From Acidiluteibacter ferrifornacis (GTDB taxonomy: Bacteria; Bacteroidota; Bacteroidia; Flavobacteriales_E; Vicingaceae), in NCBI RefSeq assembly GCF_009909615.1, contig NZ_WWNE01000003.1, forward strand, positions 347,183 through 411,182: a DNA stretch of 64,000 bases, written 5' to 3'. Positions 1 to 64,000 of the stretch are shown here, piece after piece. The first letter of the stretch is position 1. Each line of letters begins with the position of its first letter. The translations under genes were made by a program, and so were the position numbers. A model generated the notes under the pieces. That model saw only the letters and a list, made by a program, of their open reading frames with translations, had not been told where the DNA came from and made no database searches.

Positions 1-3
1 ACT

Positions 4-19
4 TCCCGACCCATCGGGA
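4..19. repeat. Short palindrome downstream of GIY-YIG gene
   Basis: TCCCGA, four bases, then TCGGGA: a perfect 6-bp stem directly after the GIY-YIG stop codon. No T-tract is visible before the window edge, so it could be a terminator stem or an element-type palindrome associated with the nuclease gene. Confidence 0.45.
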
Positions 20-28
20 TCAGATGCG

Positions 29-289
29 CTAACCTTTCCATCCTAATTCAACTATTTCCTGAATGAACTTTCTACTTTTCTGTTTCTTAATAAAGCGCTC
101 CGCTTTTGACGAAAGTGTTGAATTTTCAAATTCAATGAACTTTACTAATTCCCAAGGCTTTCCGCGTTTCGTCCAAATCTGATTTAATGCTGAATTATGA
201 TATCTCAATCTCCCCTCTGGATTCTCTGTTTTACCAACGTAATACTTATCAATGCTTTTCGAATATAATATATAAACGTAGTTGGGCAT
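29..289 (-). CDS. Small GIY-YIG nuclease-family protein
   Basis: An 86-residue protein that is almost only a GIY-YIG nuclease domain. The YVYILYS and YYVGKTE segments form the family's two hallmark strands, followed by a conserved arginine in GRLRYHN and a late AERFIKKQKSRKF helix. This family (UvrC N-terminus and homing endonuclease relatives) cuts DNA, but the stand-alone small members have no settled role. They are common in Bacteroidota, often beside tRNA genes, as here beside tRNA-Asn. No partner domain is present. A perfect 6-bp hairpin lies just past its stop at positions 4-19. The family call is firm; activity and biological role are unknown. Confidence 0.85.
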   Translation of the reverse strand: MPNYVYILYSKSIDKYYVGKTENPEGRLRYHNSALNQIWTKRGKPWELVKFIEFENSTLSSKAERFIKKQKSRKFIQEIVELGWKG

Positions 290-317
290 AAATCAAAAAA
301 ATACAGAACCCTATAAA

Positions 318-347
318 CAAAAAGAGCCGCACAAAATGTGCAGCTCT
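318..347 (-). terminator. Rho-independent terminator of tRNA-Asn
   Basis: On the minus strand the stem GAGCTGCAC / GTGCGGCTC (one G-T wobble) is followed by CTTTTTG. It begins five bases after the 3' end of tRNA-Asn, which it most likely terminates. Confidence 0.7.
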
Positions 348-351
348 GTTG

Positions 352-425
352 CTCCTCCTCTTGGGCTCGAACCAAGGACCCTCTGATTAACAGTCAGATG
401 CTCTAACCAGCTGAGCTAAGGAGGA
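352..425 (-). tRNA. tRNA-Asn (GTT)
   Basis: A full cloverleaf can be drawn on the minus strand. The acceptor stem is TCCTCCT/AGGAGGA. The D arm contains AGCTGGTTA. The anticodon stem TCTGA/TCAGA encloses the loop CTGTTAA with anticodon GTT. The T arm is CTTGG-TTCGAGC-CCAAG, and the discriminator is G. The length is 74 nt and CCA is not encoded. A terminator hairpin follows immediately. Confidence 0.96.
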
Positions 426-564
426 ATTTATTTTTTTATTTACCGGAGTAAATTCTGGATTCAAAATTATCAAAAATGAATAAATAACCGCTGTTATTTA
501 AATTTTATTTCAATCTTTCTTTCGATTGGGGCTGCAAATTTATATAAAGTTTTCAATTAAACAA

Positions 565-572
565 TATATTTG
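565..572 (+). promoter_or_regulatory. Putative -7 promoter box for the PfkB-family kinase
   Basis: TATATTTG matches the Bacteroidota -7 consensus TAnnTTTG, 26 bases before the ATG. I see no clear -33 TTG at the expected spacing. Confidence 0.4.
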
Positions 573-597
573 CAAAAAAATACAAAAAAAATAATTC

Positions 598-1530
598 ATG
601 AGTTTATTAGCTATTGGAACCGTTGCATTTGATGCAATTGAAACCCCTTTCGGGAAAACAGATAAAATCCTTGGTGGTGCTGCCACTTATATCGGCCTAG
701 CAGCCACAAGGTTTGTTAAAAATGTAAACGTGGTTTCTGTAGTGGGTGGAGACTTCCCTGAATCGTATTTGACTATGATGCAAAATAGAGGAATCAATAC
801 AGATGGAATTGAGATTAAAAAAGACGAAAAAACGTTCTTTTGGTCTGGTCGTTATCACAATGACATGAATACAAGAGATACTTTAGACACTCAGCTAAAT
901 GTTTTGGAATCATTTAAGCCGATTGTTCCAGAATCATACAAAGACTGTGAATTTTTGATGTTAGGAAATCTTGATCCTGAAATTCAGAAGCAAGTTATTG
1001 AAAGCCTTCCAAACCGTCCCAAACTAATTGTTGCAGATACAATGAACTTCTGGATGGACATAAAGTTGGAGGCCTTAAAAGAAACCATCAAATTAGTGGA
1101 TGTATTGTCCATTAACGATGAGGAAGCAAGACAATTATCTGGTGAGTATTCTCTAGTAAGGGCTGCTCAAAAGATAATGGCAATGGGCCCAAAATACTTA
1201 ATCATCAAGAAAGGAGAGCACGGAGCATTATTATTTAACCAAAATGAAGTGTTTTTTGCCCCAGCATTACCATTAGAGGAAGTATTTGACCCAACTGGAG
1301 CAGGAGATACTTTTGCTGGTGGTTTTATCGGATACCTTGCACAGTCAAAAGACATCTCATTTGGCAATATGAAAAGAGCTATTATCTTTGGTAGCGCATT
1401 AGCTTCATTTACTGTAGAAAAGTTTGGAACAGAAAGAATAGAGAGCTTAACAGAAGAAGAAATAGACGTTAGAGTCAAGCAATTTGTAGATCTAGTTCAA
1501 TTTGACATCGAGTTAGAAAATAGCTTGTAA
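598..1530 (+). CDS. PfkB-family carbohydrate/nucleoside kinase
   Basis: A 310-residue ribokinase-fold kinase that should transfer the gamma-phosphate of ATP to a sugar or nucleoside in the cytoplasm. The N-terminal GGAATYIGLAATRF segment is the sugar-binding glycine motif. The C-terminal PfkB signature DPTGAGDTFAGG lies near residues 231-242, and Asp237 is the expected catalytic base. The length is normal for the family. The substrate cannot be read from sequence; lack of the ribokinase or fructokinase context leaves it open. The gene stands alone, with a TAnnTTTG box upstream and a strong terminator downstream, so it is probably monocistronic. Confidence 0.88.
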   Translation: MSLLAIGTVAFDAIETPFGKTDKILGGAATYIGLAATRFVKNVNVVSVVGGDFPESYLTMMQNRGINTDGIEIKKDEKTFFWSGRYHNDMNTRDTLDTQLNVLESFKPIVPESYKDCEFLMLGNLDPEIQKQVIESLPNRPKLIVADTMNFWMDIKLEALKETIKLVDVLSINDEEARQLSGEYSLVRAAQKIMAMGPKYLIIKKGEHGALLFNQNEVFFAPALPLEEVFDPTGAGDTFAGGFIGYLAQSKDISFGNMKRAIIFGSALASFTVEKFGTERIESLTEEEIDVRVKQFVDLVQFDIELENSL

Positions 1531-1547
1531 GCCTATCCAACTTTTTT

Positions 1548-1587
1548 AAAAGCCCCTTTTGGGTATAATGACCAAAAAGGGGCTTTT
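1548..1587 (+). terminator. Rho-independent terminator of the kinase gene
   Basis: AAAAGCCCCTTTT and AAAAGGGGCTTTT form a stem around a loop of about 13 bases and end in a T run, 18 bases after the kinase stop. Confidence 0.75.
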
Positions 1588-1661
1588 GATATCCCATCTA
1601 TTTCAATGATTAATTGATAGTAGTTTTTCAAGATAATATTTTTAAACTCTCTAATTATAAT

Positions 1662-1669
1662 TATCTTTG
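1662..1669 (+). promoter_or_regulatory. Putative -7 promoter box for the UspA gene
   Basis: TATCTTTG matches TAnnTTTG, 30 bases before the ATG at 1700. Only a T run (TTT) occupies the -33 position. Confidence 0.42.
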
Positions 1670-1699
1670 AATACGTCCTCAACATAAAATCAAACAAAT

Positions 1700-2527
1700 A
1701 TGAGTAACTCTATTTACAAAGTACTAGTCCCAACTGACTTTACAGATGTTGCAAAAACAGCAATTAATCATGCTGCGATGGTAGCAAAAAGTTTTGATGG
1801 AGAAGTCCATCTATTACACGTAGTTAGCAGTGACAAAGCGTTATCTGCAGCAAAGGATAAATTGGACGCATGGTGCCAAGAAGCCTACGCAGACTATGGT
1901 GTGACAACAAAATATGTTGTAAAAAAGGGTAGCATCTTTGAAGATATTGGTCAAGTTGCAGAAGAAATTGGAGCCATGTTGATTATTATGGGAACTCATG
2001 GAGTAAAGGGTCTACAGCATATTACAGGAAGTCATGCATTAAAAGTGATTAACAATTCGAAGGTGCCATTTGTTATTGTTCAACGAAAAACAGCAAAAGG
2101 CCTTTACAAACAAATAGTATTGCCTATTCGATTTGCGCAAGAGACAAAACAAAAACTATCTATTACCACAAGTATTGCCAAACACTTTGGTAGTACCGTT
2201 CATATTTTCGCTTCCAATGAATCTGATGAATTCTTGAGAACCAAAGTAAATAGAGAACTAACTTTTGCCAAACACTACTTGGATGAAAGAAAGATTCCAT
2301 ATGTAGTAGAAGTTGCTCCATCTACAACAAACTACTTACAACAAGTCATTTCATACTCTAAAGAAGTTGATGCAGATATTATTGCTATTGTAAATAGTAA
2401 GGAAGGAGGTATTCTGCCTGACTTATTTAAAGGTGGAGGCGAGCAAGAAGTAATAGGAAACAAGGAAGAAATTCCGGTGATTATAATGAACCCAACTCAA
2501 GAATTTGTTCCTGAATCATTTGGATAA
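1700..2527 (+). CDS. Universal stress protein, tandem UspA domains
   Basis: A 275-residue cytoplasmic protein with two UspA folds. The N-terminal domain (about residues 4-140) starts with KVLVPTDFT and ends with GTHGVKGLQHITGSHALKVINNSKVPFVIV, the ATP-binding G-2x-G-9x-G(S/T) type signature. The second domain (about 145-265) is more degenerate, with PVIIM at its end. Proteins of this family bind ATP or other small ligands and support survival under stress. The gene is monocistronic: a promoter box lies upstream and a hairpin shared with convergent glmS lies downstream. Confidence 0.9.
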   Translation: MSNSIYKVLVPTDFTDVAKTAINHAAMVAKSFDGEVHLLHVVSSDKALSAAKDKLDAWCQEAYADYGVTTKYVVKKGSIFEDIGQVAEEIGAMLIIMGTHGVKGLQHITGSHALKVINNSKVPFVIVQRKTAKGLYKQIVLPIRFAQETKQKLSITTSIAKHFGSTVHIFASNESDEFLRTKVNRELTFAKHYLDERKIPYVVEVAPSTTNYLQQVISYSKEVDADIIAIVNSKEGGILPDLFKGGGEQEVIGNKEEIPVIIMNPTQEFVPESFG

Positions 2528-2544
2528 AAGAAATACACCTTCAT

Positions 2545-2585
2545 AAAAAAAGCCGCTTGAAATTAATTTCAAGCGGCTTTTTTTG
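2545..2585. terminator. Bidirectional terminator between uspA and glmS
   Basis: AAAAAAAGCCGCTTGAAATT pairs with its exact inverse, so the T-tract follows the stem on both strands. It sits between two convergent genes and can serve both. Confidence 0.85.
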
Positions 2586-2603
2586 TTCAAATCAATATGT
2601 ATT

Positions 2604-4442
2604 CTATTCTACAGTAACACTCTTTGCCAAATTACGAGGTTGATCTACATTGCAACCTCTCATAACTGCAATATGATACGATAAAAGTTGTAAAGGTATA
2701 ACTGTAATCAATGGATCAAAGAAGTCGTCTACATCAGGAATTTCTATCACATGATCGGCAATTTCTTTAACAGCAGTATCTCCTTCAGTTACCACTGCTA
2801 TAATCTTCCCATTTCTAGCTTTCACTTCTTGAATGTTACTGACAACCTTTTCGTAAGAGTTCTTTTTGGTTGCAATAGCCACTACAGGCATATCTGCATC
2901 AATCAATGCAATTGGGCCATGCTTCATTTCTGCTGCAGGATACCCCTCAGCATGGATATAAGAAATCTCTTTTAACTTTAATGCCCCTTCTAATGCCACA
3001 GGGAAGTTAATACCTCTACCAAGGTATAAAAAGTTCTTTGCATCTTTGTAGATATCTGAAATGTATTCTACAGCTACGTTCGTTTCTAATACCTTTTCTA
3101 CAATATTTGGAATATTATTCAACTCTAAAGCTAACTCTCTATATCTACTTTCACTGATTGACCCTTTTTTCTTAGCTAAAGTTAAAGCCATCAATGCTAG
3201 AATAGTAACTTGGGCAGTAAAAGCTTTAGTTGATGCCACGCCAATTTCAGGTCCTGCATGGGTATAAGAACCTGCGTCAGTTGCGCGTGCAATTGAGGAT
3301 CCTACCACATTACAAATTCCATAAATTAAAGCTCCCTTTTCCTTGGCGATTTCCAATGCAGCTAGTGTATCGGCAGTTTCACCTGACTGCGAAATAGCAA
3401 TTACAATATCATCTGAATTAATAATAGGATTTCTATATCTAAACTCAGAGGCATATTCTACTTCAACAGGGATTCTTGCCAATGACTCAATCATATACTC
3501 TCCTACTAAACCTGCGTGCCAGGAAGTACCACAAGCTACAAATATGATGCGTTTAGCATTCATAAATTTATGCTCGTACTCCTCAATACCCCCCATTACT
3601 ACTTCACCATTCACAGTATTTAACCTGCCAAGCATGCTGTTCCTAATAGAAGTAGGTTGTTCATATATCTCTTTTAACATAAAATGCTCATATCCACCCT
3701 TTTCAATGGCTTCAATTTTCATTTCCAACTCAATTGTATTAGCTGTTTTTTGTTGGTTTTTAATATTTGTCAGTTGAATTTTTTCACCCTTTGTTAATAC
3801 AGCGATATCTTCATCTTCTAAATACAATACATTTTTTGTATATTCTATAATCGGTGTAGCATCGGAAGCAACATAAAATTCACCCTCTCCAACTCCAATT
3901 ACTAAGGGACTACTCTTTTTAGCAACAATTAGTGTATCAGGATCTTCTTTTGATAAAATTACAATTGCATAGGCTCCAATTACTTCCTTTAATGCTAATT
4001 GAACAGCGGTTAAAAGGGAACATTTTTCAATCTTCTTCACTTCCTCAATCAAATGAATCAAAACTTCCGTATCTGTCTCACTTGAAAACTGATGTCCTCT
4101 ATTAATTAATTCCTTTTTTAATGAATCATAGTTCTCAATAATCCCATTATGAATTAACGCCAAATTACTATCTCCTGAAGTATGAGGATGCGCATTTACA
4201 TCATTTGGAGCACCATGGGTTGCCCAACGAGTATGCCCAATTCCAATAGTAGAAGCAGTTTCCTTTCCCTCAGCATACTTCTCTAATTCAGATACTTTAC
4301 CTTGCTTTTTATATAAATTGATTCTAGTGCCTAATAGTGCTACTCCAGCACTATCATACCCTCTATATTCTAATCTTTTAAGTCCTTTTATTAATATTGG
4401 ATAAGCCTCTCTCTCTCCAACATAAGCAACGATTCCACACAT
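2604..4442 (-). CDS. glmS: Glutamine--fructose-6-phosphate aminotransferase (isomerizing)
   Basis: A 612-residue enzyme making glucosamine-6-phosphate from fructose-6-phosphate and glutamine, the entry step to UDP-GlcNAc for peptidoglycan and lipid A. MCGIVAYVGE gives the N-terminal nucleophile cysteine, exposed after Met removal. The class II glutamine amidotransferase domain covers about residues 1-220 (HTRWATHG, HNGIIENY motifs). Two SIS isomerase domains follow at about 290-420 and 460-600 (CGTSWHAG, SQSGETADT). The C-terminus PRNLAKSVTVE is the conserved GlmS tail. It is the last gene of a glgA-like/DUF4270/glmS run with only 10 bases to its neighbour, so it probably shares the promoter at 6647-6677. 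Confidence 0.98.
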   Translation of the reverse strand: MCGIVAYVGEREAYPILIKGLKRLEYRGYDSAGVALLGTRINLYKKQGKVSELEKYAEGKETASTIGIGHTRWATHGAPNDVNAHPHTSGDSNLALIHNGIIENYDSLKKELINRGHQFSSETDTEVLIHLIEEVKKIEKCSLLTAVQLALKEVIGAYAIVILSKEDPDTLIVAKKSSPLVIGVGEGEFYVASDATPIIEYTKNVLYLEDEDIAVLTKGEKIQLTNIKNQQKTANTIELEMKIEAIEKGGYEHFMLKEIYEQPTSIRNSMLGRLNTVNGEVVMGGIEEYEHKFMNAKRIIFVACGTSWHAGLVGEYMIESLARIPVEVEYASEFRYRNPIINSDDIVIAISQSGETADTLAALEIAKEKGALIYGICNVVGSSIARATDAGSYTHAGPEIGVASTKAFTAQVTILALMALTLAKKKGSISESRYRELALELNNIPNIVEKVLETNVAVEYISDIYKDAKNFLYLGRGINFPVALEGALKLKEISYIHAEGYPAAEMKHGPIALIDADMPVVAIATKKNSYEKVVSNIQEVKARNGKIIAVVTEGDTAVKEIADHVIEIPDVDDFFDPLITVIPLQLLSYHIAVMRGCNVDQPRNLAKSVTVE

Positions 4443-4452
4443 ATACTTTGTT

Positions 4453-5760
4453 TTATTCTGTTGTTGAATAAGTCAAATTTAACTTAATTCCTTCTAAATT
4501 ATTCGTTTGATTTTTTATAATTACTCTTCCTGCAGAAACCGACGTTCCAGAAACAAGCAAGTATAAACCATAATCTGCTCTATTTTTATTGACAACATTG
4601 TGAATATGTCTTGTTATATTAAACTTATAGTCTTTGGTTGATTCGTCATAAACTCCTCCATAATACGCCTCACTTACAAAGAAATCAGGCAAAAACACCC
4701 CCCCTGAACCAGATGAATCTGCTGCAATCAAAATCATTTTTGAAGGATACCCATATTGATTAATAGTACTTTGAACAGCAGGAATTACAATCTCTGCTTG
4801 ATTAATGATTGGCCTTTCTAAAACTTCCGTGAGATTCTTAACAAAAGGTATCTTTATTAATGTTTTTACTCCTGCCATTGCTTGAGAATAAGTTACACTG
4901 CCATCATTTGAGGAGCCATCTAATACTGATTGAACTACACTTCCTGAATAGTTATGCTCAAACTTAGTAAATCTTTGATCATCGGTAGCTATAGCCCACC
5001 TTTCTATTTTAGAAACTGGACTTCCTGAAGAAAAATCTGAATAATATACATATAGACCAGACACTACTGAAGTAGGTTCAAAATAAGTAATAGCTCCTCG
5101 AGTGGTGTTATTATTATTTAACGAGGTAACCTTTACATGAATACCTTTAAAGAAAGCTTTAAAGTTCTCCTGACTAGTAAACGTGGATTGCCCTGATTCA
5201 TTTAAAAACCGTTGCCCAATGCTATTATCAACCCTAATCCGCAGTAAAGGAGGAAAAGCTTGTCCTGATATATATGTACTATCTAGCGTTGGAGTAAAAG
5301 TTGTATTACCAATCGGTGAGCTAGAAAACGCAATTGAATCATTGGAGTAATAACTCCCGTCATCATTCATATCTTCTGTAAGTTCAAAAAGTTCGATATT
5401 TTGAGCGTCCTGAGTTCCATAATACTGGGAATACTTAAGTGCAAAAACTACAGAGTCAACTCTGAGAACAGATGGGGCTCCAAAATTTAAGTTGGTACCT
5501 ACCATTGAAAGTCGTGAAAAAAAAGAGGATTTCACTTCTCCAAATACAGAGTCATGATAAATCCCAATAAGAGATCGGGTTGTTTTACTAGTTAAAATAG
5601 AGTCATCTTTAACTGTGAAGGATTTTATGGTATTGGTGTCATGAAAATAAACGCTCGCGTTATTTTCTTCAAATTCAGGCGTTAGTTCTCCTTCTTTCTT
5701 GCAAGAGTTTACAGTTAGTCCTAAAAAAAAGAGAGCGGAAAGTAAATGTACTTTCCGCAT
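4453..5760 (-). CDS. DUF4270 family lipoprotein
   Basis: A lipoprotein of 435 residues from the Met at 5760, with signal peptide MRKVHLLSALFFLGL and lipobox TVNSC. The mature part begins CKKEGELTPEF and is rich in beta-strand-like sequence with many Ser/Thr/Asn. This fits DUF4270, a Bacteroidota family of unknown function that is usually found between a starch-synthase-like gene and glmS, as here. It is expected at the outer membrane. An alternative ATG at 5790 shares one base with the stop of the upstream gene (TAATG), which would add ten residues; translational coupling through it is possible. I chose 5760 because it gives a compact signal peptide. Confidence 0.82.
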   Translation of the reverse strand: MRKVHLLSALFFLGLTVNSCKKEGELTPEFEENNASVYFHDTNTIKSFTVKDDSILTSKTTRSLIGIYHDSVFGEVKSSFFSRLSMVGTNLNFGAPSVLRVDSVVFALKYSQYYGTQDAQNIELFELTEDMNDDGSYYSNDSIAFSSSPIGNTTFTPTLDSTYISGQAFPPLLRIRVDNSIGQRFLNESGQSTFTSQENFKAFFKGIHVKVTSLNNNNTTRGAITYFEPTSVVSGLYVYYSDFSSGSPVSKIERWAIATDDQRFTKFEHNYSGSVVQSVLDGSSNDGSVTYSQAMAGVKTLIKIPFVKNLTEVLERPIINQAEIVIPAVQSTINQYGYPSKMILIAADSSGSGGVFLPDFFVSEAYYGGVYDESTKDYKFNITRHIHNVVNKNRADYGLYLLVSGTSVSAGRVIIKNQTNNLEGIKLNLTYSTTE

Positions 5761-5789
5761 GTTATCTTTTGAAAATATGTGCTGTATCA

Positions 5790-6617
5790 TTATTCTGCTA
5801 AAACTTCTTCTTCGGTTAAAATTTCATCATAAAAAGCAGAGAAAGCCTCTACATATCTGTCTTCTGAATGGTAAGTTAAAAACGGTTTGCCTGACTCTTC
5901 GGCAAATCTTACGATTTCCTCAGAGGTTTCTTCCGAACCAATTATTGAAGCATCAGCCCAAGAGATTGCTGCTTTTGTGATATTTTCGTGTGTGGGATTT
6001 TCATAAAGTGCCACATCCTTTTCCTCAATCCCTTCCATTAACGACTTTTTCGCAAAAGAATTGTTTAATGATTCATCAAACTCATCATCATATGCTGAAT
6101 AAACAACTTTAGTGTTTTCAAACAGAGGTTCATCTTTATAGGATGTTTTTAAAAACATTGGGATTAAACTAGTCATCCAGCCGTGACAATGTACCAAGTC
6201 TGGCGCCCACCCTAATTTTTTGACCGTTTCCAAAACGCCTCTACAAAAGAAGATTGATCGCTCATCATTATCTTCAAAGAAATTTCCCTTTTTATCAACC
6301 ACTCCAGCTTTCCTTTGAAAAAAATCTTCATTATCAATAAAATAGACCTGCATTCTTGCTGGCTGAATTGAAGCTACTTTAATTATTAGCGGATGGTCAT
6401 TGTCATTAATAATCAAATTCATTCCGGAAAGTCGAATAACTTCATGAAGTTGGTTTCTTCGTTCGTTAATAGATCCGAAACGGGGCATGAATGTTCTTAT
6501 CTCTTTTCCTTTCTCTTGAATTCCTTGAGGAAGATATCTTCCTATTTTTGAAATTTCTGTTTCTTCTGTGTATGGTGTTATTTCTTGAGAGATAAAAAGT
6601 ATTCTTTTCTTAGTCAT
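5790..6617 (-). CDS. Half-length glycogen/starch synthase-like protein (GT5 N-terminal domain only)
   Basis: A 275-residue cytoplasmic protein resembling the N-terminal Rossmann domain of GlgA-type synthases (starch synthase catalytic domain, GT5). It opens KKRILFISQEITPY and contains a PDLVHCHGWMTSLIPMFLK segment equivalent to the HxHDW region. Full GlgA has about 480 residues with a second nucleotide-sugar-binding lobe; that lobe is absent, and the reading frame stops cleanly with no frameshift visible. Such short versions next to panC (divergent) and DUF4270 are a recurring Bacteroidota arrangement. Whether it is catalytic is doubtful. The ATG at 6617 fits the promoter at 6647-6677; the longer frame to 6680 would run through that promoter. 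Confidence 0.8.
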   Translation of the reverse strand: MTKKRILFISQEITPYTEETEISKIGRYLPQGIQEKGKEIRTFMPRFGSINERRNQLHEVIRLSGMNLIINDNDHPLIIKVASIQPARMQVYFIDNEDFFQRKAGVVDKKGNFFEDNDERSIFFCRGVLETVKKLGWAPDLVHCHGWMTSLIPMFLKTSYKDEPLFENTKVVYSAYDDEFDESLNNSFAKKSLMEGIEEKDVALYENPTHENITKAAISWADASIIGSEETSEEIVRFAEESGKPFLTYHSEDRYVEAFSAFYDEILTEEEVLAE

Positions 6618-6646
6618 AAAGGATGGATTAATTAACAAAAGCGATA

Positions 6647-6677
6647 CAAAAGTACGAATTTTATTGCGATTTTTCAA
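6647..6677 (-). promoter_or_regulatory. Promoter of the glgA-like/DUF4270/glmS operon
   Basis: On the minus strand TTG (6677-6675), 20 bases, then TACTTTTG (6654-6647) matches the Bacteroidota TTG-N19-21-TAnnTTTG pattern. It gives a leader of about 20-25 bases to the ATG at 6617. Confidence 0.65.
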
Positions 6678-6753
6678 CAAGAGGTTTACCTTGCCCCACT
6701 TTTTCGCTTGCTCTAAAAGGTTAATTATAAAGGATTTTTATTAAAAATATTGA

Positions 6754-7602
6754 ATGATAAAACAGTTTACATCCGCAGAAATGCTCCATTCCTTTCTCTT
6801 AAAGAAAAAAAGCATGGGGAAAACAGTTGGATTTGTCCCTACTATGGGAGCTTTGCATAGTGGTCATATAAGTTTGATTAATAGCGCCATGACAAATAAT
6901 GACCTTGTGGTTTGTAGTATTTTTGTCAATCCTAAACAATTTAACAATCCTGAAGATTTAAAAAAATACCCTCGTACAATTGAGGCCGATTTAAAATTGC
7001 TTTCAGAAGTCCGCTGCCCCATAGTTTTTACTCCATCAGTTGACGAAATTTACCCTTCAGAGGTTGATAAAGTCTATGATTTCGGCACGCTTGGTGACGT
7101 ATTGGAAGGAGAACATCGCCCTGGACACTTTAACGGAATGGCTATAGTTGTAAAACGACTATTCGATATTGTGATTCCTGATACTGCTTACTTCGGAGAA
7201 AAAGATTATCAGCAGCTATTAATTGTTCAAAAACTTGTAGAATTAGAAAAGCTTTCCGTTAACATAGTGGGATGCCCAATAAGTAGAGAAAGTTCTGGGT
7301 TAGCTTTAAGTTCAAGAAACAAACTATTAACTAATCAGCAAGCTTCAGATGCTGCTGTAATTTTTAAACAATTAAACTTTATCTCTAAAAATTATTCCCA
7401 AGAGAATTCAGCTGAATTGGTCAATCAATCGATTAACATTATTAATTCATTTCCCCAGTTCGAAGTGGAATATTTGGAAGTGGTAAACAGAAAAACGCTT
7501 CTTAGCCCTATGGTTTCTGACATATCGAGTGATCTTCATTTATTTATTGCGGTCAAAGTTGGTTCTGTTCGTTTAATCGACAATTTACCGATTATTGCTT
7601 AA
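6754..7602 (+). CDS. panC: Pantothenate synthetase
   Basis: A 282-residue ATP-dependent ligase joining pantoate and beta-alanine to give pantothenate, a coenzyme A precursor. VGFVPTMGALHSGHISLI (residues 25-42) carries the nucleotidyltransferase HxGH motif, and the GEKDYQQLLIVQKL and ISRESSGLALSSRN segments are the family's pantoate/ATP-binding signatures. The length is normal. It is followed after 12 bases by panD, which makes its beta-alanine substrate, so the last two steps of the pathway are co-expressed. It is divergent from the glgA-like operon. Confidence 0.97.
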   Translation: MIKQFTSAEMLHSFLLKKKSMGKTVGFVPTMGALHSGHISLINSAMTNNDLVVCSIFVNPKQFNNPEDLKKYPRTIEADLKLLSEVRCPIVFTPSVDEIYPSEVDKVYDFGTLGDVLEGEHRPGHFNGMAIVVKRLFDIVIPDTAYFGEKDYQQLLIVQKLVELEKLSVNIVGCPISRESSGLALSSRNKLLTNQQASDAAVIFKQLNFISKNYSQENSAELVNQSINIINSFPQFEVEYLEVVNRKTLLSPMVSDISSDLHLFIAVKVGSVRLIDNLPIIA

Positions 7603-7614
7603 TTTTGCACCCTT

Positions 7615-7965
7615 ATGCAAGTACAGGTATTAAAATCCAAGATTCATAGAGTAAAAGTTACTCAGGCAGATTTGAATTACATTGGTAGTATCACTATCGA
7701 TGAAGACTTAATGGATGCTGCCAATATGATAGAGGGAGAGAAAGTTCAGATTGTTAATATAAACAATGGCGAGCGTTTAGAAACATACATTATCAAGGGG
7801 TTGAGAGGTTCAGGTGAAATCTGCTTAAACGGGCCTGCCGCCAGAAGAGTCGCAGTAGGAGACATCGTTATCATAATATCCTACGGTATAATGGAGTTTG
7901 AAGCTGCTAAATCGTTCCGTCCTTCTGTAATTTTTCCTGACGAATCTACTAATCGATTAAAATAA
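7615..7965 (+). CDS. panD: Aspartate 1-decarboxylase proenzyme
   Basis: A 116-residue pyruvoyl enzyme converting aspartate to beta-alanine for PanC. The self-cleavage site Gly24-Ser25 lies in NYIGSITID; Ser25 becomes the pyruvoyl group. The [21 protein letters not shown] segment holds the conserved oxyanion and substrate residues. The start ATG is 12 bases after panC. A TAATTTTG box overlaps the panC stop at 7600-7607, but no -33 element accompanies it, so operon transcription from panC is the simpler view. Confidence 0.97.
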
Positions 7966-7970
7966 CTCCT

Positions 7971-8972
7971 TTGAAAAAACACATCCTCACCTTTCTAAAG
8001 TTAGCCATCCCGTTGGCCTTTGGAGTGTTTCTAATTTGGTATGTATACAATGGACTAACACTAGAAGAAAGAGACAATTTATCATACTCATTCACTCATG
8101 CCAACTATTTTGTACTTATACTTTCCGTACTTTTTGGAATTTTAAGTCACGTTTCTCGTGCTATTCGATGGAAATATACTATCGAGCCATTGGGGAAAAC
8201 TCCAGGGTTTTGGAATAGCTTTTTCACGGTGATGATTGGGTACATAGCCAATTTGGCCTTTCCCAGATTAGGTGAAATTACTCGTCCAGGACTTTTGGCA
8301 AAATATGAAGGAATACCATTTCACAAACTACTTGGAACCATTGTAGCAGAGCGTGTTGCTGATTTGATAATTCTAGCTTTAATTACTATTTCAGTTATCT
8401 TTATGGAATTGGATATGCTTAGAGACCTATTGTCAGAAACAATAGCTCAAGGAGGTGATAAGTTTTCAGTGGAGAAATTAATTTTGTTTGGGTCGATTTT
8501 ATTTATTGGTGGAGGTGTCTTTCTTTTTCTTTTAATGTCTAAATCTAAAAATCCAATTCTTGTAAAAATTAGAGAATTATTTAAAGGGGTTCTAGAAGGA
8601 GTGAAGTCAATCGCTACTATGAAGAAGAAGGGGTTATTTTTATTGCATACCGCTTTTATTTGGATCATGTACTTGGCGATGCACTATGTGTGTTTTTTCG
8701 CTTTGTCTGATACTGCAGATGTACCCATTGCAGGAGTATTAGCGTCTTTTGTTTTAGGAGGACTTTCGATAGTTTTTGTTCAGGGAGGAATTGGAGTTTA
8801 CCCCATTGCGGTTATGGAAACCTTAACGCTTTATGGTGTAGTAAAAACATCTGCTTTGGCTTTAGGTTGGATTATTTGGACGGCACAAACCATGATGATC
8901 ATCGTGTTGGGCGTTATCTCAATTATTATGATTCGTGTTATTAACCAGAAGAAAGATGTTGCGACAGATTGA
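7971..8972 (+). CDS. UPF0104/lysylphosphatidylglycerol synthase TM-region family membrane protein
   Basis: A 333-residue inner-membrane protein with about eight hydrophobic segments. It matches the flippase-like transmembrane domain shared with MprF and the YbhN/AglD group (FPRLGEITRPGLLAKYEGIPFHKLLGTIVAERVADL is the family core; VQGGIGVYPIAVMETL is the second conserved block). It lacks the MprF aminoacyltransferase domain, so a lipid or glycolipid transport role is only suggested. The start is TTG at 7971, five bases after the panD stop, and gives a typical KKHILTFLK amino end. Its 3' end overlaps the next gene by 17 bases, so the genes are probably coupled. Confidence 0.85.
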   Translation: MKKHILTFLKLAIPLAFGVFLIWYVYNGLTLEERDNLSYSFTHANYFVLILSVLFGILSHVSRAIRWKYTIEPLGKTPGFWNSFFTVMIGYIANLAFPRLGEITRPGLLAKYEGIPFHKLLGTIVAERVADLIILALITISVIFMELDMLRDLLSETIAQGGDKFSVEKLILFGSILFIGGGVFLFLLMSKSKNPILVKIRELFKGVLEGVKSIATMKKKGLFLLHTAFIWIMYLAMHYVCFFALSDTADVPIAGVLASFVLGGLSIVFVQGGIGVYPIAVMETLTLYGVVKTSALALGWIIWTAQTMMIIVLGVISIIMIRVINQKKDVATD

Positions 8973-9459
8973 TATTATTTCCAATAAAGTAAAGTCTCTT
9001 GATGACGTTCTAAAATTAGTGAAGGTTTGGAGATTAAAGAATCAGAAAGTAGTTTTTACAAACGGCGTATTTGATATTCTACATCCCGGACACATTTCGT
9101 ACCTAGCTAAGACTAAAGATTTAGGCAATAAGCTCATATTGGGCTTGAACTCAGATTCTTCAGTAAAATTATTGAATAAAGGGCCAAATCGTCCAATACA
9201 AAACGAAAAAGACAGAGCGTTTCTTTTGGCTGCTTTGTCCATGATAGATGCTATTGTTATTTTCAATGAAGAAACGCCTTATGAATTAATAAAAGCAATT
9301 ATCCCTGACGTTTTAGCTAAGGGGGGAGATTACAAGATTGAACAAATTGCAGGTCACGATATCGTGCTAAAGAATGGTGGAAAAGTGGAAATAGTGGATT
9401 TCTTAGATGGACACTCTACTACCTCTATCGAGCAAAAAATAAAGCAATTCAAGGATTAA
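8956..9459 (+). CDS. rfaE2: D-glycero-beta-D-manno-heptose 1-phosphate adenylyltransferase
   Basis: A 167-residue cytidylyltransferase-fold enzyme expected to make ADP-heptose for the lipopolysaccharide inner core. FTNGVFDILHPGHISYLAKTK carries the HxGH nucleotide-binding motif, and GLNSDSSVKLLNKGPNRPI is the RfaE domain II signature. The kinase domain of bifunctional HldE is absent, as is usual for split RfaE2 proteins. I chose the ATG at 8956; a GTG eight codons earlier only deepens the overlap with the preceding membrane-protein gene. It is the last gene of the panC run before a 64-base gap. Confidence 0.93.
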   Translation: MLRQIDIISNKVKSLDDVLKLVKVWRLKNQKVVFTNGVFDILHPGHISYLAKTKDLGNKLILGLNSDSSVKLLNKGPNRPIQNEKDRAFLLAALSMIDAIVIFNEETPYELIKAIIPDVLAKGGDYKIEQIAGHDIVLKNGGKVEIVDFLDGHSTTSIEQKIKQFKD

Positions 9460-9523
9460 TCGATTATAGATTTACACTGCTTTTTCTTAGATTCGTAGGA
9501 TATAACCTCAATTCCTTTTTTCG

Positions 9524-10381
9524 ATGAAAAAGAATTTTCTATTTACCATTACCGTTTTATCTTTTTTCTTGGCATTAAATAATTCGGTTGCTCAAACAAC
9601 ATTAGAGATTGCTACAAATGAGTATAATTCGGAACAGTTCTCAAAAGCTGAATCTACTCTAGAGGCCTATCTTTCAGAACATTCAAAAGACCCTGTTTAT
9701 TTGAAATTGTTAGCTGATGCAAAACACAAACAAGATAAATTTTCAGAGGCTGTAAAACTTTACAGTAAAGCGATCAAGTATGATAGAGAAAATCCCATTC
9801 TATTTTTTAATAGAGGAGCGGCCTATGTTTTTTTAGAGGAATATAAAGAGGCATTGTCAGATATCAATATTGCTATAAAGATGAAACCAGACTCTGCTGA
9901 AATGTATTATTATAAGGGATATTGTTTAGCTGAATTATTTAAATACAATGCAGCAATTGAAGCGTATAATAAGGCCATTTCATTGAAACCAGATTACGCC
10001 GCAGCTATTTATAATAGAGGAGCAGCAAAAGGTGAATTGAATCGTTATGAAGAAGGGATGCAGGATTTTAAAATTGCCTTAGAGAAGGAACCAGAATTGG
10101 TAGATGGACAAATTAATTTAGCATTGAGTTATTTGGGGTTGAAAGAATATGAAGAAGCGATCAAAGGGTTTGATCAAGTAATCGCTTCTAGAGATGCAAA
10201 TTTAGGTAAGGCTTATTTCTATCGTGGAGAGGCAAAATATGAAATAGGAAATAAAGAAGAGGCTTGTTTAGATTATCAGAAAGCATTGAATTTAGGATAT
10301 GAAACTGCGGATGTGAACATTAAAAACCTTTGTGGTTCAAATAAGAAAAGTAAACGAAGAGATATTGATATTACTTTTTAA
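9524..10381 (+). CDS. Secreted TPR-repeat protein
   Basis: A 285-residue protein with a Sec signal peptide (KKNFLFTITVLSFFLAL, cleavage probable after VAQ). About six tandem 34-residue tetratricopeptide repeats follow; the clearest are NPILFFNRGAAYVFLEEYK, SAEMYYYKGYCLAELFKYN and YAAAIYNRGAAKGELNRYE. TPRs act as protein-protein scaffolds. A periplasmic or outer-membrane-facing location is inferred from the signal peptide. The partner is unknown; the gene sits directly before radA with an 11-base gap, which probably reflects shared transcription rather than shared function. Confidence 0.88.
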   Translation: MKKNFLFTITVLSFFLALNNSVAQTTLEIATNEYNSEQFSKAESTLEAYLSEHSKDPVYLKLLADAKHKQDKFSEAVKLYSKAIKYDRENPILFFNRGAAYVFLEEYKEALSDINIAIKMKPDSAEMYYYKGYCLAELFKYNAAIEAYNKAISLKPDYAAAIYNRGAAKGELNRYEEGMQDFKIALEKEPELVDGQINLALSYLGLKEYEEAIKGFDQVIASRDANLGKAYFYRGEAKYEIGNKEEACLDYQKALNLGYETADVNIKNLCGSNKKSKRRDIDITF

Positions 10382-10392
10382 AACAACATAAA

Positions 10393-11763
10393 TTGGCGAA
10401 GTTAAAAAAGGCATTTTTTTGCCAAAATTGTGGCATGCAATCACCTAAATGGGTTGGGAAGTGCACGTCTTGTGGCGAGTGGAATACCTATGTGGAAGAA
10501 ATAATTCAAAAGGAAGCTCCTTCAAATAGTGTAAGTGCTTTAATTACTTCAAAAAAAACGATTAAACCCACCAAAATTACCGAAGTAGTCTTTAACGAGG
10601 AAACAAGGTATCCTTTAACTGATGGTGAATTAAGTAGAGTTTTAGGAGGAGGCCTTGTTCCAGGATCATTGATTTTATTTGCTGGAGAGCCGGGAATTGG
10701 CAAATCGACATTATTGCTTCAACTTGCTATGCAAATGAAAGGAATAAAAATTGTCTATATCTCAGGTGAAGAAAGCGAACAGCAAATTAAAATGAGAGCA
10801 GAGCGTATTGGCTCTCTCAATCAGGAATGTTATCTATTCACGGAAACTTCCATGCAAAACATCTTATTGCATTTAGCCGGACTAGAAGCTGACATCGTTA
10901 TTGTTGACTCTATCCAAACTATTCATTCTCAGTTAATCGAATCTTCGGCCGGTAGTATTTCTCAGATTCGAGAATGTACTGCCGAACTGATGCGATTTGC
11001 AAAGGAAACAGCTACTCCCGTTTTCTTAATAGGCCACATCACCAAAGATGGAAGCATCGCAGGTCCTAAGGTTTTAGAGCATATGGTTGATGTTGTTCTC
11101 CAGTTTGAAGGAGACCGAAACTTTATGTATCGATTACTTCGGGCACAAAAGAATCGTTTTGGATCCACCAATGAGCTCGGAATTTATGAAATGAATAGTA
11201 TGGGACTTATGCCTATTCACAATCCCTCAGAGTTGTTGATTGGGAGTAGAGATGAACCATTAAGTGGGTCGGCAACTGCTGCCACAGTAGAGGGGATTCG
11301 TCCGTTGTTAATTGAGGTTCAAGCACTAGTTAGTAGCGCTGCATATGGAACTCCTCAACGTTCTTCCACTGGTTTTGATTTAAGAAGGTTAAACATGTTG
11401 CTTGCTGTATTAGAAAAGCGATGTGGATTTAGACTAGGAATCAAGGATGTATTTTTAAACATTGCGGGTGGAATACGCGTGGACGATCCCGCAATTGATC
11501 TTGCAGTGATTAGTGCCATTCTATCATCAAGTGAAGACATTCACATTAACTCTAAGTATACCTTTGCTGCTGAGGTAGGCCTATCTGGAGAAATTCGACC
11601 TGTTAGTAAAATTGAGCAGCGAATTATGGAAGGTCAAAAACTAGGCTTTGAGAAGATATTCCTTTCGAAATACAACAAAAAGGGTATCGAACAAAAAAAC
11701 TATAAAATAGAACTTGTTTTTGTAGCTAAAATAGAGCAAGTTTTTGAATTATTATTTGCTTAA
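10393..11763 (+). CDS. radA: DNA repair protein RadA
   Basis: A 456-residue RecA-related helicase that helps branch migration in recombination repair. The N-terminal zinc finger is Cys10-Cys13-Cys24-Cys27. Walker A is GEPGIGKS at residues 98-105. The RadA-specific KNRFG motif follows (KNRFGSTNELG), and a Lon-protease-like domain occupies the C-terminal third. The start is TTG at 10393, giving AKLKKAFFCQNCG, which matches the family's amino end; no better ATG exists upstream. The 3' end touches the deacetylase gene. Confidence 0.97.
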   Translation: MAKLKKAFFCQNCGMQSPKWVGKCTSCGEWNTYVEEIIQKEAPSNSVSALITSKKTIKPTKITEVVFNEETRYPLTDGELSRVLGGGLVPGSLILFAGEPGIGKSTLLLQLAMQMKGIKIVYISGEESEQQIKMRAERIGSLNQECYLFTETSMQNILLHLAGLEADIVIVDSIQTIHSQLIESSAGSISQIRECTAELMRFAKETATPVFLIGHITKDGSIAGPKVLEHMVDVVLQFEGDRNFMYRLLRAQKNRFGSTNELGIYEMNSMGLMPIHNPSELLIGSRDEPLSGSATAATVEGIRPLLIEVQALVSSAAYGTPQRSSTGFDLRRLNMLLAVLEKRCGFRLGIKDVFLNIAGGIRVDDPAIDLAVISAILSSSEDIHINSKYTFAAEVGLSGEIRPVSKIEQRIMEGQKLGFEKIFLSKYNKKGIEQKNYKIELVFVAKIEQVFELLFA

Positions 11764-11764
11764 A

Positions 11765-12379
11765 ATGATTGCTAACATCCCAAAAGTATTAAAGAAAATT
11801 TACCCGCTACTCAATTGGGATGAAACTCCTGATGGGAATGAAGTTTTCTTGACCTTTGATGATGGACCTATTCCTGAAGTCACTCCATGGGTATTGGAAA
11901 AGTTAAAAGAGTACGACGTTAAGGCCACTTTTTTCTGTATTGGGGATAATGTTTTAAAGCATCCTAAAATCTACCAAAGAATCTTAGATGAAGGTCATGC
12001 AGTAGGAAACCATACTCACAAACACCTGAAGGGTTGGAACACAGACGATGGAACTTACCTAAAGGATATTGAAAATGCAGGTGAATTTATTTCATCAAAT
12101 TTATTCAGACCTCCATATGGTCGAATTAAAAAGTCTCAAATAAAACTAATTCAATCACTAAATTATCATATTATTATGTGGTCGATTTTAAGTGGAGATT
12201 ACAACAAAAATAGATCACCTGAGGCATGCTTTAATAATGTAAAAAGGAACTTAAAGCCAGGTTCGGTAGTTGTTTTTCATGACAGTATAAAAGCTGATAA
12301 TAATATGAGATACGCTCTAGAGAAAACATTAATCTTTATGAGAGAAAATAATTTTAAAGGTGTATCTATTAAGCGCTAG
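11765..12379 (+). CDS. Polysaccharide deacetylase (NodB domain) without signal peptide
   Basis: A 204-residue protein consisting of one NodB/CE4 domain. The metal-binding motifs are present: TFDDGP (first Asp), NHTHKH (the H-x3-H pair) and RPPYG. A late VVFHDS motif supplies the catalytic His. Family members remove N-acetyl groups from chitin-like, peptidoglycan or lipopolysaccharide sugars. No signal peptide or transmembrane segment is visible, which is unusual for enzymes acting on the wall and leaves the substrate open. I chose the ATG at 11765, one base after the radA stop; the frame extends seven codons further up, inside radA. Confidence 0.87.
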   Translation: MIANIPKVLKKIYPLLNWDETPDGNEVFLTFDDGPIPEVTPWVLEKLKEYDVKATFFCIGDNVLKHPKIYQRILDEGHAVGNHTHKHLKGWNTDDGTYLKDIENAGEFISSNLFRPPYGRIKKSQIKLIQSLNYHIIMWSILSGDYNKNRSPEACFNNVKRNLKPGSVVVFHDSIKADNNMRYALEKTLIFMRENNFKGVSIKR

Positions 12380-12380
12380 A

Positions 12381-13298
12381 TTATTCGGTCGGCACTTTTT
12401 TTACTCCTGTTTCATTAAATCTAATCCCTATCATTAACTCGTGCGAGCCAGTACTATAAGTCGCAATACTAGACTGAATAAAATCATAAGAATAGCCAAT
12501 GGATAATGTGTTATTCATCGTATAACCTACTAATAAAGCTAAAGCGTCTGTTTTGCGATAAGAGAGTCCTGCCCACAACATATCATTATACGTCGCTTTT
12601 AAAGTAAATTCATACTGTAAAGGAAGCGGTTTTACATACCTCAAAACCGCTCCTGGGTCTAAAGTGAACTTTTCATTGATCTCATATTTATAGCCGGCCA
12701 TTAAGAAATAATGGTCAGCAATTTTTCCAGATCGTATTGGAGTGTCATCATATTTTAGATCACTTTTTATTAATTGCGGTGCTGATCCACCAAAATAGAA
12801 ATTGTTACCATATAGATAAAAGCTGAAGCCAACATCTGGTTTTAAAGTCGACTGCAAACTATTGTTAAACGCATTATCATTATCATTTTCAAGTATAATC
12901 TCAGATCCATCTAATGTATACTGAACGACGCCTGCATTTGCGGCTAATGAAAGTTTAATATTAGTTCCTAATTGAATATGATAGGCATATGCTAAATTAA
13001 AACCAGTACGCTTTGTTGGGCCTGTAACATCTACAAATACATACCCACCAACTCCCATGTTTTCTTTACTAAGAGGTCCATTAACACCTAAAGTAAAGGT
13101 CCGTGGAGCGTCTGTAATTCCTTCCCACTGATACCTATTGTTGGATTTTGCCTCAAAATAAGACTTTGAACCCGCAACAGCAGGATTCATTATAAAATCG
13201 TTTAATTGATATTGGGTAAACTGAGGCATTTGCTGACCAAACGCCTCAGTACATATACCAATACCTAGAATAAAGAGGATACTTAAATATTTTTTCAT
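12381..13298 (-). CDS. PorP/SprF family type IX secretion system membrane protein
   Basis: A 305-residue outer-membrane beta-barrel protein with signal peptide MKKYLSILFILGIGI, cleaved near FGQ. QMPQFTQYQLNDFIMNPAVAGSK is the family's amino-terminal hallmark (NPAVAG), and the rest alternates beta-strand-like segments ending MIGIRFNE. In Flavobacterium johnsoniae, SprF is encoded right after sprB and is needed to export it. Here the gene starts two bases after the giant SprB-repeat gene stops, so it is very probably its dedicated export or attachment partner. Its 3' end is one base from the convergent deacetylase stop. Confidence 0.93.
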   Translation of the reverse strand: MKKYLSILFILGIGICTEAFGQQMPQFTQYQLNDFIMNPAVAGSKSYFEAKSNNRYQWEGITDAPRTFTLGVNGPLSKENMGVGGYVFVDVTGPTKRTGFNLAYAYHIQLGTNIKLSLAANAGVVQYTLDGSEIILENDNDNAFNNSLQSTLKPDVGFSFYLYGNNFYFGGSAPQLIKSDLKYDDTPIRSGKIADHYFLMAGYKYEINEKFTLDPGAVLRYVKPLPLQYEFTLKATYNDMLWAGLSYRKTDALALLVGYTMNNTLSIGYSYDFIQSSIATYSTGSHELMIGIRFNETGVKKVPTE

Positions 13299-13300
13299 AA

Positions 13301-16300
13301 TTATCTTATTATCGTAATTGGTCCTGTCATTGGTTCAAATTGAGGATCATTTAAATCAATGATGTAGTAATAGGTTCCACTTGGTAGTGCCTCCCCTTTG
13401 TATGTTCCGTCCCACGGTTTAGTATACCCGTTGGATTCAAAGATATTTTCACCCCATCGGTTGAAAATTGTAACGGTAGTGTTTGGGAAATCTGCAATAA
13501 AGTATAAGTTCCAAACATCGTTAGTTCCGTCACCATTAGGAGTAAATCCAGTTGGGAATGTTATCGGCTCTTGATAGATAACCTTCATAGAATCACTTCC
13601 AATACATCCATTTGTATCTGTTACATATAACGTATAGGTAATCGTTTCTCGCGTATCAGAAGTTGGATTGGCGATGGTTGAGTCGCTTAGGTTAATACCC
13701 GGCACCCATAGGTATTTATAGGTTGCATTTTCACCTTGAATATCAATCTGAGCAATTTCATCATCAAAGATTCTAACATTTCTTCCCGCGTCAATTATTG
13801 GACTAGGGGTAACCTGAATTGTTTTAATTGCTGTATCATTACATCCCAAACCGTTAGTTGCGATCAATGCGAATTGATACATTCCTAATGAACGCTCAAA
13901 TGTAGTATCCAATGAAGTTGTGAATAGATTGAATGATGGGTAATTATACCAATCTGCATCTACAACTCCAGTCCCTAATGTAGCTCCTTTCAAGACAATA
14001 TTACCATAATCACAAATTACAGAGTCTGCACCAGGTAATGCAACTACTGTGTCTTGTGCAGCAATAAACACTGTATCAACAAACTCGCAGTTATTAGCGT
14101 CAGTTATGGTAACTAAGTTTGGCCCAAAACATAGCCCGGTAACAATATTTGAAGATTGTCCTCCACTCCATGAAATACTATAAGGGCTTATTCCTCCTGC
14201 TACGGAAATTTCTGCTGTTCCTTCACAGTTGCTACTACATGTTACATCTGTTTTAGAAACCACAGTCATCACAATAGGACTAGGAGCAGTAATAGTTGCG
14301 TTAGTAGTTGCAGAACATCCATTGTCATCAGTAACAACCACATTATATGTTCCTGCACACAAACTAGTTGCAGTGTTAGCAGTTTGGTTATTCGGGTCAT
14401 CCCATACAAACTGATATGGTAAAGTTCCTCCGATTGCATTTATAGAGACTTGACCATCACAGTTTGTGGCACAATTCATATTACTAACGACCGGCTGAGT
14501 TAAAATTAGTGGAGAAGGTTCATTAATATCGATTGTTTCGTAATATTTACATCCATCAGGAATGGTTGTTAGCTCTAAAGTATATCTCCCCGGACACAAC
14601 CCTGACGCGTCTGAATTTACTGCAGCTACTGCAGAACTATTTGCATCGAACCATTGGTAGTCAACTAGTGCTGAAGTTATGTTTGCTGTAAGTGTTCCAT
14701 CGCAACTTCCGAAGCAACTCACATCGGTTGCGGTTGGTACAGGATTAATTGGAATTGTTGTATTTGAAACAACAAATGTGAAAGTCTGTATACAGCCATT
14801 CGCATCGGAGATATCTACTGAATAGCTACCAGCACATAGGCCATCTACGTAATTGGTATCAGGTAATACTATTGGTCCCCAATTAAATGAATAAGGTGCC
14901 GTTCCTCCGGTCACATTCAATAATATTGAACCATCACAAGGGAAATTATTACATGTCGCAGGTGTTATTGTACTATTCAATACAAGTTCGTTTGGTTCAT
15001 CAACAACTACATTTGCTACTCTCATACAACCGTTTGCATCTATTATTTGTACAAAGTATGAACCCGCACATAGGTTATTTAATGTGCTAGTCGTTGCTCC
15101 ATTATGAGGCCAGAAGTATGAATATGGTGCAGTACCTCCAATTGGAGTTACGGTTGCTGTTCCATCACATGTATTTCTACAAGTGGCATCAGTCACACTA
15201 ATAATTTCGTTACTTGGACCTCCTGCATTATTGATATTAATATTAAAAGTTTCAGCACATCCATTGGCATCTCTCACATTCAAAACATAGATTCCCGCGC
15301 ATAAGTTCACTGCTTTTGTGCTATCTGATCCGTTACTCCATGTATATTGATAGGGAGCTGTTCCTCCTGATATAGTTACTTCTGCATTACCATCACACAA
15401 TCCGCATGCAGCATCATTGGTATTAAAGTTTGCAGTTATTGCTTGAGGAGATGAAATAGTATAGGTTTCGAATGTTATACATCCATTTGCATCTGTTACT
15501 CTAACAGTATATGAACCAGCGCTAAGACTAGTAATATCTTCGAATGTTAAACCATTAGGAGACCATAAATAGCGATAAGGTGCTGTACCTCCAGATACAC
15601 TAATGAATATCTCACCATCATTTAAGCCGTTACATGAAATATTTGTTGTAGAGTCCAGAGTTACAGATGGTCCATTTGTATTGGATAGACTATAAGTGAA
15701 AAAGTCTTCACAACTTGAATTATCTCTAACCCTTAAAGTATAACTTCCTGCTGCTAAACCCGTAATTACAGGGTTAGTTTGACCAACCAACAAAGTATTA
15801 GCTCCGTCAAACCACTGTAAAGAATATGGACTTGAACCTCCATTAATCGTGGCAGTTATACTTCCATTAGCTAATCCGCAGTCTGGATCAACAGAAGTAA
15901 ATGAAACTGCCACAGCTTGTGGTGACCCTACAGTTACTGTAGTTGAAAGGTCACATCCATTAGCATCAAATATTTGTACATTATAAGTACCAACACACAA
16001 TCCGGTAACATTTGCAGTTCCTTGCCCCGAACCAGGTGCTGGTGACCACACATATCTGTAGGGAGCAGTTCCTCCTATAGCATTAGCAGTAGCAGTACCG
16101 TCACAGCTATTAGCACATGTAGCATCAGTTGAAGTAGCAGTTAAGCTAAGTGGGTTTGGGGAACCTACAGCAATGGTTTCTATTGTAACACATCCAACTC
16201 CATTATCAACTTGTACATAGTAGTTACCTGCGCATAGGTTGATTGCTGTATTTGTAGTTTGACCTATTGTTAATCCAGTTGCACCATCGAACCATTCAAT

Positions 16301-19300
16301 TGAACAAGTCGGGCTTGAACAAGTGAAGCTTGCTGTTGCGGTTCCGTCACATGATCCAATACACGATTCATTAGTAGAACTCATAGTAACCACTTCTCCT
16401 CCAAAATCACTTATTGGGATAATAAATCTATTGGTGCAATTTGTATTTTGATCGGTTACTTCTACTGAATATAATCCTGCACAACGGTTAATGATTGATT
16501 GAGAAGTTACGCCTAGCGGAGTACCTATATTATCAAACCAATCATAGGTGAACGGACCTGCGCCCGAAGGCGTTACTGTTGCTGTACCACTACAAACATC
16601 ACAAGTACTAGGTGTTGAACTGGTAGTTGCCAAAATTGGTGCATCTTCAGTTATGATGACCTGGTCAGTTATTTGACAACCATTGTCATCAGTAATTGTT
16701 ACGGTATATGTTCCCGCACATAAATTTTTAATAGTATCAGTTGTTAACGAATTAGACCATACATAGCTATAAGGAGCTACACCATTAATTGGGGTAACCG
16801 AAGCTACTCCATCACAACTTCCGTTACAAGTTGCATCTATCTTCGCAATTCCTGAGCTTATTGCAAGAGGCTCTGTGATTGTAATATTTAAAGTAGTATC
16901 ACAACCGCCATTATCAGAAATAACCACCGAATATGTGCCAGCACATAGCCCATTAGCATTTGGAGTCCCCTGACCATTCGGAGGAACAGGTGTCCAAACA
17001 TAAGTGTATGCTGATCCATTACCACCGGTTGGTGCTAAGGATATTGTTCCATTGCAATCACCATTACATTTAGCATTTGCAACAACTTCATTAGGTAATA
17101 TTTTTATTGAATTGGAGATATTGAATTGTACAATTGTATCACATCCATTGACAAGATCTTCTATTAGTACTTCTATTGGTCCTGCACATAATCCTGTTGC
17201 CGTATTATTACCTTGTCCATTCGCAGGCACTGGAGTCCATGTGTAGTTATATGTCCCTGAACCGCCAGTAGGAATAACTGTGGCCGTTCCATCACATGTT
17301 GCTCCACAACTCACATTGGTAAAATTATCATTAGGAATGATTTGGAACTGTGTTCCCACAGTATTACTAGCTGTAAAAGTACACCCTGAACCGTCAGTCA
17401 CTGTCACGTTATAAGTGCCACTGCAAAGACCATTTAATGAAGAGTTTCCTTGCTGACCAGCAGGGACAGGACTCCAATTATATGAATAGGGAGGATTGAA
17501 TGATGCGGCCGGTATGGATACAGATGCTTCCCCATCACAAGAATTATCACAAGTCTCAGGAATAGTATTCATTGTAACTACATATGATCCACCTAGAACT
17601 GCATTTATTGTAGTCGTTATTGAACAATTATTATTATCTGTAATCGTTACGGTGTAAGTCCCTACACATAAGTTCTTAATTGTATCTGTAGTAGCCGTCG
17701 TAGACCAAAAGTAGGTGTATGGCCCATTTCCACCAGTAGGAGCAACAAATGCAGTTGCATCACAAATAGTTGCAGCAGCACAGCTAACAGGAGTAGATCC
17801 GGGATTAGCGATGATCTGAGTTGGAGTTCCAACAGAAACTGTATCATATGCTTTACAACCAGCTATAGCAGTAACCTCTACTATGTAAATTCCTGAAGCT
17901 AAATTAGTAGCCGTGGCAGTTGTCTGTCCGATTGGGACCCCTGTATTATTTAACCATTCAACTGTACAACTTACACCTGGATTACATGGCCCAGTTACTG
18001 TAGCTGTTCCATCTGAGAATCCAAAGCAAGAAACATCAGTGGCAGAAGTTGATATCACAGGTGCATTATTATCTACAACTATTACTGAGGCGGTATCCAA
18101 ACAACCAAAAGCATCTCTAGTAACTACGTTATAGACTCCTGCACATAAATTGTTTGCGATTGATCCCGTCTGCCCAATCGGACCAAAAGAAGCGTCGAAC
18201 CAAGTATATGTGTATCCTGGTGTCCCACCAGATGGAGTAGCTGTAGCTGTACCATTACATACCAAGCAGTTGGAATTGGTTGAAGTAGTGTTAACCAATA
18301 TATCACTTGGAGATACCAAAGTGTAGCTTATAGAGGTGTCACAACCATTCGCGTCTGATATAGTTAAATCATAAGTGCCATCACATAATCCTGATGCGAT
18401 ACTATTTCCTTGACCGTTTGCTGGAACAGGACTCCAAGTATATGTGTAAGGAGCAGTTCCACCTGCTAGATTAAATATTTCAATAGAACCATTGCAGTCT
18501 CCAAAGCAGTTATTATTAAAAATGGTATCAACAAAGGTAAAATTAGATCTCGGGGTAATGGTAAATGAATTAGTAGCGATACAAGAACTATCATCTGTTA
18601 CAGTAACAGTATAGGTTCCGGCAGACAAATTAGAAATTGAAGAATTTGTACTAAAAGTTGACCATAAATAGCTATATGGAGGAATTCCTCCGGACACTGA
18701 AGCAGCAATAGCACCATCCGCGGTCCCATTGCAACTCGTATTGGTTATTGTCCCCCCTATTGTAATCGCATTAGGTTCCGTTATTGTAATCGTCGTATCC
18801 TTAAAACATCCATTATCATCAGTTATAGTAACCGTATAAACACCAGCGGATAGATTATCTGCAATACCTGTAGTGGAAGTCGTATTTGACCAAGAGTAGC
18901 TATAAGGTGTTGTTCCATTTATTCCCGAAACTTCTATATAACCATCGTTCCCACCATTACATTTTACCATTCTTATGGAATCAAGTGATACAAAAATGGA
19001 GATTCCGTCCTGAACAACTGCACTATCTCTGGTTGTACATCCATTGCCATCGGTCACTGTAACATAATACTTTCCAGAGGTTAGCCCTGATATGGACTGA
19101 GTAGTGAATGTATTTGACCAAAGGAAAGTATATCCAGGGGCTGTTGGTCTAGGTGTTCCTCCATTTGGAGTTACAGTTGCTGTACCGTCTGCAAAACCAC
19201 TACAAGTTGCATCAGTCGAATTGGTGACAGTGGTTAATTGGGTAGGTTCTGTAATCGTGTAAGTTAAATTGGTGTCACAACCATTTCCATCTACGATATT

Positions 19301-22300
19301 AAGATTATAAGTTCCAGCACACAACCCAAGAGCACCACTGGTACCTTGCCCATTTGGAGGTATAGGATTCCAAGTATAAGTTAATGGGGCTGTACTATTC
19401 AATACATTTATAATTTCTATAGAACCGAAACAATCACCAAAACATCGATTGTGGTTCACAGAATCTACAATAGTGAAACCAGGACTAGGATTAATGTTAA
19501 AGTTTGCAACGTCAGTACACCCATTGGTATCAGTTACTGTAACAGAATATGGACCTGCTGCCAAATTATTTATTGTTGAACCAGTTTGCATATTCGACCA
19601 AACAAAGGAATAACCTGGAGTTCCGTTAATAGCAGTTGCTGTTGCATTTCCATCTGTTTTACCACTACAGCTTATATCGTTAGTAGTCACTGAAACATCT
19701 AGCTGAGCAGGCTCAGTAATGACAAAAGTAGTGTCTTTAAAACAACCGTTATCATCGGTGATAGTTACTGTATAGCTCCCTGCGGATAAATTATTCGCAA
19801 TCCCTGTTGTTGATGTAGTGTTTGCCCAAACATAAGAATAAGGCTGTGTCCCATTGATACCTGAAACTTCAATGTAACCATCATTTCCTCCATTACAATC
19901 AACCATTTTTATAGAATCAACTGAGAAGAAAATAGAGATACCATCTAGAACATCTGCACTATCTATTGCAGTACAGCCGTTTCCATCTGTTATGGTAACA
20001 TAGTATCTATTGGATGTTAACCCAGTTAAAGACTGAGTAGTTGCTGAATTAGACCACAAGAATGTATAGCCAGGAGGAAGTGCACTAGGTGTACCTCCTG
20101 ACGGAGTTACTGATACTGTACCATCTGCGAAACCACTACAGGTAGCATTAGTAGAGGAAGTAACAGAAGATATACCTGTTGCTGGCTCTCCAACCAATGT
20201 ATTGACACTAATTGAACAACCATTTTTATCGGTTACTGTTACTGTATATGTGCCTGCTAACAGATTATTTTGAGTTTGATTAGTCCCATTGTTACTCCAT
20301 AAATAGGAATAAGACGGGGTCCCTCCATTAGCTGTTACAGTCGCTGAACCACTTGCACTATCTTTACACAAAGCAGGAGATGGAGTTACAGAGGCTGATA
20401 AAACTGTAGGTTCAAAAACCGTAACAGAATCTTTCTTAGTACATCCATTACCATCTGTAATTGTAACAAGATATTTACCTGCGATTAGTCCATTAATTGT
20501 TGAGGTGGTTTGAGAATTGGACCACAAGAAGTCGTAAGCCGGTGCTGTTACTCGAGGAGTTCCTCCAGTTGGAGTTGCGGTTGCAGAACCATCTGTAAAA
20601 CCGAAACATGAAACACTATCAGAAGTTAACACTGTATTGATTGGAGTAGGCTCTGAAATGGCAATGGATATTGAACCTGTACAAGTACTGTTATCTGTAA
20701 CGGTCACGGTATATGTTCCTGCAACTACACTTTTAAGTGTATCTGAGGTTTGGTTATTGTTCCACAAATAGGTATAAGGTCCACCTGCACCGTTAGTAGC
20801 AACTACAACGGCACCTCCATCCGCACCTCCATTACAACTCACATTAATGGTATCACTTATTCTAAGATTTATCGGGTTAGAAGGTAAAATATCCACACTA
20901 TCAGCACTTGAACAACCATTTATGTCCGATACTATTATATAATACCTCCCTGCTGCAACATTCAATATTGTACTAAACGTTGATATGGTTGGACCATTTA
21001 AAGAACCGGTTTTCCACTCAAAAGAATAACCTGGGGTGCCACCTCTAGTCCCACTTACTGATGCAACACCATCGGTAGAAGAGTTACAAGTTGCGTCAAA
21101 TTTAGTGATATTGAATTCAATACTGTCTTTTTGAGTAATTGTGACAGAGTCTATTGCAAAACAACCAATCGGGTCGGTAACTGTTACATAAAACTTTCCT
21201 GCTGGTAAATTCGTTACAGAAGTATTGGTACTTCCAGAGGACCATAAATAAGTATATCCCGGGTTTGCAGGCAATGCAGTAATGTTTGCTGTTCCAGTTG
21301 AATCTCCATAACAATCTACATTTGTGCTTGATGTAGAGGTATTAATGACAGAATTCTGTCCAACCACAACTTGATCAATAAAAGGACAGTTATTGTCATC
21401 AGTTACTGTAACTGTATATGTTCCTGAAGTAATTCCTGAAATAGACGAGGTAGTTTCATTATTCGACCATAAATAGTTGTAATTACTGACAACTGTTCCT
21501 CCCGAAGCAACAATACTTGCGCTTCCATCTGAAAATCCATTACATGTTGCATTGATACCAGTAATCGTACCAGTTAAGGCAGTTGCAGGTTCAGTAATAG
21601 TCCCTGTTGCCGTTGCAGTACAAGCATTAGCATCAGTGATGGTAATCGTATAGCTTCCTGCAATTAGGTTAGTTGCATTTTGTGTAGTTTGACTATTGGA
21701 CCATAAGAAAGTATATCCCGGTGTTCCATTACCCGTTATCGTAGTGGTTAACGAACCAGTATTATTACCCTTACATAAAACATCTATTTGCGAAGTAATT
21801 GCTATACTCAAAGAAGGTGGAGCAATCAATGTAATTTGATCAGTTGCCGTACAAGCATTTGCGTCAGTAACAGTTACAGTATAAGTACCAGCTCCCAATC
21901 CACTAATAGATGAAGTTGTTGCAGTGTTACTCCATAAATAGCCAATCGCTCCTGTTCCGCCTCCATTATCAGTAGCAGTAGCACTCCCATCTGACAAGCC
22001 GTTACAAGAAGGGTTTGAAGAAGCAGTGATATTTACACTCAGTTGAGATGGCTCCGAAATTACTATTTGATCCTGAGCTGTACATCCATTAACATCACTT
22101 ACCGTAACTGTATATGTTCCTGCAATTAAACCATTAGCGGTTTGATTAGTTTGATTATCTGACCATAAGTATGAATATCCACCTGCACCTCCACCTGGAG
22201 TAACAGTAGCAGCACCATCATTCCCTCCAAAACAAGAGACATTAGTTGCAGGTAAGTTAATATTAGCGGTAACAGTACTTAGATCATTTAAAGTAATTTG

Positions 22301-25291
22301 GGTTATTGCAGTACAATTGTTTACATCATTTACAGTAACTGTATATGTACCTGCAGCTAGTCCATTTATTGTTTGTGTAGTTGCTGTATTACTCCACAAA
22401 TAGGTATAACCCGGAGTTCCGCCATTCGGGGTTACCGTAGCAGAACCAGTAGATTGACCACTACACAGAGGATTATTAAACGTATTGATCGCCGCTGATA
22501 GTGCAGTCGGTTCACTTATAGTAAAAGAATTGGTTGCTGTACATAAATTGGCATCTGTCACTGTTACAGTGTAGGTGCCTGCGGTTAATCCAGTTATAGC
22601 AGCTGAATTGACAGCATTACTCCAAGAATAGTTATAACCCGGTGTTCCGTTTGTACCTGTTGCTAATAATGCACCCTGATTTCCTCCATTACATAGGACT
22701 GCAGCGGTTTGCGAAATCGTTACACCAACCTGTGAAGGTTGAGTAATCGTTGTTTGCGCAGTAGATGTACAGTTATTAGCATCTGTTATTGTAATAGTAT
22801 AGGTTCCTGGAGCTAATCCAGAGTTTAATGCAGTAGTAGTAGCATTGCTCCACAAAAACGTATAGTTTGGAGTTCCTCCTGAGGCCTCTGCTTCTATTTC
22901 ACCGTCGGCTCCACCAAAACAAGATATATTTTTTACGGGATTTTTAATGGAAGCAACGAGAGCTGTAGGCTCATTTATGACCACTTGATCAGTAGCTGTA
23001 CAGCCATTTGCATCACTAACGGTAACGGTATAATTACCAGCTAATAGTCCATTTGCTGTTTGGGTAGTTTGATTATCAGACCATAAATAAGTATAACCAC
23101 CAGCGCCACCACCAGGAGTAACTGTTGCTACACCATCATTCCCAGCGAAACAAGATACATTTGTAGCTGGCAAATTAATTGTAGCCGTAACAGTACTTAA
23201 ATCATTCAAGGTAATTTGCGTTACTGCAGAACAATTATTGACGTCATTTACAGTAACTGAATATGTTCCGGAAGATAAACCATTTATCGTCTGGGTAGTA
23301 GCTGTGGTGCTCCATAAGTAGGTATATCCTGGTGTTCCTCCACTTGGTGTAACAGTAGCAAAACCATTCGACTGTCCATTACAAAGTGGTTGACTAAATG
23401 TATTGATAGCTGCTGACACTGTTGCTGGTTCGCCTATTGTAAACTGGTTAATTGCAGTACACAAATTAGCATCTGTAACAGTAACTGTGTATGTCCCAGC
23501 TGTCAACCCACTATTCGCAGCTGTATTTACTGAATTACTCCATGAGTAATTGTAACCAGGTGTTCCATTAGCACCTACTGCCAACAAAGCACCTTGATTG
23601 CCTCCATTACATAAAACACTTGAAGTTTGAGAAATGCTTACACTAACTTGTGCAGGCTCAGTTAACGTATTTTGAGCTATTGATGTACATCCATTAGCAT
23701 CCGTAATGGTAACAGTGTAGGTGCCAGGAGTCAATCCAGAATTTAAAGCTGTAGTAGTAGCATTACTCCATAGAAATGAATAATTTAATGTCCCTCCAGT
23801 GCCCTCAGCTTCCATTTCACCATCTGAACCACCAAAACAAGAAATATTTTTAACAGGATTCTTGATCGAAGCAACAAGTGTAGCTGGCTCCGTAATTGTT
23901 ATTTGGTCAACACCTTCACAATTATTTCCATCAAAAACAGTTACAGTATAAGTACCCGCCGCTAAACCTGTCGCAGTAGAATTTGTTTGATTATCAGACC
24001 ACAAAAAAGTATATGGAGCACCAATACCTCCTCCAGGAACTACTATCGCTGAACCATCTGCCAATCCGTTACAACTAACATTGGTGGCTGGTAACGTAAT
24101 TGATGCAGTAACAGGACTCGGATTAACTAAAGTGGTTATTGCGGTTTTCGAACATCCGTTATTATCCGTAACAGTTACAGTATAGGTTCCGGCTGAAAGA
24201 TTTATTATAGTTTTTGTATTTTGACTGTTTGACCAGACATATGAGGTGTAAGGTGAAACGCCGCCAATTCCGTTAGCAGTCAATATTCCATCTGTATTTC
24301 CGTCACAAGAAATTGGGTTTACAATTGAAATACTTGCAGACAACAAGGTTGCCGGTTCAGTAATTGAAACAGTTTGGGTAACAGCACAAGCGGTATTATC
24401 TGTAACAGTAACGGTGTAATTTCCGGGAACTAAATTAGATATTGAGGAAGTAGTTGCAGAATTAGACCACAACCAACTGTATGGACCAACACCACCACTA
24501 GGATTAGAAGATGCAGTACCATCATTATCTCCTTTACATTTTACCGGAGTTACCGTAACGTTGGGTTGTATTAAGGTTGGTCCTCCTACAGTAATATTAT
24601 CGCTTGTGGTACATCCTGCAGAATCTGTAATTGTTACAGTATAGGTTCCCACACATAAGCCGGTTATAAAATCTGTGGTTTCATTCGTTGACCAAAGGTA
24701 TTTATAGGTACCTCCAGAAAATTGCGTACCTCCAGTGGCACCTGTAAATGCCGCTCCATCACATGAACCAAAGCAAGTTTCGTCTACGGGAAACATATTT
24801 GCAGCTAAATCAATAGGATTGGTAATCGTAAAACCTTTGCTAAATGTAGTATTATCATTGGCATCAAATACCTTCAAAATATAAGAACCCCCTCCTAAAT
24901 TTTTTGCTGTATCGCCTGTGGCTACTGTCACACCAAGCAGTGTCCAAGTATAAGTAAACGGCCCTGGACTTCCAGCAAATATCGTTATAGAATTAACCCA
25001 TGCTTTACCGTCATTTGCACCATTACATGTAGGATTTTTAGTCCCAATATCTGCTCCTACAACACGAAGTGCCATAGCATCTGGAGTAGACTTTAAGTTT
25101 GCATTTAACTTTTTTGCAAAGTCTAAGCTGGGATTATGATTTATAAATTTCAAGCTATTTTCAAAAGACCAACTTTCAACAAGTACAGCTGCCTTTGCTG
25201 AGTTTACAGCAAACCCTTTTTGTGAGTAAATAACAGTTAAGAGAAAAAATAGGGGTAGTAGGCTAGATAAAAACGAATAATATCTTTTCAT
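13301..25291 (-). CDS. Giant SprB-repeat surface protein with T9SS type B sorting domain
   Basis: A 3996-residue cell-surface protein. A signal peptide (residues 1 to about 29) precedes an unrepeated stretch to about residue 80. About 47 SprB repeats of roughly 75-80 residues follow (first Cys at 89, last repeat ending near 3740). Two Ig/PKD-like segments come next, then the C-terminal CHU_C/type B sorting domain (FPTGFTPNGDGTNDVW to the end, about 85 residues) that directs export by the type IX system. The repeat pattern is C-x-G-x-x-DG, a GG turn, Y-x-W, GTYTVTVTD and a final Cys. F. johnsoniae SprB, a mobile gliding adhesin, is built the same way but is larger. A gliding or adhesion role here is inference. 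The frame is open throughout. Cysteine pattern and repeat duplications are given as findings. Confidence 0.95.
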   Translation of the reverse strand: MKRYYSFLSSLLPLFFLLTVIYSQKGFAVNSAKAAVLVESWSFENSLKFINHNPSLDFAKKLNANLKSTPDAMALRVVGADIGTKNPTCNGANDGKAWVNSITIFAGSPGPFTYTWTLLGVTVATGDTAKNLGGGSYILKVFDANDNTTFSKGFTITNPIDLAANMFPVDETCFGSCDGAAFTGATGGTQFSGGTYKYLWSTNETTDFITGLCVGTYTVTITDSAGCTTSDNITVGGPTLIQPNVTVTPVKCKGDNDGTASSNPSGGVGPYSWLWSNSATTSSISNLVPGNYTVTVTDNTACAVTQTVSITEPATLLSASISIVNPISCDGNTDGILTANGIGGVSPYTSYVWSNSQNTKTIINLSAGTYTVTVTDNNGCSKTAITTLVNPSPVTASITLPATNVSCNGLADGSAIVVPGGGIGAPYTFLWSDNQTNSTATGLAAGTYTVTVFDGNNCEGVDQITITEPATLVASIKNPVKNISCFGGSDGEMEAEGTGGTLNYSFLWSNATTTALNSGLTPGTYTVTITDANGCTSIAQNTLTEPAQVSVSISQTSSVLCNGGNQGALLAVGANGTPGYNYSWSNSVNTAANSGLTAGTYTVTVTDANLCTAINQFTIGEPATVSAAINTFSQPLCNGQSNGFATVTPSGGTPGYTYLWSTTATTQTINGLSSGTYSVTVNDVNNCSAVTQITLNDLSTVTATINLPATNVSCFAGNDGVATVTPGGGAGGYTYLWSDNQTTQTANGLLAGNYTVTVSDANGCTATDQVVINEPTALVASIKNPVKNISCFGGADGEIEAEASGGTPNYTFLWSNATTTALNSGLAPGTYTITITDANNCTSTAQTTITQPSQVGVTISQTAAVLCNGGNQGALLATGTNGTPGYNYSWSNAVNSAAITGLTAGTYTVTVTDANLCTATNSFTISEPTALSAAINTFNNPLCSGQSTGSATVTPNGGTPGYTYLWSNTATTQTINGLAAGTYTVTVNDVNNCTAITQITLNDLSTVTANINLPATNVSCFGGNDGAATVTPGGGAGGYSYLWSDNQTNQTANGLIAGTYTVTVSDVNGCTAQDQIVISEPSQLSVNITASSNPSCNGLSDGSATATDNGGGTGAIGYLWSNTATTSSISGLGAGTYTVTVTDANACTATDQITLIAPPSLSIAITSQIDVLCKGNNTGSLTTTITGNGTPGYTFLWSNSQTTQNATNLIAGSYTITITDANACTATATGTITEPATALTGTITGINATCNGFSDGSASIVASGGTVVSNYNYLWSNNETTSSISGITSGTYTVTVTDDNNCPFIDQVVVGQNSVINTSTSSTNVDCYGDSTGTANITALPANPGYTYLWSSGSTNTSVTNLPAGKFYVTVTDPIGCFAIDSVTITQKDSIEFNITKFDATCNSSTDGVASVSGTRGGTPGYSFEWKTGSLNGPTISTFSTILNVAAGRYYIIVSDINGCSSADSVDILPSNPINLRISDTINVSCNGGADGGAVVVATNGAGGPYTYLWNNNQTSDTLKSVVAGTYTVTVTDNSTCTGSISIAISEPTPINTVLTSDSVSCFGFTDGSATATPTGGTPRVTAPAYDFLWSNSQTTSTINGLIAGKYLVTITDGNGCTKKDSVTVFEPTVLSASVTPSPALCKDSASGSATVTANGGTPSYSYLWSNNGTNQTQNNLLAGTYTVTVTDKNGCSISVNTLVGEPATGISSVTSSTNATCSGFADGTVSVTPSGGTPSALPPGYTFLWSNSATTQSLTGLTSNRYYVTITDGNGCTAIDSADVLDGISIFFSVDSIKMVDCNGGNDGYIEVSGINGTQPYSYVWANTTSTTGIANNLSAGSYTVTITDDNGCFKDTTFVITEPAQLDVSVTTNDISCSGKTDGNATATAINGTPGYSFVWSNMQTGSTINNLAAGPYSVTVTDTNGCTDVANFNINPSPGFTIVDSVNHNRCFGDCFGSIEIINVLNSTAPLTYTWNPIPPNGQGTSGALGLCAGTYNLNIVDGNGCDTNLTYTITEPTQLTTVTNSTDATCSGFADGTATVTPNGGTPRPTAPGYTFLWSNTFTTQSISGLTSGKYYVTVTDGNGCTTRDSAVVQDGISIFVSLDSIRMVKCNGGNDGYIEVSGINGTTPYSYSWSNTTSTTGIADNLSAGVYTVTITDDNGCFKDTTITITEPNAITIGGTITNTSCNGTADGAIAASVSGGIPPYSYLWSTFSTNSSISNLSAGTYTVTVTDDSSCIATNSFTITPRSNFTFVDTIFNNNCFGDCNGSIEIFNLAGGTAPYTYTWSPVPANGQGNSIASGLCDGTYDLTISDANGCDTSISYTLVSPSDILVNTTSTNSNCLVCNGTATATPSGGTPGYTYTWFDASFGPIGQTGSIANNLCAGVYNVVTRDAFGCLDTASVIVVDNNAPVISTSATDVSCFGFSDGTATVTGPCNPGVSCTVEWLNNTGVPIGQTTATATNLASGIYIVEVTAIAGCKAYDTVSVGTPTQIIANPGSTPVSCAAATICDATAFVAPTGGNGPYTYFWSTTATTDTIKNLCVGTYTVTITDNNNCSITTTINAVLGGSYVVTMNTIPETCDNSCDGEASVSIPAASFNPPYSYNWSPVPAGQQGNSSLNGLCSGTYNVTVTDGSGCTFTASNTVGTQFQIIPNDNFTNVSCGATCDGTATVIPTGGSGTYNYTWTPVPANGQGNNTATGLCAGPIEVLIEDLVNGCDTIVQFNISNSIKILPNEVVANAKCNGDCNGTISLAPTGGNGSAYTYVWTPVPPNGQGTPNANGLCAGTYSVVISDNGGCDTTLNITITEPLAISSGIAKIDATCNGSCDGVASVTPINGVAPYSYVWSNSLTTDTIKNLCAGTYTVTITDDNGCQITDQVIITEDAPILATTSSTPSTCDVCSGTATVTPSGAGPFTYDWFDNIGTPLGVTSQSIINRCAGLYSVEVTDQNTNCTNRFIIPISDFGGEVVTMSSTNESCIGSCDGTATASFTCSSPTCSIEWFDGATGLTIGQTTNTAINLCAGNYYVQVDNGVGCVTIETIAVGSPNPLSLTATSTDATCANSCDGTATANAIGGTAPYRYVWSPAPGSGQGTANVTGLCVGTYNVQIFDANGCDLSTTVTVGSPQAVAVSFTSVDPDCGLANGSITATINGGSSPYSLQWFDGANTLLVGQTNPVITGLAAGSYTLRVRDNSSCEDFFTYSLSNTNGPSVTLDSTTNISCNGLNDGEIFISVSGGTAPYRYLWSPNGLTFEDITSLSAGSYTVRVTDANGCITFETYTISSPQAITANFNTNDAACGLCDGNAEVTISGGTAPYQYTWSNGSDSTKAVNLCAGIYVLNVRDANGCAETFNININNAGGPSNEIISVTDATCRNTCDGTATVTPIGGTAPYSYFWPHNGATTSTLNNLCAGSYFVQIIDANGCMRVANVVVDEPNELVLNSTITPATCNNFPCDGSILLNVTGGTAPYSFNWGPIVLPDTNYVDGLCAGSYSVDISDANGCIQTFTFVVSNTTIPINPVPTATDVSCFGSCDGTLTANITSALVDYQWFDANSSAVAAVNSDASGLCPGRYTLELTTIPDGCKYYETIDINEPSPLILTQPVVSNMNCATNCDGQVSINAIGGTLPYQFVWDDPNNQTANTATSLCAGTYNVVVTDDNGCSATTNATITAPSPIVMTVVSKTDVTCSSNCEGTAEISVAGGISPYSISWSGGQSSNIVTGLCFGPNLVTITDANNCEFVDTVFIAAQDTVVALPGADSVICDYGNIVLKGATLGTGVVDADWYNYPSFNLFTTSLDTTFERSLGMYQFALIATNGLGCNDTAIKTIQVTPSPIIDAGRNVRIFDDEIAQIDIQGENATYKYLWVPGINLSDSTIANPTSDTRETITYTLYVTDTNGCIGSDSMKVIYQEPITFPTGFTPNGDGTNDVWNLYFIADFPNTTVTIFNRWGENIFESNGYTKPWDGTYKGEALPSGTYYYIIDLNDPQFEPMTGPITIIR
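18320..20190 (-). repeat. Tandem duplication of a four-repeat SprB block, period 936 bp
   Basis: Within the giant gene, repeats 22-25 and 26-29 (N to C order) correspond one to one: TCSGFADG, CNGGNDGYIEVSGING, a variable repeat, and CFGDC-x-GSIEI. Two separate anchor matches (18954 against 19890, 19195 against 20131) are both offset by 936 bp, or 312 codons. The boundaries given are approximate. Confidence 0.8.
22040..24120 (-). repeat. Tandem duplication of a four-repeat SprB block, period 918 bp
   Basis: Repeats 5-8 and 9-12, followed by repeat 13, follow the same order: LPATNVSC, KNPVKNISCFGG, VLCNGGNQGALLA, PLC-x-GQS. Anchor matches at 22271/23189 and 22914/23832 are offset by exactly 918 bp; the next step (23189/24110) is 921 bp. 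The boundaries are approximate. Confidence 0.82.
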
Positions 25292-25399
25292 AACTTATCG
25301 AAGTGTTGGCTTGAAATAAAAACAAATGCACAACTTCATTTTGACTATCAACAACTTAAAAGCAATTGGAATCAAAAAAGGTTGTTTAACATTATATAA

Positions 25400-25407
25400 C
25401 AAATATA
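25400..25407 (-). promoter_or_regulatory. Possible -7 box for the giant SprB gene
   Basis: TATATTTG on the minus strand matches TAnnTTTG, about 110 bases before the ATG at 25291. No TTG is seen at the -33 position, so this is a weak call. The rest of the 201-base gap (25292-25492) shows nothing else. Confidence 0.3.
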
Positions 25408-25492
25408 TAGAAATTAGAGAGTTGATACTAACCTATTTCTAACTTCTTTCTATTTTTATGAAAACGTTGAATTGAATTAAAAGGTTGGCTCA

Positions 25493-26416
25493 CTATTCAA
25501 AAACTGGGCAAATAAATTTAGGCTTTGGTCCATTCTTAAAGCAGTTTCCAAATCCTATTATAACTTCATGAGTGGGACCAAGCTGTTGACTATTTGTTAA
25601 AAATGGAATCTCATAAGTGTAACCAACTTTGAACTTATCCCATAATTTAAAATTTAGGTTGACTTGTAACGACCTAAAAGTTCTAACTCCTGCACCAAAG
25701 GAGATAACATTATCATAATCCGCAAGAAAGTTAATATCGGCAGACGGACTTAAGAAAGGGTTTATACGCACTAATGTAGAAGGCATAAAATTCCAGAATC
25801 CATAAGTTATTTTATGATAAAATGTTGCAAACAAATGCTGTCGAAGTCGAGCTTGATCTCCTATTTTCCCCCAATCTTTTGGATAGGCTTGAAACAATGA
25901 AACTCCCAAACCAGACTTTTGAGTGTATAAAAAAATTCCAGGAGATACTTCTGGAGCTACATAAGCCCTATTGCTTTTATAGGCTGGATCTTGGGTGTTC
26001 AAAAATGAAGCATCGGCTAACCCCATCTGCTGCATACCTCCAAATACACCCATTGACATTTTATATTTCTTCCAGAGTCTCAAATGATAGGCATAACCGA
26101 TTTTTAGGTAATTAATATTAAAAATCCCCACCGATTGATTTTGAAAATATAGTCCAAGCCCTTGCTTTTTAAAACTATTTCGCTCACTCTTATTTAGCAT
26201 GAAATTGATACTAAAAAAATTGACTTCTGGTGCTCCATACAAATCTGTCCATTGCACCCTTCTGCCTGCTCTCATTTCAAAACACTGTTGCAACCCAGCG
26301 ACCGCGGGGTTCAAAGAAAAAGGATCTAAAATGTAATTGCTAAAGGTGGCTATTTGCTGGGAGCATAGAGATTGAACAATAAAAAACAAACTTACGACTA
26401 TAACTCTGCCTTTCAT
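25493..26416 (-). CDS. Second PorP/SprF family outer-membrane protein
   Basis: A 307-residue PorP/SprF-type barrel protein with signal peptide MKGRVIVVSLFFIVQSLC and the family hallmark SNYILDPFSLNPAVAG just after cleavage. It is a paralogue of the protein at 12381-13298 but clearly diverged: this one carries a few cysteines, including CFEMRAG, and ends in a Pro/Cys-containing tail. Its ATG overlaps the stop of the small sorting-domain gene upstream by four bases (ATGA), so the two are translationally coupled. By analogy with sprB-sprF it is probably the partner of that small protein. Confidence 0.92.
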   Translation of the reverse strand: MKGRVIVVSLFFIVQSLCSQQIATFSNYILDPFSLNPAVAGLQQCFEMRAGRRVQWTDLYGAPEVNFFSINFMLNKSERNSFKKQGLGLYFQNQSVGIFNINYLKIGYAYHLRLWKKYKMSMGVFGGMQQMGLADASFLNTQDPAYKSNRAYVAPEVSPGIFLYTQKSGLGVSLFQAYPKDWGKIGDQARLRQHLFATFYHKITYGFWNFMPSTLVRINPFLSPSADINFLADYDNVISFGAGVRTFRSLQVNLNFKLWDKFKVGYTYEIPFLTNSQQLGPTHEVIIGFGNCFKNGPKPKFICPVFE

Positions 26417-27003
26417 CTCAATAAAGTTATATAACCAGAAAAAGAACCTTTTTCACAGAGTGTACTAGCGGTTACCAGATAAAAATAAGTACCTTCTGGT
26501 AGCGGCAAACCATTGTGAATTCCATCCCATGTTTGTAACGCATTGGTAGTTGTGGTTTTAAATACACGTTGACCATATTGATTGATAAAAACTATTTCAA
26601 CATTTACAATGTTGTTAGTGATAGTGATACGCAACTCGTCATTAATCCCATCATCATTGGGACTAAATGCATTACCAATTCCAAATTCATTCCTCAGTGG
26701 ACGATTTTCAACTAAAACTGTACTTGTATCTATACAACCAAGACTATCTCTTGTCAATAACAAATAAGCTCCAGGAGTTAAATTATCCAATCTATTATTT
26801 GCACTAAAATCAGTGTTGTTTAGAGCCCATAAGTAGGGGGCTGTTCCACCACTAGATCTAGAGATTCTTATAGAGCCGTTTGCTGTATTGCAGATGGTTG
26901 GTGTGGTTTGAAAATTGGTGTGAATCAATATAGAATCACACTGTGAAAAAGAATTGCTTTGAATCAAAAAGAACCCAATAAGAAATAGTAATTGCTTAAT
27001 CAT
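26413..27003 (-). CDS. Small T9SS type B sorting-domain protein with a single SprB-like repeat
   Basis: A 196-residue secreted protein. A signal peptide (MIKQLLFLIGFFLIQSNSFS) is followed by one SprB-like unit (about residues 30-100: CNTANGSIRIS, GGTAPYLWALN, LTPGAYLLLTRDSLGC). The CHU_C/type B C-terminal domain starts at GNAFSPNDDGIND and ends GYITLLR. It therefore has the giant protein's architecture reduced to one repeat. Export by type IX secretion and surface attachment follow from the C-terminal domain. It is coupled to its own porP/sprF gene. Function is unknown; it could be a baseplate, a tip protein or a small adhesin. Confidence 0.88.
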   Translation of the reverse strand: MIKQLLFLIGFFLIQSNSFSQCDSILIHTNFQTTPTICNTANGSIRISRSSGGTAPYLWALNNTDFSANNRLDNLTPGAYLLLTRDSLGCIDTSTVLVENRPLRNEFGIGNAFSPNDDGINDELRITITNNIVNVEIVFINQYGQRVFKTTTTNALQTWDGIHNGLPLPEGTYFYLVTASTLCEKGSFSGYITLLR

Positions 27004-27061
27004 TATCCTTTATTTCAGGCTGTAATGATAAAACATTTCTAATTGAAATCAAATTTTGAAG

Positions 27062-29134
27062 TTATTTCACCTCACTTCCTATGAGGCCTTCTTTATCGGG
27101 AGATACAAAGCACAATTTGCCCGCTGCGTTTTCAGCCATCAATATCATTCCTTCACTTTCAATGCCTTTAATAGCTCGTGGAGCTAAATTGATTAGGATA
27201 GAAACTTGCTTACCCACCACTTCTTCAGGAGAATAAGATTCTGCAATTCCTGAAACCACCGTTCTTACATCAATCCCAGTATCTACTTTAAGCTTAAGAA
27301 GCTTTTTGGTTTTGGCTACTTTTTCGGCTTCCACAATCTTCCCAATTCTTATATCCATTTTAGAAAAATCCTCGAAAGTGATGGTCTCTTTTGCTGGAGA
27401 TATTTTTTTGTTCTCAGCTTCTTTCGCTTCTTTTTTCAATTTTAATTTTTCGATTTGAGCATTCACCACTTCATCTTCAACTTTTTCAAACAATAATGTC
27501 GCTGGATTCAATTGGTGATCAGCAGTCAATAAACTATTAGAGCCTAACTGACTCCAATTAAAACTCTTGATATTCAACATTTCTTGCAACTTTATAGAGG
27601 TAAACGGTAAAAATGGCTCGAAAATAATACTCAAGTTTGCGGCAATTTGAAGTGCGATGTTTAGAATAGTTTTCACTTCATTTTCATCTGTTTTAATCAA
27701 TTTCCAAGGTTCAGTTTCTGCTAAAAATTTATTTCCCAGTCGTGCTATAGCCATTGCCTCATTTTGAGCATCCCTAAATTGAAACGCTGTAAGTTTAGCA
27801 TTTACGGATTGAACCAATGTTTCCAACTGAGAAAACACCTCTTTATATTTAATTGAATCGGTTGAAGTTTCTGGCACCTTCCCTCCATAGTATTTATGAG
27901 TTAACACAACCGCCCGATTGATGAAGTTCCCAAAAATAGCTACTAGTTCTCCATTATTTCGAGCCTGAAAATCGTTCCAAGTAAATTCACTATCTTTTGT
28001 CTCAGGAGCAATACTGCATAATACATAACGCAAAACGTCTTCTTTCCCTTTAAAATCCTCCAAATATTCATGAACCCAAACTGCCCAATCTCTCGACGTA
28101 GACAATTTCCCTCCTTCTAGATTCAAAAATTCATTAGCAGGTACGTTGATTGGCAGGTTAAATCCGCCATGCTCTTTTAATAAAATAGGGAAGATAATAC
28201 AATGAAATACAATATTGTCTTTACCTATGAAATGAACCATTTCGGTCGATTCGTCTTTCCAATAATCTTCCCAGTTTTTGTTATTTTCAGTTGCCCACTG
28301 TTTAGTTGCTGAAATATATCCAATTGGAGCATCCAACCAGACATACAACACTTTTCCTTCTCCACCTTCAACAGGAACTTTAACTCCCCAATCTAAATCA
28401 CGGGTCATTGCTCTTGGCTGCAATCCATTATCAATCCATGATTTACACTGCCCAATTACTTGGTTTCTCCATATTTTAGGATCATGATGAGGATGGCCGT
28501 CTAACGTACCTTGTTCAATCCACTCTTTCAACCACTTTTCGTGTTTTTCCATTGGTAAAAACCAATGAGTGGTTTCTTTCTTAATAGGAGGCTCTCCACT
28601 TAAGGTAGATTTTGGGTTAATTAAGTCCTCCGGACTCAAAGTTGAACCACAACTCTCACATTGATCCCCATAAGCGTTTTCAAAACTACATTTTGGGCAA
28701 GTTCCTATAATATAGCGGTCTGCCAAAAACTGCTGTGCTGTTTGATCAAAATATTGTTGATTGGTTTGCTTGGTAAAGCTTCCCTTCTGATCCAACACCT
28801 TGAAAAATTCCGAAGCTGTTTGATGGTGTAGTTCAGAACTCGTTCTGTGGTAGATATCGAATTTTATCCCTAAGTCTAGAAAAGCCTTTTTGTTAATTTC
28901 GTGATACTTATCTACAATTTCTTGAGGAGAAATTCCTTCTTTTTTAGCACGAATGGTGATGGCTGCTCCATGCTCATCTGAACCACAAATCAACACCGCG
29001 TCTTCACCTTTTAATTTTAAGTACCGAGTATAAATATCAGAAGGAAGATATGCTCCAGCTATGTGTCCAATATGTAGAGGGCCATTGGCATAAGGCAAGG
29101 CTGCTGTAATTAGATGTTTTTTTGGCTTTTCCAA
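27062..29134 (-). CDS. metG: Methionyl-tRNA synthetase
   Basis: A 690-residue class I aminoacyl-tRNA synthetase charging tRNA-Met. HIGH is at residues 21-24. The zinc knuckle is Cys146, Cys149, Cys159 and Cys162 (a single CxxC...CxxC pair). The KMSKS motif appears as KLSTS in [15 protein letters not shown], an accepted variant. A C-terminal tRNA-binding (OB-fold, Arc1p-like) domain begins at [20 protein letters not shown], as in dimeric MetRS. The length is normal. The upstream gap of about 110 bases to the divergent LD-carboxypeptidase gene contains a TATCTTTG box. Confidence 0.98.
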
Positions 29135-29157
29135 AATGTATTTTTTTTAATAGGGAG

Positions 29158-29165
29158 CAAAGATA
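29158..29165 (-). promoter_or_regulatory. Putative -7 promoter box for metG
   Basis: TATCTTTG on the minus strand, 23 bases before the metG ATG. The expected -33 position reads TTT rather than TTG. Confidence 0.4.
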
Positions 29166-29223
29166 AGTTATCCCCATTGTACTTTAAAGTGAGTAAGTAG
29201 AAAACTTTGATTCCTTTGATTAT

Positions 29224-29231
29224 TATCTTTG
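29224..29231 (+). promoter_or_regulatory. Putative -7 promoter box for the LD-carboxypeptidase gene
   Basis: TATCTTTG, 47 bases before the ATG at 29279. The nearest upstream TTTG is too close (14 bases), so only the -7 element is supported. Confidence 0.35.
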
Positions 29232-29278
29232 GCTTTTAACTTTAGATGCAATTTTGCAAAAAAAACACATCATTTCAC

Positions 29279-30181
29279 ATGATTCAACCGGCTTATCTAA
29301 CTTCAGGAAATACAATAGGGATAGTATCTACCGCTCGAAAAATCTCAAGAGAGGAATTAGAACCTGCAATTGGCTTATTAGAAAGTTGGGGACTTAACGT
29401 TAAATTATCCCACCATTTATTTGAAGTAGATCATCAATTTGCAGGAACAGAAGAGCAGCGAACAGCTAGTCTGCAAGAATTTTTGGACGATGAAAATATA
29501 CATGCTATTCTTTGCGCTAGAGGTGGATATGGAACGGTACAGATTATTGATCAGTTGGATTTTTCGAAATTTAAATCTCATCCGAAATGGGTTATTGGCT
29601 ATAGTGATGTGACTACTTTGCATTGCCACATTCATCAAAATGTGGATGTAGAAACCATTCATGGGATTATGCCTATAAATTTTCCAAAGGACGGTTCCGA
29701 AAATGAATCGACAAAAACTTTAAAACAAGCACTTTTTGGTGAATTAGATCAATACGCATTTGAGTCGCAAGAATTCAATCAATTAGGAGAATGTGAAGGC
29801 GAATTAATTGGGGGTAATTTGTCAATCCTTTATAGCTTAAGTGGAACAAATTCTACGGTAAATACAGTTGGTAAAATTTTATTCTTAGAAGATTTAGATG
29901 AATATCTCTACCACATTGATCGTATGATGATGAACCTTAAAAAATCTGGTTTTCTATCTGGATTGAAAGGAATTGTTGTAGGGGGAATGTCGGATATGAA
30001 TGACAATGCAATTCCTTACGGAATGAGCGCTTTAGAAATAATTAAAAAAAGAACTTCTACATTGAATATTCCAGTAGCTTTTAATTTCCCCGCAGGGCAT
30101 TGTGAGCCCAACAAAGCACTTTACTTTGGAAGAAAATGTACTCTTAAAGTGGGAGAAAGAGAATCAATTCTAACCTTTTAA
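29279..30181 (+). CDS. LD-carboxypeptidase (peptidase family S66)
   Basis: A 300-residue serine peptidase of the LdcA/MccF family. LdcA trims the terminal D-Ala from tetrapeptide stems during murein recycling. CARGGYGT is the family's glycine-rich segment, IGYSDVTTLH contains the nucleophile Ser, GELIGGNLSIL carries the Glu region, and PAGHCEPNKALYFGR supplies the His. It has no signal peptide, consistent with a cytoplasmic recycling enzyme. I chose the ATG at 29279 (MIQPAYLTSGNTIGIVSTA); an ATG 11 codons earlier lies near the promoter box and adds a non-conserved Lys-rich piece. The stop overlaps the convergent neighbour by four bases. Confidence 0.9.
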   Translation: MIQPAYLTSGNTIGIVSTARKISREELEPAIGLLESWGLNVKLSHHLFEVDHQFAGTEEQRTASLQEFLDDENIHAILCARGGYGTVQIIDQLDFSKFKSHPKWVIGYSDVTTLHCHIHQNVDVETIHGIMPINFPKDGSENESTKTLKQALFGELDQYAFESQEFNQLGECEGELIGGNLSILYSLSGTNSTVNTVGKILFLEDLDEYLYHIDRMMMNLKKSGFLSGLKGIVVGGMSDMNDNAIPYGMSALEIIKKRTSTLNIPVAFNFPAGHCEPNKALYFGRKCTLKVGERESILTF

Positions 30182-30801
30182 AATGCTTTATATCCCTTTG
30201 GTATTCTAAACATTTCTATTGGAAGATCCGTTCTCTCTATTTTAATAACTTCCATTATCGTCACTTGTACGTTATTTATATTTGAATATTCTGCTTTTAT
30301 TGGCATTACTCCTTCTGAAAGAGGAAGTTGCAAGAATTGTTTTTCGAGAAAATTTAGTTCTGGTAATAATTGAAGCATTTTCTTGTAGAATGAAAACTCT
30401 GACGCAGAAAACCAATAATTTGATATTCGAGACAAGTTATAAGCATGGACAATCCACTTAGTAATTTCAAGTCCCAATAGACTATCTGCCTCTTCTGTTT
30501 TAAATGTGAATTCTATATTTTCTATAGGTTCATTATTTGCATTCACTACCAAATAGGTTTTACGTTCACCACTGAGGATATTAGCCACAGAATGTTTTAA
30601 GTCCAATATGATAATACTCTTGTTTTTAGCAGTTAGTTTACTCCACTCTTCCACTTTCACACTGTCTCCTTTCACATAAATATCTCGGAAAATCGTTTCC
30701 TTTCCGCGTTCTATCTTCCAAGAGATTTTCCCATTAAAACCTTCTTGCGCGACTACAGCGAAACTATTGATTACAAATAATAGAAAAAGAAAAGGTTTCA
30801 T
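30178..30801 (-). CDS. Secreted protein, possibly DUF4412-like
   Basis: A 207-residue secreted protein whose signal peptide is MKPFLFLLFVINSFAVVAQ. The mature amino end reads GKISWKIERGKETIFRDIYVKGDSVKVEEW, which resembles DUF4412-type Bacteroidota proteins (a beta-rich fold seen in cell-envelope proteins); I hold this only loosely. The frame extends to 30855, but a TTG-N19-TAATTTTG promoter at 30820-30849 and the signal peptide both support the ATG at 30801. It is divergent from yraN and convergent with the LD-carboxypeptidase gene. Function is unknown. Confidence 0.7.
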   Translation of the reverse strand: MKPFLFLLFVINSFAVVAQEGFNGKISWKIERGKETIFRDIYVKGDSVKVEEWSKLTAKNKSIIILDLKHSVANILSGERKTYLVVNANNEPIENIEFTFKTEEADSLLGLEITKWIVHAYNLSRISNYWFSASEFSFYKKMLQLLPELNFLEKQFLQLPLSEGVMPIKAEYSNINNVQVTIMEVIKIERTDLPIEMFRIPKGYKAF

Positions 30802-30819
30802 TTTAGTAAATTTAAAGTT

Positions 30820-30849
30820 CAAAATTAGAATTCTTTTGGCAGAACACAA
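30820..30849 (-). promoter_or_regulatory. Promoter of the DUF4412-like gene
   Basis: On the minus strand TTG (30849-30847), 19 bases, then TAATTTTG (30827-30820). It lies 19 bases before the ATG at 30801 and overlaps the start of divergent yraN. Confidence 0.6.
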
Positions 30850-31198
30850 TGACATAGGGGAACAAGGAGAACAGATTGCTCAACAATTATTAATTGATAA
30901 AGGCTATTCCATAGAAGCTATCAATTGGTCATTTCAAAAAGCGGAGTTAGATATCATTTGTAAGACTAAAACAGAGATAGTTTTCGTCGAGGTCAAAACA
31001 AGAACTTCTCGTTATTTTGAAAACCCCAAAGACGCCGTAACACCAAAAAAACAAAAGAATATTATACGCGCAGCCAACGCCTTTATTGAGCAGTCCAATT
31101 GCAATCTGGGGGCTCGATTTGATATTATTAGTGTGTTATTGGAAGAAGACAAAATAGAAATTGAGCACATTGAAGATGCGTTTTATCCATTATTGTGA
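30836..31198 (+). CDS. yraN: YraN family protein (UPF0102), nuclease-like
   Basis: A 120-residue protein of the YraN/UPF0102 family, which has a restriction-nuclease-like fold. GEQGEQIAQQLLIDKGY is the family opening, and AELDIICKTKTEIVFVEVKTR carries the D-(x)n-E-x-K metal-binding core. The biochemical role is unsettled in the family. I chose the TTG at 30836 (LAEHNDIGEQGE), which matches the usual short amino end; the longer frame to 30767 would overlap the divergent secreted-protein gene. Downstream there are 71 bases with no clear terminator. Confidence 0.87.
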   Translation: MAEHNDIGEQGEQIAQQLLIDKGYSIEAINWSFQKAELDIICKTKTEIVFVEVKTRTSRYFENPKDAVTPKKQKNIIRAANAFIEQSNCNLGARFDIISVLLEEDKIEIEHIEDAFYPLL

Positions 31199-31269
31199 TT
31201 GCTTACCTCATTTTGAATGAGCACAAAAGAACTGTTATAAGCCTGTTTAAGCGCTACTGTTTTTTACTG

Positions 31270-31875
31270 CTATACAAAATACAGCTGAATCAAAAAACCA
31301 ACTAAAAATCCGGTGTAAATTTCAATTGGTTGATGTGCTTTTAGTATTAATCTAGCAATACCAACAAATCCACTAATAAGAATAAATGCAGAAATGATCG
31401 AAGTTAGGTCTACTTGAGTTTTCAATGAAAGAACGAGAATCATTCCAATTAATCCTCCTAACCCTAGCAAGTGGGCGCTGATTTTAAAATTAATAAAAGA
31501 AGCTAAGAATAGGATAAAAATCGAAACTGCTGCTCCTAATGTAAAGTCTAAAATAATGGAGGAAATATTCAATTTAACAAAAAGCCAAACCGAGGTCAGA
31601 TACATAATGGTTGTAAAAAAATACGGCCATTTTCGCTCTTTGCACGTCTCCATTTGAAGACTTTTAATGGCTCCTCTTCGCTTTAGCAGCAAACTGAATA
31701 TCAATGGAAAAATGAATGTATTTAAAAATAAAAAACCAAGGACTATAACTTTTAACAGAAAAGGATAACGGTAATTAAAGTATGTAGGACTACTGAAAAT
31801 AATAGCCATACCTAAAACAGGCATGAAAAGAGGATGAAATAGTTTGGACAGAAAATTAGCTAGTCGAATCGACAT
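31270..31875 (-). CDS. PAP2-like integral membrane protein
   Basis: A 201-residue protein with about six hydrophobic helices covering nearly its whole length. The segment VGIARLILKAHQPIEIYTGFLVGF resembles the last conserved motif of PAP2 (type 2 phosphatidic acid phosphatase) proteins (R-x5-H). The first two PAP2 motifs (KX6RP and PSGH) are not recognisable, so phosphatase activity is doubtful. It starts four bases after the rpoN stop, in the same direction, and probably shares its transcript. Membrane location is firm; function is inferred weakly. Confidence 0.7.
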   Translation of the reverse strand: MSIRLANFLSKLFHPLFMPVLGMAIIFSSPTYFNYRYPFLLKVIVLGFLFLNTFIFPLIFSLLLKRRGAIKSLQMETCKERKWPYFFTTIMYLTSVWLFVKLNISSIILDFTLGAAVSIFILFLASFINFKISAHLLGLGGLIGMILVLSLKTQVDLTSIISAFILISGFVGIARLILKAHQPIEIYTGFLVGFLIQLYFV

Positions 31876-31879
31876 TTAA

Positions 31880-33334
31880 TTATAGTTCTTTTCTTAATCT
31901 AGCAACTGGAATCCCTAATTGTTCACGGTATTTTGCTACTGTTCTTCTAGCAATATTGTATCCCTTATCTCTTAATAGTTGCGAAAGCTTTTCGTCAGTA
32001 ATTGGTTTTTTCTTGCTTTCAGCATCTACAAAATCTTGCAAAATTTTCTTCACCTCTCTTGTACTTACCTCTTCTCCACTATCAGTAGACAATGATTCTG
32101 AAAAGAAGGACTTCAAAAGGAAAGTGCCATAAGGAGTACTCACATATTTACTATTTACCACTCTAGAAACAGTGGATATGTCTAAATGAACCATATCGGC
32201 TATATCCTTCAAAATCATCGGACGAAGATTGGTTTCGTCTCCATCTAAAAAATAAGCTTTCTGATATTCAGCAATCGCTTCCATCGTATTGATTAGCGTA
32301 CCTTGACGTTGTTTAATCGCATCAATGAACCATTTTGCGCTGTCTAACTTTTGCTTTACAAACATTAATGCCTCCTTTTGTGATTTATCCGTCTTTTTGG
32401 ATTCAGAATAGGTTTGCATCATGTTTTTATACTCTCTACTTACTTTTAATTCGGGAGCATTTCTACCATTTAGTGTAATCTCGATGTTTCCATCCTTAAT
32501 TACCATATTAAAGTCTGGCACTACTACCTGAACACTTTTTGCGGATTCATTCATAGAGTTTCCAGGCTTAGGATTTAATCGTAAAATTTCCTCAATTGCC
32601 GCCTTTAAGTCCTCGTCTGAAATCTCTACATTCTTCTTGATTTTATCGTAATGTTTTTTGGTGAATTCTTCAAAGTATTCTTCTAAAATATGAGTGGCAA
32701 AAACAATCGAAAGTTTGTTTCTATCTTTTCTATGAATTTGAATCAACAAACACTCTTGTAAATCACGAGCGCCCACTCCGGCAGGATCCAATTGCTGTAT
32801 TATTCGAAGAACTTTAAGCAGTTCTTCTTCTGTAGTCATAATATTTTGAGTGAAAGCTAAATCATCTTCGATGGCTGATAGTTCTCTTCTTAAATAGCCG
32901 GAATCGTCTAGGCTACCTATTAGGTGCTGTCCAATTTTAAACTCAGCATCACTCAGATTTTGCAATGATAATTGATTTTCTAATCGTTCATGAAATGTTT
33001 TTCCACCGCTTAGAGGTATTTGTCTTTCTTCATCATCCTTACTGTGATTGGAAATATTGTATTTGTAATCAGGAGTTCCGTCATCATCCATATAGTCAGA
33101 AAAGTCGAAGTCTTCTTGTGCTTCTGTCGCATCATCTCTTTCTTCGTAATCTTCTTCTTTCTCCTCGAATTCCTCATCATTTTCCTTCCCTTCATCCAAT
33201 GCCGGATTGATTTCTAACTCTTCCTTGATTCTCTGCTCCAAAGAAACAGTAGGCAATTGAAGCAGCTTCATCAGCTGAATTTGCTGAGGAGATAGCTTCT
33301 GAAGCATCTTTTGTTGTAACGACTGCTTTAACAT
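31880..33334 (-). CDS. rpoN: RNA polymerase sigma-54 factor
   Basis: A 484-residue alternative sigma factor that needs AAA+ activators to open promoters at -24/-12. Region I is the glutamine-rich start (LKQSLQQKMLQKLSPQQIQLMKLLQLP). Region II is a strongly acidic linker at about residues 45-90. The core-binding and helix-turn-helix segments follow, and the RpoN box ARRTVAKYRE is at residues 462-471, close to the C-terminus. It lies downstream of asnS with a 42-base gap. No activator is encoded in this window. Confidence 0.98.
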   Translation of the reverse strand: MLKQSLQQKMLQKLSPQQIQLMKLLQLPTVSLEQRIKEELEINPALDEGKENDEEFEEKEEDYEERDDATEAQEDFDFSDYMDDDGTPDYKYNISNHSKDDEERQIPLSGGKTFHERLENQLSLQNLSDAEFKIGQHLIGSLDDSGYLRRELSAIEDDLAFTQNIMTTEEELLKVLRIIQQLDPAGVGARDLQECLLIQIHRKDRNKLSIVFATHILEEYFEEFTKKHYDKIKKNVEISDEDLKAAIEEILRLNPKPGNSMNESAKSVQVVVPDFNMVIKDGNIEITLNGRNAPELKVSREYKNMMQTYSESKKTDKSQKEALMFVKQKLDSAKWFIDAIKQRQGTLINTMEAIAEYQKAYFLDGDETNLRPMILKDIADMVHLDISTVSRVVNSKYVSTPYGTFLLKSFFSESLSTDSGEEVSTREVKKILQDFVDAESKKKPITDEKLSQLLRDKGYNIARRTVAKYREQLGIPVARLRKEL

Positions 33335-33376
33335 ATTTCCAAAGTTGAAAGGTTGGAACTAAATTTAACTAATTTT

Positions 33377-34819
33377 TTAAAACTCTGCACTCTTCGGTGT
33401 TCTAGGAAATGGAATTACATCACGTATATTTCCCATACCTGTTACAAATTGTACTAATCGCTCAAAACCTAACCCAAATCCACTGTGTGGAGCAGTTCCA
33501 AACTTACGCAACTCCAAATACCACCAAAGTTCGTCCGCTTCTATGTGCATTTCCTCCATTCGTTTCACAAGCAGATCTAATCGCTCTTCACGCTGAGAAC
33601 CTCCAACCATTTCTCCAATTCCTGGGAAAAGGATGTCCATAGCTCTAACCGTTTTTCCATCTTCATTTTGACGCATATAGAATGCCTTAATTTCTTTCGG
33701 GTAATCGGTTAAAACTACTGGTTTCTTGAAATGCTTTTCCACTAAATATCTTTCATGCTCCGACTGTAAATCTGTTCCAAATCCTTCTACAGGATATTGA
33801 AATTTTTTCTTTTTGTTTGGTTTAGAATTTCTTAAAATTTCAATGGCTTCTGTGTAAGTTAAACGCTCAAAATCGTTATCCACCACAAATTTCAATTTTT
33901 CAATTAAATTCATTGGTTGACGATCTTCGGCCTTTTTGTTTTTTTCTTCTTCTATGATTCTATTTTCGAGATAAACCAAATCATCATGACAATTCTCTAA
34001 AGTGTATGCAATCAAATATTTCATGAAGTCTTCAGCTAAATCAATGTTATCCTCCAATTCATTAAAGGCTACCTCAGGTTCAATCATCCAAAATTCAGCT
34101 AAATGCCTTGTGGTATTTGAATTTTCTGCCCTAAAAGTTGGTCCAAACGTGTAGACCTTTCCCAAAGCCATTGCAGCCGCTTCTGCTTCCAGCTGCCCAG
34201 AAACTGTTAAGTTTGTTAACTTACCAAAAAAGTCCTTTTTGTAATCAATCTCACCTTCTTCTGTTAAGGGTGGATTTTTCTTATCTAAGGTAGAAACGTT
34301 GAATGTTTCACCAGCTCCCTCAGCATCAGAACCAGTAATAATAGGAGTGTGGATATTGTAAAATCCACGGCTATTAAAGAAGTTGTGTACTGCAAAAATT
34401 AAGGTATGCCTGATTCTACTAACAGCACTAAATGTACTCGTTCTAAATCTTAAATGAGCATTTTCTCTCAAGAACTCTAATGAATGTTTCTTTGGTTGCA
34501 ATGGATATTCATTGGCATCGGCTTCACCTAATACTTCAATACTTGACGCCTCCAATTCATACTTTTGCCCACTACCTTGAGATTCTACTAATTTTCCTAT
34601 GGCTTTGATGCAAGATCCAGTAGTTACTTTGTCTACTACAGCTTCGCCCATTTTTTCTAAATCAACCACAATTTGGAGGTTGTGGGGTGTAGAGCCATCA
34701 TTAACAGCGATAAACGCTACATTCTTACTCCCTCTTTTTGTTCTCACCCAAGCACTTATACTTACTTCGATGTCTTTCTCTGTGCTGTTTAAAAGTGCCT
34801 TTACTGTTTGACGTGCCAT
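33377..34819 (-). CDS. asnS: Asparaginyl-tRNA synthetase
   Basis: A 480-residue class IIb aminoacyl-tRNA synthetase. An N-terminal OB-fold anticodon-binding domain (about residues 10-110; [23 protein letters not shown]) precedes the catalytic core. Motif 2 is recognisable in [25 protein letters not shown]. Motif 3 is [29 protein letters not shown]. Asn rather than Asp specificity is supported by the length and by the continuous core without the GAD insertion of bacterial AspRS. Codon-matched tRNA-Asn is also encoded in this window. The gap upstream to the efflux operon holds no exact TAnnTTTG box. Confidence 0.97.
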
Positions 34820-34977
34820 TCAATTATCTGATTAAAAATTATTGAGATTCAAAATGCTTCAATTCTAACGAATAGAACCGCAAAGGAACGTTTTTTTGAT
34901 GAAATTTTGAATGAAAATTCTCAGGATAACTTTCCTTGTAATGCCTTAAAAAATGTGAAATAAAATAAAATGTTGCT

Positions 34978-35015
34978 ACATTGGAAACATTATTAACAAA
35001 AAACGTTTCCGATGT
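34978..35015. promoter_or_regulatory. Inverted repeat at the head of the efflux operon, candidate TetR operator
   Basis: ACATTGGAAAC (34978-34988) and GTTTCCGATGT (35005-35015) are inverted copies matching at 10 of 11 positions, separated by 16 bases. The right arm overlaps the place where a -33 element would sit relative to the TACGTTTG box at 35029-35036. This position suits an autoregulatory operator, but binding is inferred. Confidence 0.55.
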
Positions 35016-35028
35016 TCATTTTGTTTCT

Positions 35029-35036
35029 TACGTTTG
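35029..35036 (+). promoter_or_regulatory. Possible -7 box for the tetR-tolC-hlyD-acrB operon
   Basis: TACGTTTG matches TAnnTTTG and ends four bases before the chosen GTG start. Transcription from it would give an almost leaderless mRNA, so either the box is fortuitous or the start is further in. Confidence 0.35.
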
Positions 35037-35040
35037 CATC

Positions 35041-35658
35041 GTGAAAAATTTAACTACAGAAAATAAACTTTTCGATAGTATCAAAGACTTATTCTTGAAG
35101 TATGGAATTAAGAGTCTTACCATGGATGATATTGCTCGTCAGTTGGGAATATCAAAAAAGACACTTTACATTTCTTTCGCCAATAAACGAGATTTAGTAA
35201 AGAAAGTAATAGAGTATCAAATTAGCTCGGTACAGTGTGATGTGGAAAATGAGTGTATTGAGGGAGAAAATGCCATTGATGAATTAATGGGGATCGGGCG
35301 TAAAGTAAATGAAGGTCTTTCGGATGCGCACCCTTCCATTATGTATGATATTCAGAAATATTACCCCCAAGCTTGGAAAGTATTAATGGAACATAAAGAA
35401 GAATTTGTGTTCAATAAAATGTTAATGAACCTGAAGCGTGGAATAGAAGAGGGGTTGTATAGAGATAACCTCAACCCAGAAGTTTTAACCAAAGCCTACA
35501 TGGTGATGACAGAAGCAATGATGTCTAATCAATTAGCGCTACCGGGGAAATTTAATTTTCAAGAATTGCACCTGGAATTAATGCGTTATCACATCAGAGG
35601 CATCGCCAATGGGAAAGGAAGGGAATACTTAAAACAGAAATTTAAAGAAGACAATTAA
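35041..35658 (+). CDS. TetR/AcrR family transcriptional regulator
   Basis: A DNA-binding repressor of about 205 residues. The N-terminal helix-turn-helix is complete (KDLFLKYGIKSLTMDDIARQLGISKKTLYISFANKRDLVKKVIE, the TetR_N signature). The ligand-binding C-terminal half is diverged, as usual. It is the first gene of a four-gene run with TolC, HlyD and RND genes, spaced by 12, 3 and 3 bases, so it most likely controls that pump and itself. The start GTG at 35041 is my choice; the frame extends to a TTG at 34981, but that part lies across the inverted repeat. Confidence 0.88.
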   Translation: MKNLTTENKLFDSIKDLFLKYGIKSLTMDDIARQLGISKKTLYISFANKRDLVKKVIEYQISSVQCDVENECIEGENAIDELMGIGRKVNEGLSDAHPSIMYDIQKYYPQAWKVLMEHKEEFVFNKMLMNLKRGIEEGLYRDNLNPEVLTKAYMVMTEAMMSNQLALPGKFNFQELHLELMRYHIRGIANGKGREYLKQKFKEDN

Positions 35659-35670
35659 TAACTATTAATC

Positions 35671-37023
35671 ATGAAGAAGCTGAATAAGCTCATTACATTG
35701 TCTCTGTTTTCTTGCTTGTTTGCAACAGCAATTGCACAAGACAGCACACAGACATTTCAATTCACGCTGAAGCAAGCGCAAGACTATGCCGTCTTAAATA
35801 GCTATCAAACTCGAACTGCCACCTTGGATGTAGAGAAATCAGAAAAGAAAGTGTGGGAAACTACAGCAATTGGTCTACCACAAATTTCTGCTAGTGCGGG
35901 TTATACGTATAACATTAAACTCCCCGTTCAGTTAGTACCAGGAGATGCCTTCCCAGGTGGGCAGCCAGGAACTTTTCAAGAGTTGACCTTTGGAACAGAA
36001 CAAAGTATGAGTGCAGCAATCAATGTAAATCAATTGATTTTTGATGGAAGCTACATTGTAGGACTGCAAGCAGCTAAAGTGTATAAAGAAATTTCAATCA
36101 ATGACCAAGCAAAATCAGCAATTGAAATTAAAGATATAGTAACTCAAGCATATGGTGGAGTTCTAGTTGCCGAGCGAAATAAATCCATTCTGAAAGAAAA
36201 TCTCTCTAACATAGATAAGATTGTTTCTGATAATAAAGCATTGTATGAAAATGGATTCGTGGCTGAACAAGACTACGACCAATTGCAACTATTGCGTTCA
36301 CAAACTAAAAGTGCATATGACAATGCAGAACGTCAAGTTCAGATTTCAAAGAATCTACTTAAGTTTTCAATGGGTATTGAAATTGCCAATACTATTGAAT
36401 TAACTGAATCATTGGATGAAATCGTTAATGAAGTTGACGCAGAAGGTTTGGCCTCTTCTACCTTTAATATTGAATCACATATCGACTATCGAATTATAGA
36501 GAATCAAGAAAGAGCTTCTTTGCTTCTGGTAAAACAGGAAAAGTCCGCTTTTTTACCTCGTTTGTCTGCTACTTATAGCTTTCAGGAGAATTCCTTTAGT
36601 AACGAATTTAATTTCTTTTCAGATGCCCCATGGTTTAACGCTCAGTATGTTGGCTTAAACCTTTCTGTCCCCATCTTTAGTAGTGGTATGAGACTGGCGA
36701 AAGTAAAACAAGCTCAATTGGACTTTGAGAAGGTTACTTTAGCCAAAAAGCAAGTTTCTGAGAACCTAAAAATGGGTTTAATAACAAGCCGATCTGATTA
36801 TACCTATGCACTTGATCAGTACAACTCACAGAAAGCAAATATGGAATTGGCAAACCGAATTTTTACCAAAGAACAAATTAAATATCAAGAAGGAATTTCC
36901 TCGAGTTTAGAATTAACTCAAGCAAACAATCAATTATTGTCGACACAAGGCGACTACCTAAATTCAATTTTACAACTCATTTCAGCGAAATCTAAATTAG
37001 ATAAGGCGTTAAATAACTATTAA
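35671..37023 (+). CDS. TolC family outer-membrane efflux protein
   Basis: A 450-residue outer-membrane channel with signal peptide MKKLNKLITLSLFSCLFATAIAQ. Two OEP repeats fold as coiled coils plus beta-strands: the first covers about residues 30-240 and the second about 260-450 (LNLSVPIFSSGMRLAKVKQAQLDFEK is typical). It provides the exit duct for the adaptor and RND pump encoded directly downstream. The export substrate is unknown; its regulator is the TetR gene 12 bases upstream. Confidence 0.93.
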   Translation: MKKLNKLITLSLFSCLFATAIAQDSTQTFQFTLKQAQDYAVLNSYQTRTATLDVEKSEKKVWETTAIGLPQISASAGYTYNIKLPVQLVPGDAFPGGQPGTFQELTFGTEQSMSAAINVNQLIFDGSYIVGLQAAKVYKEISINDQAKSAIEIKDIVTQAYGGVLVAERNKSILKENLSNIDKIVSDNKALYENGFVAEQDYDQLQLLRSQTKSAYDNAERQVQISKNLLKFSMGIEIANTIELTESLDEIVNEVDAEGLASSTFNIESHIDYRIIENQERASLLLVKQEKSAFLPRLSATYSFQENSFSNEFNFFSDAPWFNAQYVGLNLSVPIFSSGMRLAKVKQAQLDFEKVTLAKKQVSENLKMGLITSRSDYTYALDQYNSQKANMELANRIFTKEQIKYQEGISSSLELTQANNQLLSTQGDYLNSILQLISAKSKLDKALNNY

Positions 37024-37026
37024 ACA

Positions 37027-38199
37027 ATGAAGACAAAACAATTAATCGGTGCATTCATTATAAGTGCAGCATTAGCGTCGTGTGGCGGTTCCCAAGAAGG
37101 TAAATCTGTAGAGGAGATTATTGAAAATAATGATTTAGCAGAATTAAAAGAAAAGCACAATGAACTGGTTGCTCAGGAACATGAACTATCCAATCAGATA
37201 GAAATGTTAGGAACAGCTATCTCAAAACTTGACAATAACAAAGTGCGTCCTTTAGTCTCTGTTTATACCATCAAACCTGAAGAATTCAAGCATTATGTAG
37301 AAGTTCAAGGCAATATAGATACCAAACAAAATGTAGTGCTTTACCCAGAATATGCTGGAGTATTGACGAAAGTTTTGGTGAAAGAAGGTCAACAAGTAAG
37401 TAGTGGACAATTGTTAGCCACTATAGAAGATGGTGGGTTGGCTCAACAAGTGAATCAAGCTGAAATACAAGCGGACTTATCACGAACTACTTTTGAGCGT
37501 CAGAAACGTTTATGGGATCAAAAAATTGGTTCTGAAATGCAATTTTTACAAGCTAAGGCCAATTATGAAGCCCAACAAAAGTCAGTATCACAACTGAAGT
37601 CCCAATTGGCTAAAACTCAAATAAAAGCTCCTTTCTCTGGTATAGTAGATGAAATAATGATTGAAGAAGGTAACGTAGTAGGTCCGGGGCAAATGGGGGT
37701 GATGAGAGTAATCAACATGAATCAGATGTATGTAGAGTCTGATGTGCCAGAAACTTTTATCTCAGCTATATCAAAAGGAAGAGCTGTTCAAGTTGAAATC
37801 CCTGTATTGAACCAGACGATTGATGGAGTAATTAGTCAAGCGAGTAATTATATAAAGCCTGATAATAGATCTTTTAGAGTTGAAGCCGTGTTGCAAAATA
37901 AGGAAGGTAAGATAAAACCAAACATGACTGCTCGTTTGAAGATTAACGATTATACTGCTGAAAACGCAATTATGATTCCTCAAAGCATTATTTCCGAAGA
38001 TTCAGAAGGCAAACAATATGTATATAAGGTAAATACCTCTAAGTCTGAACCTACTGCAGAGCGGGTTTTTATCTCTACAGGGAAAAAGGGTGGCGATTAT
38101 ATTGAAGTCACAGAAGGGTTGGCCGATAATGACTTAGTGATAAAGGAAGGCGCAAGAACTGTAAAAGACCAACAAGAAGTAGAAATCATCAAACAATAA
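37027..38199 (+). CDS. Efflux RND transporter periplasmic adaptor (lipoprotein)
   Basis: A 390-residue membrane fusion protein. The lipobox ALASC (Cys19) indicates a lipid anchor. A predicted coiled coil follows at about residues 30-70 (EELKEKHNELVAQEHELSNQIEML). The biotinyl-lipoyl-like domain comes next (YAGVLTKVLVKEGQQVSSGQLLATIEDG), then an alpha-hairpin, the returning lipoyl half (KTQIKAPFSGIVDEIMIEEGNVV) and beta-barrel domains. It bridges the RND pump and TolC-type channel of the same operon. The extra amino-terminal coiled coil before the barrel-type domains is common in Bacteroidota adaptors. Confidence 0.94.
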   Translation: MKTKQLIGAFIISAALASCGGSQEGKSVEEIIENNDLAELKEKHNELVAQEHELSNQIEMLGTAISKLDNNKVRPLVSVYTIKPEEFKHYVEVQGNIDTKQNVVLYPEYAGVLTKVLVKEGQQVSSGQLLATIEDGGLAQQVNQAEIQADLSRTTFERQKRLWDQKIGSEMQFLQAKANYEAQQKSVSQLKSQLAKTQIKAPFSGIVDEIMIEEGNVVGPGQMGVMRVINMNQMYVESDVPETFISAISKGRAVQVEIPVLNQTIDGVISQASNYIKPDNRSFRVEAVLQNKEGKIKPNMTARLKINDYTAENAIMIPQSIISEDSEGKQYVYKVNTSKSEPTAERVFISTGKKGGDYIEVTEGLADNDLVIKEGARTVKDQQEVEIIKQ

Positions 38200-38202
38200 A
38201 AA

Positions 38203-41200
38203 ATGTCTGAAGAAATAAAAAACAACGATTTACCAGAAAAAATCCAACCTTCGGAAGTGAATACAGAAGAAAAAGAGTTTGGATTGTCTTCTTGGGCAAT
38301 AGATAACCCTACAGTTATCTATGTGATGATTGCAATTTTCTTATTCCTAGGGCTTTCTTCATACTTCGGATTACCAAGAGAAAGCTTTCCTGAGATAAAA
38401 GAAACTAAAATATATATCAGTGCACCCTATCCTGGAAACACCGCTGAAGATATAGAACGACTTATAGTAGACCCATTAGAAGACGAGCTGGATGATGTAA
38501 GTAACGTTGTAGAAATCCTATCGACTTCTCAAGAGGATTACGGAATTATAACTGTAGAGTTTGATGAAGATATTAGCGTAGAGGATGCAAAAGTAAAAGT
38601 AAAAGATAAGGTAGATGCAGCTAAATCTAGTGAAGATTGGCCAACTTTTAATGGAGCCAAAGTAGAGCCTAATGTGTTCGACTTAAACCTTTCAGAGGAA
38701 ATGCCAATAGTAAACTATAACATTACTGGTGACTATCCGATTGAAAAATTAAAAGAGTATGCAGAGTACCTAGAGGACGCTATTGAGAAAGTACCAGAAA
38801 TCAAACAGGTAGACATTCGAGGGGCTCAAGAAAAAGAAGTAGAAGTAGCGGTTGATGTGTACAAAATGATGGCTGCTAAGGTAAGCTTTCAAGATGTTCA
38901 AAATGCAATCAGTAACGGAAACGTTACTATGTCTGCAGGAAATTTAATTAACAGTGGGCAAAGAAGAACAATTCGAATTTTAGGAGAGATAGACCGACCA
39001 ATGGACTTGGAAAATTTCGTAGTAAAGTCCGAAAAAGGCAATTCGATATACTTGAAAGATATTGCTACTGTGAAATTTCAAGCTGAAGAAACTACTACCT
39101 ACGCTCGAGAATGGGGAGAGCAAGTCGTTATGCTTGATGTAAAAAAGAGAGCCGGTAAAAACATGATCTCTGCTATCGAGCAGGCCAATAAAATTATTGA
39201 AGAAGCAAAAGAGAACTACATTCCATCTGATGTTCAAATTACATCTGCGAATGATCAGTCAGCGATGACTATCAATCAAGTTAACGACCTCGTAAACAAT
39301 ATTATATTTGGAATTATCTTGGTAATTTTAGTGTTGATGTTCTTCCTTGGTTTTAGGAATGCACTTTTCGTTGGATTCGCAATTCCAATGTCCATGTTCA
39401 TGTCTTTTATGGTCATTGAATTGTTAGGGTACACCATGAATACTATGGTACTATTTGCGTTGGTGATGGGACTTGGTATGCTAGTTGACAATGGAATTGT
39501 GGTAGTTGAGAACGTATACCGTTTAATGAGTGAAGGAATGAGCAGATACGAGGCCTCCAAAAAAGGTATTGGTGAAATCGCAGTTCCTATTATTATCTCA
39601 ACCGCAACTACTGTAGCAGCATTCGTTCCATTAGGATTCTGGCCTGGTGTAATGGGTGAATTTATGGTTTACTTTCCCATTACCCTTTCCATCGTATTGG
39701 GTTCATCACTATTTGTAGCGATTTTTATCAACTCGATGCTGGTTTCTAAATTTATGGAGGTAGATGAAAAAGTATTACCCTTCAAAAAACTCATTAGAAA
39801 CATCATAATTCTAGTTGTTCTCGGGGTATTCATGATGATCGTAGGTGGAGCAGTAAGAGGCCTTGGGACATTGATGATTTTTACTGCTATAATGCTTCTA
39901 ATGTATCGCTATGTTTTCAAAAAGTGGGCAGATAATTTCCAACGTAAAACTTTGGTGACTTTCGAAAACTGGTATGAATCCTCTTTAAAATTTGCCTTGA
40001 GAAAGAAAAACGCTTATTACTTCTTTTTCGGAACAATCGTAATGCTTTTTGTTTCCTTATTTCTATTTGGTGGCTCAGTAGGTTCAGGTAGAACTAAGAT
40101 TGAGTTTTTTCCAGACAACAAGCCTAATCAGATTATCGTATACATCGAATATCCTCAAGGAACCGACATAGATAAAACCAATGAGATTACTAAAAGCATA
40201 GAAAAAAGAGTATATGCTGTTTTAAGAGATGAGCAATATGTCGATGATGGTTATAATTTCATGACCGAATCTGTAGTTTCTCAAGTTGGTGAAGGTGCAG
40301 GAAATCCTCAAACAGATGGGGGATCAGCAGCAGAAATGCCGCATAGAGGTAAAATTACTGCAACTATGCGAGAATATAAATACAGAAGAGGAGAGGATAG
40401 TGAAACGCTGCGACTAAAAGTTCAAGATGCATTGAGAGGTGTTTATCCGGGAGTATCTATATCTGTAGAAAAAGATGCTGCAGGTCCCCCCATAGGCTAT
40501 CCGATCAACATTGAAGTAAGTGGAAAGGATTATACCGAGTTAATTGATGTTGCAGAAAGAATAAGAAATTTCATCAATGCTCAAAATGTACCTGGTATAG
40601 AAGAGTTAAAAATTGATGTGAATAAAAGTAAGCCAGCTATTCAAGTTGAAGTGGATCGTCAAAAAGCTGGAGAATTAGGTGTATCTGCAGGCCAGGTTGG
40701 GAATCAATTGAGAAGCTCTATTTTTGGTATTAAAGCAGGTGTTTATAAGGAAGATGGAGATGATTATGATATCTATGTTAGATTTAACGAAGACTTGAAA
40801 AAAAATCCAAGCGCTTTGTTTAATCAGAACATTATCTTTAGAGATCAAGCAACTGGTACCATTAAAGAAATTCCCATAAGCACAGTTGCAACACAGAAAA
40901 ACACATCAGGATTTAGTGCCGTTAAACACATTGACTTACAACGTATCGTAACGGTATACTCAGGTGTTTTACCAGGAGCAAATGCGAACGAAATTGTGAA
41001 TATTTTGAAAAACAAAATGCTCGACTTTGAGACTCCTAAGGGTGTTGAATACGCTTTTACCGGAGAAATCGAAGAACAAGGAAAACAGATGGCCTTTTTA
41101 CTTGGTGCATTAGCTACTGGATTAGGTTTGATTATGTTATTATTAATCTTTCAGTTTAGTTCTATTTCTAAGCCTACCATCATAATGATGGCAATCTTTT

Positions 41201-41694
41201 TAAGCTTTATTGGTGTATTCTTAGGTCTAGTGATTACTGGATGGAACTTTGTGATCATGATGACGATGGTGGGAATTATTTCACTTGCAGGAATTGTAGT
41301 AAACAATGGTGTAGTGCTTCTAGACTATACAGATATATTAATTGAGAGAAGAAAAAAGAAAAATGGACTTGGGAAAGGAGATCTACTTTCTAGAGAGGAA
41401 GTAATGGAAGCTATTGTTGTTGGTGGAAAGGCAAGATTACGTCCAGTAATACTTACGGCGATTACAACTGTCTTGGGTTTAATTCCCTTAGCTATTGGAT
41501 TAAATATCGATTTCTTCTCCTTATTCACAGAGTTTGATCCCAAGATTTATATGGGAGGTGATAACGTAATCTTCTGGGGTCCGTTAGCATGGACTGTAAT
41601 ATTTGGATTAACATTCGCAACATTCTTAACACTTATAGTAGTGCCAGTTATGAACTATTTAGTCTATCGATTAAAAATACGTTTAGCGAAATAA
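38203..41694 (+). CDS. Efflux RND transporter permease (AcrB/MmpL-type)
   Basis: A 1163-residue proton-driven inner-membrane pump with the duplicated RND plan. The first transmembrane helix is near residue 35, then come a large periplasmic loop, a helical bundle with MGLGMLVDNGIVVVENVYRLM (motif with the key Asp/Glu), and the second half with GIISLAGIVVNNGVVLLDYTD. It is roughly 100 residues longer than AcrB. Extra length lies between the halves, where an additional hydrophobic hairpin appears (LIRNIIILVVLGVFMMIVGG, then LMIFTAIMLLMYRYVF). Substrate cannot be inferred. It ends the operon; a strong terminator follows 92 bases later. Confidence 0.95.
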   Translation: MSEEIKNNDLPEKIQPSEVNTEEKEFGLSSWAIDNPTVIYVMIAIFLFLGLSSYFGLPRESFPEIKETKIYISAPYPGNTAEDIERLIVDPLEDELDDVSNVVEILSTSQEDYGIITVEFDEDISVEDAKVKVKDKVDAAKSSEDWPTFNGAKVEPNVFDLNLSEEMPIVNYNITGDYPIEKLKEYAEYLEDAIEKVPEIKQVDIRGAQEKEVEVAVDVYKMMAAKVSFQDVQNAISNGNVTMSAGNLINSGQRRTIRILGEIDRPMDLENFVVKSEKGNSIYLKDIATVKFQAEETTTYAREWGEQVVMLDVKKRAGKNMISAIEQANKIIEEAKENYIPSDVQITSANDQSAMTINQVNDLVNNIIFGIILVILVLMFFLGFRNALFVGFAIPMSMFMSFMVIELLGYTMNTMVLFALVMGLGMLVDNGIVVVENVYRLMSEGMSRYEASKKGIGEIAVPIIISTATTVAAFVPLGFWPGVMGEFMVYFPITLSIVLGSSLFVAIFINSMLVSKFMEVDEKVLPFKKLIRNIIILVVLGVFMMIVGGAVRGLGTLMIFTAIMLLMYRYVFKKWADNFQRKTLVTFENWYESSLKFALRKKNAYYFFFGTIVMLFVSLFLFGGSVGSGRTKIEFFPDNKPNQIIVYIEYPQGTDIDKTNEITKSIEKRVYAVLRDEQYVDDGYNFMTESVVSQVGEGAGNPQTDGGSAAEMPHRGKITATMREYKYRRGEDSETLRLKVQDALRGVYPGVSISVEKDAAGPPIGYPINIEVSGKDYTELIDVAERIRNFINAQNVPGIEELKIDVNKSKPAIQVEVDRQKAGELGVSAGQVGNQLRSSIFGIKAGVYKEDGDDYDIYVRFNEDLKKNPSALFNQNIIFRDQATGTIKEIPISTVATQKNTSGFSAVKHIDLQRIVTVYSGVLPGANANEIVNILKNKMLDFETPKGVEYAFTGEIEEQGKQMAFLLGALATGLGLIMLLLIFQFSSISKPTIIMMAIFLSFIGVFLGLVITGWNFVIMMTMVGIISLAGIVVNNGVVLLDYTDILIERRKKKNGLGKGDLLSREEVMEAIVVGGKARLRPVILTAITTVLGLIPLAIGLNIDFFSLFTEFDPKIYMGGDNVIFWGPLAWTVIFGLTFATFLTLIVVPVMNYLVYRLKIRLAK

Positions 41695-41786
41695 TAGAAC
41701 TATTAAGGAATTTTAAGAAACAATGATATAACAATCCAAAAGCACTACCGTTATTGTATCGGTTATATAGAGGTTTAGGTTTGGTT

Positions 41787-41827
41787 GAATGGGGATAATA
41801 ACAGTAGTTATTGTCCCCATTCTTTTT
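41787..41827 (+). terminator. Terminator of the RND efflux operon
   Basis: GAATGGGGATAATAAC and GTTATTGTCCCCATTC pair over 16 positions (one G-T wobble) around AGTA and are followed by TTTTT. The remaining gap to dxs (41828-41995) shows nothing beyond a TACATTTG box. Confidence 0.85.
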
Positions 41828-41952
41828 AAAATTGACTTTAATAAGGTATTGGCTAGAATAAACAAGTAATTGACAATTGCCATAAGCTGTGATAGTAACA
41901 ATGCAAAAACGAATGTATTCAATCTATAAGGCCTTTAAAAACAAATATTTCA

Positions 41953-41960
41953 TACATTTG
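41953..41960 (+). promoter_or_regulatory. Putative -7 promoter box for dxs
   Basis: TACATTTG matches TAnnTTTG, 36 bases before the dxs ATG. No -33 TTG is seen. Confidence 0.4.
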
Positions 41961-41995
41961 TTTCATTACAAATTTCTCCTCTCAATTCGATTAAT

Positions 41996-43930
41996 ATGAG
42001 TGAATTTAAAGCCGGTGAATTACTAAGTCAAATTACAGTACCTGCTGATTTAAGGAAGTTTAAAGAAGAAGATTTACTTCAAATTTCTAAAGAGCTACGC
42101 CAATATATAGTGGATGTGGTCTCTGTTAAAGGAGGTCATTTTGGTGCTAGTTTAGGGGTGGTTGAAATGACAGTTGCTCTCCATTACGTTTTTAACACAC
42201 CGTATGATCAACTCGTGTGGGATGTAGGTCATCAAGCTTATGGACACAAATTATTGACAGGAAGAAGAACAGAATTTCACACAAACAGGATTTATAAGGG
42301 TTTAAGTGGATTTCCAAAAAGATCAGAAAGTGAGTACGATACATTTGGAGTGGGTCACTCTTCTACTTCAATATCGGCTGCATTAGGAATGGCCGTGGCC
42401 TCACGATTAAAAGGACAAAAAGATAGACAACACATTGCTGTAATAGGTGATGGCGCTATGACAGCAGGTTTGGCTTTTGAAGGATTAAATCACGGTGGAG
42501 TAGAAGACTCAAATCTACTAGTTATCTTGAATGACAACTGTATGTCTATTGACCCAAATGTTGGAGCATTAAAAGAGTACCTAACTGATATTTCAACGTC
42601 TCATACCTATAATAAAGTAAAAGATGAGGTATGGACTCTACTTGGTAAAGTGAGTAAGTTTGGTCCAAATGCTCAAGCTATAGTTCAGAAAATTGAGAAT
42701 GGTTTGAAAGGAGCTTTATTGAAACAAAGCAATTATTTTGAATCATTGAATTTTAGATATTTTGGCCCAATCGATGGCCACGATGTGAACCACATGACCA
42801 AGGTTTTACAGGATTTGAAAGATATTCCTGGTCCCAAAATATTGCATTGCTTGACCAAAAAAGGAAAAGGATATCAACCAGCAGAAGATGGGAGTCCTAC
42901 TAAATGGCATGCACCAGGTTTATTCAATAAAGATACAGGGGAAATAATAAAAGTAACACCAAAGAATCCTCAACCACCAAAATATCAAGATGTTTTCGGA
43001 CATACCATTGTAGAGTTAGCTGAGAAAAATGAAAAAATAGTGGGAGTTACCCCAGCTATGCCTTCAGGAAGTTCATTGAACATAATGATGGAAGCCATTC
43101 CTGAAAGAGCTTTTGATGTAGGTATTGCAGAACAGCATGCAGTTACTTTTTCTGCTGGCATGGCTACTCAAGGATTGATTCCATTTTGTAACATCTACTC
43201 TTCATTTATGCAACGTGCATATGACCAGGTGGTTCACGATGTAGCTTTGCAGAATTTACACGTAGTATTTTGTTTAGATCGTGCAGGCTTTGCAGGAGCA
43301 GACGGGCCAACACATCACGGAGCGTATGACATTTCTTATATGCGATCTATTCCAAATATGATTGTAGCTTCTCCAATGAATGAAGAAGAGTTGCGCGACA
43401 TGATGTACACTGCTCAAGAAAAGAATAATGGGCCTTTTTCCATCCGTTACCCAAGAGGAAATGGGGTGATGCCCAACTGGAAAACTCCTTTGAAATCAAT
43501 GAAGATTGGACAAGGGAAGAGAATTAAAAATGGGGAAGATGTGGCCATTTTATCATTCGGGCACATAGGAAACTATGCTATTGAAGCTTGCGAACGTCTA
43601 GCTGAGAACAATATTAGTGCAGCACATTACGACTTGAGATTTGCAAAACCATTAGATGAAATGCTGTTGCATGAAGTATTCGGAAAGTTTGATAAAATCA
43701 TCACTATTGAAGATGGGTGTGTGATGGGTGGAATAGGAAGTGCAATTTTAGAATTCGCTGCTGACCATCAATACAAGAATTCTACTGTTGTTAGATTAGG
43801 AATTCCTGATGCATTTATAGAGCATGGTTCACAAATGGAACTGCACAAAGAATGCGGATTTGATCCTGAAGGTATCGCACAAACTGCTGCTAAATTAGTT
43901 GGTATAAAATTGAATAAGCAGGCTGTATAA
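41996..43930 (+). CDS. dxs: 1-deoxy-D-xylulose-5-phosphate synthase
   Basis: A 644-residue thiamine-diphosphate enzyme that condenses pyruvate and glyceraldehyde-3-phosphate, the first step of the MEP isoprenoid pathway. VIGDGAMTAGLAFEGLNHGG through LNDNCMSI is the ThDP/metal-binding GDG-N motif. GIAEQHAVTFSAGMA contains the catalytic Glu of the transketolase-type pyrimidine domain, and the C-terminal transketolase domain covers about residues 510-635. The length is slightly above the E. coli enzyme. Monocistronic: promoter box upstream, bidirectional hairpin downstream. Confidence 0.98.
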   Translation: MSEFKAGELLSQITVPADLRKFKEEDLLQISKELRQYIVDVVSVKGGHFGASLGVVEMTVALHYVFNTPYDQLVWDVGHQAYGHKLLTGRRTEFHTNRIYKGLSGFPKRSESEYDTFGVGHSSTSISAALGMAVASRLKGQKDRQHIAVIGDGAMTAGLAFEGLNHGGVEDSNLLVILNDNCMSIDPNVGALKEYLTDISTSHTYNKVKDEVWTLLGKVSKFGPNAQAIVQKIENGLKGALLKQSNYFESLNFRYFGPIDGHDVNHMTKVLQDLKDIPGPKILHCLTKKGKGYQPAEDGSPTKWHAPGLFNKDTGEIIKVTPKNPQPPKYQDVFGHTIVELAEKNEKIVGVTPAMPSGSSLNIMMEAIPERAFDVGIAEQHAVTFSAGMATQGLIPFCNIYSSFMQRAYDQVVHDVALQNLHVVFCLDRAGFAGADGPTHHGAYDISYMRSIPNMIVASPMNEEELRDMMYTAQEKNNGPFSIRYPRGNGVMPNWKTPLKSMKIGQGKRIKNGEDVAILSFGHIGNYAIEACERLAENNISAAHYDLRFAKPLDEMLLHEVFGKFDKIITIEDGCVMGGIGSAILEFAADHQYKNSTVVRLGIPDAFIEHGSQMELHKECGFDPEGIAQTAAKLVGIKLNKQAV

Positions 43931-43944
43931 GGACTACTAAACAT

Positions 43945-43982
43945 AAAAAAGGCGCTTGAATATAGATTCAAGCGCCTTTTTT
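43945..43982. terminator. Bidirectional terminator between dxs and the lipoprotein gene
   Basis: AAAAAAGGCGCTTGAA, a six-base loop, and TTCAAGCGCCTTTTTT. The stem is perfect and has T-tracts on both strands, between convergent genes. Confidence 0.88.
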
Positions 43983-43994
43983 ATAATATTTAAT

Positions 43995-44525
43995 TTACTT
44001 CGCGTTATCATATGACTTTGCAGACTGAATCATTTTCTTTACTGCACTCTCACTAAATTGCTCACTTTCAAAACTCTTAATCTCAACTTTAAATCCATCT
44101 GCATCATACAGATAGAAAAACTGAAATTCAGGGTCTATCCCACTATCAGGAATAGACTTCTTCCAAAACAATAAATTTGGAGTATCCTCAACAAACTCTA
44201 CAGTATAAACCTGCTCATCCATCAATTCAGCTTTTTTCTCTTCAATTGATATTGGTTCTTGTTGCAACTCCATACCAAAACGGTCTCCTACCCGAATCTG
44301 TAAACTACCCCAATTGGTACGCTCAAATTCAGGAGCTCCGAAATCTTCATTAGGGACATAAATAGCTCCTTCGAAACCATGGTCCCTAAGATTTACCATC
44401 GTCATTCCTTCTACATTGGCTACCTCTTCAGTTGTTTCCTCCGCTTGAGAGCTAGTTTCGCCACCACAAGACCACATTAAAAATGTAGAAAAAGCAATTA
44501 TTCCAATTCGTGTAATATTCTTCAT
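43995..44525 (-). CDS. Hypothetical lipoprotein
   Basis: A 176-residue protein whose signal peptide ends in a lipobox (FLMWSC, Cys20) followed by GGETSSQAEETTEE, a typical acidic Bacteroidota lipoprotein linker. The body has no motif I recognise. It contains aromatic-rich segments (LLFWKKSIPDSGIDPEFQFFYLYDADG) suggestive of a small beta-rich fold. It has its own well-formed promoter (44542-44572) and shares a terminator with dxs, so it is expressed separately from the macroglobulin gene 52 bases upstream. Function is unknown. Confidence 0.75.
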   Translation of the reverse strand: MKNITRIGIIAFSTFLMWSCGGETSSQAEETTEEVANVEGMTMVNLRDHGFEGAIYVPNEDFGAPEFERTNWGSLQIRVGDRFGMELQQEPISIEEKKAELMDEQVYTVEFVEDTPNLLFWKKSIPDSGIDPEFQFFYLYDADGFKVEIKSFESEQFSESAVKKMIQSAKSYDNAK

Positions 44526-44541
44526 AGCTTTTATTTTTTAG

Positions 44542-44572
44542 CAAATATATCATTTGCAATTATATCAACCAA
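44542..44572 (-). promoter_or_regulatory. Promoter of the lipoprotein gene
   Basis: On the minus strand TTG (44572-44570), 20 bases, then TATATTTG (44549-44542), 16 bases before the ATG at 44525. One of the best consensus matches in the window. Confidence 0.62.
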
Positions 44573-44577
44573 CAACA

Positions 44578-47500
44578 CTATTTAATCGTAACACGAACCC
44601 CATTACTATGGGAAGTAAATTCAGGCGCATACATACATTGCACCTGCGTAATCCCATTGGAAAATTGCCCCGAAATATTAGCTCTCAACTCATATTCAAA
44701 AATATAGACTCCTTTTCTCAAATAAGAGATGAAGAAATTAGTAGCTGCATCTTTTGTACTTTCATAATAGCCTAAACCATCTTGATATTTATAACTTGAT
44801 ATTACGTTTATCGGCTCAAATCCTGATGCTCGCATATCTTTTAAATGCACAAATTCTAAATCTCTGTCGGAACGCAACTCCACTCTTACAATCACCTTAT
44901 CTCCTAGTTTGATAGGAGTCTTTTCTGTAACCTTTTGAAGCTGTTTTCCTGAATTAGTTCTTACTTCAATGAATAACTCTTTTTCTAATTTCAATGGTGT
45001 TTCCGCAAAAGTAATTTTATCCAAATCCTCAAAATACTGCCAGTAAGCTGCACCCCAAGCCACACCTTCGTTTGATTTTTTAACCGTTATGTTTCCCATT
45101 TTTGGAGACACATCTCCACCAGTCCACGATTTCTTAAAGTAGCCTGTACCGGCTTCCGTTTTCAACGATGGATCATTTGCTGGATCTAATTGCTGATCTC
45201 CAACAATTAAACTCACTGTATTTTCCATTGTCAATACATCCGTTCCTTTCAACAATAAAGCATAGCAAGCATCAGCCGTAGCTTTAGTGGTTTTCCAATC
45301 TTGAGTTTGCTTTTGTTTCAGCAACCATACTTTTAATAATTCTAAGGAGGTCTTATCATCTAACACCTCATCAAAAGCCTCTATCATCAGCGCTTGAGTT
45401 TCTATTGGCGCTTGATTCCAATAATACCCTCTTCGATTGTCTTTCCAATACATGCCCATTTCATCATTGTAAATAGCAATGTCTTTCGCTGCTTTCATGA
45501 TTGTTTTGGCAACTTCTACATCCTTATAGCGATTTGCGGAAAGTGCGATCATCCCTCTCAACTGCAAACTATAATCTAACCAATACTGCTTGGACTGCTT
45601 GTAATAATAGTCGAATGCGACTTTGTTTACAGATGAAATTTCCTTTTCAATAAAGAAGCTTCTAGCATAAAAATACTGAATCTGAAAGGAAGAAATCTGT
45701 TTTTTACTTAAATCAGCTTTGTGATAGATTAATCTATCATAGTCCGCTTTTAATTCAGCGTCTAAATAAGCAATTGCTTTATCTAGCATCTGTCTTAATT
45801 CCGTGTTCTTTTCGAAATCAATCATACCTAACTGCTTCAAATGTCCAAAACCACTTACGATGTGTTGAGTGATGTATCGATTTTCCCTTCCGCCATCAAA
45901 CCATGGCCAAGCACCAGAAGAATACTGCATCTGAACCAGCTTTTTGGTAGCTCGACTCAGTTCTCTTTCCATCTTATCCAGCTGGAACAACTCACCCAAT
46001 CGTCGTTTGCGTTCACTCTCGTCTTTTGCATTTCTCAACCATGGAGTTTCTTCAATCACCAACGCTTTCAACTCTTGATTTTTCTCTAGGTTAGAAAGCA
46101 AAGCATCCGGCTGATACTGTCTCCAGATTTCAAATACACGTTTTATTTTAGGATCTGAATTAGCGATGTGTGTTGCAATGGTATTCGCATACAATCGGCT
46201 AAACGTTTGCTCAGCACATTCGTAAGGGTACTCCATTAAATACGGCAAAGCCTGAATAGCATACCAAGCAGGATTCGAGGTGTATTCTATTGTAAATCGC
46301 TCATTAGTCAATGTAGACGAAGTATTATTCACCAACTTATCAAACGTGAATTGCTTGCTTCCTTTTCCATTCATTGGCAATGGCAGCGTTTCTGTCACTA
46401 ACATTCTATTCGTCAATACAGGAATCGTTCGCTCTTCACCATCACTGTGCGTTTTGCTTTCGCCGATGATTTTATAGGTCACAGCTTGCAACCCTTTCGG
46501 GATAGTGATTTGCCAACTCACTACTTCATTTCCTTTTGAAGAAATAGTCATCTTTTTATTCGCTTTATCTTTGGCCAATAAGTTAATCGGCTTCATGGTT
46601 AAAGCATCAAAAAAGGCAATAGTGGCTGCAACTTCTTGCTCCTTGTCGCTAATATTGGCCATTTTAGTTTTGAACACCAACGTATCTCCTTCTCTAAAGA
46701 AACGCGGAGGATTCGGCATGACCATCAGCTCTTTCTGAGCTACAATTTCTTCTAACGTTGTTCCAATTTTTAAATCGGTGGTGTGCGCCATTGCCATAAA
46801 CTTATATCGCGTCAATGCATCGGGCATGGTAAAAGTAAAATCTACTGTACCGTCTTCATTTGTTTCTAAATGTGGATAAAAGAAAGCCGTTTCTCGGAAG
46901 TCGGAGCGAATGGAAGGAGGTGTAGTTGGAACAGAAGTAGGATTTGTCATCGACTCTTTCTCAACAACCTCCACATCAGCATCACTTACTGACCTAACAG
47001 CCATAGACTGTACTTCCTCAGCATATACTTCACCTTTGGAAAAGCTCATTGCAGCATCATATTGAACACCATAGTTTCTATTATAATATTGTCGATCTCC
47101 TTCAAATCCAAAAAAATTCAATCCTTTATAATTTAAAGGGGAGGGTAAGTTATTACCCTTTGGCTCAAAGTAATTAGCAGCACTTACTCTTCTAAAATAC
47201 TGATCCGATTGCCAATTAGAACGACTATAGTTATTACTGTACGGGAAAAAATTCCAACTATTGGCTTGAAACACATCCAAGCTTTGATCGTACATAGAGG
47301 CCAACACTTCCGCTTGCACCGACTTTTTCTCTACATCAGTTACCGTTAGCGACCATGCCTCTTTATTTCCAGGCTCGGTTACATTTCTAAAGGTGCTCAG
47401 TTTAACATTTAACTGTTTATTGCTGTATGGCACTGTATATTCCATCGATTGATTGAATGAGCGATTATCATAAACCATTAGTAGATTCACACGAAAACCT

Positions 47501-50500
47501 CCTCGAAATTTTTCTTTCACATCGATTTCAATCACTTTTTGTTCCTTTTTCAAAGCAATCCACTCTTTTTTGAGCACTTTATCACCCAACACTAATTCAT
47601 ATAGCACCTTTGCGTCAGTAGCTCTGGAGCCAATTACAAATTGGGCTTTATCACCTACCTCTACTTTATTGGTCAGTTGCTTCACCCAAAAAACGGAAGC
47701 CACTGTCGGACATTTATCCTTCAGACTAAAAATGGTAAAATACCGCTCCTGCTTTATTTCATCACCGTTCTCATCTGTAGCTAAGATGTTCAATTTATAG
47801 GTTCCACTCGCTAATTCCGAAGGCAGTTGGAGTAATTCATTGGAAGAACCCTTCGCATCCACCACTCGCTTTTCTACTCCCAACAAACTAGGGTCTATTT
47901 CATTTTCACGATAAGCAAAATGAGGGAATTCACTTCTAAAAGCTGTTTCTTCCAACTGAATCTGCTCAGGAATTTCCCAATACCTTTGCTTGTAAACTTG
48001 TTCTGATGCTTTCAACAACTCAATTGAATACTCGATATTGGCAGCTACTGGCTCATTAGAGTAATTAGTGGTTTTAAAGGTGAATCCTTTCAATTGGTTC
48101 ACTTCTATTTCTTTTCCTAAATCAACTTGTAGTTGATACGACTTCGTTCCAATACTAACTGAGGTTGTCGAGCTCTGGGTTTCTCCATTAATATCCATCA
48201 CATCTGCCACCACCTCGTAAGTGAATGTTGATGTGCTATTCGTTGGCGCTTTCGCTAAGAACCTCACTTCAAATTCTCCGGCCGCATTTGTACTTACTTT
48301 TCCTTTGGCTATTTCTGCTTCATTATTTTGTGATGGAGGGAATCTTCTCCAACCATAATAGTGATAATATGGTATTATTTCTCGGCGAGTTACGCGATAA
48401 CTCACTTCTGCATCCGTTAAGTTCGATCCAGAATACGCGATGGCTTTTCCTACTACTGCAACTGAATCGTTCAACTTAAAATTCCCTTTTGCAGGATCAA
48501 ACTTCACTTCAAATTGTGGGCGCTTATACTCTTCTACCGAAAAGCCATGTTGTCCAAGGTCTGTTTTTAATCGGTAGTAACCGGTTAATCCGCCTACAGG
48601 CAATTGAAAAGAACCACTAAATGAGCCATATTGGTTTGCTTTTACATCAATAGAAGCCACTTTCTTATAGTTGACATCCATCAACTCCACAGTGCTACTA
48701 TAACTCGTATTTAGTTTTACTTCCTTTTCTTTAGAGTCTATCACAATCCCCTTAAAGTAGACCGTTTGACCAGGTCGATAAATGGCTCGATCCGTGAAAA
48801 AATTAACACGAGTATTCCACTTCTCTGTATTAGATCGATAATTATTATAACTGTAAATACTTTGAGAATACAAGCTATCCTTTCCATTCTTGAACACAAT
48901 AGAAATACTTCTATTATAAGTATTCCCAATTGCCACAAATCCATTGGCATCTGTTTTGAATTTTCCAACCTTCCCTAAATTCGAGCTATAGTTTCTATCT
49001 TGATACACCTCTAAATCAACACCTCCGATCGGATGACCATTTTTACGGCTTAGAACATATATTTCTATTCCTCCATTCGTATTGTTCTGTTGGATAAAAC
49101 TCATCTCTGACACCCACATTTCTGTAAAAGAAATGGATTCCATATTAGAAAAATCAGCTTTAGAAGAAGACATCAAGTAATAATGACCTGTAGGCAATCC
49201 TTTTTGAGAAAACTCTGTCGTATGCTGTCGCAAATCTTCCTGCCCCGAAAAGTTTATTATCCAACTATGGACCATTTTCGAATCCAACAACTTTCGTTTT
49301 TGCTCATTGTAGTTCATATTCTCAGAAATTCTTCCAAAAGGAGAAACCACAATTCGGTAATACATAGTTGAAACATTTCGCCAAGTTGCTTTAAACAACA
49401 TGGGCGTATTTGGCAATTGAGCTGATTCCAACTCAATTTGATGGGATGGCATTTTTAATTGATTCAGCAATGCACGACACTGAACTGCTCCGTAGCTATT
49501 AGAATATAGCTTGATGTGCTCTTCACAAAGTGTAGCCGCTTCTTTTAATTTATTTTTATGAATACTTGCTGTATCAGAATCGTACATCTGCTTATAGTAT
49601 TTAGCAATTTCAAAAGCAGTTCTAGCAGACTCCGGATTACTTTCTAATGTTTCATGCAAAGAAGCAATCGCTCTAAAATAAAGCGCATCAATTCCATCTC
49701 CTTGGAAATAGGTTTTTGCAAATTGCAATCGCTTTATAGTCGCATCAGTCAATGCCGTCAAGTTATCTTCCTCTAATAAAAAGGCTGTCCATTCTTGGTA
49801 TAATTTCAGCGCTTTCCATTCATTCGAAAAAGTGTCAGTGGTTTGGAATACAGCTTTTACAAATTCCTCATTGGATGAAAACACAACAGAGTCTTCAATA
49901 GTGAATACATCAATTGGATCAGTTAAACTGGCTTGTCCTGATGAATAAAAATCGATAGCTCTTTTGACCAACAAATCGTACAGAAATCGTTGCACTTCTT
50001 TCTCCTCGTCATAATTAACCGTTTGCTCTGTCAAAATCGGTTCAAAATAATTAATAGGTGTACGCTTTAACTTTTCACTTTCTGTTAAAGAAGCGTCGTA
50101 GTGAATCTGTATGCGCTTAACAATGGTTTTTAAATCCCACGTTTTAATATCATCCGTAGGTTCGCCTTGAATCTCGGTTCGCTGATTGAATTTCCAACTG
50201 TTTTGCTGATAGTAATTCAGATAAATCGAGCCTAAAGTAGAATGAAAAATAGCCGAAAGTGGGTAACTGTATTGTTTCGTTTTTTGTTCTAAGTCGATGA
50301 TTGTTTTTTCTAAACTTTCTTCGGTAAACGAATTACTCAACCGAGCAATGTATAAAGTGGCTTTATACACTTGATTGTAATTTTGAGTTTTTTCCGCATT
50401 GTTTAAGATTTGCTCCACCTTTCGGGCAGCAGTTTTATCAAGGCCTACCATCAATAGAGAATCGACTTCAACCCACTCCTTTTTGTAGTCTCCAAAAGAC

Positions 50501-50604
50501 TTATAAACAATTAAATCCTTCTGTTCCGGTTTAGAATTGGTCCATGCAATTAAGCCCGTTAATGACAAAACCAATCCCAATAAAATCAAATATTTTAAAC
50601 GCAT
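44578..50604 (-). CDS. Alpha-2-macroglobulin family protein with intact thioester motif
   Basis: A 2008-residue envelope protein of the bacterial alpha-2-macroglobulin family, which traps attacking proteases. A single N-terminal hydrophobic segment (residues 5-22) anchors or exports it. Macroglobulin-like beta domains occupy roughly residues 350-1150, including MG2 (NFFTDRAIYRPGQTVYFKGIVID) and a carboxypeptidase-regulatory-like segment. A low-complexity stretch near 1180-1240 could be the bait region, followed by the A2M domain (YKFMAMAHTTDLKIGT). The thioester motif CAEQ is Cys1463-Gln1466 in YPYECAEQTF, within an alpha/alpha toroid. A C-terminal receptor-type beta domain ends the chain. 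No pbpC partner is nearby. Confidence 0.93.
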   Translation of the reverse strand: MRLKYLILLGLVLSLTGLIAWTNSKPEQKDLIVYKSFGDYKKEWVEVDSLLMVGLDKTAARKVEQILNNAEKTQNYNQVYKATLYIARLSNSFTEESLEKTIIDLEQKTKQYSYPLSAIFHSTLGSIYLNYYQQNSWKFNQRTEIQGEPTDDIKTWDLKTIVKRIQIHYDASLTESEKLKRTPINYFEPILTEQTVNYDEEKEVQRFLYDLLVKRAIDFYSSGQASLTDPIDVFTIEDSVVFSSNEEFVKAVFQTTDTFSNEWKALKLYQEWTAFLLEEDNLTALTDATIKRLQFAKTYFQGDGIDALYFRAIASLHETLESNPESARTAFEIAKYYKQMYDSDTASIHKNKLKEAATLCEEHIKLYSNSYGAVQCRALLNQLKMPSHQIELESAQLPNTPMLFKATWRNVSTMYYRIVVSPFGRISENMNYNEQKRKLLDSKMVHSWIINFSGQEDLRQHTTEFSQKGLPTGHYYLMSSSKADFSNMESISFTEMWVSEMSFIQQNNTNGGIEIYVLSRKNGHPIGGVDLEVYQDRNYSSNLGKVGKFKTDANGFVAIGNTYNRSISIVFKNGKDSLYSQSIYSYNNYRSNTEKWNTRVNFFTDRAIYRPGQTVYFKGIVIDSKEKEVKLNTSYSSTVELMDVNYKKVASIDVKANQYGSFSGSFQLPVGGLTGYYRLKTDLGQHGFSVEEYKRPQFEVKFDPAKGNFKLNDSVAVVGKAIAYSGSNLTDAEVSYRVTRREIIPYYHYYGWRRFPPSQNNEAEIAKGKVSTNAAGEFEVRFLAKAPTNSTSTFTYEVVADVMDINGETQSSTTSVSIGTKSYQLQVDLGKEIEVNQLKGFTFKTTNYSNEPVAANIEYSIELLKASEQVYKQRYWEIPEQIQLEETAFRSEFPHFAYRENEIDPSLLGVEKRVVDAKGSSNELLQLPSELASGTYKLNILATDENGDEIKQERYFTIFSLKDKCPTVASVFWVKQLTNKVEVGDKAQFVIGSRATDAKVLYELVLGDKVLKKEWIALKKEQKVIEIDVKEKFRGGFRVNLLMVYDNRSFNQSMEYTVPYSNKQLNVKLSTFRNVTEPGNKEAWSLTVTDVEKKSVQAEVLASMYDQSLDVFQANSWNFFPYSNNYSRSNWQSDQYFRRVSAANYFEPKGNNLPSPLNYKGLNFFGFEGDRQYYNRNYGVQYDAAMSFSKGEVYAEEVQSMAVRSVSDADVEVVEKESMTNPTSVPTTPPSIRSDFRETAFFYPHLETNEDGTVDFTFTMPDALTRYKFMAMAHTTDLKIGTTLEEIVAQKELMVMPNPPRFFREGDTLVFKTKMANISDKEQEVAATIAFFDALTMKPINLLAKDKANKKMTISSKGNEVVSWQITIPKGLQAVTYKIIGESKTHSDGEERTIPVLTNRMLVTETLPLPMNGKGSKQFTFDKLVNNTSSTLTNERFTIEYTSNPAWYAIQALPYLMEYPYECAEQTFSRLYANTIATHIANSDPKIKRVFEIWRQYQPDALLSNLEKNQELKALVIEETPWLRNAKDESERKRRLGELFQLDKMERELSRATKKLVQMQYSSGAWPWFDGGRENRYITQHIVSGFGHLKQLGMIDFEKNTELRQMLDKAIAYLDAELKADYDRLIYHKADLSKKQISSFQIQYFYARSFFIEKEISSVNKVAFDYYYKQSKQYWLDYSLQLRGMIALSANRYKDVEVAKTIMKAAKDIAIYNDEMGMYWKDNRRGYYWNQAPIETQALMIEAFDEVLDDKTSLELLKVWLLKQKQTQDWKTTKATADACYALLLKGTDVLTMENTVSLIVGDQQLDPANDPSLKTEAGTGYFKKSWTGGDVSPKMGNITVKKSNEGVAWGAAYWQYFEDLDKITFAETPLKLEKELFIEVRTNSGKQLQKVTEKTPIKLGDKVIVRVELRSDRDLEFVHLKDMRASGFEPINVISSYKYQDGLGYYESTKDAATNFFISYLRKGVYIFEYELRANISGQFSNGITQVQCMYAPEFTSHSNGVRVTIK

Positions 50605-50629
50605 AAATCAATTTTTTTCAATCCTTTAT

Positions 50630-50637
50630 CAAAGATA
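50630..50637 (-). promoter_or_regulatory. Putative -7 promoter box for the macroglobulin gene
   Basis: TATCTTTG on the minus strand, 25 bases before the ATG at 50604. No matching -33 TTG. Confidence 0.4.
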
Positions 50638-50683
50638 GTTCCAATATTAGGATCTCTTTAACATTTTTGTTGAAGCAATAAAG

Positions 50684-50691
50684 TATCTTTG
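50684..50691 (+). promoter_or_regulatory. Putative -7 promoter box for the response regulator
   Basis: TATCTTTG, 31 bases before the ATG at 50723. It is divergent from the identical box of the macroglobulin gene 46 bases away. Confidence 0.4.
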
Positions 50692-50722
50692 AAATACCTA
50701 CTAAACGATTTTTTGATTCTGT

Positions 50723-51157
50723 ATGCTAAAAAACAATAATAGTTCCAACCAGATTTGCTTACTAATTACTGACGACGATTTAGATGATCAGTTGCTAATG
50801 CGTAATGCTATTGAAGAAAATAGTTGGTGTGGAGATCACCAGTTTTTTAATGATGGAGAAGAGCTATTGACATTCTTAAAAGCGAAGCAACCCACTCAAC
50901 CTACCTTAATACTTCTTGACTTAAATATGCCTAGAAAGAATGGTTGGGAAACATTGAGTGAAATCCAGAAAGATGAAACATTAAAACACATACCAGTTTT
51001 AATATTCACAACCTCTAATATTCAATCTGACATCGCAAGAGCTTATAAAATAGGAAGTAACACTTATTTTACAAAGCCAGACCTTTATAGCGATTTGGTT
51101 GAAACCATTAAATGCATTAAAGAATACTGGAACATGAAGGCAAGTCTAGTGGTATAA
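50723..51157 (+). CDS. Single-domain response regulator (receiver only)
   Basis: A 144-residue CheY-like receiver. The acidic pocket is Asp17-Asp19 in ITDDDLDD, the phosphoacceptor is Asp66 in LLDLNMP, the switch Thr96/Thr97 lies in LIFTTSN, and Lys118 is in YFTKP. No output domain follows, so it acts through protein contacts in a phosphorelay, like Rcp1-type regulators. No histidine kinase is encoded nearby, so its partner is an orphan elsewhere. The amino-terminal Asn/Ser-rich lead-in is not conserved. Confidence 0.93.
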   Translation: MLKNNNSSNQICLLITDDDLDDQLLMRNAIEENSWCGDHQFFNDGEELLTFLKAKQPTQPTLILLDLNMPRKNGWETLSEIQKDETLKHIPVLIFTTSNIQSDIARAYKIGSNTYFTKPDLYSDLVETIKCIKEYWNMKASLVV

Positions 51158-51169
51158 CACCACATTTCC

Positions 51170-51775
51170 TTATTCAATTTTAGGTAGGCCAATTTTATAT
51201 TTAACAGAGATTAGCCTAATGGTAATAATTATCATAATTGTAGTTACCACATTTACCTCAAAAGATACATTAAATCTTTCAAGCAATAAAAAAACAGAGG
51301 CACCAATAATACATGCGGTCGCATAAATCTCATTTCTAAAAATAAGAGGAATATCATTCACCAAAATATCACGTATAACTCCTCCCAACACAGCAGAAAA
51401 AGTGCCCATTATTACGGCCACAATTGGACTAACATCAAGAATTAAAGCTTTTTGCAATCCCAAAATTGTAAACACCCCAATTCCCACAGTATCAAAAAAG
51501 AAAAGCGTCTTCCGTAATTTCAATACGTGCCTTTTGAATAAATAGGTGACCGCTACTGCCAGAATAATAATGAACAAATAATAGGTGTCTCTAACCCAAC
51601 TTACTGGAGCTACTCCCAATAATAGATCACGAACTGTTCCTCCACCTACTGCAGTAATAAAACCCAAAAAAAGAGCTCCAAAAAGGTCTAATTTATTTTT
51701 CGAAGCAGAAATTACTCCACTTATGGCGAACACGAATGTACCAATTAGATCTAAAGAGAATAAAATTTGATTCAT
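51170..51775 (-). CDS. Trimeric intracellular cation (TRIC) channel family protein, UPF0126
   Basis: A 201-residue integral membrane protein with two copies of the UPF0126 domain. Each copy carries a glycine-rich GGG-x-(V/I)RD signature: GGGTVRDLLLG in the first, GGVIRDILVNDIP in the second. About seven transmembrane helices are expected. Bacterial homologues form trimeric potassium-permeable channels. I chose the ATG at 51775; the frame is open to 51901, but that would translate through a terminator and part of tRNA-Leu. Confidence 0.9.
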   Translation of the reverse strand: MNQILFSLDLIGTFVFAISGVISASKNKLDLFGALFLGFITAVGGGTVRDLLLGVAPVSWVRDTYYLFIIILAVAVTYLFKRHVLKLRKTLFFFDTVGIGVFTILGLQKALILDVSPIVAVIMGTFSAVLGGVIRDILVNDIPLIFRNEIYATACIIGASVFLLLERFNVSFEVNVVTTIMIIITIRLISVKYKIGLPKIE

Positions 51776-51822
51776 AGAGATGAGTGTATTCAAACTAAAA
51801 GTGGTTGATGAAATTACTAAAT

Positions 51823-51857
51823 AAAAAAGCTCCTTGCCTGAAAGACAAGGAGCTTTT
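51823..51857 (-). terminator. Terminator of tRNA-Leu
   Basis: AAAAGCTCCTTG and CAAGGAGCTTTT form a 12-bp stem with a nine-base loop; on the minus strand the T run follows. It begins six bases after the tRNA-Leu 3' end and separates it from the TRIC gene. Confidence 0.8.
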
Positions 51858-51862
51858 CTTCG

Positions 51863-51944
51863 TACCCGGAGCCGGAGTCGAACCGGCACGCCCGAAGGCA
51901 CAGGTGTTTGAGACCAGCGCGTCTACCAATTCCGCCATCCGGGC
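51863..51944 (-). tRNA. tRNA-Leu (CAA)
   Basis: A class II tRNA on the minus strand: acceptor GCCCGGA/TCCGGGT with discriminator A, D arm with AATTGGTAGACG, anticodon loop CTCAAAC (anticodon CAA), long variable arm GCC-TTCG-GGC, and T arm GCCGG-TTCGACT-CCGGC. The length is 82 nt and CCA is not encoded. The anticodon stem CTGGT/ACCTG has one T-T mismatch at the second pair, which is unusual but leaves the fold intact. Confidence 0.93.
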
Positions 51945-52040
51945 AAGATGTGTTTAGACTCAAACAGAGTGCGAAATTATTCAATACTTTTGACTCTATA
52001 AAACATTTTCAAAAAAAAGTTTATAAACAATCGTGTATTT

Positions 52041-52072
52041 TTTGTGATGCTTTAATTAATTTGATAAATTTG
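52041..52072 (+). promoter_or_regulatory. Promoter of the prs-rplY-pth operon
   Basis: TTTG (52041-52044), 20 bases, then TAAATTTG (52065-52072): an exact match to the Bacteroidota pattern, 38 bases before the prs ATG. Confidence 0.7.
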
Positions 52073-52110
52073 CACCCCTTTAATAAGCTCACAAAAGAAG
52101 GAAAATAAAG

Positions 52111-53043
52111 ATGTCGTCAAAAGTTAAAATTTTTTCAGGTGCTGCTACAAAAGACTTGGCCTTAAAAATTGCTCAGAATTATGGAGTTGATTTAGGGAAA
52201 GCATCTATTAGCACATTTAGTGACGGAGAGTTTCAACCTTCATTAGAAGAATCTGTTCGTGGAGCTGACGTATTTATTGTACAGAGTACTGTTCCTCCTA
52301 CCGATAACTTATTTGAATTATTGTTAATGGTGGATGCTGCAAAGCGTGCATCAGCAAGAAGAATTGTAGCTGTTATTCCTTATTTTGGTTTTGCTCGTCA
52401 AGACAGAAAGGATTCTCCACGTGTACCAATAGGATCTAAATTGGTTGCCAATATGCTTACTGCAGCAGGTGTAACTAGGGTAATGACAATGGATTTACAC
52501 GCAGATCAAATTCAAGGCTTCTTTGAAGTTCCTGTAGATCACTTATTTGCCTCTGCAATCTCCATCCCATTTATAAAGAGCTTAAACCTTCCTAACTTGA
52601 TTATGGCCTCTCCAGATATGGGTGGTTCCAAAAGAGCTTATGCTTATGCTAAACATTTACAGACTGAGGTAGTCGTTTGTTATAAGCAACGAAAAGAGGC
52701 CAATAAGATTGAGCAAATGTTTTTGATAGGGGATGTAGAAGGAAAAGATGTGTTGTTAGTTGATGATATGATTGACACTGCGGGAACATTGACCAAAGCA
52801 GCCGATATTATGATAGAAAAAGGTGCAAATAGCGTAAGAGCATTTTGTACTCATGCTATTTTATCAGGTGAAGCATATAATAGAATAGAAAATTCAAAGC
52901 TTACGGAATTAATAGTTACTGATACTATTCCGCTAAAGCAAGAAAGCAAAAAGATAAAAGTATTATCCGTTTCTGATTTATTCGCGAAAGTGATCTATAA
53001 GGTTCACAATTATGAATCCATCAGTGGATACTTTATTTTTTAA
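52111..53043 (+). CDS. prs: Ribose-phosphate pyrophosphokinase
   Basis: A 310-residue enzyme making PRPP from ribose-5-phosphate and ATP for nucleotide, His and Trp synthesis. FSDGEFQPSLEESVRGADVFIVQS is the amino-terminal ATP/allosteric region, VMTMDLHADQIQGFF the metal-binding loop, and DVLLVDDMIDTAGTL the PRPP-binding signature. The length is normal. It heads a run with rplY (36-base gap) and pth (17-base gap), under the strong upstream promoter. Confidence 0.97.
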   Translation: MSSKVKIFSGAATKDLALKIAQNYGVDLGKASISTFSDGEFQPSLEESVRGADVFIVQSTVPPTDNLFELLLMVDAAKRASARRIVAVIPYFGFARQDRKDSPRVPIGSKLVANMLTAAGVTRVMTMDLHADQIQGFFEVPVDHLFASAISIPFIKSLNLPNLIMASPDMGGSKRAYAYAKHLQTEVVVCYKQRKEANKIEQMFLIGDVEGKDVLLVDDMIDTAGTLTKAADIMIEKGANSVRAFCTHAILSGEAYNRIENSKLTELIVTDTIPLKQESKKIKVLSVSDLFAKVIYKVHNYESISGYFIF

Positions 53044-53079
53044 AAAGTAGTATAAACGTTTTTGTAAATAAGTAGTAAA

Positions 53080-53706
53080 ATGAAATCTGTAGCGTTAGAA
53101 GCTTCTGTAAGAGATAGCATAAGAAATAAAAGCGCCTTGAATCAATTGAGAAAAGAAGGAAATATTCCTGCTGTTCTCTATGGTGGTGAAAACAACACCC
53201 ACCTAACGGTTGAGGAAATTGCTTTTGGTAAATTAATCAATACTCCTGAAGTTCACCTTGTTGAATTGAACTTTGATGGTAAGAAAGTGAAAGCGGTAAT
53301 TAGAGATGTTCAGTTCCACCCGGTAACTGATAAGCCTATCCACATTGACTTCTACGAAGTATTTGAAGATAAGCCAATGACTATGGGTATTCCTGTAAGA
53401 GTAGTTGGTAACTCTATCGGTATTAAAAATGGTGGTAAGAGAAGTGACAAATTAAGAAAATTAGTTTCTAAGGCACTTCCTTCAGACATGCCTGATGTAA
53501 TTGAAGTAGATATCACTAAATTAAGAATTGGACAATCTATTAAGGTACAAGATATCAAAATGGATGGAGTTGAATTCCTTGATACACCAAACGCAGTAGT
53601 TGTAGCTGTTAAAACTTCTAGAGTTGCAGTTAATACTGATGATGAAGAAGAGGAAGAAGAAGGTGCTGAAGCTACTGCAGAGGCTACTGAAGCTGCCGCT
53701 GAATAA
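53080..53706 (+). CDS. rplY: 50S ribosomal protein L25 (CTC-type)
   Basis: A 208-residue L25/Ctc protein that binds 5S rRNA. The N-terminal L25 domain occupies about residues 1-90 (RNKSALNQLRKEGNIPAVLYGG is its signature), and the beta-rich TL5 C-terminal domain about 95-180. The chain ends in an acidic Glu/Ala/Thr tail from residue 187, common in Bacteroidota versions. The location between prs and pth is the usual bacterial order. Confidence 0.96.
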   Translation: MKSVALEASVRDSIRNKSALNQLRKEGNIPAVLYGGENNTHLTVEEIAFGKLINTPEVHLVELNFDGKKVKAVIRDVQFHPVTDKPIHIDFYEVFEDKPMTMGIPVRVVGNSIGIKNGGKRSDKLRKLVSKALPSDMPDVIEVDITKLRIGQSIKVQDIKMDGVEFLDTPNAVVVAVKTSRVAVNTDDEEEEEEGAEATAEATEAAAE

Positions 53707-53723
53707 TTTTAAAATTTCTTACA

Positions 53724-54287
53724 ATGAAATACCTCATTGTAGGTCTTGGAAATATTGGGGCTGAGTATGAAAATACTCGTCACAACATTGGATTCAAAGC
53801 ATTGGATGCACTTGCAAGTGCGTTCAATGCTTCTTTTGTTACTAACCGTTTAGGTGACGTAGCTGAAGTTAAACACAAAGGCCGAACCCTTATTCTATTG
53901 AAGCCATCTACTTTTATGAACTTGAGTGGAAAGGCTGTGAATTATTGGATGCAACAAGAAAAAATACCTTTAGATAAAGTCCTTATTATTACTGATGACA
54001 TTGCATTGGATTTTGGTGTTCTTCGATTGAAACCTAAAGGTAGTGATGGTGGTCATAATGGGTTGAAGAGTATTTTTCAAACCCTGGGAACTCAAGATTA
54101 TTGTAGAATTAGATTTGGTGTTGGCAGTGACTTTGGACGCGGACAACAAGTACAATATGTATTGGGCGAATGGACAAAAGAGCAGCAATTGGACTTACCA
54201 GAACGGTTGGAGCAAACTGTAAAAATGATATTGGCTTTCACTACCACTGCGGTTCAAAGGGTAATGTCAGATTTTAATGGGAAGTGA
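53724..54287 (+). CDS. pth: Peptidyl-tRNA hydrolase
   Basis: A 187-residue esterase that frees tRNA from peptidyl-tRNA dropped by ribosomes. The catalytic His20 lies in TRHNIGF, the KPSTFMNLSGKAV segment carries the conserved Asn, and ITDDIALDFGVLRLKPKGSDGGHNGLKS is the second Pth signature. The length is normal. The stop overlaps the convergent nitrilase gene by 14 bases, and no terminator separates them. Confidence 0.97.
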   Translation: MKYLIVGLGNIGAEYENTRHNIGFKALDALASAFNASFVTNRLGDVAEVKHKGRTLILLKPSTFMNLSGKAVNYWMQQEKIPLDKVLIITDDIALDFGVLRLKPKGSDGGHNGLKSIFQTLGTQDYCRIRFGVGSDFGRGQQVQYVLGEWTKEQQLDLPERLEQTVKMILAFTTTAVQRVMSDFNGK

Positions 54288-55083
54288 TAACCTGAAAGGA
54301 GTCCGCATCCATACCTACCGGAAATTTCATTCTAAAGTCTTCTAGTGCATCTTTTCTCAGAATCACAGATTCTATAACCACCTCACTCGATGGGGCCTTT
54401 AAATAATCTCCTTTAGGATCAATTGCAGTGGAACGACCATTATACTCGATTCCTTTTCCGTCAATCCCAGTTCGATTTACACCAATTACATAAACTTGAT
54501 TTTCAATTGCTCGAGCCAACAATAATTTATCCCAAGCAGTAACCCTAGCTGCAGGCCAATTTGCCACATAAATCAATAAATCATATTCCGAATTAACTCT
54601 ATTTCCTATTACTTTAAACTGATTTCTACTCCAGACAGGAAAGCGCAAATCATAACAAACTAATGGCAAAATTTTCCATCCTTTATAGTTCACGATTAAT
54701 CGTTTGTTGCCAGGAGAAAAATAATCTGTTTCGTTTGCCATTCTAAACAAATGTCGTTTATCGTATTTCTCAATTTGGCCATCGGGAAAAACAAATAATA
54801 GTCGATTGAAGAAGTTCCCACCTTCTTGACATATAAAGCTACCTGTGATTGCAAAATCAAATTCTTTTGCAAAATTGGTCATTGTCTTAACCAACTCACC
54901 ATCCATCGATTGAGCCAGTTGGGAAGAATTCATTGAAAATCCTGAATTGAACATTTCAGGTAAAACAACCAAATCAACTGATCGGTCTAATAGTGACAAC
55001 TGCTTCTCTATCTGCATTAAATTGGCTCGGGAGTTTTCCCAAACTAAATTTAATTGCAAATAAGAGACCGTCAAACTGTTCAT
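54274..55083 (-). CDS. Nitrilase-family omega-amidase (YafV/NIT2-like)
   Basis: A 269-residue carbon-nitrogen hydrolase. The triad is visible: Glu in LPEMFNSGFS, Lys in KYDKRHLF, and Cys in PLVCYDLRFPVWSRN. Close relatives (YafV, NIT2) hydrolyse 2-oxoglutaramate to 2-oxoglutarate. Its start codon abuts the stop of the aminotransferase gene upstream (shared base at 55083), so the two are coupled. This pairing matches methionine salvage in which a glutamine-dependent transaminase produces 2-oxoglutaramate and the amidase removes it. The specific substrate is inferred from family and context. Confidence 0.88.
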   Translation of the reverse strand: MNSLTVSYLQLNLVWENSRANLMQIEKQLSLLDRSVDLVVLPEMFNSGFSMNSSQLAQSMDGELVKTMTNFAKEFDFAITGSFICQEGGNFFNRLLFVFPDGQIEKYDKRHLFRMANETDYFSPGNKRLIVNYKGWKILPLVCYDLRFPVWSRNQFKVIGNRVNSEYDLLIYVANWPAARVTAWDKLLLARAIENQVYVIGVNRTGIDGKGIEYNGRSTAIDPKGDYLKAPSSEVVIESVILRKDALEDFRMKFPVGMDADSFQVITSH

Positions 55084-56240
55084 TAAATACGATTTAAAAT
55101 TTCGGCTGCTCGAGCCAGTGTATCTTTGGATTTGGCAAAGCAGAATCGAAGCATTTTTTCATCATGGTTAATGTTGTAAAAAACACTAATAGGAATAGAA
55201 GCAACGCCAAAATCATTGGTTAATCGAATAGCAAAATCAGTATCTTTTTCATCGCTTATATCTGCGAAAGATAAAGATTGAAAATATGTTCCAGCAGCAG
55301 GATGAAACTTAAAACGACTTCCTTTAATGGCCTCTAGAAAAAAATCTCTTTTCTCTTGATAAAACTGACCTAGCGTTAGGTATTGTTCTGCTTCATTCAT
55401 AAAATCAGCCAACGCATATTGAAAAGGGGTATTCACAGAAAACACGGTATATTGATGCGCCTTTCTAAATTCTACCATCAATTCTTTTGGCGCCAAACAA
55501 TAGCCAACTTTCCACCCAGTGGTATGATAAGTTTTGCCAAAGGACGAAACAATAAAGCTCCTGTCGGCCAACTTCGGAAATCGAGCAACGCTCTGATGTT
55601 CATAACCATCGAACAAAATATGTTCATACACCTCGTCAGACAATACAATAATATCAGTTCCGCTCAGTAATTTCTCTAACTTCTGCATGTCTTGCATGCT
55701 AAATATTGTTCCTGTTGGATTATGTGGTGTATTAATAATCACCATTTTAGTCCGCTGATTAATCAACTTCTTAACATGATCCCAGTCTATCTTATACTCT
55801 GGACCGTTTAATTGAACAAAAACAGAACGCCCACCATTTAGCTCTACTGCAGGCTCATAACAATCATATGCAGGCGTAAATATGAGCACCTCGTCACCTT
55901 CATTAATCATAGCCGCTATAGCAGTATATATGGCTTGTGTTGCACCAGCTGTAATCGTGATTTCTGTTTCAGGATTGTATTTAGCAGTGTACAACATCTC
56001 TGTTTTCTCAGCTATTCTTTCCCGCAAACTCATTACTCCTGTCATTGGAGCATACTGATTACTGCCTTTCAGCATATATTGATGAACTAATTCAATCAAC
56101 TTTGGATGGCAGCTGAAATCGGGGAATCCTTGCGATAAATTAATGGCATTGTGCTCATTAGCCAACTGTGACATCTTGCTAAAAATCGTCAAACCTACTT
56201 TTGGCAATTTAGAATGGACTGAATTTTTGTATTGCGGCAT
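55083..56240 (-). CDS. Methionine/glutamine-type aminotransferase (YbdL-like, PLP class I)
   Basis: A 385-residue PLP enzyme of the fold type I aspartate aminotransferase superfamily. The Schiff-base Lys is in SSFGKTYHTTGWKVGY, the cofactor Asn/Asp/Tyr region in NTPHNPTGTIF and VLSDEVYEHILFDG, and the early INLSQGFPDF is typical of YbdL/kynurenine aminotransferase relatives. The expected reaction is transamination of 4-methylthio-2-oxobutanoate to methionine with glutamine as donor. I chose the ATG at 56240 (MPQYKNSVHSKLPKVGL); the frame runs to 56339 but the extra 33 residues are not family-like. Confidence 0.88.
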   Translation of the reverse strand: MPQYKNSVHSKLPKVGLTIFSKMSQLANEHNAINLSQGFPDFSCHPKLIELVHQYMLKGSNQYAPMTGVMSLRERIAEKTEMLYTAKYNPETEITITAGATQAIYTAIAAMINEGDEVLIFTPAYDCYEPAVELNGGRSVFVQLNGPEYKIDWDHVKKLINQRTKMVIINTPHNPTGTIFSMQDMQKLEKLLSGTDIIVLSDEVYEHILFDGYEHQSVARFPKLADRSFIVSSFGKTYHTTGWKVGYCLAPKELMVEFRKAHQYTVFSVNTPFQYALADFMNEAEQYLTLGQFYQEKRDFFLEAIKGSRFKFHPAAGTYFQSLSFADISDEKDTDFAIRLTNDFGVASIPISVFYNINHDEKMLRFCFAKSKDTLARAAEILNRI

Positions 56241-56575
56241 ACTATTAATTATAGGTGACAAAATTATGAATAATCCACTCGAAATCTCTGCTCTCTGATG
56301 AGAATACTTTCCTTCTTTACACATTAATGGCCAGACCATTGGACAATAACTATTAGTTGTCTTGCCAAAAATTAGCTACTGCTTTAAAATTCAATTGATG
56401 AAATAAAGGAGATTGTACCACAACCGTAGTAATATTAAAGATTTTGGCGTTTACAAACTTAATTTCAGCATTTTAAGTAACCATTTAATCTAAGTAATCT
56501 TCTCACTTTTCAAAAAGATTTATGCCTTCTACTTCTAATGAGGAGATCCTGTAGTAAAAATAGCTAATAACTGAA

Positions 56576-56611
56576 AATAGAAAAGCCCCACTCCATAAAT
56601 GGAATGAGGCT
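56576..56611 (-). terminator. Terminator of the sdhCAB operon
   Basis: On the minus strand AGCCTCATTCCA pairs with TGGAGTGGGGCT (two G-T wobbles) around TTTA, followed by TTTTC and TATTTTC. It lies 25 bases after the sdhB stop. The rest of the gap (56241-56575) holds only a TAATTTTG box at 56259-56266 on the minus strand, possibly for the aminotransferase gene. Confidence 0.72.
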
Positions 56612-56635
56612 CTAAATATAATCGTTTGTAATCGC

Positions 56636-57403
56636 TTACTTCGAAGTCAATGAAGCAGACAAATACTCTCTGTTCATTCTTGCTATATTTTCTAAAGAAA
56701 TTCCTTTAGGGCATTCAATTTCACAAGCACCAGTGTTTGAACAAGGACCAAACCCCTCTTCTTCAGCTTGTTTTACCATTGCCAATACTCTATTTTTAGC
56801 TTCCACTTGACCTTGAGGCAATAAAGCATACTGAGAGATTTTAGCGGACATAAACAAAGATGCAGAAGCATTTTTACATGCTGCTACACATGCACCACAT
56901 CCGATACAAGTAGCAGCATCAAATGCTTTATCCGCCTTTTCCTTTTCAATTGGAATAGCATTAGCATCTTGAGTGTTTCCTGAGGTATTTACAGAAATAT
57001 ATCCTCCAGCGTGCTGAATTCTATCTAAAGCACTTCTATCAACTACTAAATCCTTAATAACTGGAAATGCCTTTGCTCTAAATGGTTCCACATAAATTGT
57101 TTCACCATCTTTAAATTCACGCATATGCAGTTGACAAGTAGTCACCAAACGTGCAGGCCCATGAGGCTGTCCATTGATGTACATAGAACAAGAACCACAA
57201 ATCCCTTCTCTACAATCATGATCAAATACTACGGGACTACCGTCTTTCATAATGATTTGATCGTTCAAGGCATCCATCATTTCCAAGAAAGAGCTATCTG
57301 GAGAAACGTCATTAATCTGGTAAGTTTCTAATGCTCCTTTAGATTGACCGTTTTTCTGACGCCAAACTTTTAATGTTATATTCATTCCTTTTTCTGCAGC
57401 CAT
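56636..57403 (-). CDS. sdhB: Succinate dehydrogenase/fumarate reductase iron-sulfur subunit
   Basis: A 255-residue electron-transfer subunit of complex II. The [2Fe-2S] ligands lie in [15 protein letters not shown] plus a later Cys (VTTCQ). The [4Fe-4S] and [3Fe-4S] clusters are bound by [13 protein letters not shown] and the [15 protein letters not shown] block. It passes electrons from the SdhA flavin to the membrane cytochrome. It is the last gene of sdhCAB, nine bases after sdhA, with a terminator behind it. Confidence 0.97.
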
Positions 57404-57412
57404 GATCGTATA

Positions 57413-59425
57413 TTATTTATAAGAACGAGTTTTCAGTTCTACATTTTCAAATTTTAATTCTTCTTTGTGCAAGATCGCTTCTGATGGTTGTCCGGTATAT
57501 TCCCAAGCAGCTACGTATGCAAAATTTTCGTCATCACGTTTCGCTTCACCATCTTCTGTTCTGTGTTCTTCACGGAAGTGACCACCACAAGATTCTTCTC
57601 TTTCCAGTGCATCTCTTGCAAACAATTCACCCAATTCTAAGAAGTCTGCAACTCGTGTCGCCTTCTCTAATTCTGGGTTCATTTCATCTGCAGTTCCAGG
57701 AACTTTTACTTCTTTCCAGAATTGCTCTCTCAATACTTTAATCTCTTCAATTGCCTCTTTTAATCCTGAAGCTGTTCTAGACATACCCACTTTGTTCCAC
57801 ATGATTAGTCCCAACTTCTTATGGAAATAATCTACCGAGTGCTTTCCTTTATTATTGATAAACGTATCAATCATACTCTTTACACTATCTTCCGCTTCTT
57901 TAAACTCTGGCAAGTCAGTCGAAATTTTTCCTGTTCTAATGTCATCAGCCAAATAATCACCTATGGTGTATGGCAAAACAAAATAACCATCGGCCAATCC
58001 TTGCATCAAAGCAGAAGCTCCTAATCTATTCGCACCGTGATCAGAAAAATTAGCTTCTCCTATAGCGTACAAACCTGGAACAGTGGTCATCAAGTTATAA
58101 TCCACCCAAACACCACCCATGGTATAGTGAACCGCTGGATAAATTTTCATTGGAGTTTCATAAGGGTTCTCTGCAGTAATTTGTTTGTACATGTCAAACA
58201 AGTTACCATACTTTGACTCTACCACTTTTTTACCTAAAGATTCTACTTCCTCTTTCGATGGATTATGAATTCCTTTTAGAAGAGCTTCTTGTTTTCCATA
58301 TCGTTGAATTGCCGAAGCAAAATCCAAGAAAACCCCTTCATTAGTATCGTTATTAACTACTCCATATCCTGCATCACACCTTTCTTTTGCAGCACGAGAG
58401 GCAACGTCTCTTGGAACTAAGTTACCAAAAGATGGATATCTTCTTTCTAAGTAATAATCTCTATCTTCTTCCTTAATATCTCTTGCTCTTAATTTCCCTT
58501 CTCGTATCGCCTTAGCATCTTCAATCTTTTTGGGCACCCATATCCGGCCGTCATTTCTTAAAGACTCTGACATTAGAGTCAATTTAGACTGCTGTGTACC
58601 ATGCACAGGAACACATGTTGGATGAATTTGAGTGTAACAAGGGTTAGCAAACAATGCTCCTCTCTTATGAATCTTCCATGAAGCTGTTACGTTTGATCCC
58701 ATTGCGTTGGTCGACAAGAAAAATACGTTTCCGTATCCTCCAGAGCCAATAACTACTGCATGAGCAGAATGTCTTTCAATTTCTCCTGTCACTAAGTTTC
58801 TTGCAATAATTCCTCTGGCTTTTCCATCAACAATTACAACATCTAACATCTCGTGACGATTAAACATCTCAATTTTACCTTTCGCAATTTGTCTGTTCAT
58901 TGCTGAGTAAGCTCCTAACAATAACTGTTGACCAGTTTGTCCTTTAGCGTAGAATGTTCGTGATACCAATACACCCCCAAAAGAACGGTTGTCTAACAAT
59001 CCACCATAATCACGAGCAAAAGGCACTCCTTGCGCCACACACTGATCAATAATGTTTGCAGAGACCTCGGCTAAACGATAAACGTTTGCTTCTCTTGATC
59101 TATAGTCACCACCTTTTATGGTATCATAAAACAATCGGTAGGTTGAGTCACCATCACCTTGATAATTCTTTGCGGCATTAATACCTCCCTGAGCAGCAAT
59201 AGAGTGTGCCCTACGAGGAGAATCTTGATAGCAGAATGCTTTCACATTATACCCAAGCTCAGCCAATGTAGCTGCAGCAGAACCTCCTGCTAATCCAGTT
59301 CCCACAACGATAACATCAATATTTCTTTTATTAGCAGGATTGACTAATCGGATATTATTTTTATAATTGGTCCATTTATCTTTTAATGGACCTTCTGGTA
59401 TTTTAGAATCTAATTTCATCTTCAA
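57413..59425 (-). CDS. sdhA: Succinate dehydrogenase/fumarate reductase flavoprotein subunit
   Basis: A 670-residue catalytic subunit of complex II. The FAD-binding Rossmann motif is [17 protein letters not shown], and the covalent flavin His is in [18 protein letters not shown]. The substrate-binding region includes HPTCVP and the late [12 protein letters not shown] and [18 protein letters not shown] segments. It is longer than E. coli SdhA (588), as in the Wolinella/Bacillus-type (single cytochrome subunit) enzymes. Direction (succinate oxidation or fumarate reduction) cannot be read from sequence. Confidence 0.97.
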
Positions 59426-59452
59426 ATCTTTTGTGTTGAATAATTTCTTGAA

Positions 59453-60226
59453 TTACATGAAAAACATGTAAACAGGAATTAATGCAAATATTGCAGGAAC
59501 TACGATAGCATAAGCATATCCTACTTTTCGTATAATTGGATTATATTTCGGATGATTTAATCCTAATGATTGGAATGCACTAGAAAAACCATGTACCAAG
59601 TGAAAGCCTAAAGCAATCATTGCTAAAACATAAAACCCAACTAGTATTGGATTGGTAAATCCATCAACTACAATTGTGTGCAAGTCTTTCATTGCAACTC
59701 CAACATTTTCTCCATTTAGAAAAACAGAACCGTTTTCAATTAATCCACCGGCAACAGCAGTACCATCTTGCAACAAAGGTGCGTTCCCTGCCTCGTTCAT
59801 CATAAAGGGTGTAGAACCGAATTTATAAACGTACCAGAAATTCTGCATGTGAACCACAATATAAACCAAGATAATGGTTCCCAACACTCCCATATTTCTG
59901 GAAGACCAAATCGAATTTTTTTCTGGCCTGCTATAAGCATAACTAATAGGACGCGCTTTTTTGTTTGCTATACTTATCATCATCCCATCAATTGCGTGAA
60001 AAATGATACTCAAATAAGTAACATAAGATAATAACTTCACTGCTGGATTGGTGGTCATAAATACTGCATACTCGTTGAATTGCAACTGACCTGCATAACC
60101 AGACATAAATAGCTGTAGGTTTCCAGCTAAGTGACCCGTAAGGAAAAGTATTAAGAATAGACCAGTAAAAGCCATCCAATACTTCTTAACGATGTGCGAT
60201 TTTAATAACCCTCGTGATTCGCTCAT
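59453..60226 (-). CDS. sdhC: Succinate dehydrogenase cytochrome b subunit
   Basis: A 257-residue membrane anchor of the single-subunit, five-helix type B family (as in Wolinella FrdC and Bacillus SdhC). It opens SHIVKKYWMAFTGLFLILFLTGHLAGNLQLF. Histidines in the hydrophobic segments (TGHLAGN, IIFHAIDG, YIVVHMQNFW, ALGFHLVHGF) are the expected ligands for two b hemes. The presence of one anchor gene, rather than sdhC plus sdhD, fits menaquinone-linked complex II in Bacteroidota. It is first in the operon, with a consensus promoter 40-70 bases upstream. Confidence 0.94.
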   Translation of the reverse strand: MSESRGLLKSHIVKKYWMAFTGLFLILFLTGHLAGNLQLFMSGYAGQLQFNEYAVFMTTNPAVKLLSYVTYLSIIFHAIDGMMISIANKKARPISYAYSRPEKNSIWSSRNMGVLGTIILVYIVVHMQNFWYVYKFGSTPFMMNEAGNAPLLQDGTAVAGGLIENGSVFLNGENVGVAMKDLHTIVVDGFTNPILVGFYVLAMIALGFHLVHGFSSAFQSLGLNHPKYNPIIRKVGYAYAIVVPAIFALIPVYMFFM

Positions 60227-60267
60227 ATAGAACTTTGTTTTGTGAATTAAATTTAATTTAAGAGAAG

Positions 60268-60298
60268 CAAAGGTAAATCCTTAACACCTTTTTACCAA
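60268..60298 (-). promoter_or_regulatory. Promoter of the sdhCAB operon
   Basis: On the minus strand TTG (60298-60296), 20 bases, then TACCTTTG (60275-60268). This gives a leader of about 35 bases before the sdhC ATG. Confidence 0.68.
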
Positions 60299-60406
60299 TA
60301 TTCGTTTCGCTTAATATTTTATTTAGACAGATTCTTAATAGTGGATATAATAACACTTCTATGGCTTTTTGGTTCATCCTTGAATTTGAAATTAATCCAC
60401 GGATAA

Positions 60407-60438
60407 TTGGTGCAGCGTTTAGTGCTTTCCTATCTTTG
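60407..60438 (+). promoter_or_regulatory. Promoter of the aminopeptidase P gene
   Basis: TTG (60407-60409), 21 bases, then TATCTTTG (60431-60438). It makes the in-frame TTG at 60407 part of the promoter and points to a start downstream, at 60464 (or 60440). Confidence 0.58.
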
Positions 60439-60463
60439 TATGAACACGAAAAATTTTTGTTAC

Positions 60464-61753
60464 ATGAAATACTTACCAATCGACGCAAAGCTATTTGTAA
60501 AAAACAGAGCCAAATTTGTTAAAAGATTGAAAAAGAATGCAATTGCTGTATTGAATTCCAATGACATCATGCCAACCAATGCCGATGGCACTATGCCTTT
60601 TAGGCAAAACAATGACTTATTCTACCTTTCTGGAGTAGATCAGGAAGAGTCTATTTTAGTTTTGTATCCTGACTGCCCTAATCCTAAACATCGTGAGGTT
60701 TTATTCTTGAAAAAAACAAGTCCTGAAATAGCGATCTGGGAAGGTGAAAAATTATCAGCAGAGAAAGCATTTGAAACTTCTGGAATCGAAACAGTGTATT
60801 GGAAAGAAGACTTTGAAAAAGTATTCAAGACTATGATTTTTGAGGCCGATCATGTTTATCTATCAGACAACGAACACCTGAGAGCGAGCAATCCAGTTCA
60901 AACAAGGGACGACCGCTTCCGTGACTGGTGTCAGAAAGAGTATCCATTACACAATTATGAGCGAACCGCACCCATTCTGTCTTACCTGAGAAGCGTAAAA
61001 GAACCAGAAGAGATAGCAATGATGCAAACTGCTTGTAACATTACGGCTAAGTCTATCGATAGAGTTTTAAAATTCATCAAGCCAGGTGTTATGGAATATG
61101 AGATTCAAGCAGAATTAATGCATGAATTCTTAATCAACCGTTCAAGAGGTTTTGCATACGAGCCAATTATTGCGTCTGGTTTTAATGCTTGTGTATTGCA
61201 TTACATAGAAAACAACCAAGAGTGTAAAGATGGAGAAGTTATTTTGATGGATATAGGTGCTGAATATGGCAACTACGCTTCTGACCTAACTAGAGCGATC
61301 CCAGTAAGTGGGAAATTTACAACTAGACAGAAAGAGGTTTATAATGCTGTTTTGGAAGTAATGAAAGGTTGTGAATCCATTTTAAAACCAGGAATCACTT
61401 TACCTGATTATCATGAACAAGTGGGTCACCTGATGGAAAAGCAATTGATTAAATTGGGCCTAATCACTCAAGAAGACATTGACAATCAAGATCCAAATTG
61501 GCCAGCTTACAAGAAGTATTTCATGCATGGAACGTCACACTACATTGGCTTAGATGTGCACGATGTAGGTAGTTGGACAGCTCCAATAGAAGCAGGAATG
61601 GTTTTTACAATTGAACCAGGAATTTATATCCGCGAAGAGAATTTAGGAATCCGGTTAGAGAACGATTATTTAGTGACAGAGAACGGGTTGAAAAACCTAA
61701 TGGCACATATTCCAATTGAAGCAGATGATATTGAAGCAGCAATGAATTCTTAA
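60464..61753 (+). CDS. pepP: Xaa-Pro aminopeptidase (aminopeptidase P, M24B)
   Basis: A 429-residue metallopeptidase removing N-terminal residues before proline. An N-terminal creatinase-like domain (to about residue 170, MPFRQNNDLFYLSGVDQ) precedes the pita-bread domain. The five metal ligands are all present: the two Asp of LMDIGAEYGNYASDLTR, His in HGTSHYIGLDVHDVG, Glu in FTIEPGIYI and Glu in GIRLENDYLV. The size matches E. coli PepP (441). I chose the ATG at 60464 because the frame's earlier starts lie in or at the promoter. A terminator follows. Confidence 0.93.
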   Translation: MKYLPIDAKLFVKNRAKFVKRLKKNAIAVLNSNDIMPTNADGTMPFRQNNDLFYLSGVDQEESILVLYPDCPNPKHREVLFLKKTSPEIAIWEGEKLSAEKAFETSGIETVYWKEDFEKVFKTMIFEADHVYLSDNEHLRASNPVQTRDDRFRDWCQKEYPLHNYERTAPILSYLRSVKEPEEIAMMQTACNITAKSIDRVLKFIKPGVMEYEIQAELMHEFLINRSRGFAYEPIIASGFNACVLHYIENNQECKDGEVILMDIGAEYGNYASDLTRAIPVSGKFTTRQKEVYNAVLEVMKGCESILKPGITLPDYHEQVGHLMEKQLIKLGLITQEDIDNQDPNWPAYKKYFMHGTSHYIGLDVHDVGSWTAPIEAGMVFTIEPGIYIREENLGIRLENDYLVTENGLKNLMAHIPIEADDIEAAMNS

Positions 61754-61775
61754 AAAACATTGATTTATTAAGAAA

Positions 61776-61805
61776 GGGAGCATATTTTTATGCTCCCTAT
61801 TTTTA
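61776..61805 (+). terminator. Terminator between pepP and the alpha/beta hydrolase gene
   Basis: GGGAGCATA, TTTT, TATGCTCCC: a perfect 9-bp stem followed by TATTTTT, 22 bases after the pepP stop. Its right arm contains an in-frame ATG (61790) of the next gene. Confidence 0.75.
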
Positions 61806-62593
61806 TGCAGAAAACCTTTACATATAAAAACGAAGAAATTAGCTACAGCTGTCAAGGCAAGGGAGCTTTGGTTATTTTGCTACACGGATTTTTAGAGAAT
61901 AAATCCATCTGGAATAACACCATTTCTTTTCTAACCAATAGCTTCATGGTCGTTGCTATTGACCTGCCTGGACATGGGAGCTCTCCGTGTTTAGGATATG
62001 TTCATTCGATGGAATTGATGGCAGACGTAGTTAACGAATTACTAAAACACCTCAACAAAAGAAAATGCCATTTAGTTGGTCATTCTATGGGCGGATATGT
62101 TGCGCTAGCATTTGCCGAAAAATATGCAGATAAGATCTATTCGTTAAGTTTAATTTGCAGTAATGCACGAGCCGACAATAAACAAAAAAAAATAGATCGA
62201 ACGAAAGCTATTCAATTGGTTAAAACTAAGAAAAACCTATTTGTTGAAGCTGCCATTCCACCTCTTTTCAATACGGAGCAAAAAAACCATATGAGAGCCA
62301 TCAACAAAATTAAAAAGATGGCACATGATACGAGTATTCAAGGAACCATAGCTGCACTTAGTGGGATGCGCGACCGATATGAAAGAGAAATTGTTCTAAA
62401 ATTCGCACCATACCCAGTTTTAATAATTGCAGGCGAAAAGGATGCTATCATTCCAGTACAATGGTTAAAAGAACAAAGCGAACTACCTGAAAATTGTGTC
62501 TTGGAAATTATGGAAGACATTGGTCATATGCCTTTTCTAGAAGATCGAATAATGTTTGAAACATTGTTAATGCGTTTTTTAAAAGGGGTTTAA
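61805..62593 (+). CDS. Alpha/beta-fold hydrolase
   Basis: A 262-residue cytoplasmic hydrolase. The oxyanion HG motif is in LLHGFLENKSIWNN, the nucleophile Ser in the elbow GHSMGGY, the acid Asp in AGEKDAIIP and the His in DIGHMPFLED. The compact cap region (residues about 125-190) resembles the BioH/MenH/RsbQ group, but no feature sets a substrate. The ATG at 61805 is chosen because the upstream in-frame ATG at 61790 lies inside the right arm of the pepP terminator. Read-through from pepP is possible, as no separate promoter is visible. Confidence 0.85.
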   Translation: MQKTFTYKNEEISYSCQGKGALVILLHGFLENKSIWNNTISFLTNSFMVVAIDLPGHGSSPCLGYVHSMELMADVVNELLKHLNKRKCHLVGHSMGGYVALAFAEKYADKIYSLSLICSNARADNKQKKIDRTKAIQLVKTKKNLFVEAAIPPLFNTEQKNHMRAINKIKKMAHDTSIQGTIAALSGMRDRYEREIVLKFAPYPVLIIAGEKDAIIPVQWLKEQSELPENCVLEIMEDIGHMPFLEDRIMFETLLMRFLKGV

Positions 62594-62702
62594 ATACTCA
62601 TCTAGCAGTAAACCTTCATAGACTTTTCTAGAAAAGTACAATTCAATAAAGATCAATTCCAACATCAAGTACACTCCCTTCTCATATCCCACCGAGAAAT
62701 TG

Positions 62703-62710
62703 TAACTTTG
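62703..62710 (+). promoter_or_regulatory. Putative -7 promoter box for yicC-gmk
   Basis: TAACTTTG matches TAnnTTTG, 22 bases before the yicC ATG. No -33 TTG. Confidence 0.42.
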
Positions 62711-62732
62711 CCGCTCAAATACAATAAGGTAT

Positions 62733-63608
62733 ATGGTTACATCAATGACAGGCTATGGTAAAGCCACTAAAGATTTAGGGAGTACAAAAATAACGGTTCA
62801 AATTAAATCCTTGAATAGCAAAGGAATGGATTTGAATGTAAAACTACCATCTATATACCGTGAGAAGGAATTAGAGGTTCGTTCTATGTTGAGCAATCTG
62901 TTACAACGTGGGAAAGTGGATTTAATTTTAACTACAGAAAATCAAGATGACTCCAGTCGTTTAAGTATAAATACCAAACTGTTTAAGTCCCATTACCACA
63001 CTCTAAAAAAACTGAAAACTGAATTGGGTGACACTGACCCTTCAGATTTAATTCGACTAGTTTGCGGTTTGCCTGAAGTTATGGTTACTGAGACCAAGGA
63101 ATTAGACGAAAGCGAATGGAAAGAAGTAGTTAGTGTAATTAATGAAGCAGTGAAAGAATTAGAAGCCTTCCGTCAGCAAGAAGGAGATACTTTAAAAGAA
63201 GAATTTACACTTCGTGTTACCACTATTTCTCAATTGTTGGAAGATGTAAAACTTTATGAAGAGGATAGAATCAAGACTGTTCGTGAGCGAATCACCAAGC
63301 ATTTGGATGAATTGATTAGTGCAGATAATTACGACAAAGATCGCTTGGAGCAAGAACTGGTGTTTTACATGGAAAAGTTCGACGTTACGGAAGAAAAAGT
63401 AAGGTTGAAAGGACATTGCGAATACTTCATTGAGACGATGAATGAAGAAGGTGCACAAGGGAAAAAATTAGGTTTCATTAGTCAAGAAATGGGTCGTGAA
63501 ATCAACACTCTAGGTTCTAAAGCCAATGATTCTAATATTCAGAAATTAGTTGTAGCAATGAAAGACGAATTAGAAAAAATTAAAGAACAAGTATTAAACA
63601 CCCTATAG
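62733..63608 (+). CDS. YicC family endoribonuclease
   Basis: A 291-residue YicC/YloC protein. The N-terminal YicC_N domain opens with MVTSMTGYGKA, and the IKSLNSKGMDLNVKLPSIYREKELEVR segment is its hallmark. The C-terminal DUF1732 ends QEMGREINTLGSKANDSNIQKLVVAMKDELEKIKEQVLN, also diagnostic. E. coli YicC is an RNase affecting small-RNA stability. The length is normal. It lies three bases before gmk, a widely conserved pair in bacteria. Confidence 0.95.
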   Translation: MVTSMTGYGKATKDLGSTKITVQIKSLNSKGMDLNVKLPSIYREKELEVRSMLSNLLQRGKVDLILTTENQDDSSRLSINTKLFKSHYHTLKKLKTELGDTDPSDLIRLVCGLPEVMVTETKELDESEWKEVVSVINEAVKELEAFRQQEGDTLKEEFTLRVTTISQLLEDVKLYEEDRIKTVRERITKHLDELISADNYDKDRLEQELVFYMEKFDVTEEKVRLKGHCEYFIETMNEEGAQGKKLGFISQEMGREINTLGSKANDSNIQKLVVAMKDELEKIKEQVLNTL

Positions 63609-63611
63609 CGA

Positions 63612-64000
63612 ATGCAAGAAGGTAAATGCATCATATTTTCAGCACCATCAGGCGCAGGCAAAACCACCATTGTAAAGCGGTTATTAGAAGAAATAAAAGC
63701 TTTACGATTTTCTGTTTCAGCATGTACGCGTGAAAGGCGAGTGAATGAAACCGACGGAAAGGACTACTATTTCCTTTCCATAAACGACTTCAAAAATAAA
63801 ATCAATCGAAATGAGTTTATTGAATGGGAAGAAGTATACACAGATCACTATTATGGTACATTGAAAAAAGAAATTGAGCGCATCTGGCAAGAGGGCCATC
63901 ATGTCATTTTTGATGTAGATGTGGTAGGAGGATTAAACCTTAAAAAATACTTTGGAGACAAAGCATTGGCCATTTTTGTGATGCCTCCATCAATTCAGGA
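63612..64000 (+). CDS. gmk: Guanylate kinase, 5' part (cut by window end)
   Basis: The first 129 codons of guanylate kinase, which phosphorylates GMP to GDP with ATP. The P-loop is [11 protein letters not shown] (residues about 9-19), and the GMP-binding region [22 protein letters not shown] and [21 protein letters not shown] follow. The frame is open to the last base of the window, so the remaining roughly 60-80 codons lie outside. The start ATG at 63612 is three bases after yicC. Confidence 0.95.

Follow-up and report, generated by a model that had tools for sequence, protein, structure and literature searches.

A disulfide ladder between neighbouring repeats is predicted for a giant SprB-repeat surface protein of Acidiluteibacter ferrifornacis

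SprB of Flavobacterium johnsoniae, which is served by the carrier SprF, is one of the described systems closest to the locus analysed here, with which it shares SprB repeats, a CHU_C type B domain and an adjacent PorP/SprF carrier. In F. johnsoniae, disulfides link SprF with GldK, a protein of the moving track, and carry the gliding force (PMC12635249), SprF bonding GldK through a CxC tail. In the literature searched, we found no description of inter-repeat disulfides or of cysteine pairing in SprB proteins. The grappling hook protein GhpA of Aureispira sp. CCB-QB1 (PDB 9FLP-9FLY, 9G8B) is likewise a giant Bacteroidota protein of tandem Ig-like domains; it differs in its length of 5898 aa and in forming hook structures. 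Covalent hardening of such stalks has been described for a 7651-aa adhesin of Mobiluncus mulieris, in which tens of Ig-like repeats are reinforced by covalent cross-links (PMC10619420). Those isopeptide, ester and disulfide links lie within domains, whereas the main bond that we propose here would lie between neighbouring domains.

The window (the whole stretch of 64,000 nucleotides that was analysed) encodes a protein of 3996 aa with 136 cysteines on the minus strand (ORF 13301-25291). Its N-terminal end is a hydrophobic signal, its SprB repeats (PF13573) score 904.6 bits in 35 stretches, above the curated cut-off, and its C terminus is a CHU_C type IX secretion (T9SS type B) domain scoring 86.9 bits (cut-off 27). 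With repeats, CHU_C domain and adjacent carrier all present, this is a SprB-repeat T9SS surface protein. The carrier encoded directly downstream differs from SprF of F. johnsoniae in that it contains a single cysteine and ends in ...GVKKVPTE, lacking the twin-cysteine (CxC) tail. We therefore did not class the giant protein as a gliding adhesin; judged by its neighbour, it may be anchored but not driven, and possibly not of the gliding type. SprB-repeat proteins occurred in 347 of 395 sampled genomes of the organism's class, and open frames with SprB repeats reached 10,249 aa (G001 contig C9, about 381000-408000) and 11,129 aa (G028 contig C34) elsewhere. The window also encodes a bacterial alpha-2-macroglobulin of 2008 aa with MG2, A2M and bMG10 domains (44578-50604, minus strand).

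Repeats of the giant protein were extracted by the position of C1, the cysteine near the repeat start, which yielded 47 repeats; C4 denotes the cysteine near the repeat end, and C2 and C3 the two extra cysteines that some repeats carry (Table 1). C1 was found in 47/47 repeats and C4 in 46/47, being absent from repeat 1 alone. The first-pass annotation had described the extra cysteines as all-or-none, and extraction reproduced its list of four-cysteine repeats exactly (2, 25, 29, 30, 32-39 and 42-47): 18 of the 47 repeats had both C2 and C3, 29 had neither, and there were no exceptions. The spacing of three to five residues that it gave for C1 and C2 applied to repeats with 3 (repeats 30, 37 and 42), 4 or 5 (repeat 44), but repeat 32, with 6, is slightly wider. 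The third closely spaced pair in repeats 31 and 38 was present as described, as was the C-terminal concentration of the four-cysteine class (15 of its 18 members lie within residues 2329-3758). Two further Ig-like domains, 48 and 49, which that annotation had missed, follow repeat 47, and the cysteines of domain 48 are invariant across eight homologues.

Table 1. Features of the giant protein and its neighbours, in window positions
Feature	Position	Strand	Basis
PorP/SprF-type carrier, 305 aa, directly downstream of giant protein	12381..13298	-	PF11751 1.4e-74
Giant SprB-repeat surface protein	13301..25291	-	Pfam: SprB PF13573 2e-280, CHU_C 1e-24
CHU_C type IX secretion C-terminal domain, 0 Cys	13304..13561	-	Pfam CHU_C
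Last Ig-like domain 49, aa about 3831-3906; C4 = Cys3896, no C1	13574..13801	-	
Degenerate Ig-like domain 48, aa about 3745-3830; C1 = Cys3760, C4 = Cys3817	13802..14059	-	
Repeats 42-47, aa 3283-3758, four-Cys	14018..15445	-	repeat extraction
Repeats 32-39, aa 2491-3124, four-Cys; repeat 38 with local pair Cys2991/2996	15920..17821	-	
Repeat 31, aa 2409-2490, two-Cys with B-C-loop pair Cys2436/2442	17822..18067	-	also in repeat 31 of orthologue L031
Repeats 29-30, aa 2249-2408, four-Cys	18068..18547	-	repeat extraction
Repeat 25, aa 1937-2016, four-Cys; close paralogue of repeat 29	19244..19483	-	repeat extraction, comparison
Repeat 2, aa 160-238, four-Cys: 173, 177, 213, 227	24578..24814	-	repeat extraction
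Repeat 1, aa 76-159; C1 = Cys89, no C4	24815..25066	-	repeat extraction
Second PorP/SprF-type carrier, 307 aa	25493..26416	-	PF11751 7.2e-45
One-repeat CHU_C protein, 196 aa	26413..27003	-	Pfam and sequence

An AlphaFold2 model of repeats 38-41, built from an input alignment of 83 four-repeat stretches, gave six strands per repeat (in repeat 38, residues 5-10, 20-26, 34-39, 52-56, 59-66 and 72-79) with a pLDDT of 94.8 and a pTM of 0.73, so that the relative orientation of the domains is less certain than the single domains. Within repeat 38 of the model, the A-B loop holds C1 (residue 14) and C2 (18), the B-C loop the local pair (28 and 33), the E-F turn C3 (57) and the F-G loop C4 (71). An Ig-like fold has its A-B and E-F loops at the C-terminal pole, and the B-C and F-G loops make up its N-terminal pole. 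C2 and C3 thus share one pole, C1 and C4 of a single repeat stand apart, and C1 of repeat i faces C4 of repeat i+1. A second model, spanning repeat 47 and everything C-terminal of it (pLDDT 81, pTM 0.49), placed Cys3817 of domain 48 and Cys3896 of domain 49 each between the two final strands of its domain. The model of repeats 38-41 matched tandem Ig chains end to end with Z scores of 9-12, including titin and NCAM; titin I65-I70 and NCAM also carry their Ig-like domains in a row, and to our knowledge neither has a chain of domain-to-domain disulfides. The top fold match was GhpA of Aureispira (Z about 12). No solved structure was found by phmmer with the whole giant protein; an alignment-profile search recovered GhpA with an E value of 2.8e-41, and in the aligned segments its cysteines occupy the same C1 and C4 positions. 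The deposited GhpA structures may already show inter-repeat disulfides.

The idea that C1 of one repeat pairs with C4 of the next came from the ends of the giant protein, and was then tested in other proteins. Pairing C1(i) with C4(i+1) matches its 48 C1 and 48 C4 cysteines exactly, with none left over. In the proposed wiring, C1 in the A-B loop at the C-terminal pole of repeat i would bond C4 in the F-G loop at the N-terminal pole of repeat i+1, and 48 such bonds, running from repeat 1 to domain 49, would staple each domain junction. The two ends would be capped by loss of the cysteine that has no partner, C4 in repeat 1 and C1 in domain 49. In the four-cysteine class, a C2-C3 bond would tie the E-F turn to the staple-bearing A-B loop, and repeats 31 and 38 would hold an additional local bond in the B-C loop. 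A continuous ladder of this kind, clamped within repeats by C2-C3, is in our judgement very likely, and its mechanical role is suggested by its topology. One observation that counts against it is that VKOR was not found in the organism's own genome.

The interleaved inter-repeat bonds would form two edge-disjoint covalent paths through the stalk, so that domains could not be pulled out singly and no single backbone cut would sever it. The shortest covalent path computed from repeat 1 to domain 49 at full stretch was 251 nm if the inter-repeat bonds form, compared with 517 nm with within-repeat bonds and 1379 nm without bonds; at an assumed 3.5-4.5 nm per domain, the 49 domains in a folded row would measure 171-220 nm. 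With the inter-repeat wiring, no backbone bond in the stretch from residue 100 to residue 3890 severed the computed chain, against 1323 with intra-repeat bonds. This topology suggests that the ladder may stiffen a long T9SS surface adhesin and protect it against proteases. The wiring could also be right and yet serve protein folding, secretion or resistance to proteases instead of bearing load, a reading that we regard as possible but doubtful. T9SS substrates do pass through an oxidising periplasm, no single nick would sever a ladder, and the neighbouring carrier has no CxC tail of the kind that couples SprF to the track (PMC12635249), so the adhesin may be non-gliding. Against a role without load, each junction has a predicted bond and these bonds circumvent the domain cores, as would be expected in a tension member.

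We next turn to other SprB proteins for the C2-C3 pair. Set 1 comprised 80 loci of the GTDB collection together with loci of the organism's own genus (about 90 loci), giving 1857 unique repeats, and a fresh set comprised 40 loci with 1068 repeats, none of them identical to any in set 1. The co-occurrence held in other SprB proteins of Bacteroidota with few exceptions: in set 1, 343 repeats had both cysteines, 1481 had neither and 33 were discordant, several to many of the last being misaligned repeats of another PKD-like class. A systematic scan of cysteine positions ranked C2-C3 first (p = 2.5e-298). The fresh set gave 160 repeats with both, 869 with neither and 37 discordant, many of these again belonging to the PKD-like class just mentioned. 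When the C2 and C3 columns were left out of tree building, about 5.8 independent changes went in the same direction and 0 in opposite directions. Where C3 occurred without C2, 10 of 12 aligned repeats had, by inspection, a substitute cysteine shortly after the central W. The natural reading of these data is a second disulfide, C2-C3, and two repeat classes, as the first-pass annotation had claimed; this predicted bond within the repeat is well supported because the A-B loop and the E-F turn share one pole of the modelled fold.

Other cysteine patterns were also seen. The main real exceptions to the C2-C3 rule were L166, L182, L107 and L089, which have C-x-x-C at the repeat start and no cysteine in the turn. 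A further strict pair joined positions T+3 and T+17/18 (31 of 32 cases in sets 1 and 2; for example L063 and the C-terminal domain of L048) and likely connects strands F and G. The F-strand cysteine at T+4 was considered as a third paired position and rejected, since it was a lone residue (119 of 154 without a partner) confined to few lineages. L056, L061, L076 and similar loci contain more than 100 repeats with a lone F-strand cysteine (Y-x-C) and no co-varying partner.

The ends of the chains followed the same polarity in other proteins. Among 21 proteins with a locatable C-terminal domain (CTD), the last Ig-like domain before it had C4 in 21/21 and lacked C1 in about 19/21, the count being made partly by inspection. 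One of the two terminal domains that truly keep C1 belongs to the 26413-27003 protein, whose CTD has a cysteine in its final loop. Presence of C1 in the last domain was not associated with the presence of any cysteine in the CTD (p = 0.62), since C1 is missing from almost every terminal domain; it was this test that exposed the C-terminal cap. At the other end, first domains after the signal peptide usually lacked C4, and where C4 was kept a cysteine was usually found at the mature N-terminus (counts 9/2/4/15; OR 17, p = 0.002). In the 26413-27003 protein, Cys21 at the mature N-terminus, Cys38 (C1), Cys90 (C4) and Cys182 in the CTD appear to supply the protein with its own N-cap and C-cap in this wiring, in which Cys21 would partner C4 and Cys182 would partner C1.

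Covariation between neighbouring repeats pointed in the same direction. In set 1, 1670 junctions had both C1(i) and C4(i+1), 38 had neither and 21 were discordant, and by inspection the discordant junctions were mostly those with a slightly displaced C1, about 8 being real. Under a second calling rule the same comparison gave an OR of 501 (p = 1.3e-50). Informative junctions, those with a missing cysteine, are few beside the ~1700 that hold both. When C4 was shuffled within arrays of set 1, 9.2 co-absences were expected and the maximum in 2000 shuffles was 17, against 34 observed. The fresh set gave an OR of 572 (p = 1.5e-6) from only three co-absences, and within-array permutation alone was not significant there (3 co-absences versus 1.3 expected). 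Joint loss of C1(i) and C4(i+1) was found in 17 loci, including L040, another protein of the organism's own genome.

Such covariation might merely reflect shared descent of repeat subfamilies, since these repeats arose by tandem duplication and neighbours tend to belong to the same class (C3-C3 between neighbours, p = 6e-169). Yet on a tree of repeat pairs built without the cysteine columns, independent contrasts for C1(i) and C4(i+1) still gave about 6.5 changes in the same direction and 0 in opposite directions, as the C2-C3 pair also co-changed. In addition, the link joins different columns of neighbouring repeats with a fixed polarity, and it is mirrored by the end caps and the substitute cysteines. 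We give descent by itself a slim chance. Covariation and end caps together strongly imply that the cysteine pairs are disulfides.

A disulfide between C1 and C4 of the same repeat, supplemented by C2-C3 in the four-cysteine class and with no bonds between repeats, was the arrangement implied by the first-pass annotation. It would account for the near-universal occurrence of both C1 and C4 and for the co-occurrence of C2 and C3. However, the presence of C1 in set 1 was independent of that of C4 in its own repeat (OR 0.93, p = 1), which was also the case under the second calling rule (OR 1.46, p = 0.32), so that loss of C1 did not predict loss of C4 in its own repeat, and the tree control for this pair gave 0 same and 2.1 opposite changes. 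Covariation was found only between neighbours; the A-B and F-G loops lie at opposite poles of the modelled domain, and within-repeat pairing leaves Cys89 and Cys3896 of the giant protein unpaired. This first disulfide of the annotation did not hold up, and we consider it very unlikely. A bond from C4(i) to C1(i+1), the pair nearer in sequence at about 25 residues and weakly associated (OR about 10), is scarcely credible, as the association is about 50-fold weaker than that of C1(i) with C4(i+1) and can be explained by arrays that alternate, L114 being one, four cysteines of the giant protein would stay unpaired, and the end caps would have the wrong polarity. In one array of L114 (Aquimarina brevivitae), eight junctions, placed in near alternation, have lost both C1(i) and C4(i+1), which would leave every second junction unstapled.

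The orthologue in a sister species, L031, has 4139 aa and also 136 cysteines. Repeats 1-4 and 28-47 of the giant protein have one-to-one matches in it with identical classes, and it shares both the end caps, its repeat 1 also lacking C4, and the third pairs in repeats 31 and 38. The middle parts of the two proteins consist of two-cysteine units that have been amplified differently. By this comparison, the class map is an old, position-specific feature. The first-pass annotation had placed the four-cysteine class nearest the anchor, which is correct as a position, but much of the pattern is history: repeats 28-47 are orthologous and the middle was amplified from two-cysteine units, so that the contrast between the halves arose partly because two-cysteine repeats were amplified later. 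Recent block duplications were seen at residues 472-1082, where repeats 6-9 and 10-13 are 80-83% identical, and at residues 1705-2328, where repeats 22 and 23 are 73-78% identical to repeats 26 and 27; the amplification of L031 repeats 17-27 differs from that in the giant protein.

Beyond this protein, we lean towards the view that SprB-repeat proteins are generally covalent ladders, hardly extensible and able to survive any single cut, in which four-cysteine repeats would form a conserved, hardened segment near the membrane. If the proposed ladder is correct, crystallography constructs would need at least two whole repeats. SprB-repeat adhesins would then be double-path covalent rods, unlike the Gram-positive solution of isopeptide and ester bonds within domains, and this would explain the resistance of such long stalks to pulling and to proteases. 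It would also agree with the role of disulfides in carrying gliding force at the SprF-GldK link. Few building blocks of surface proteins in Bacteroidota are as common as SprB repeats.
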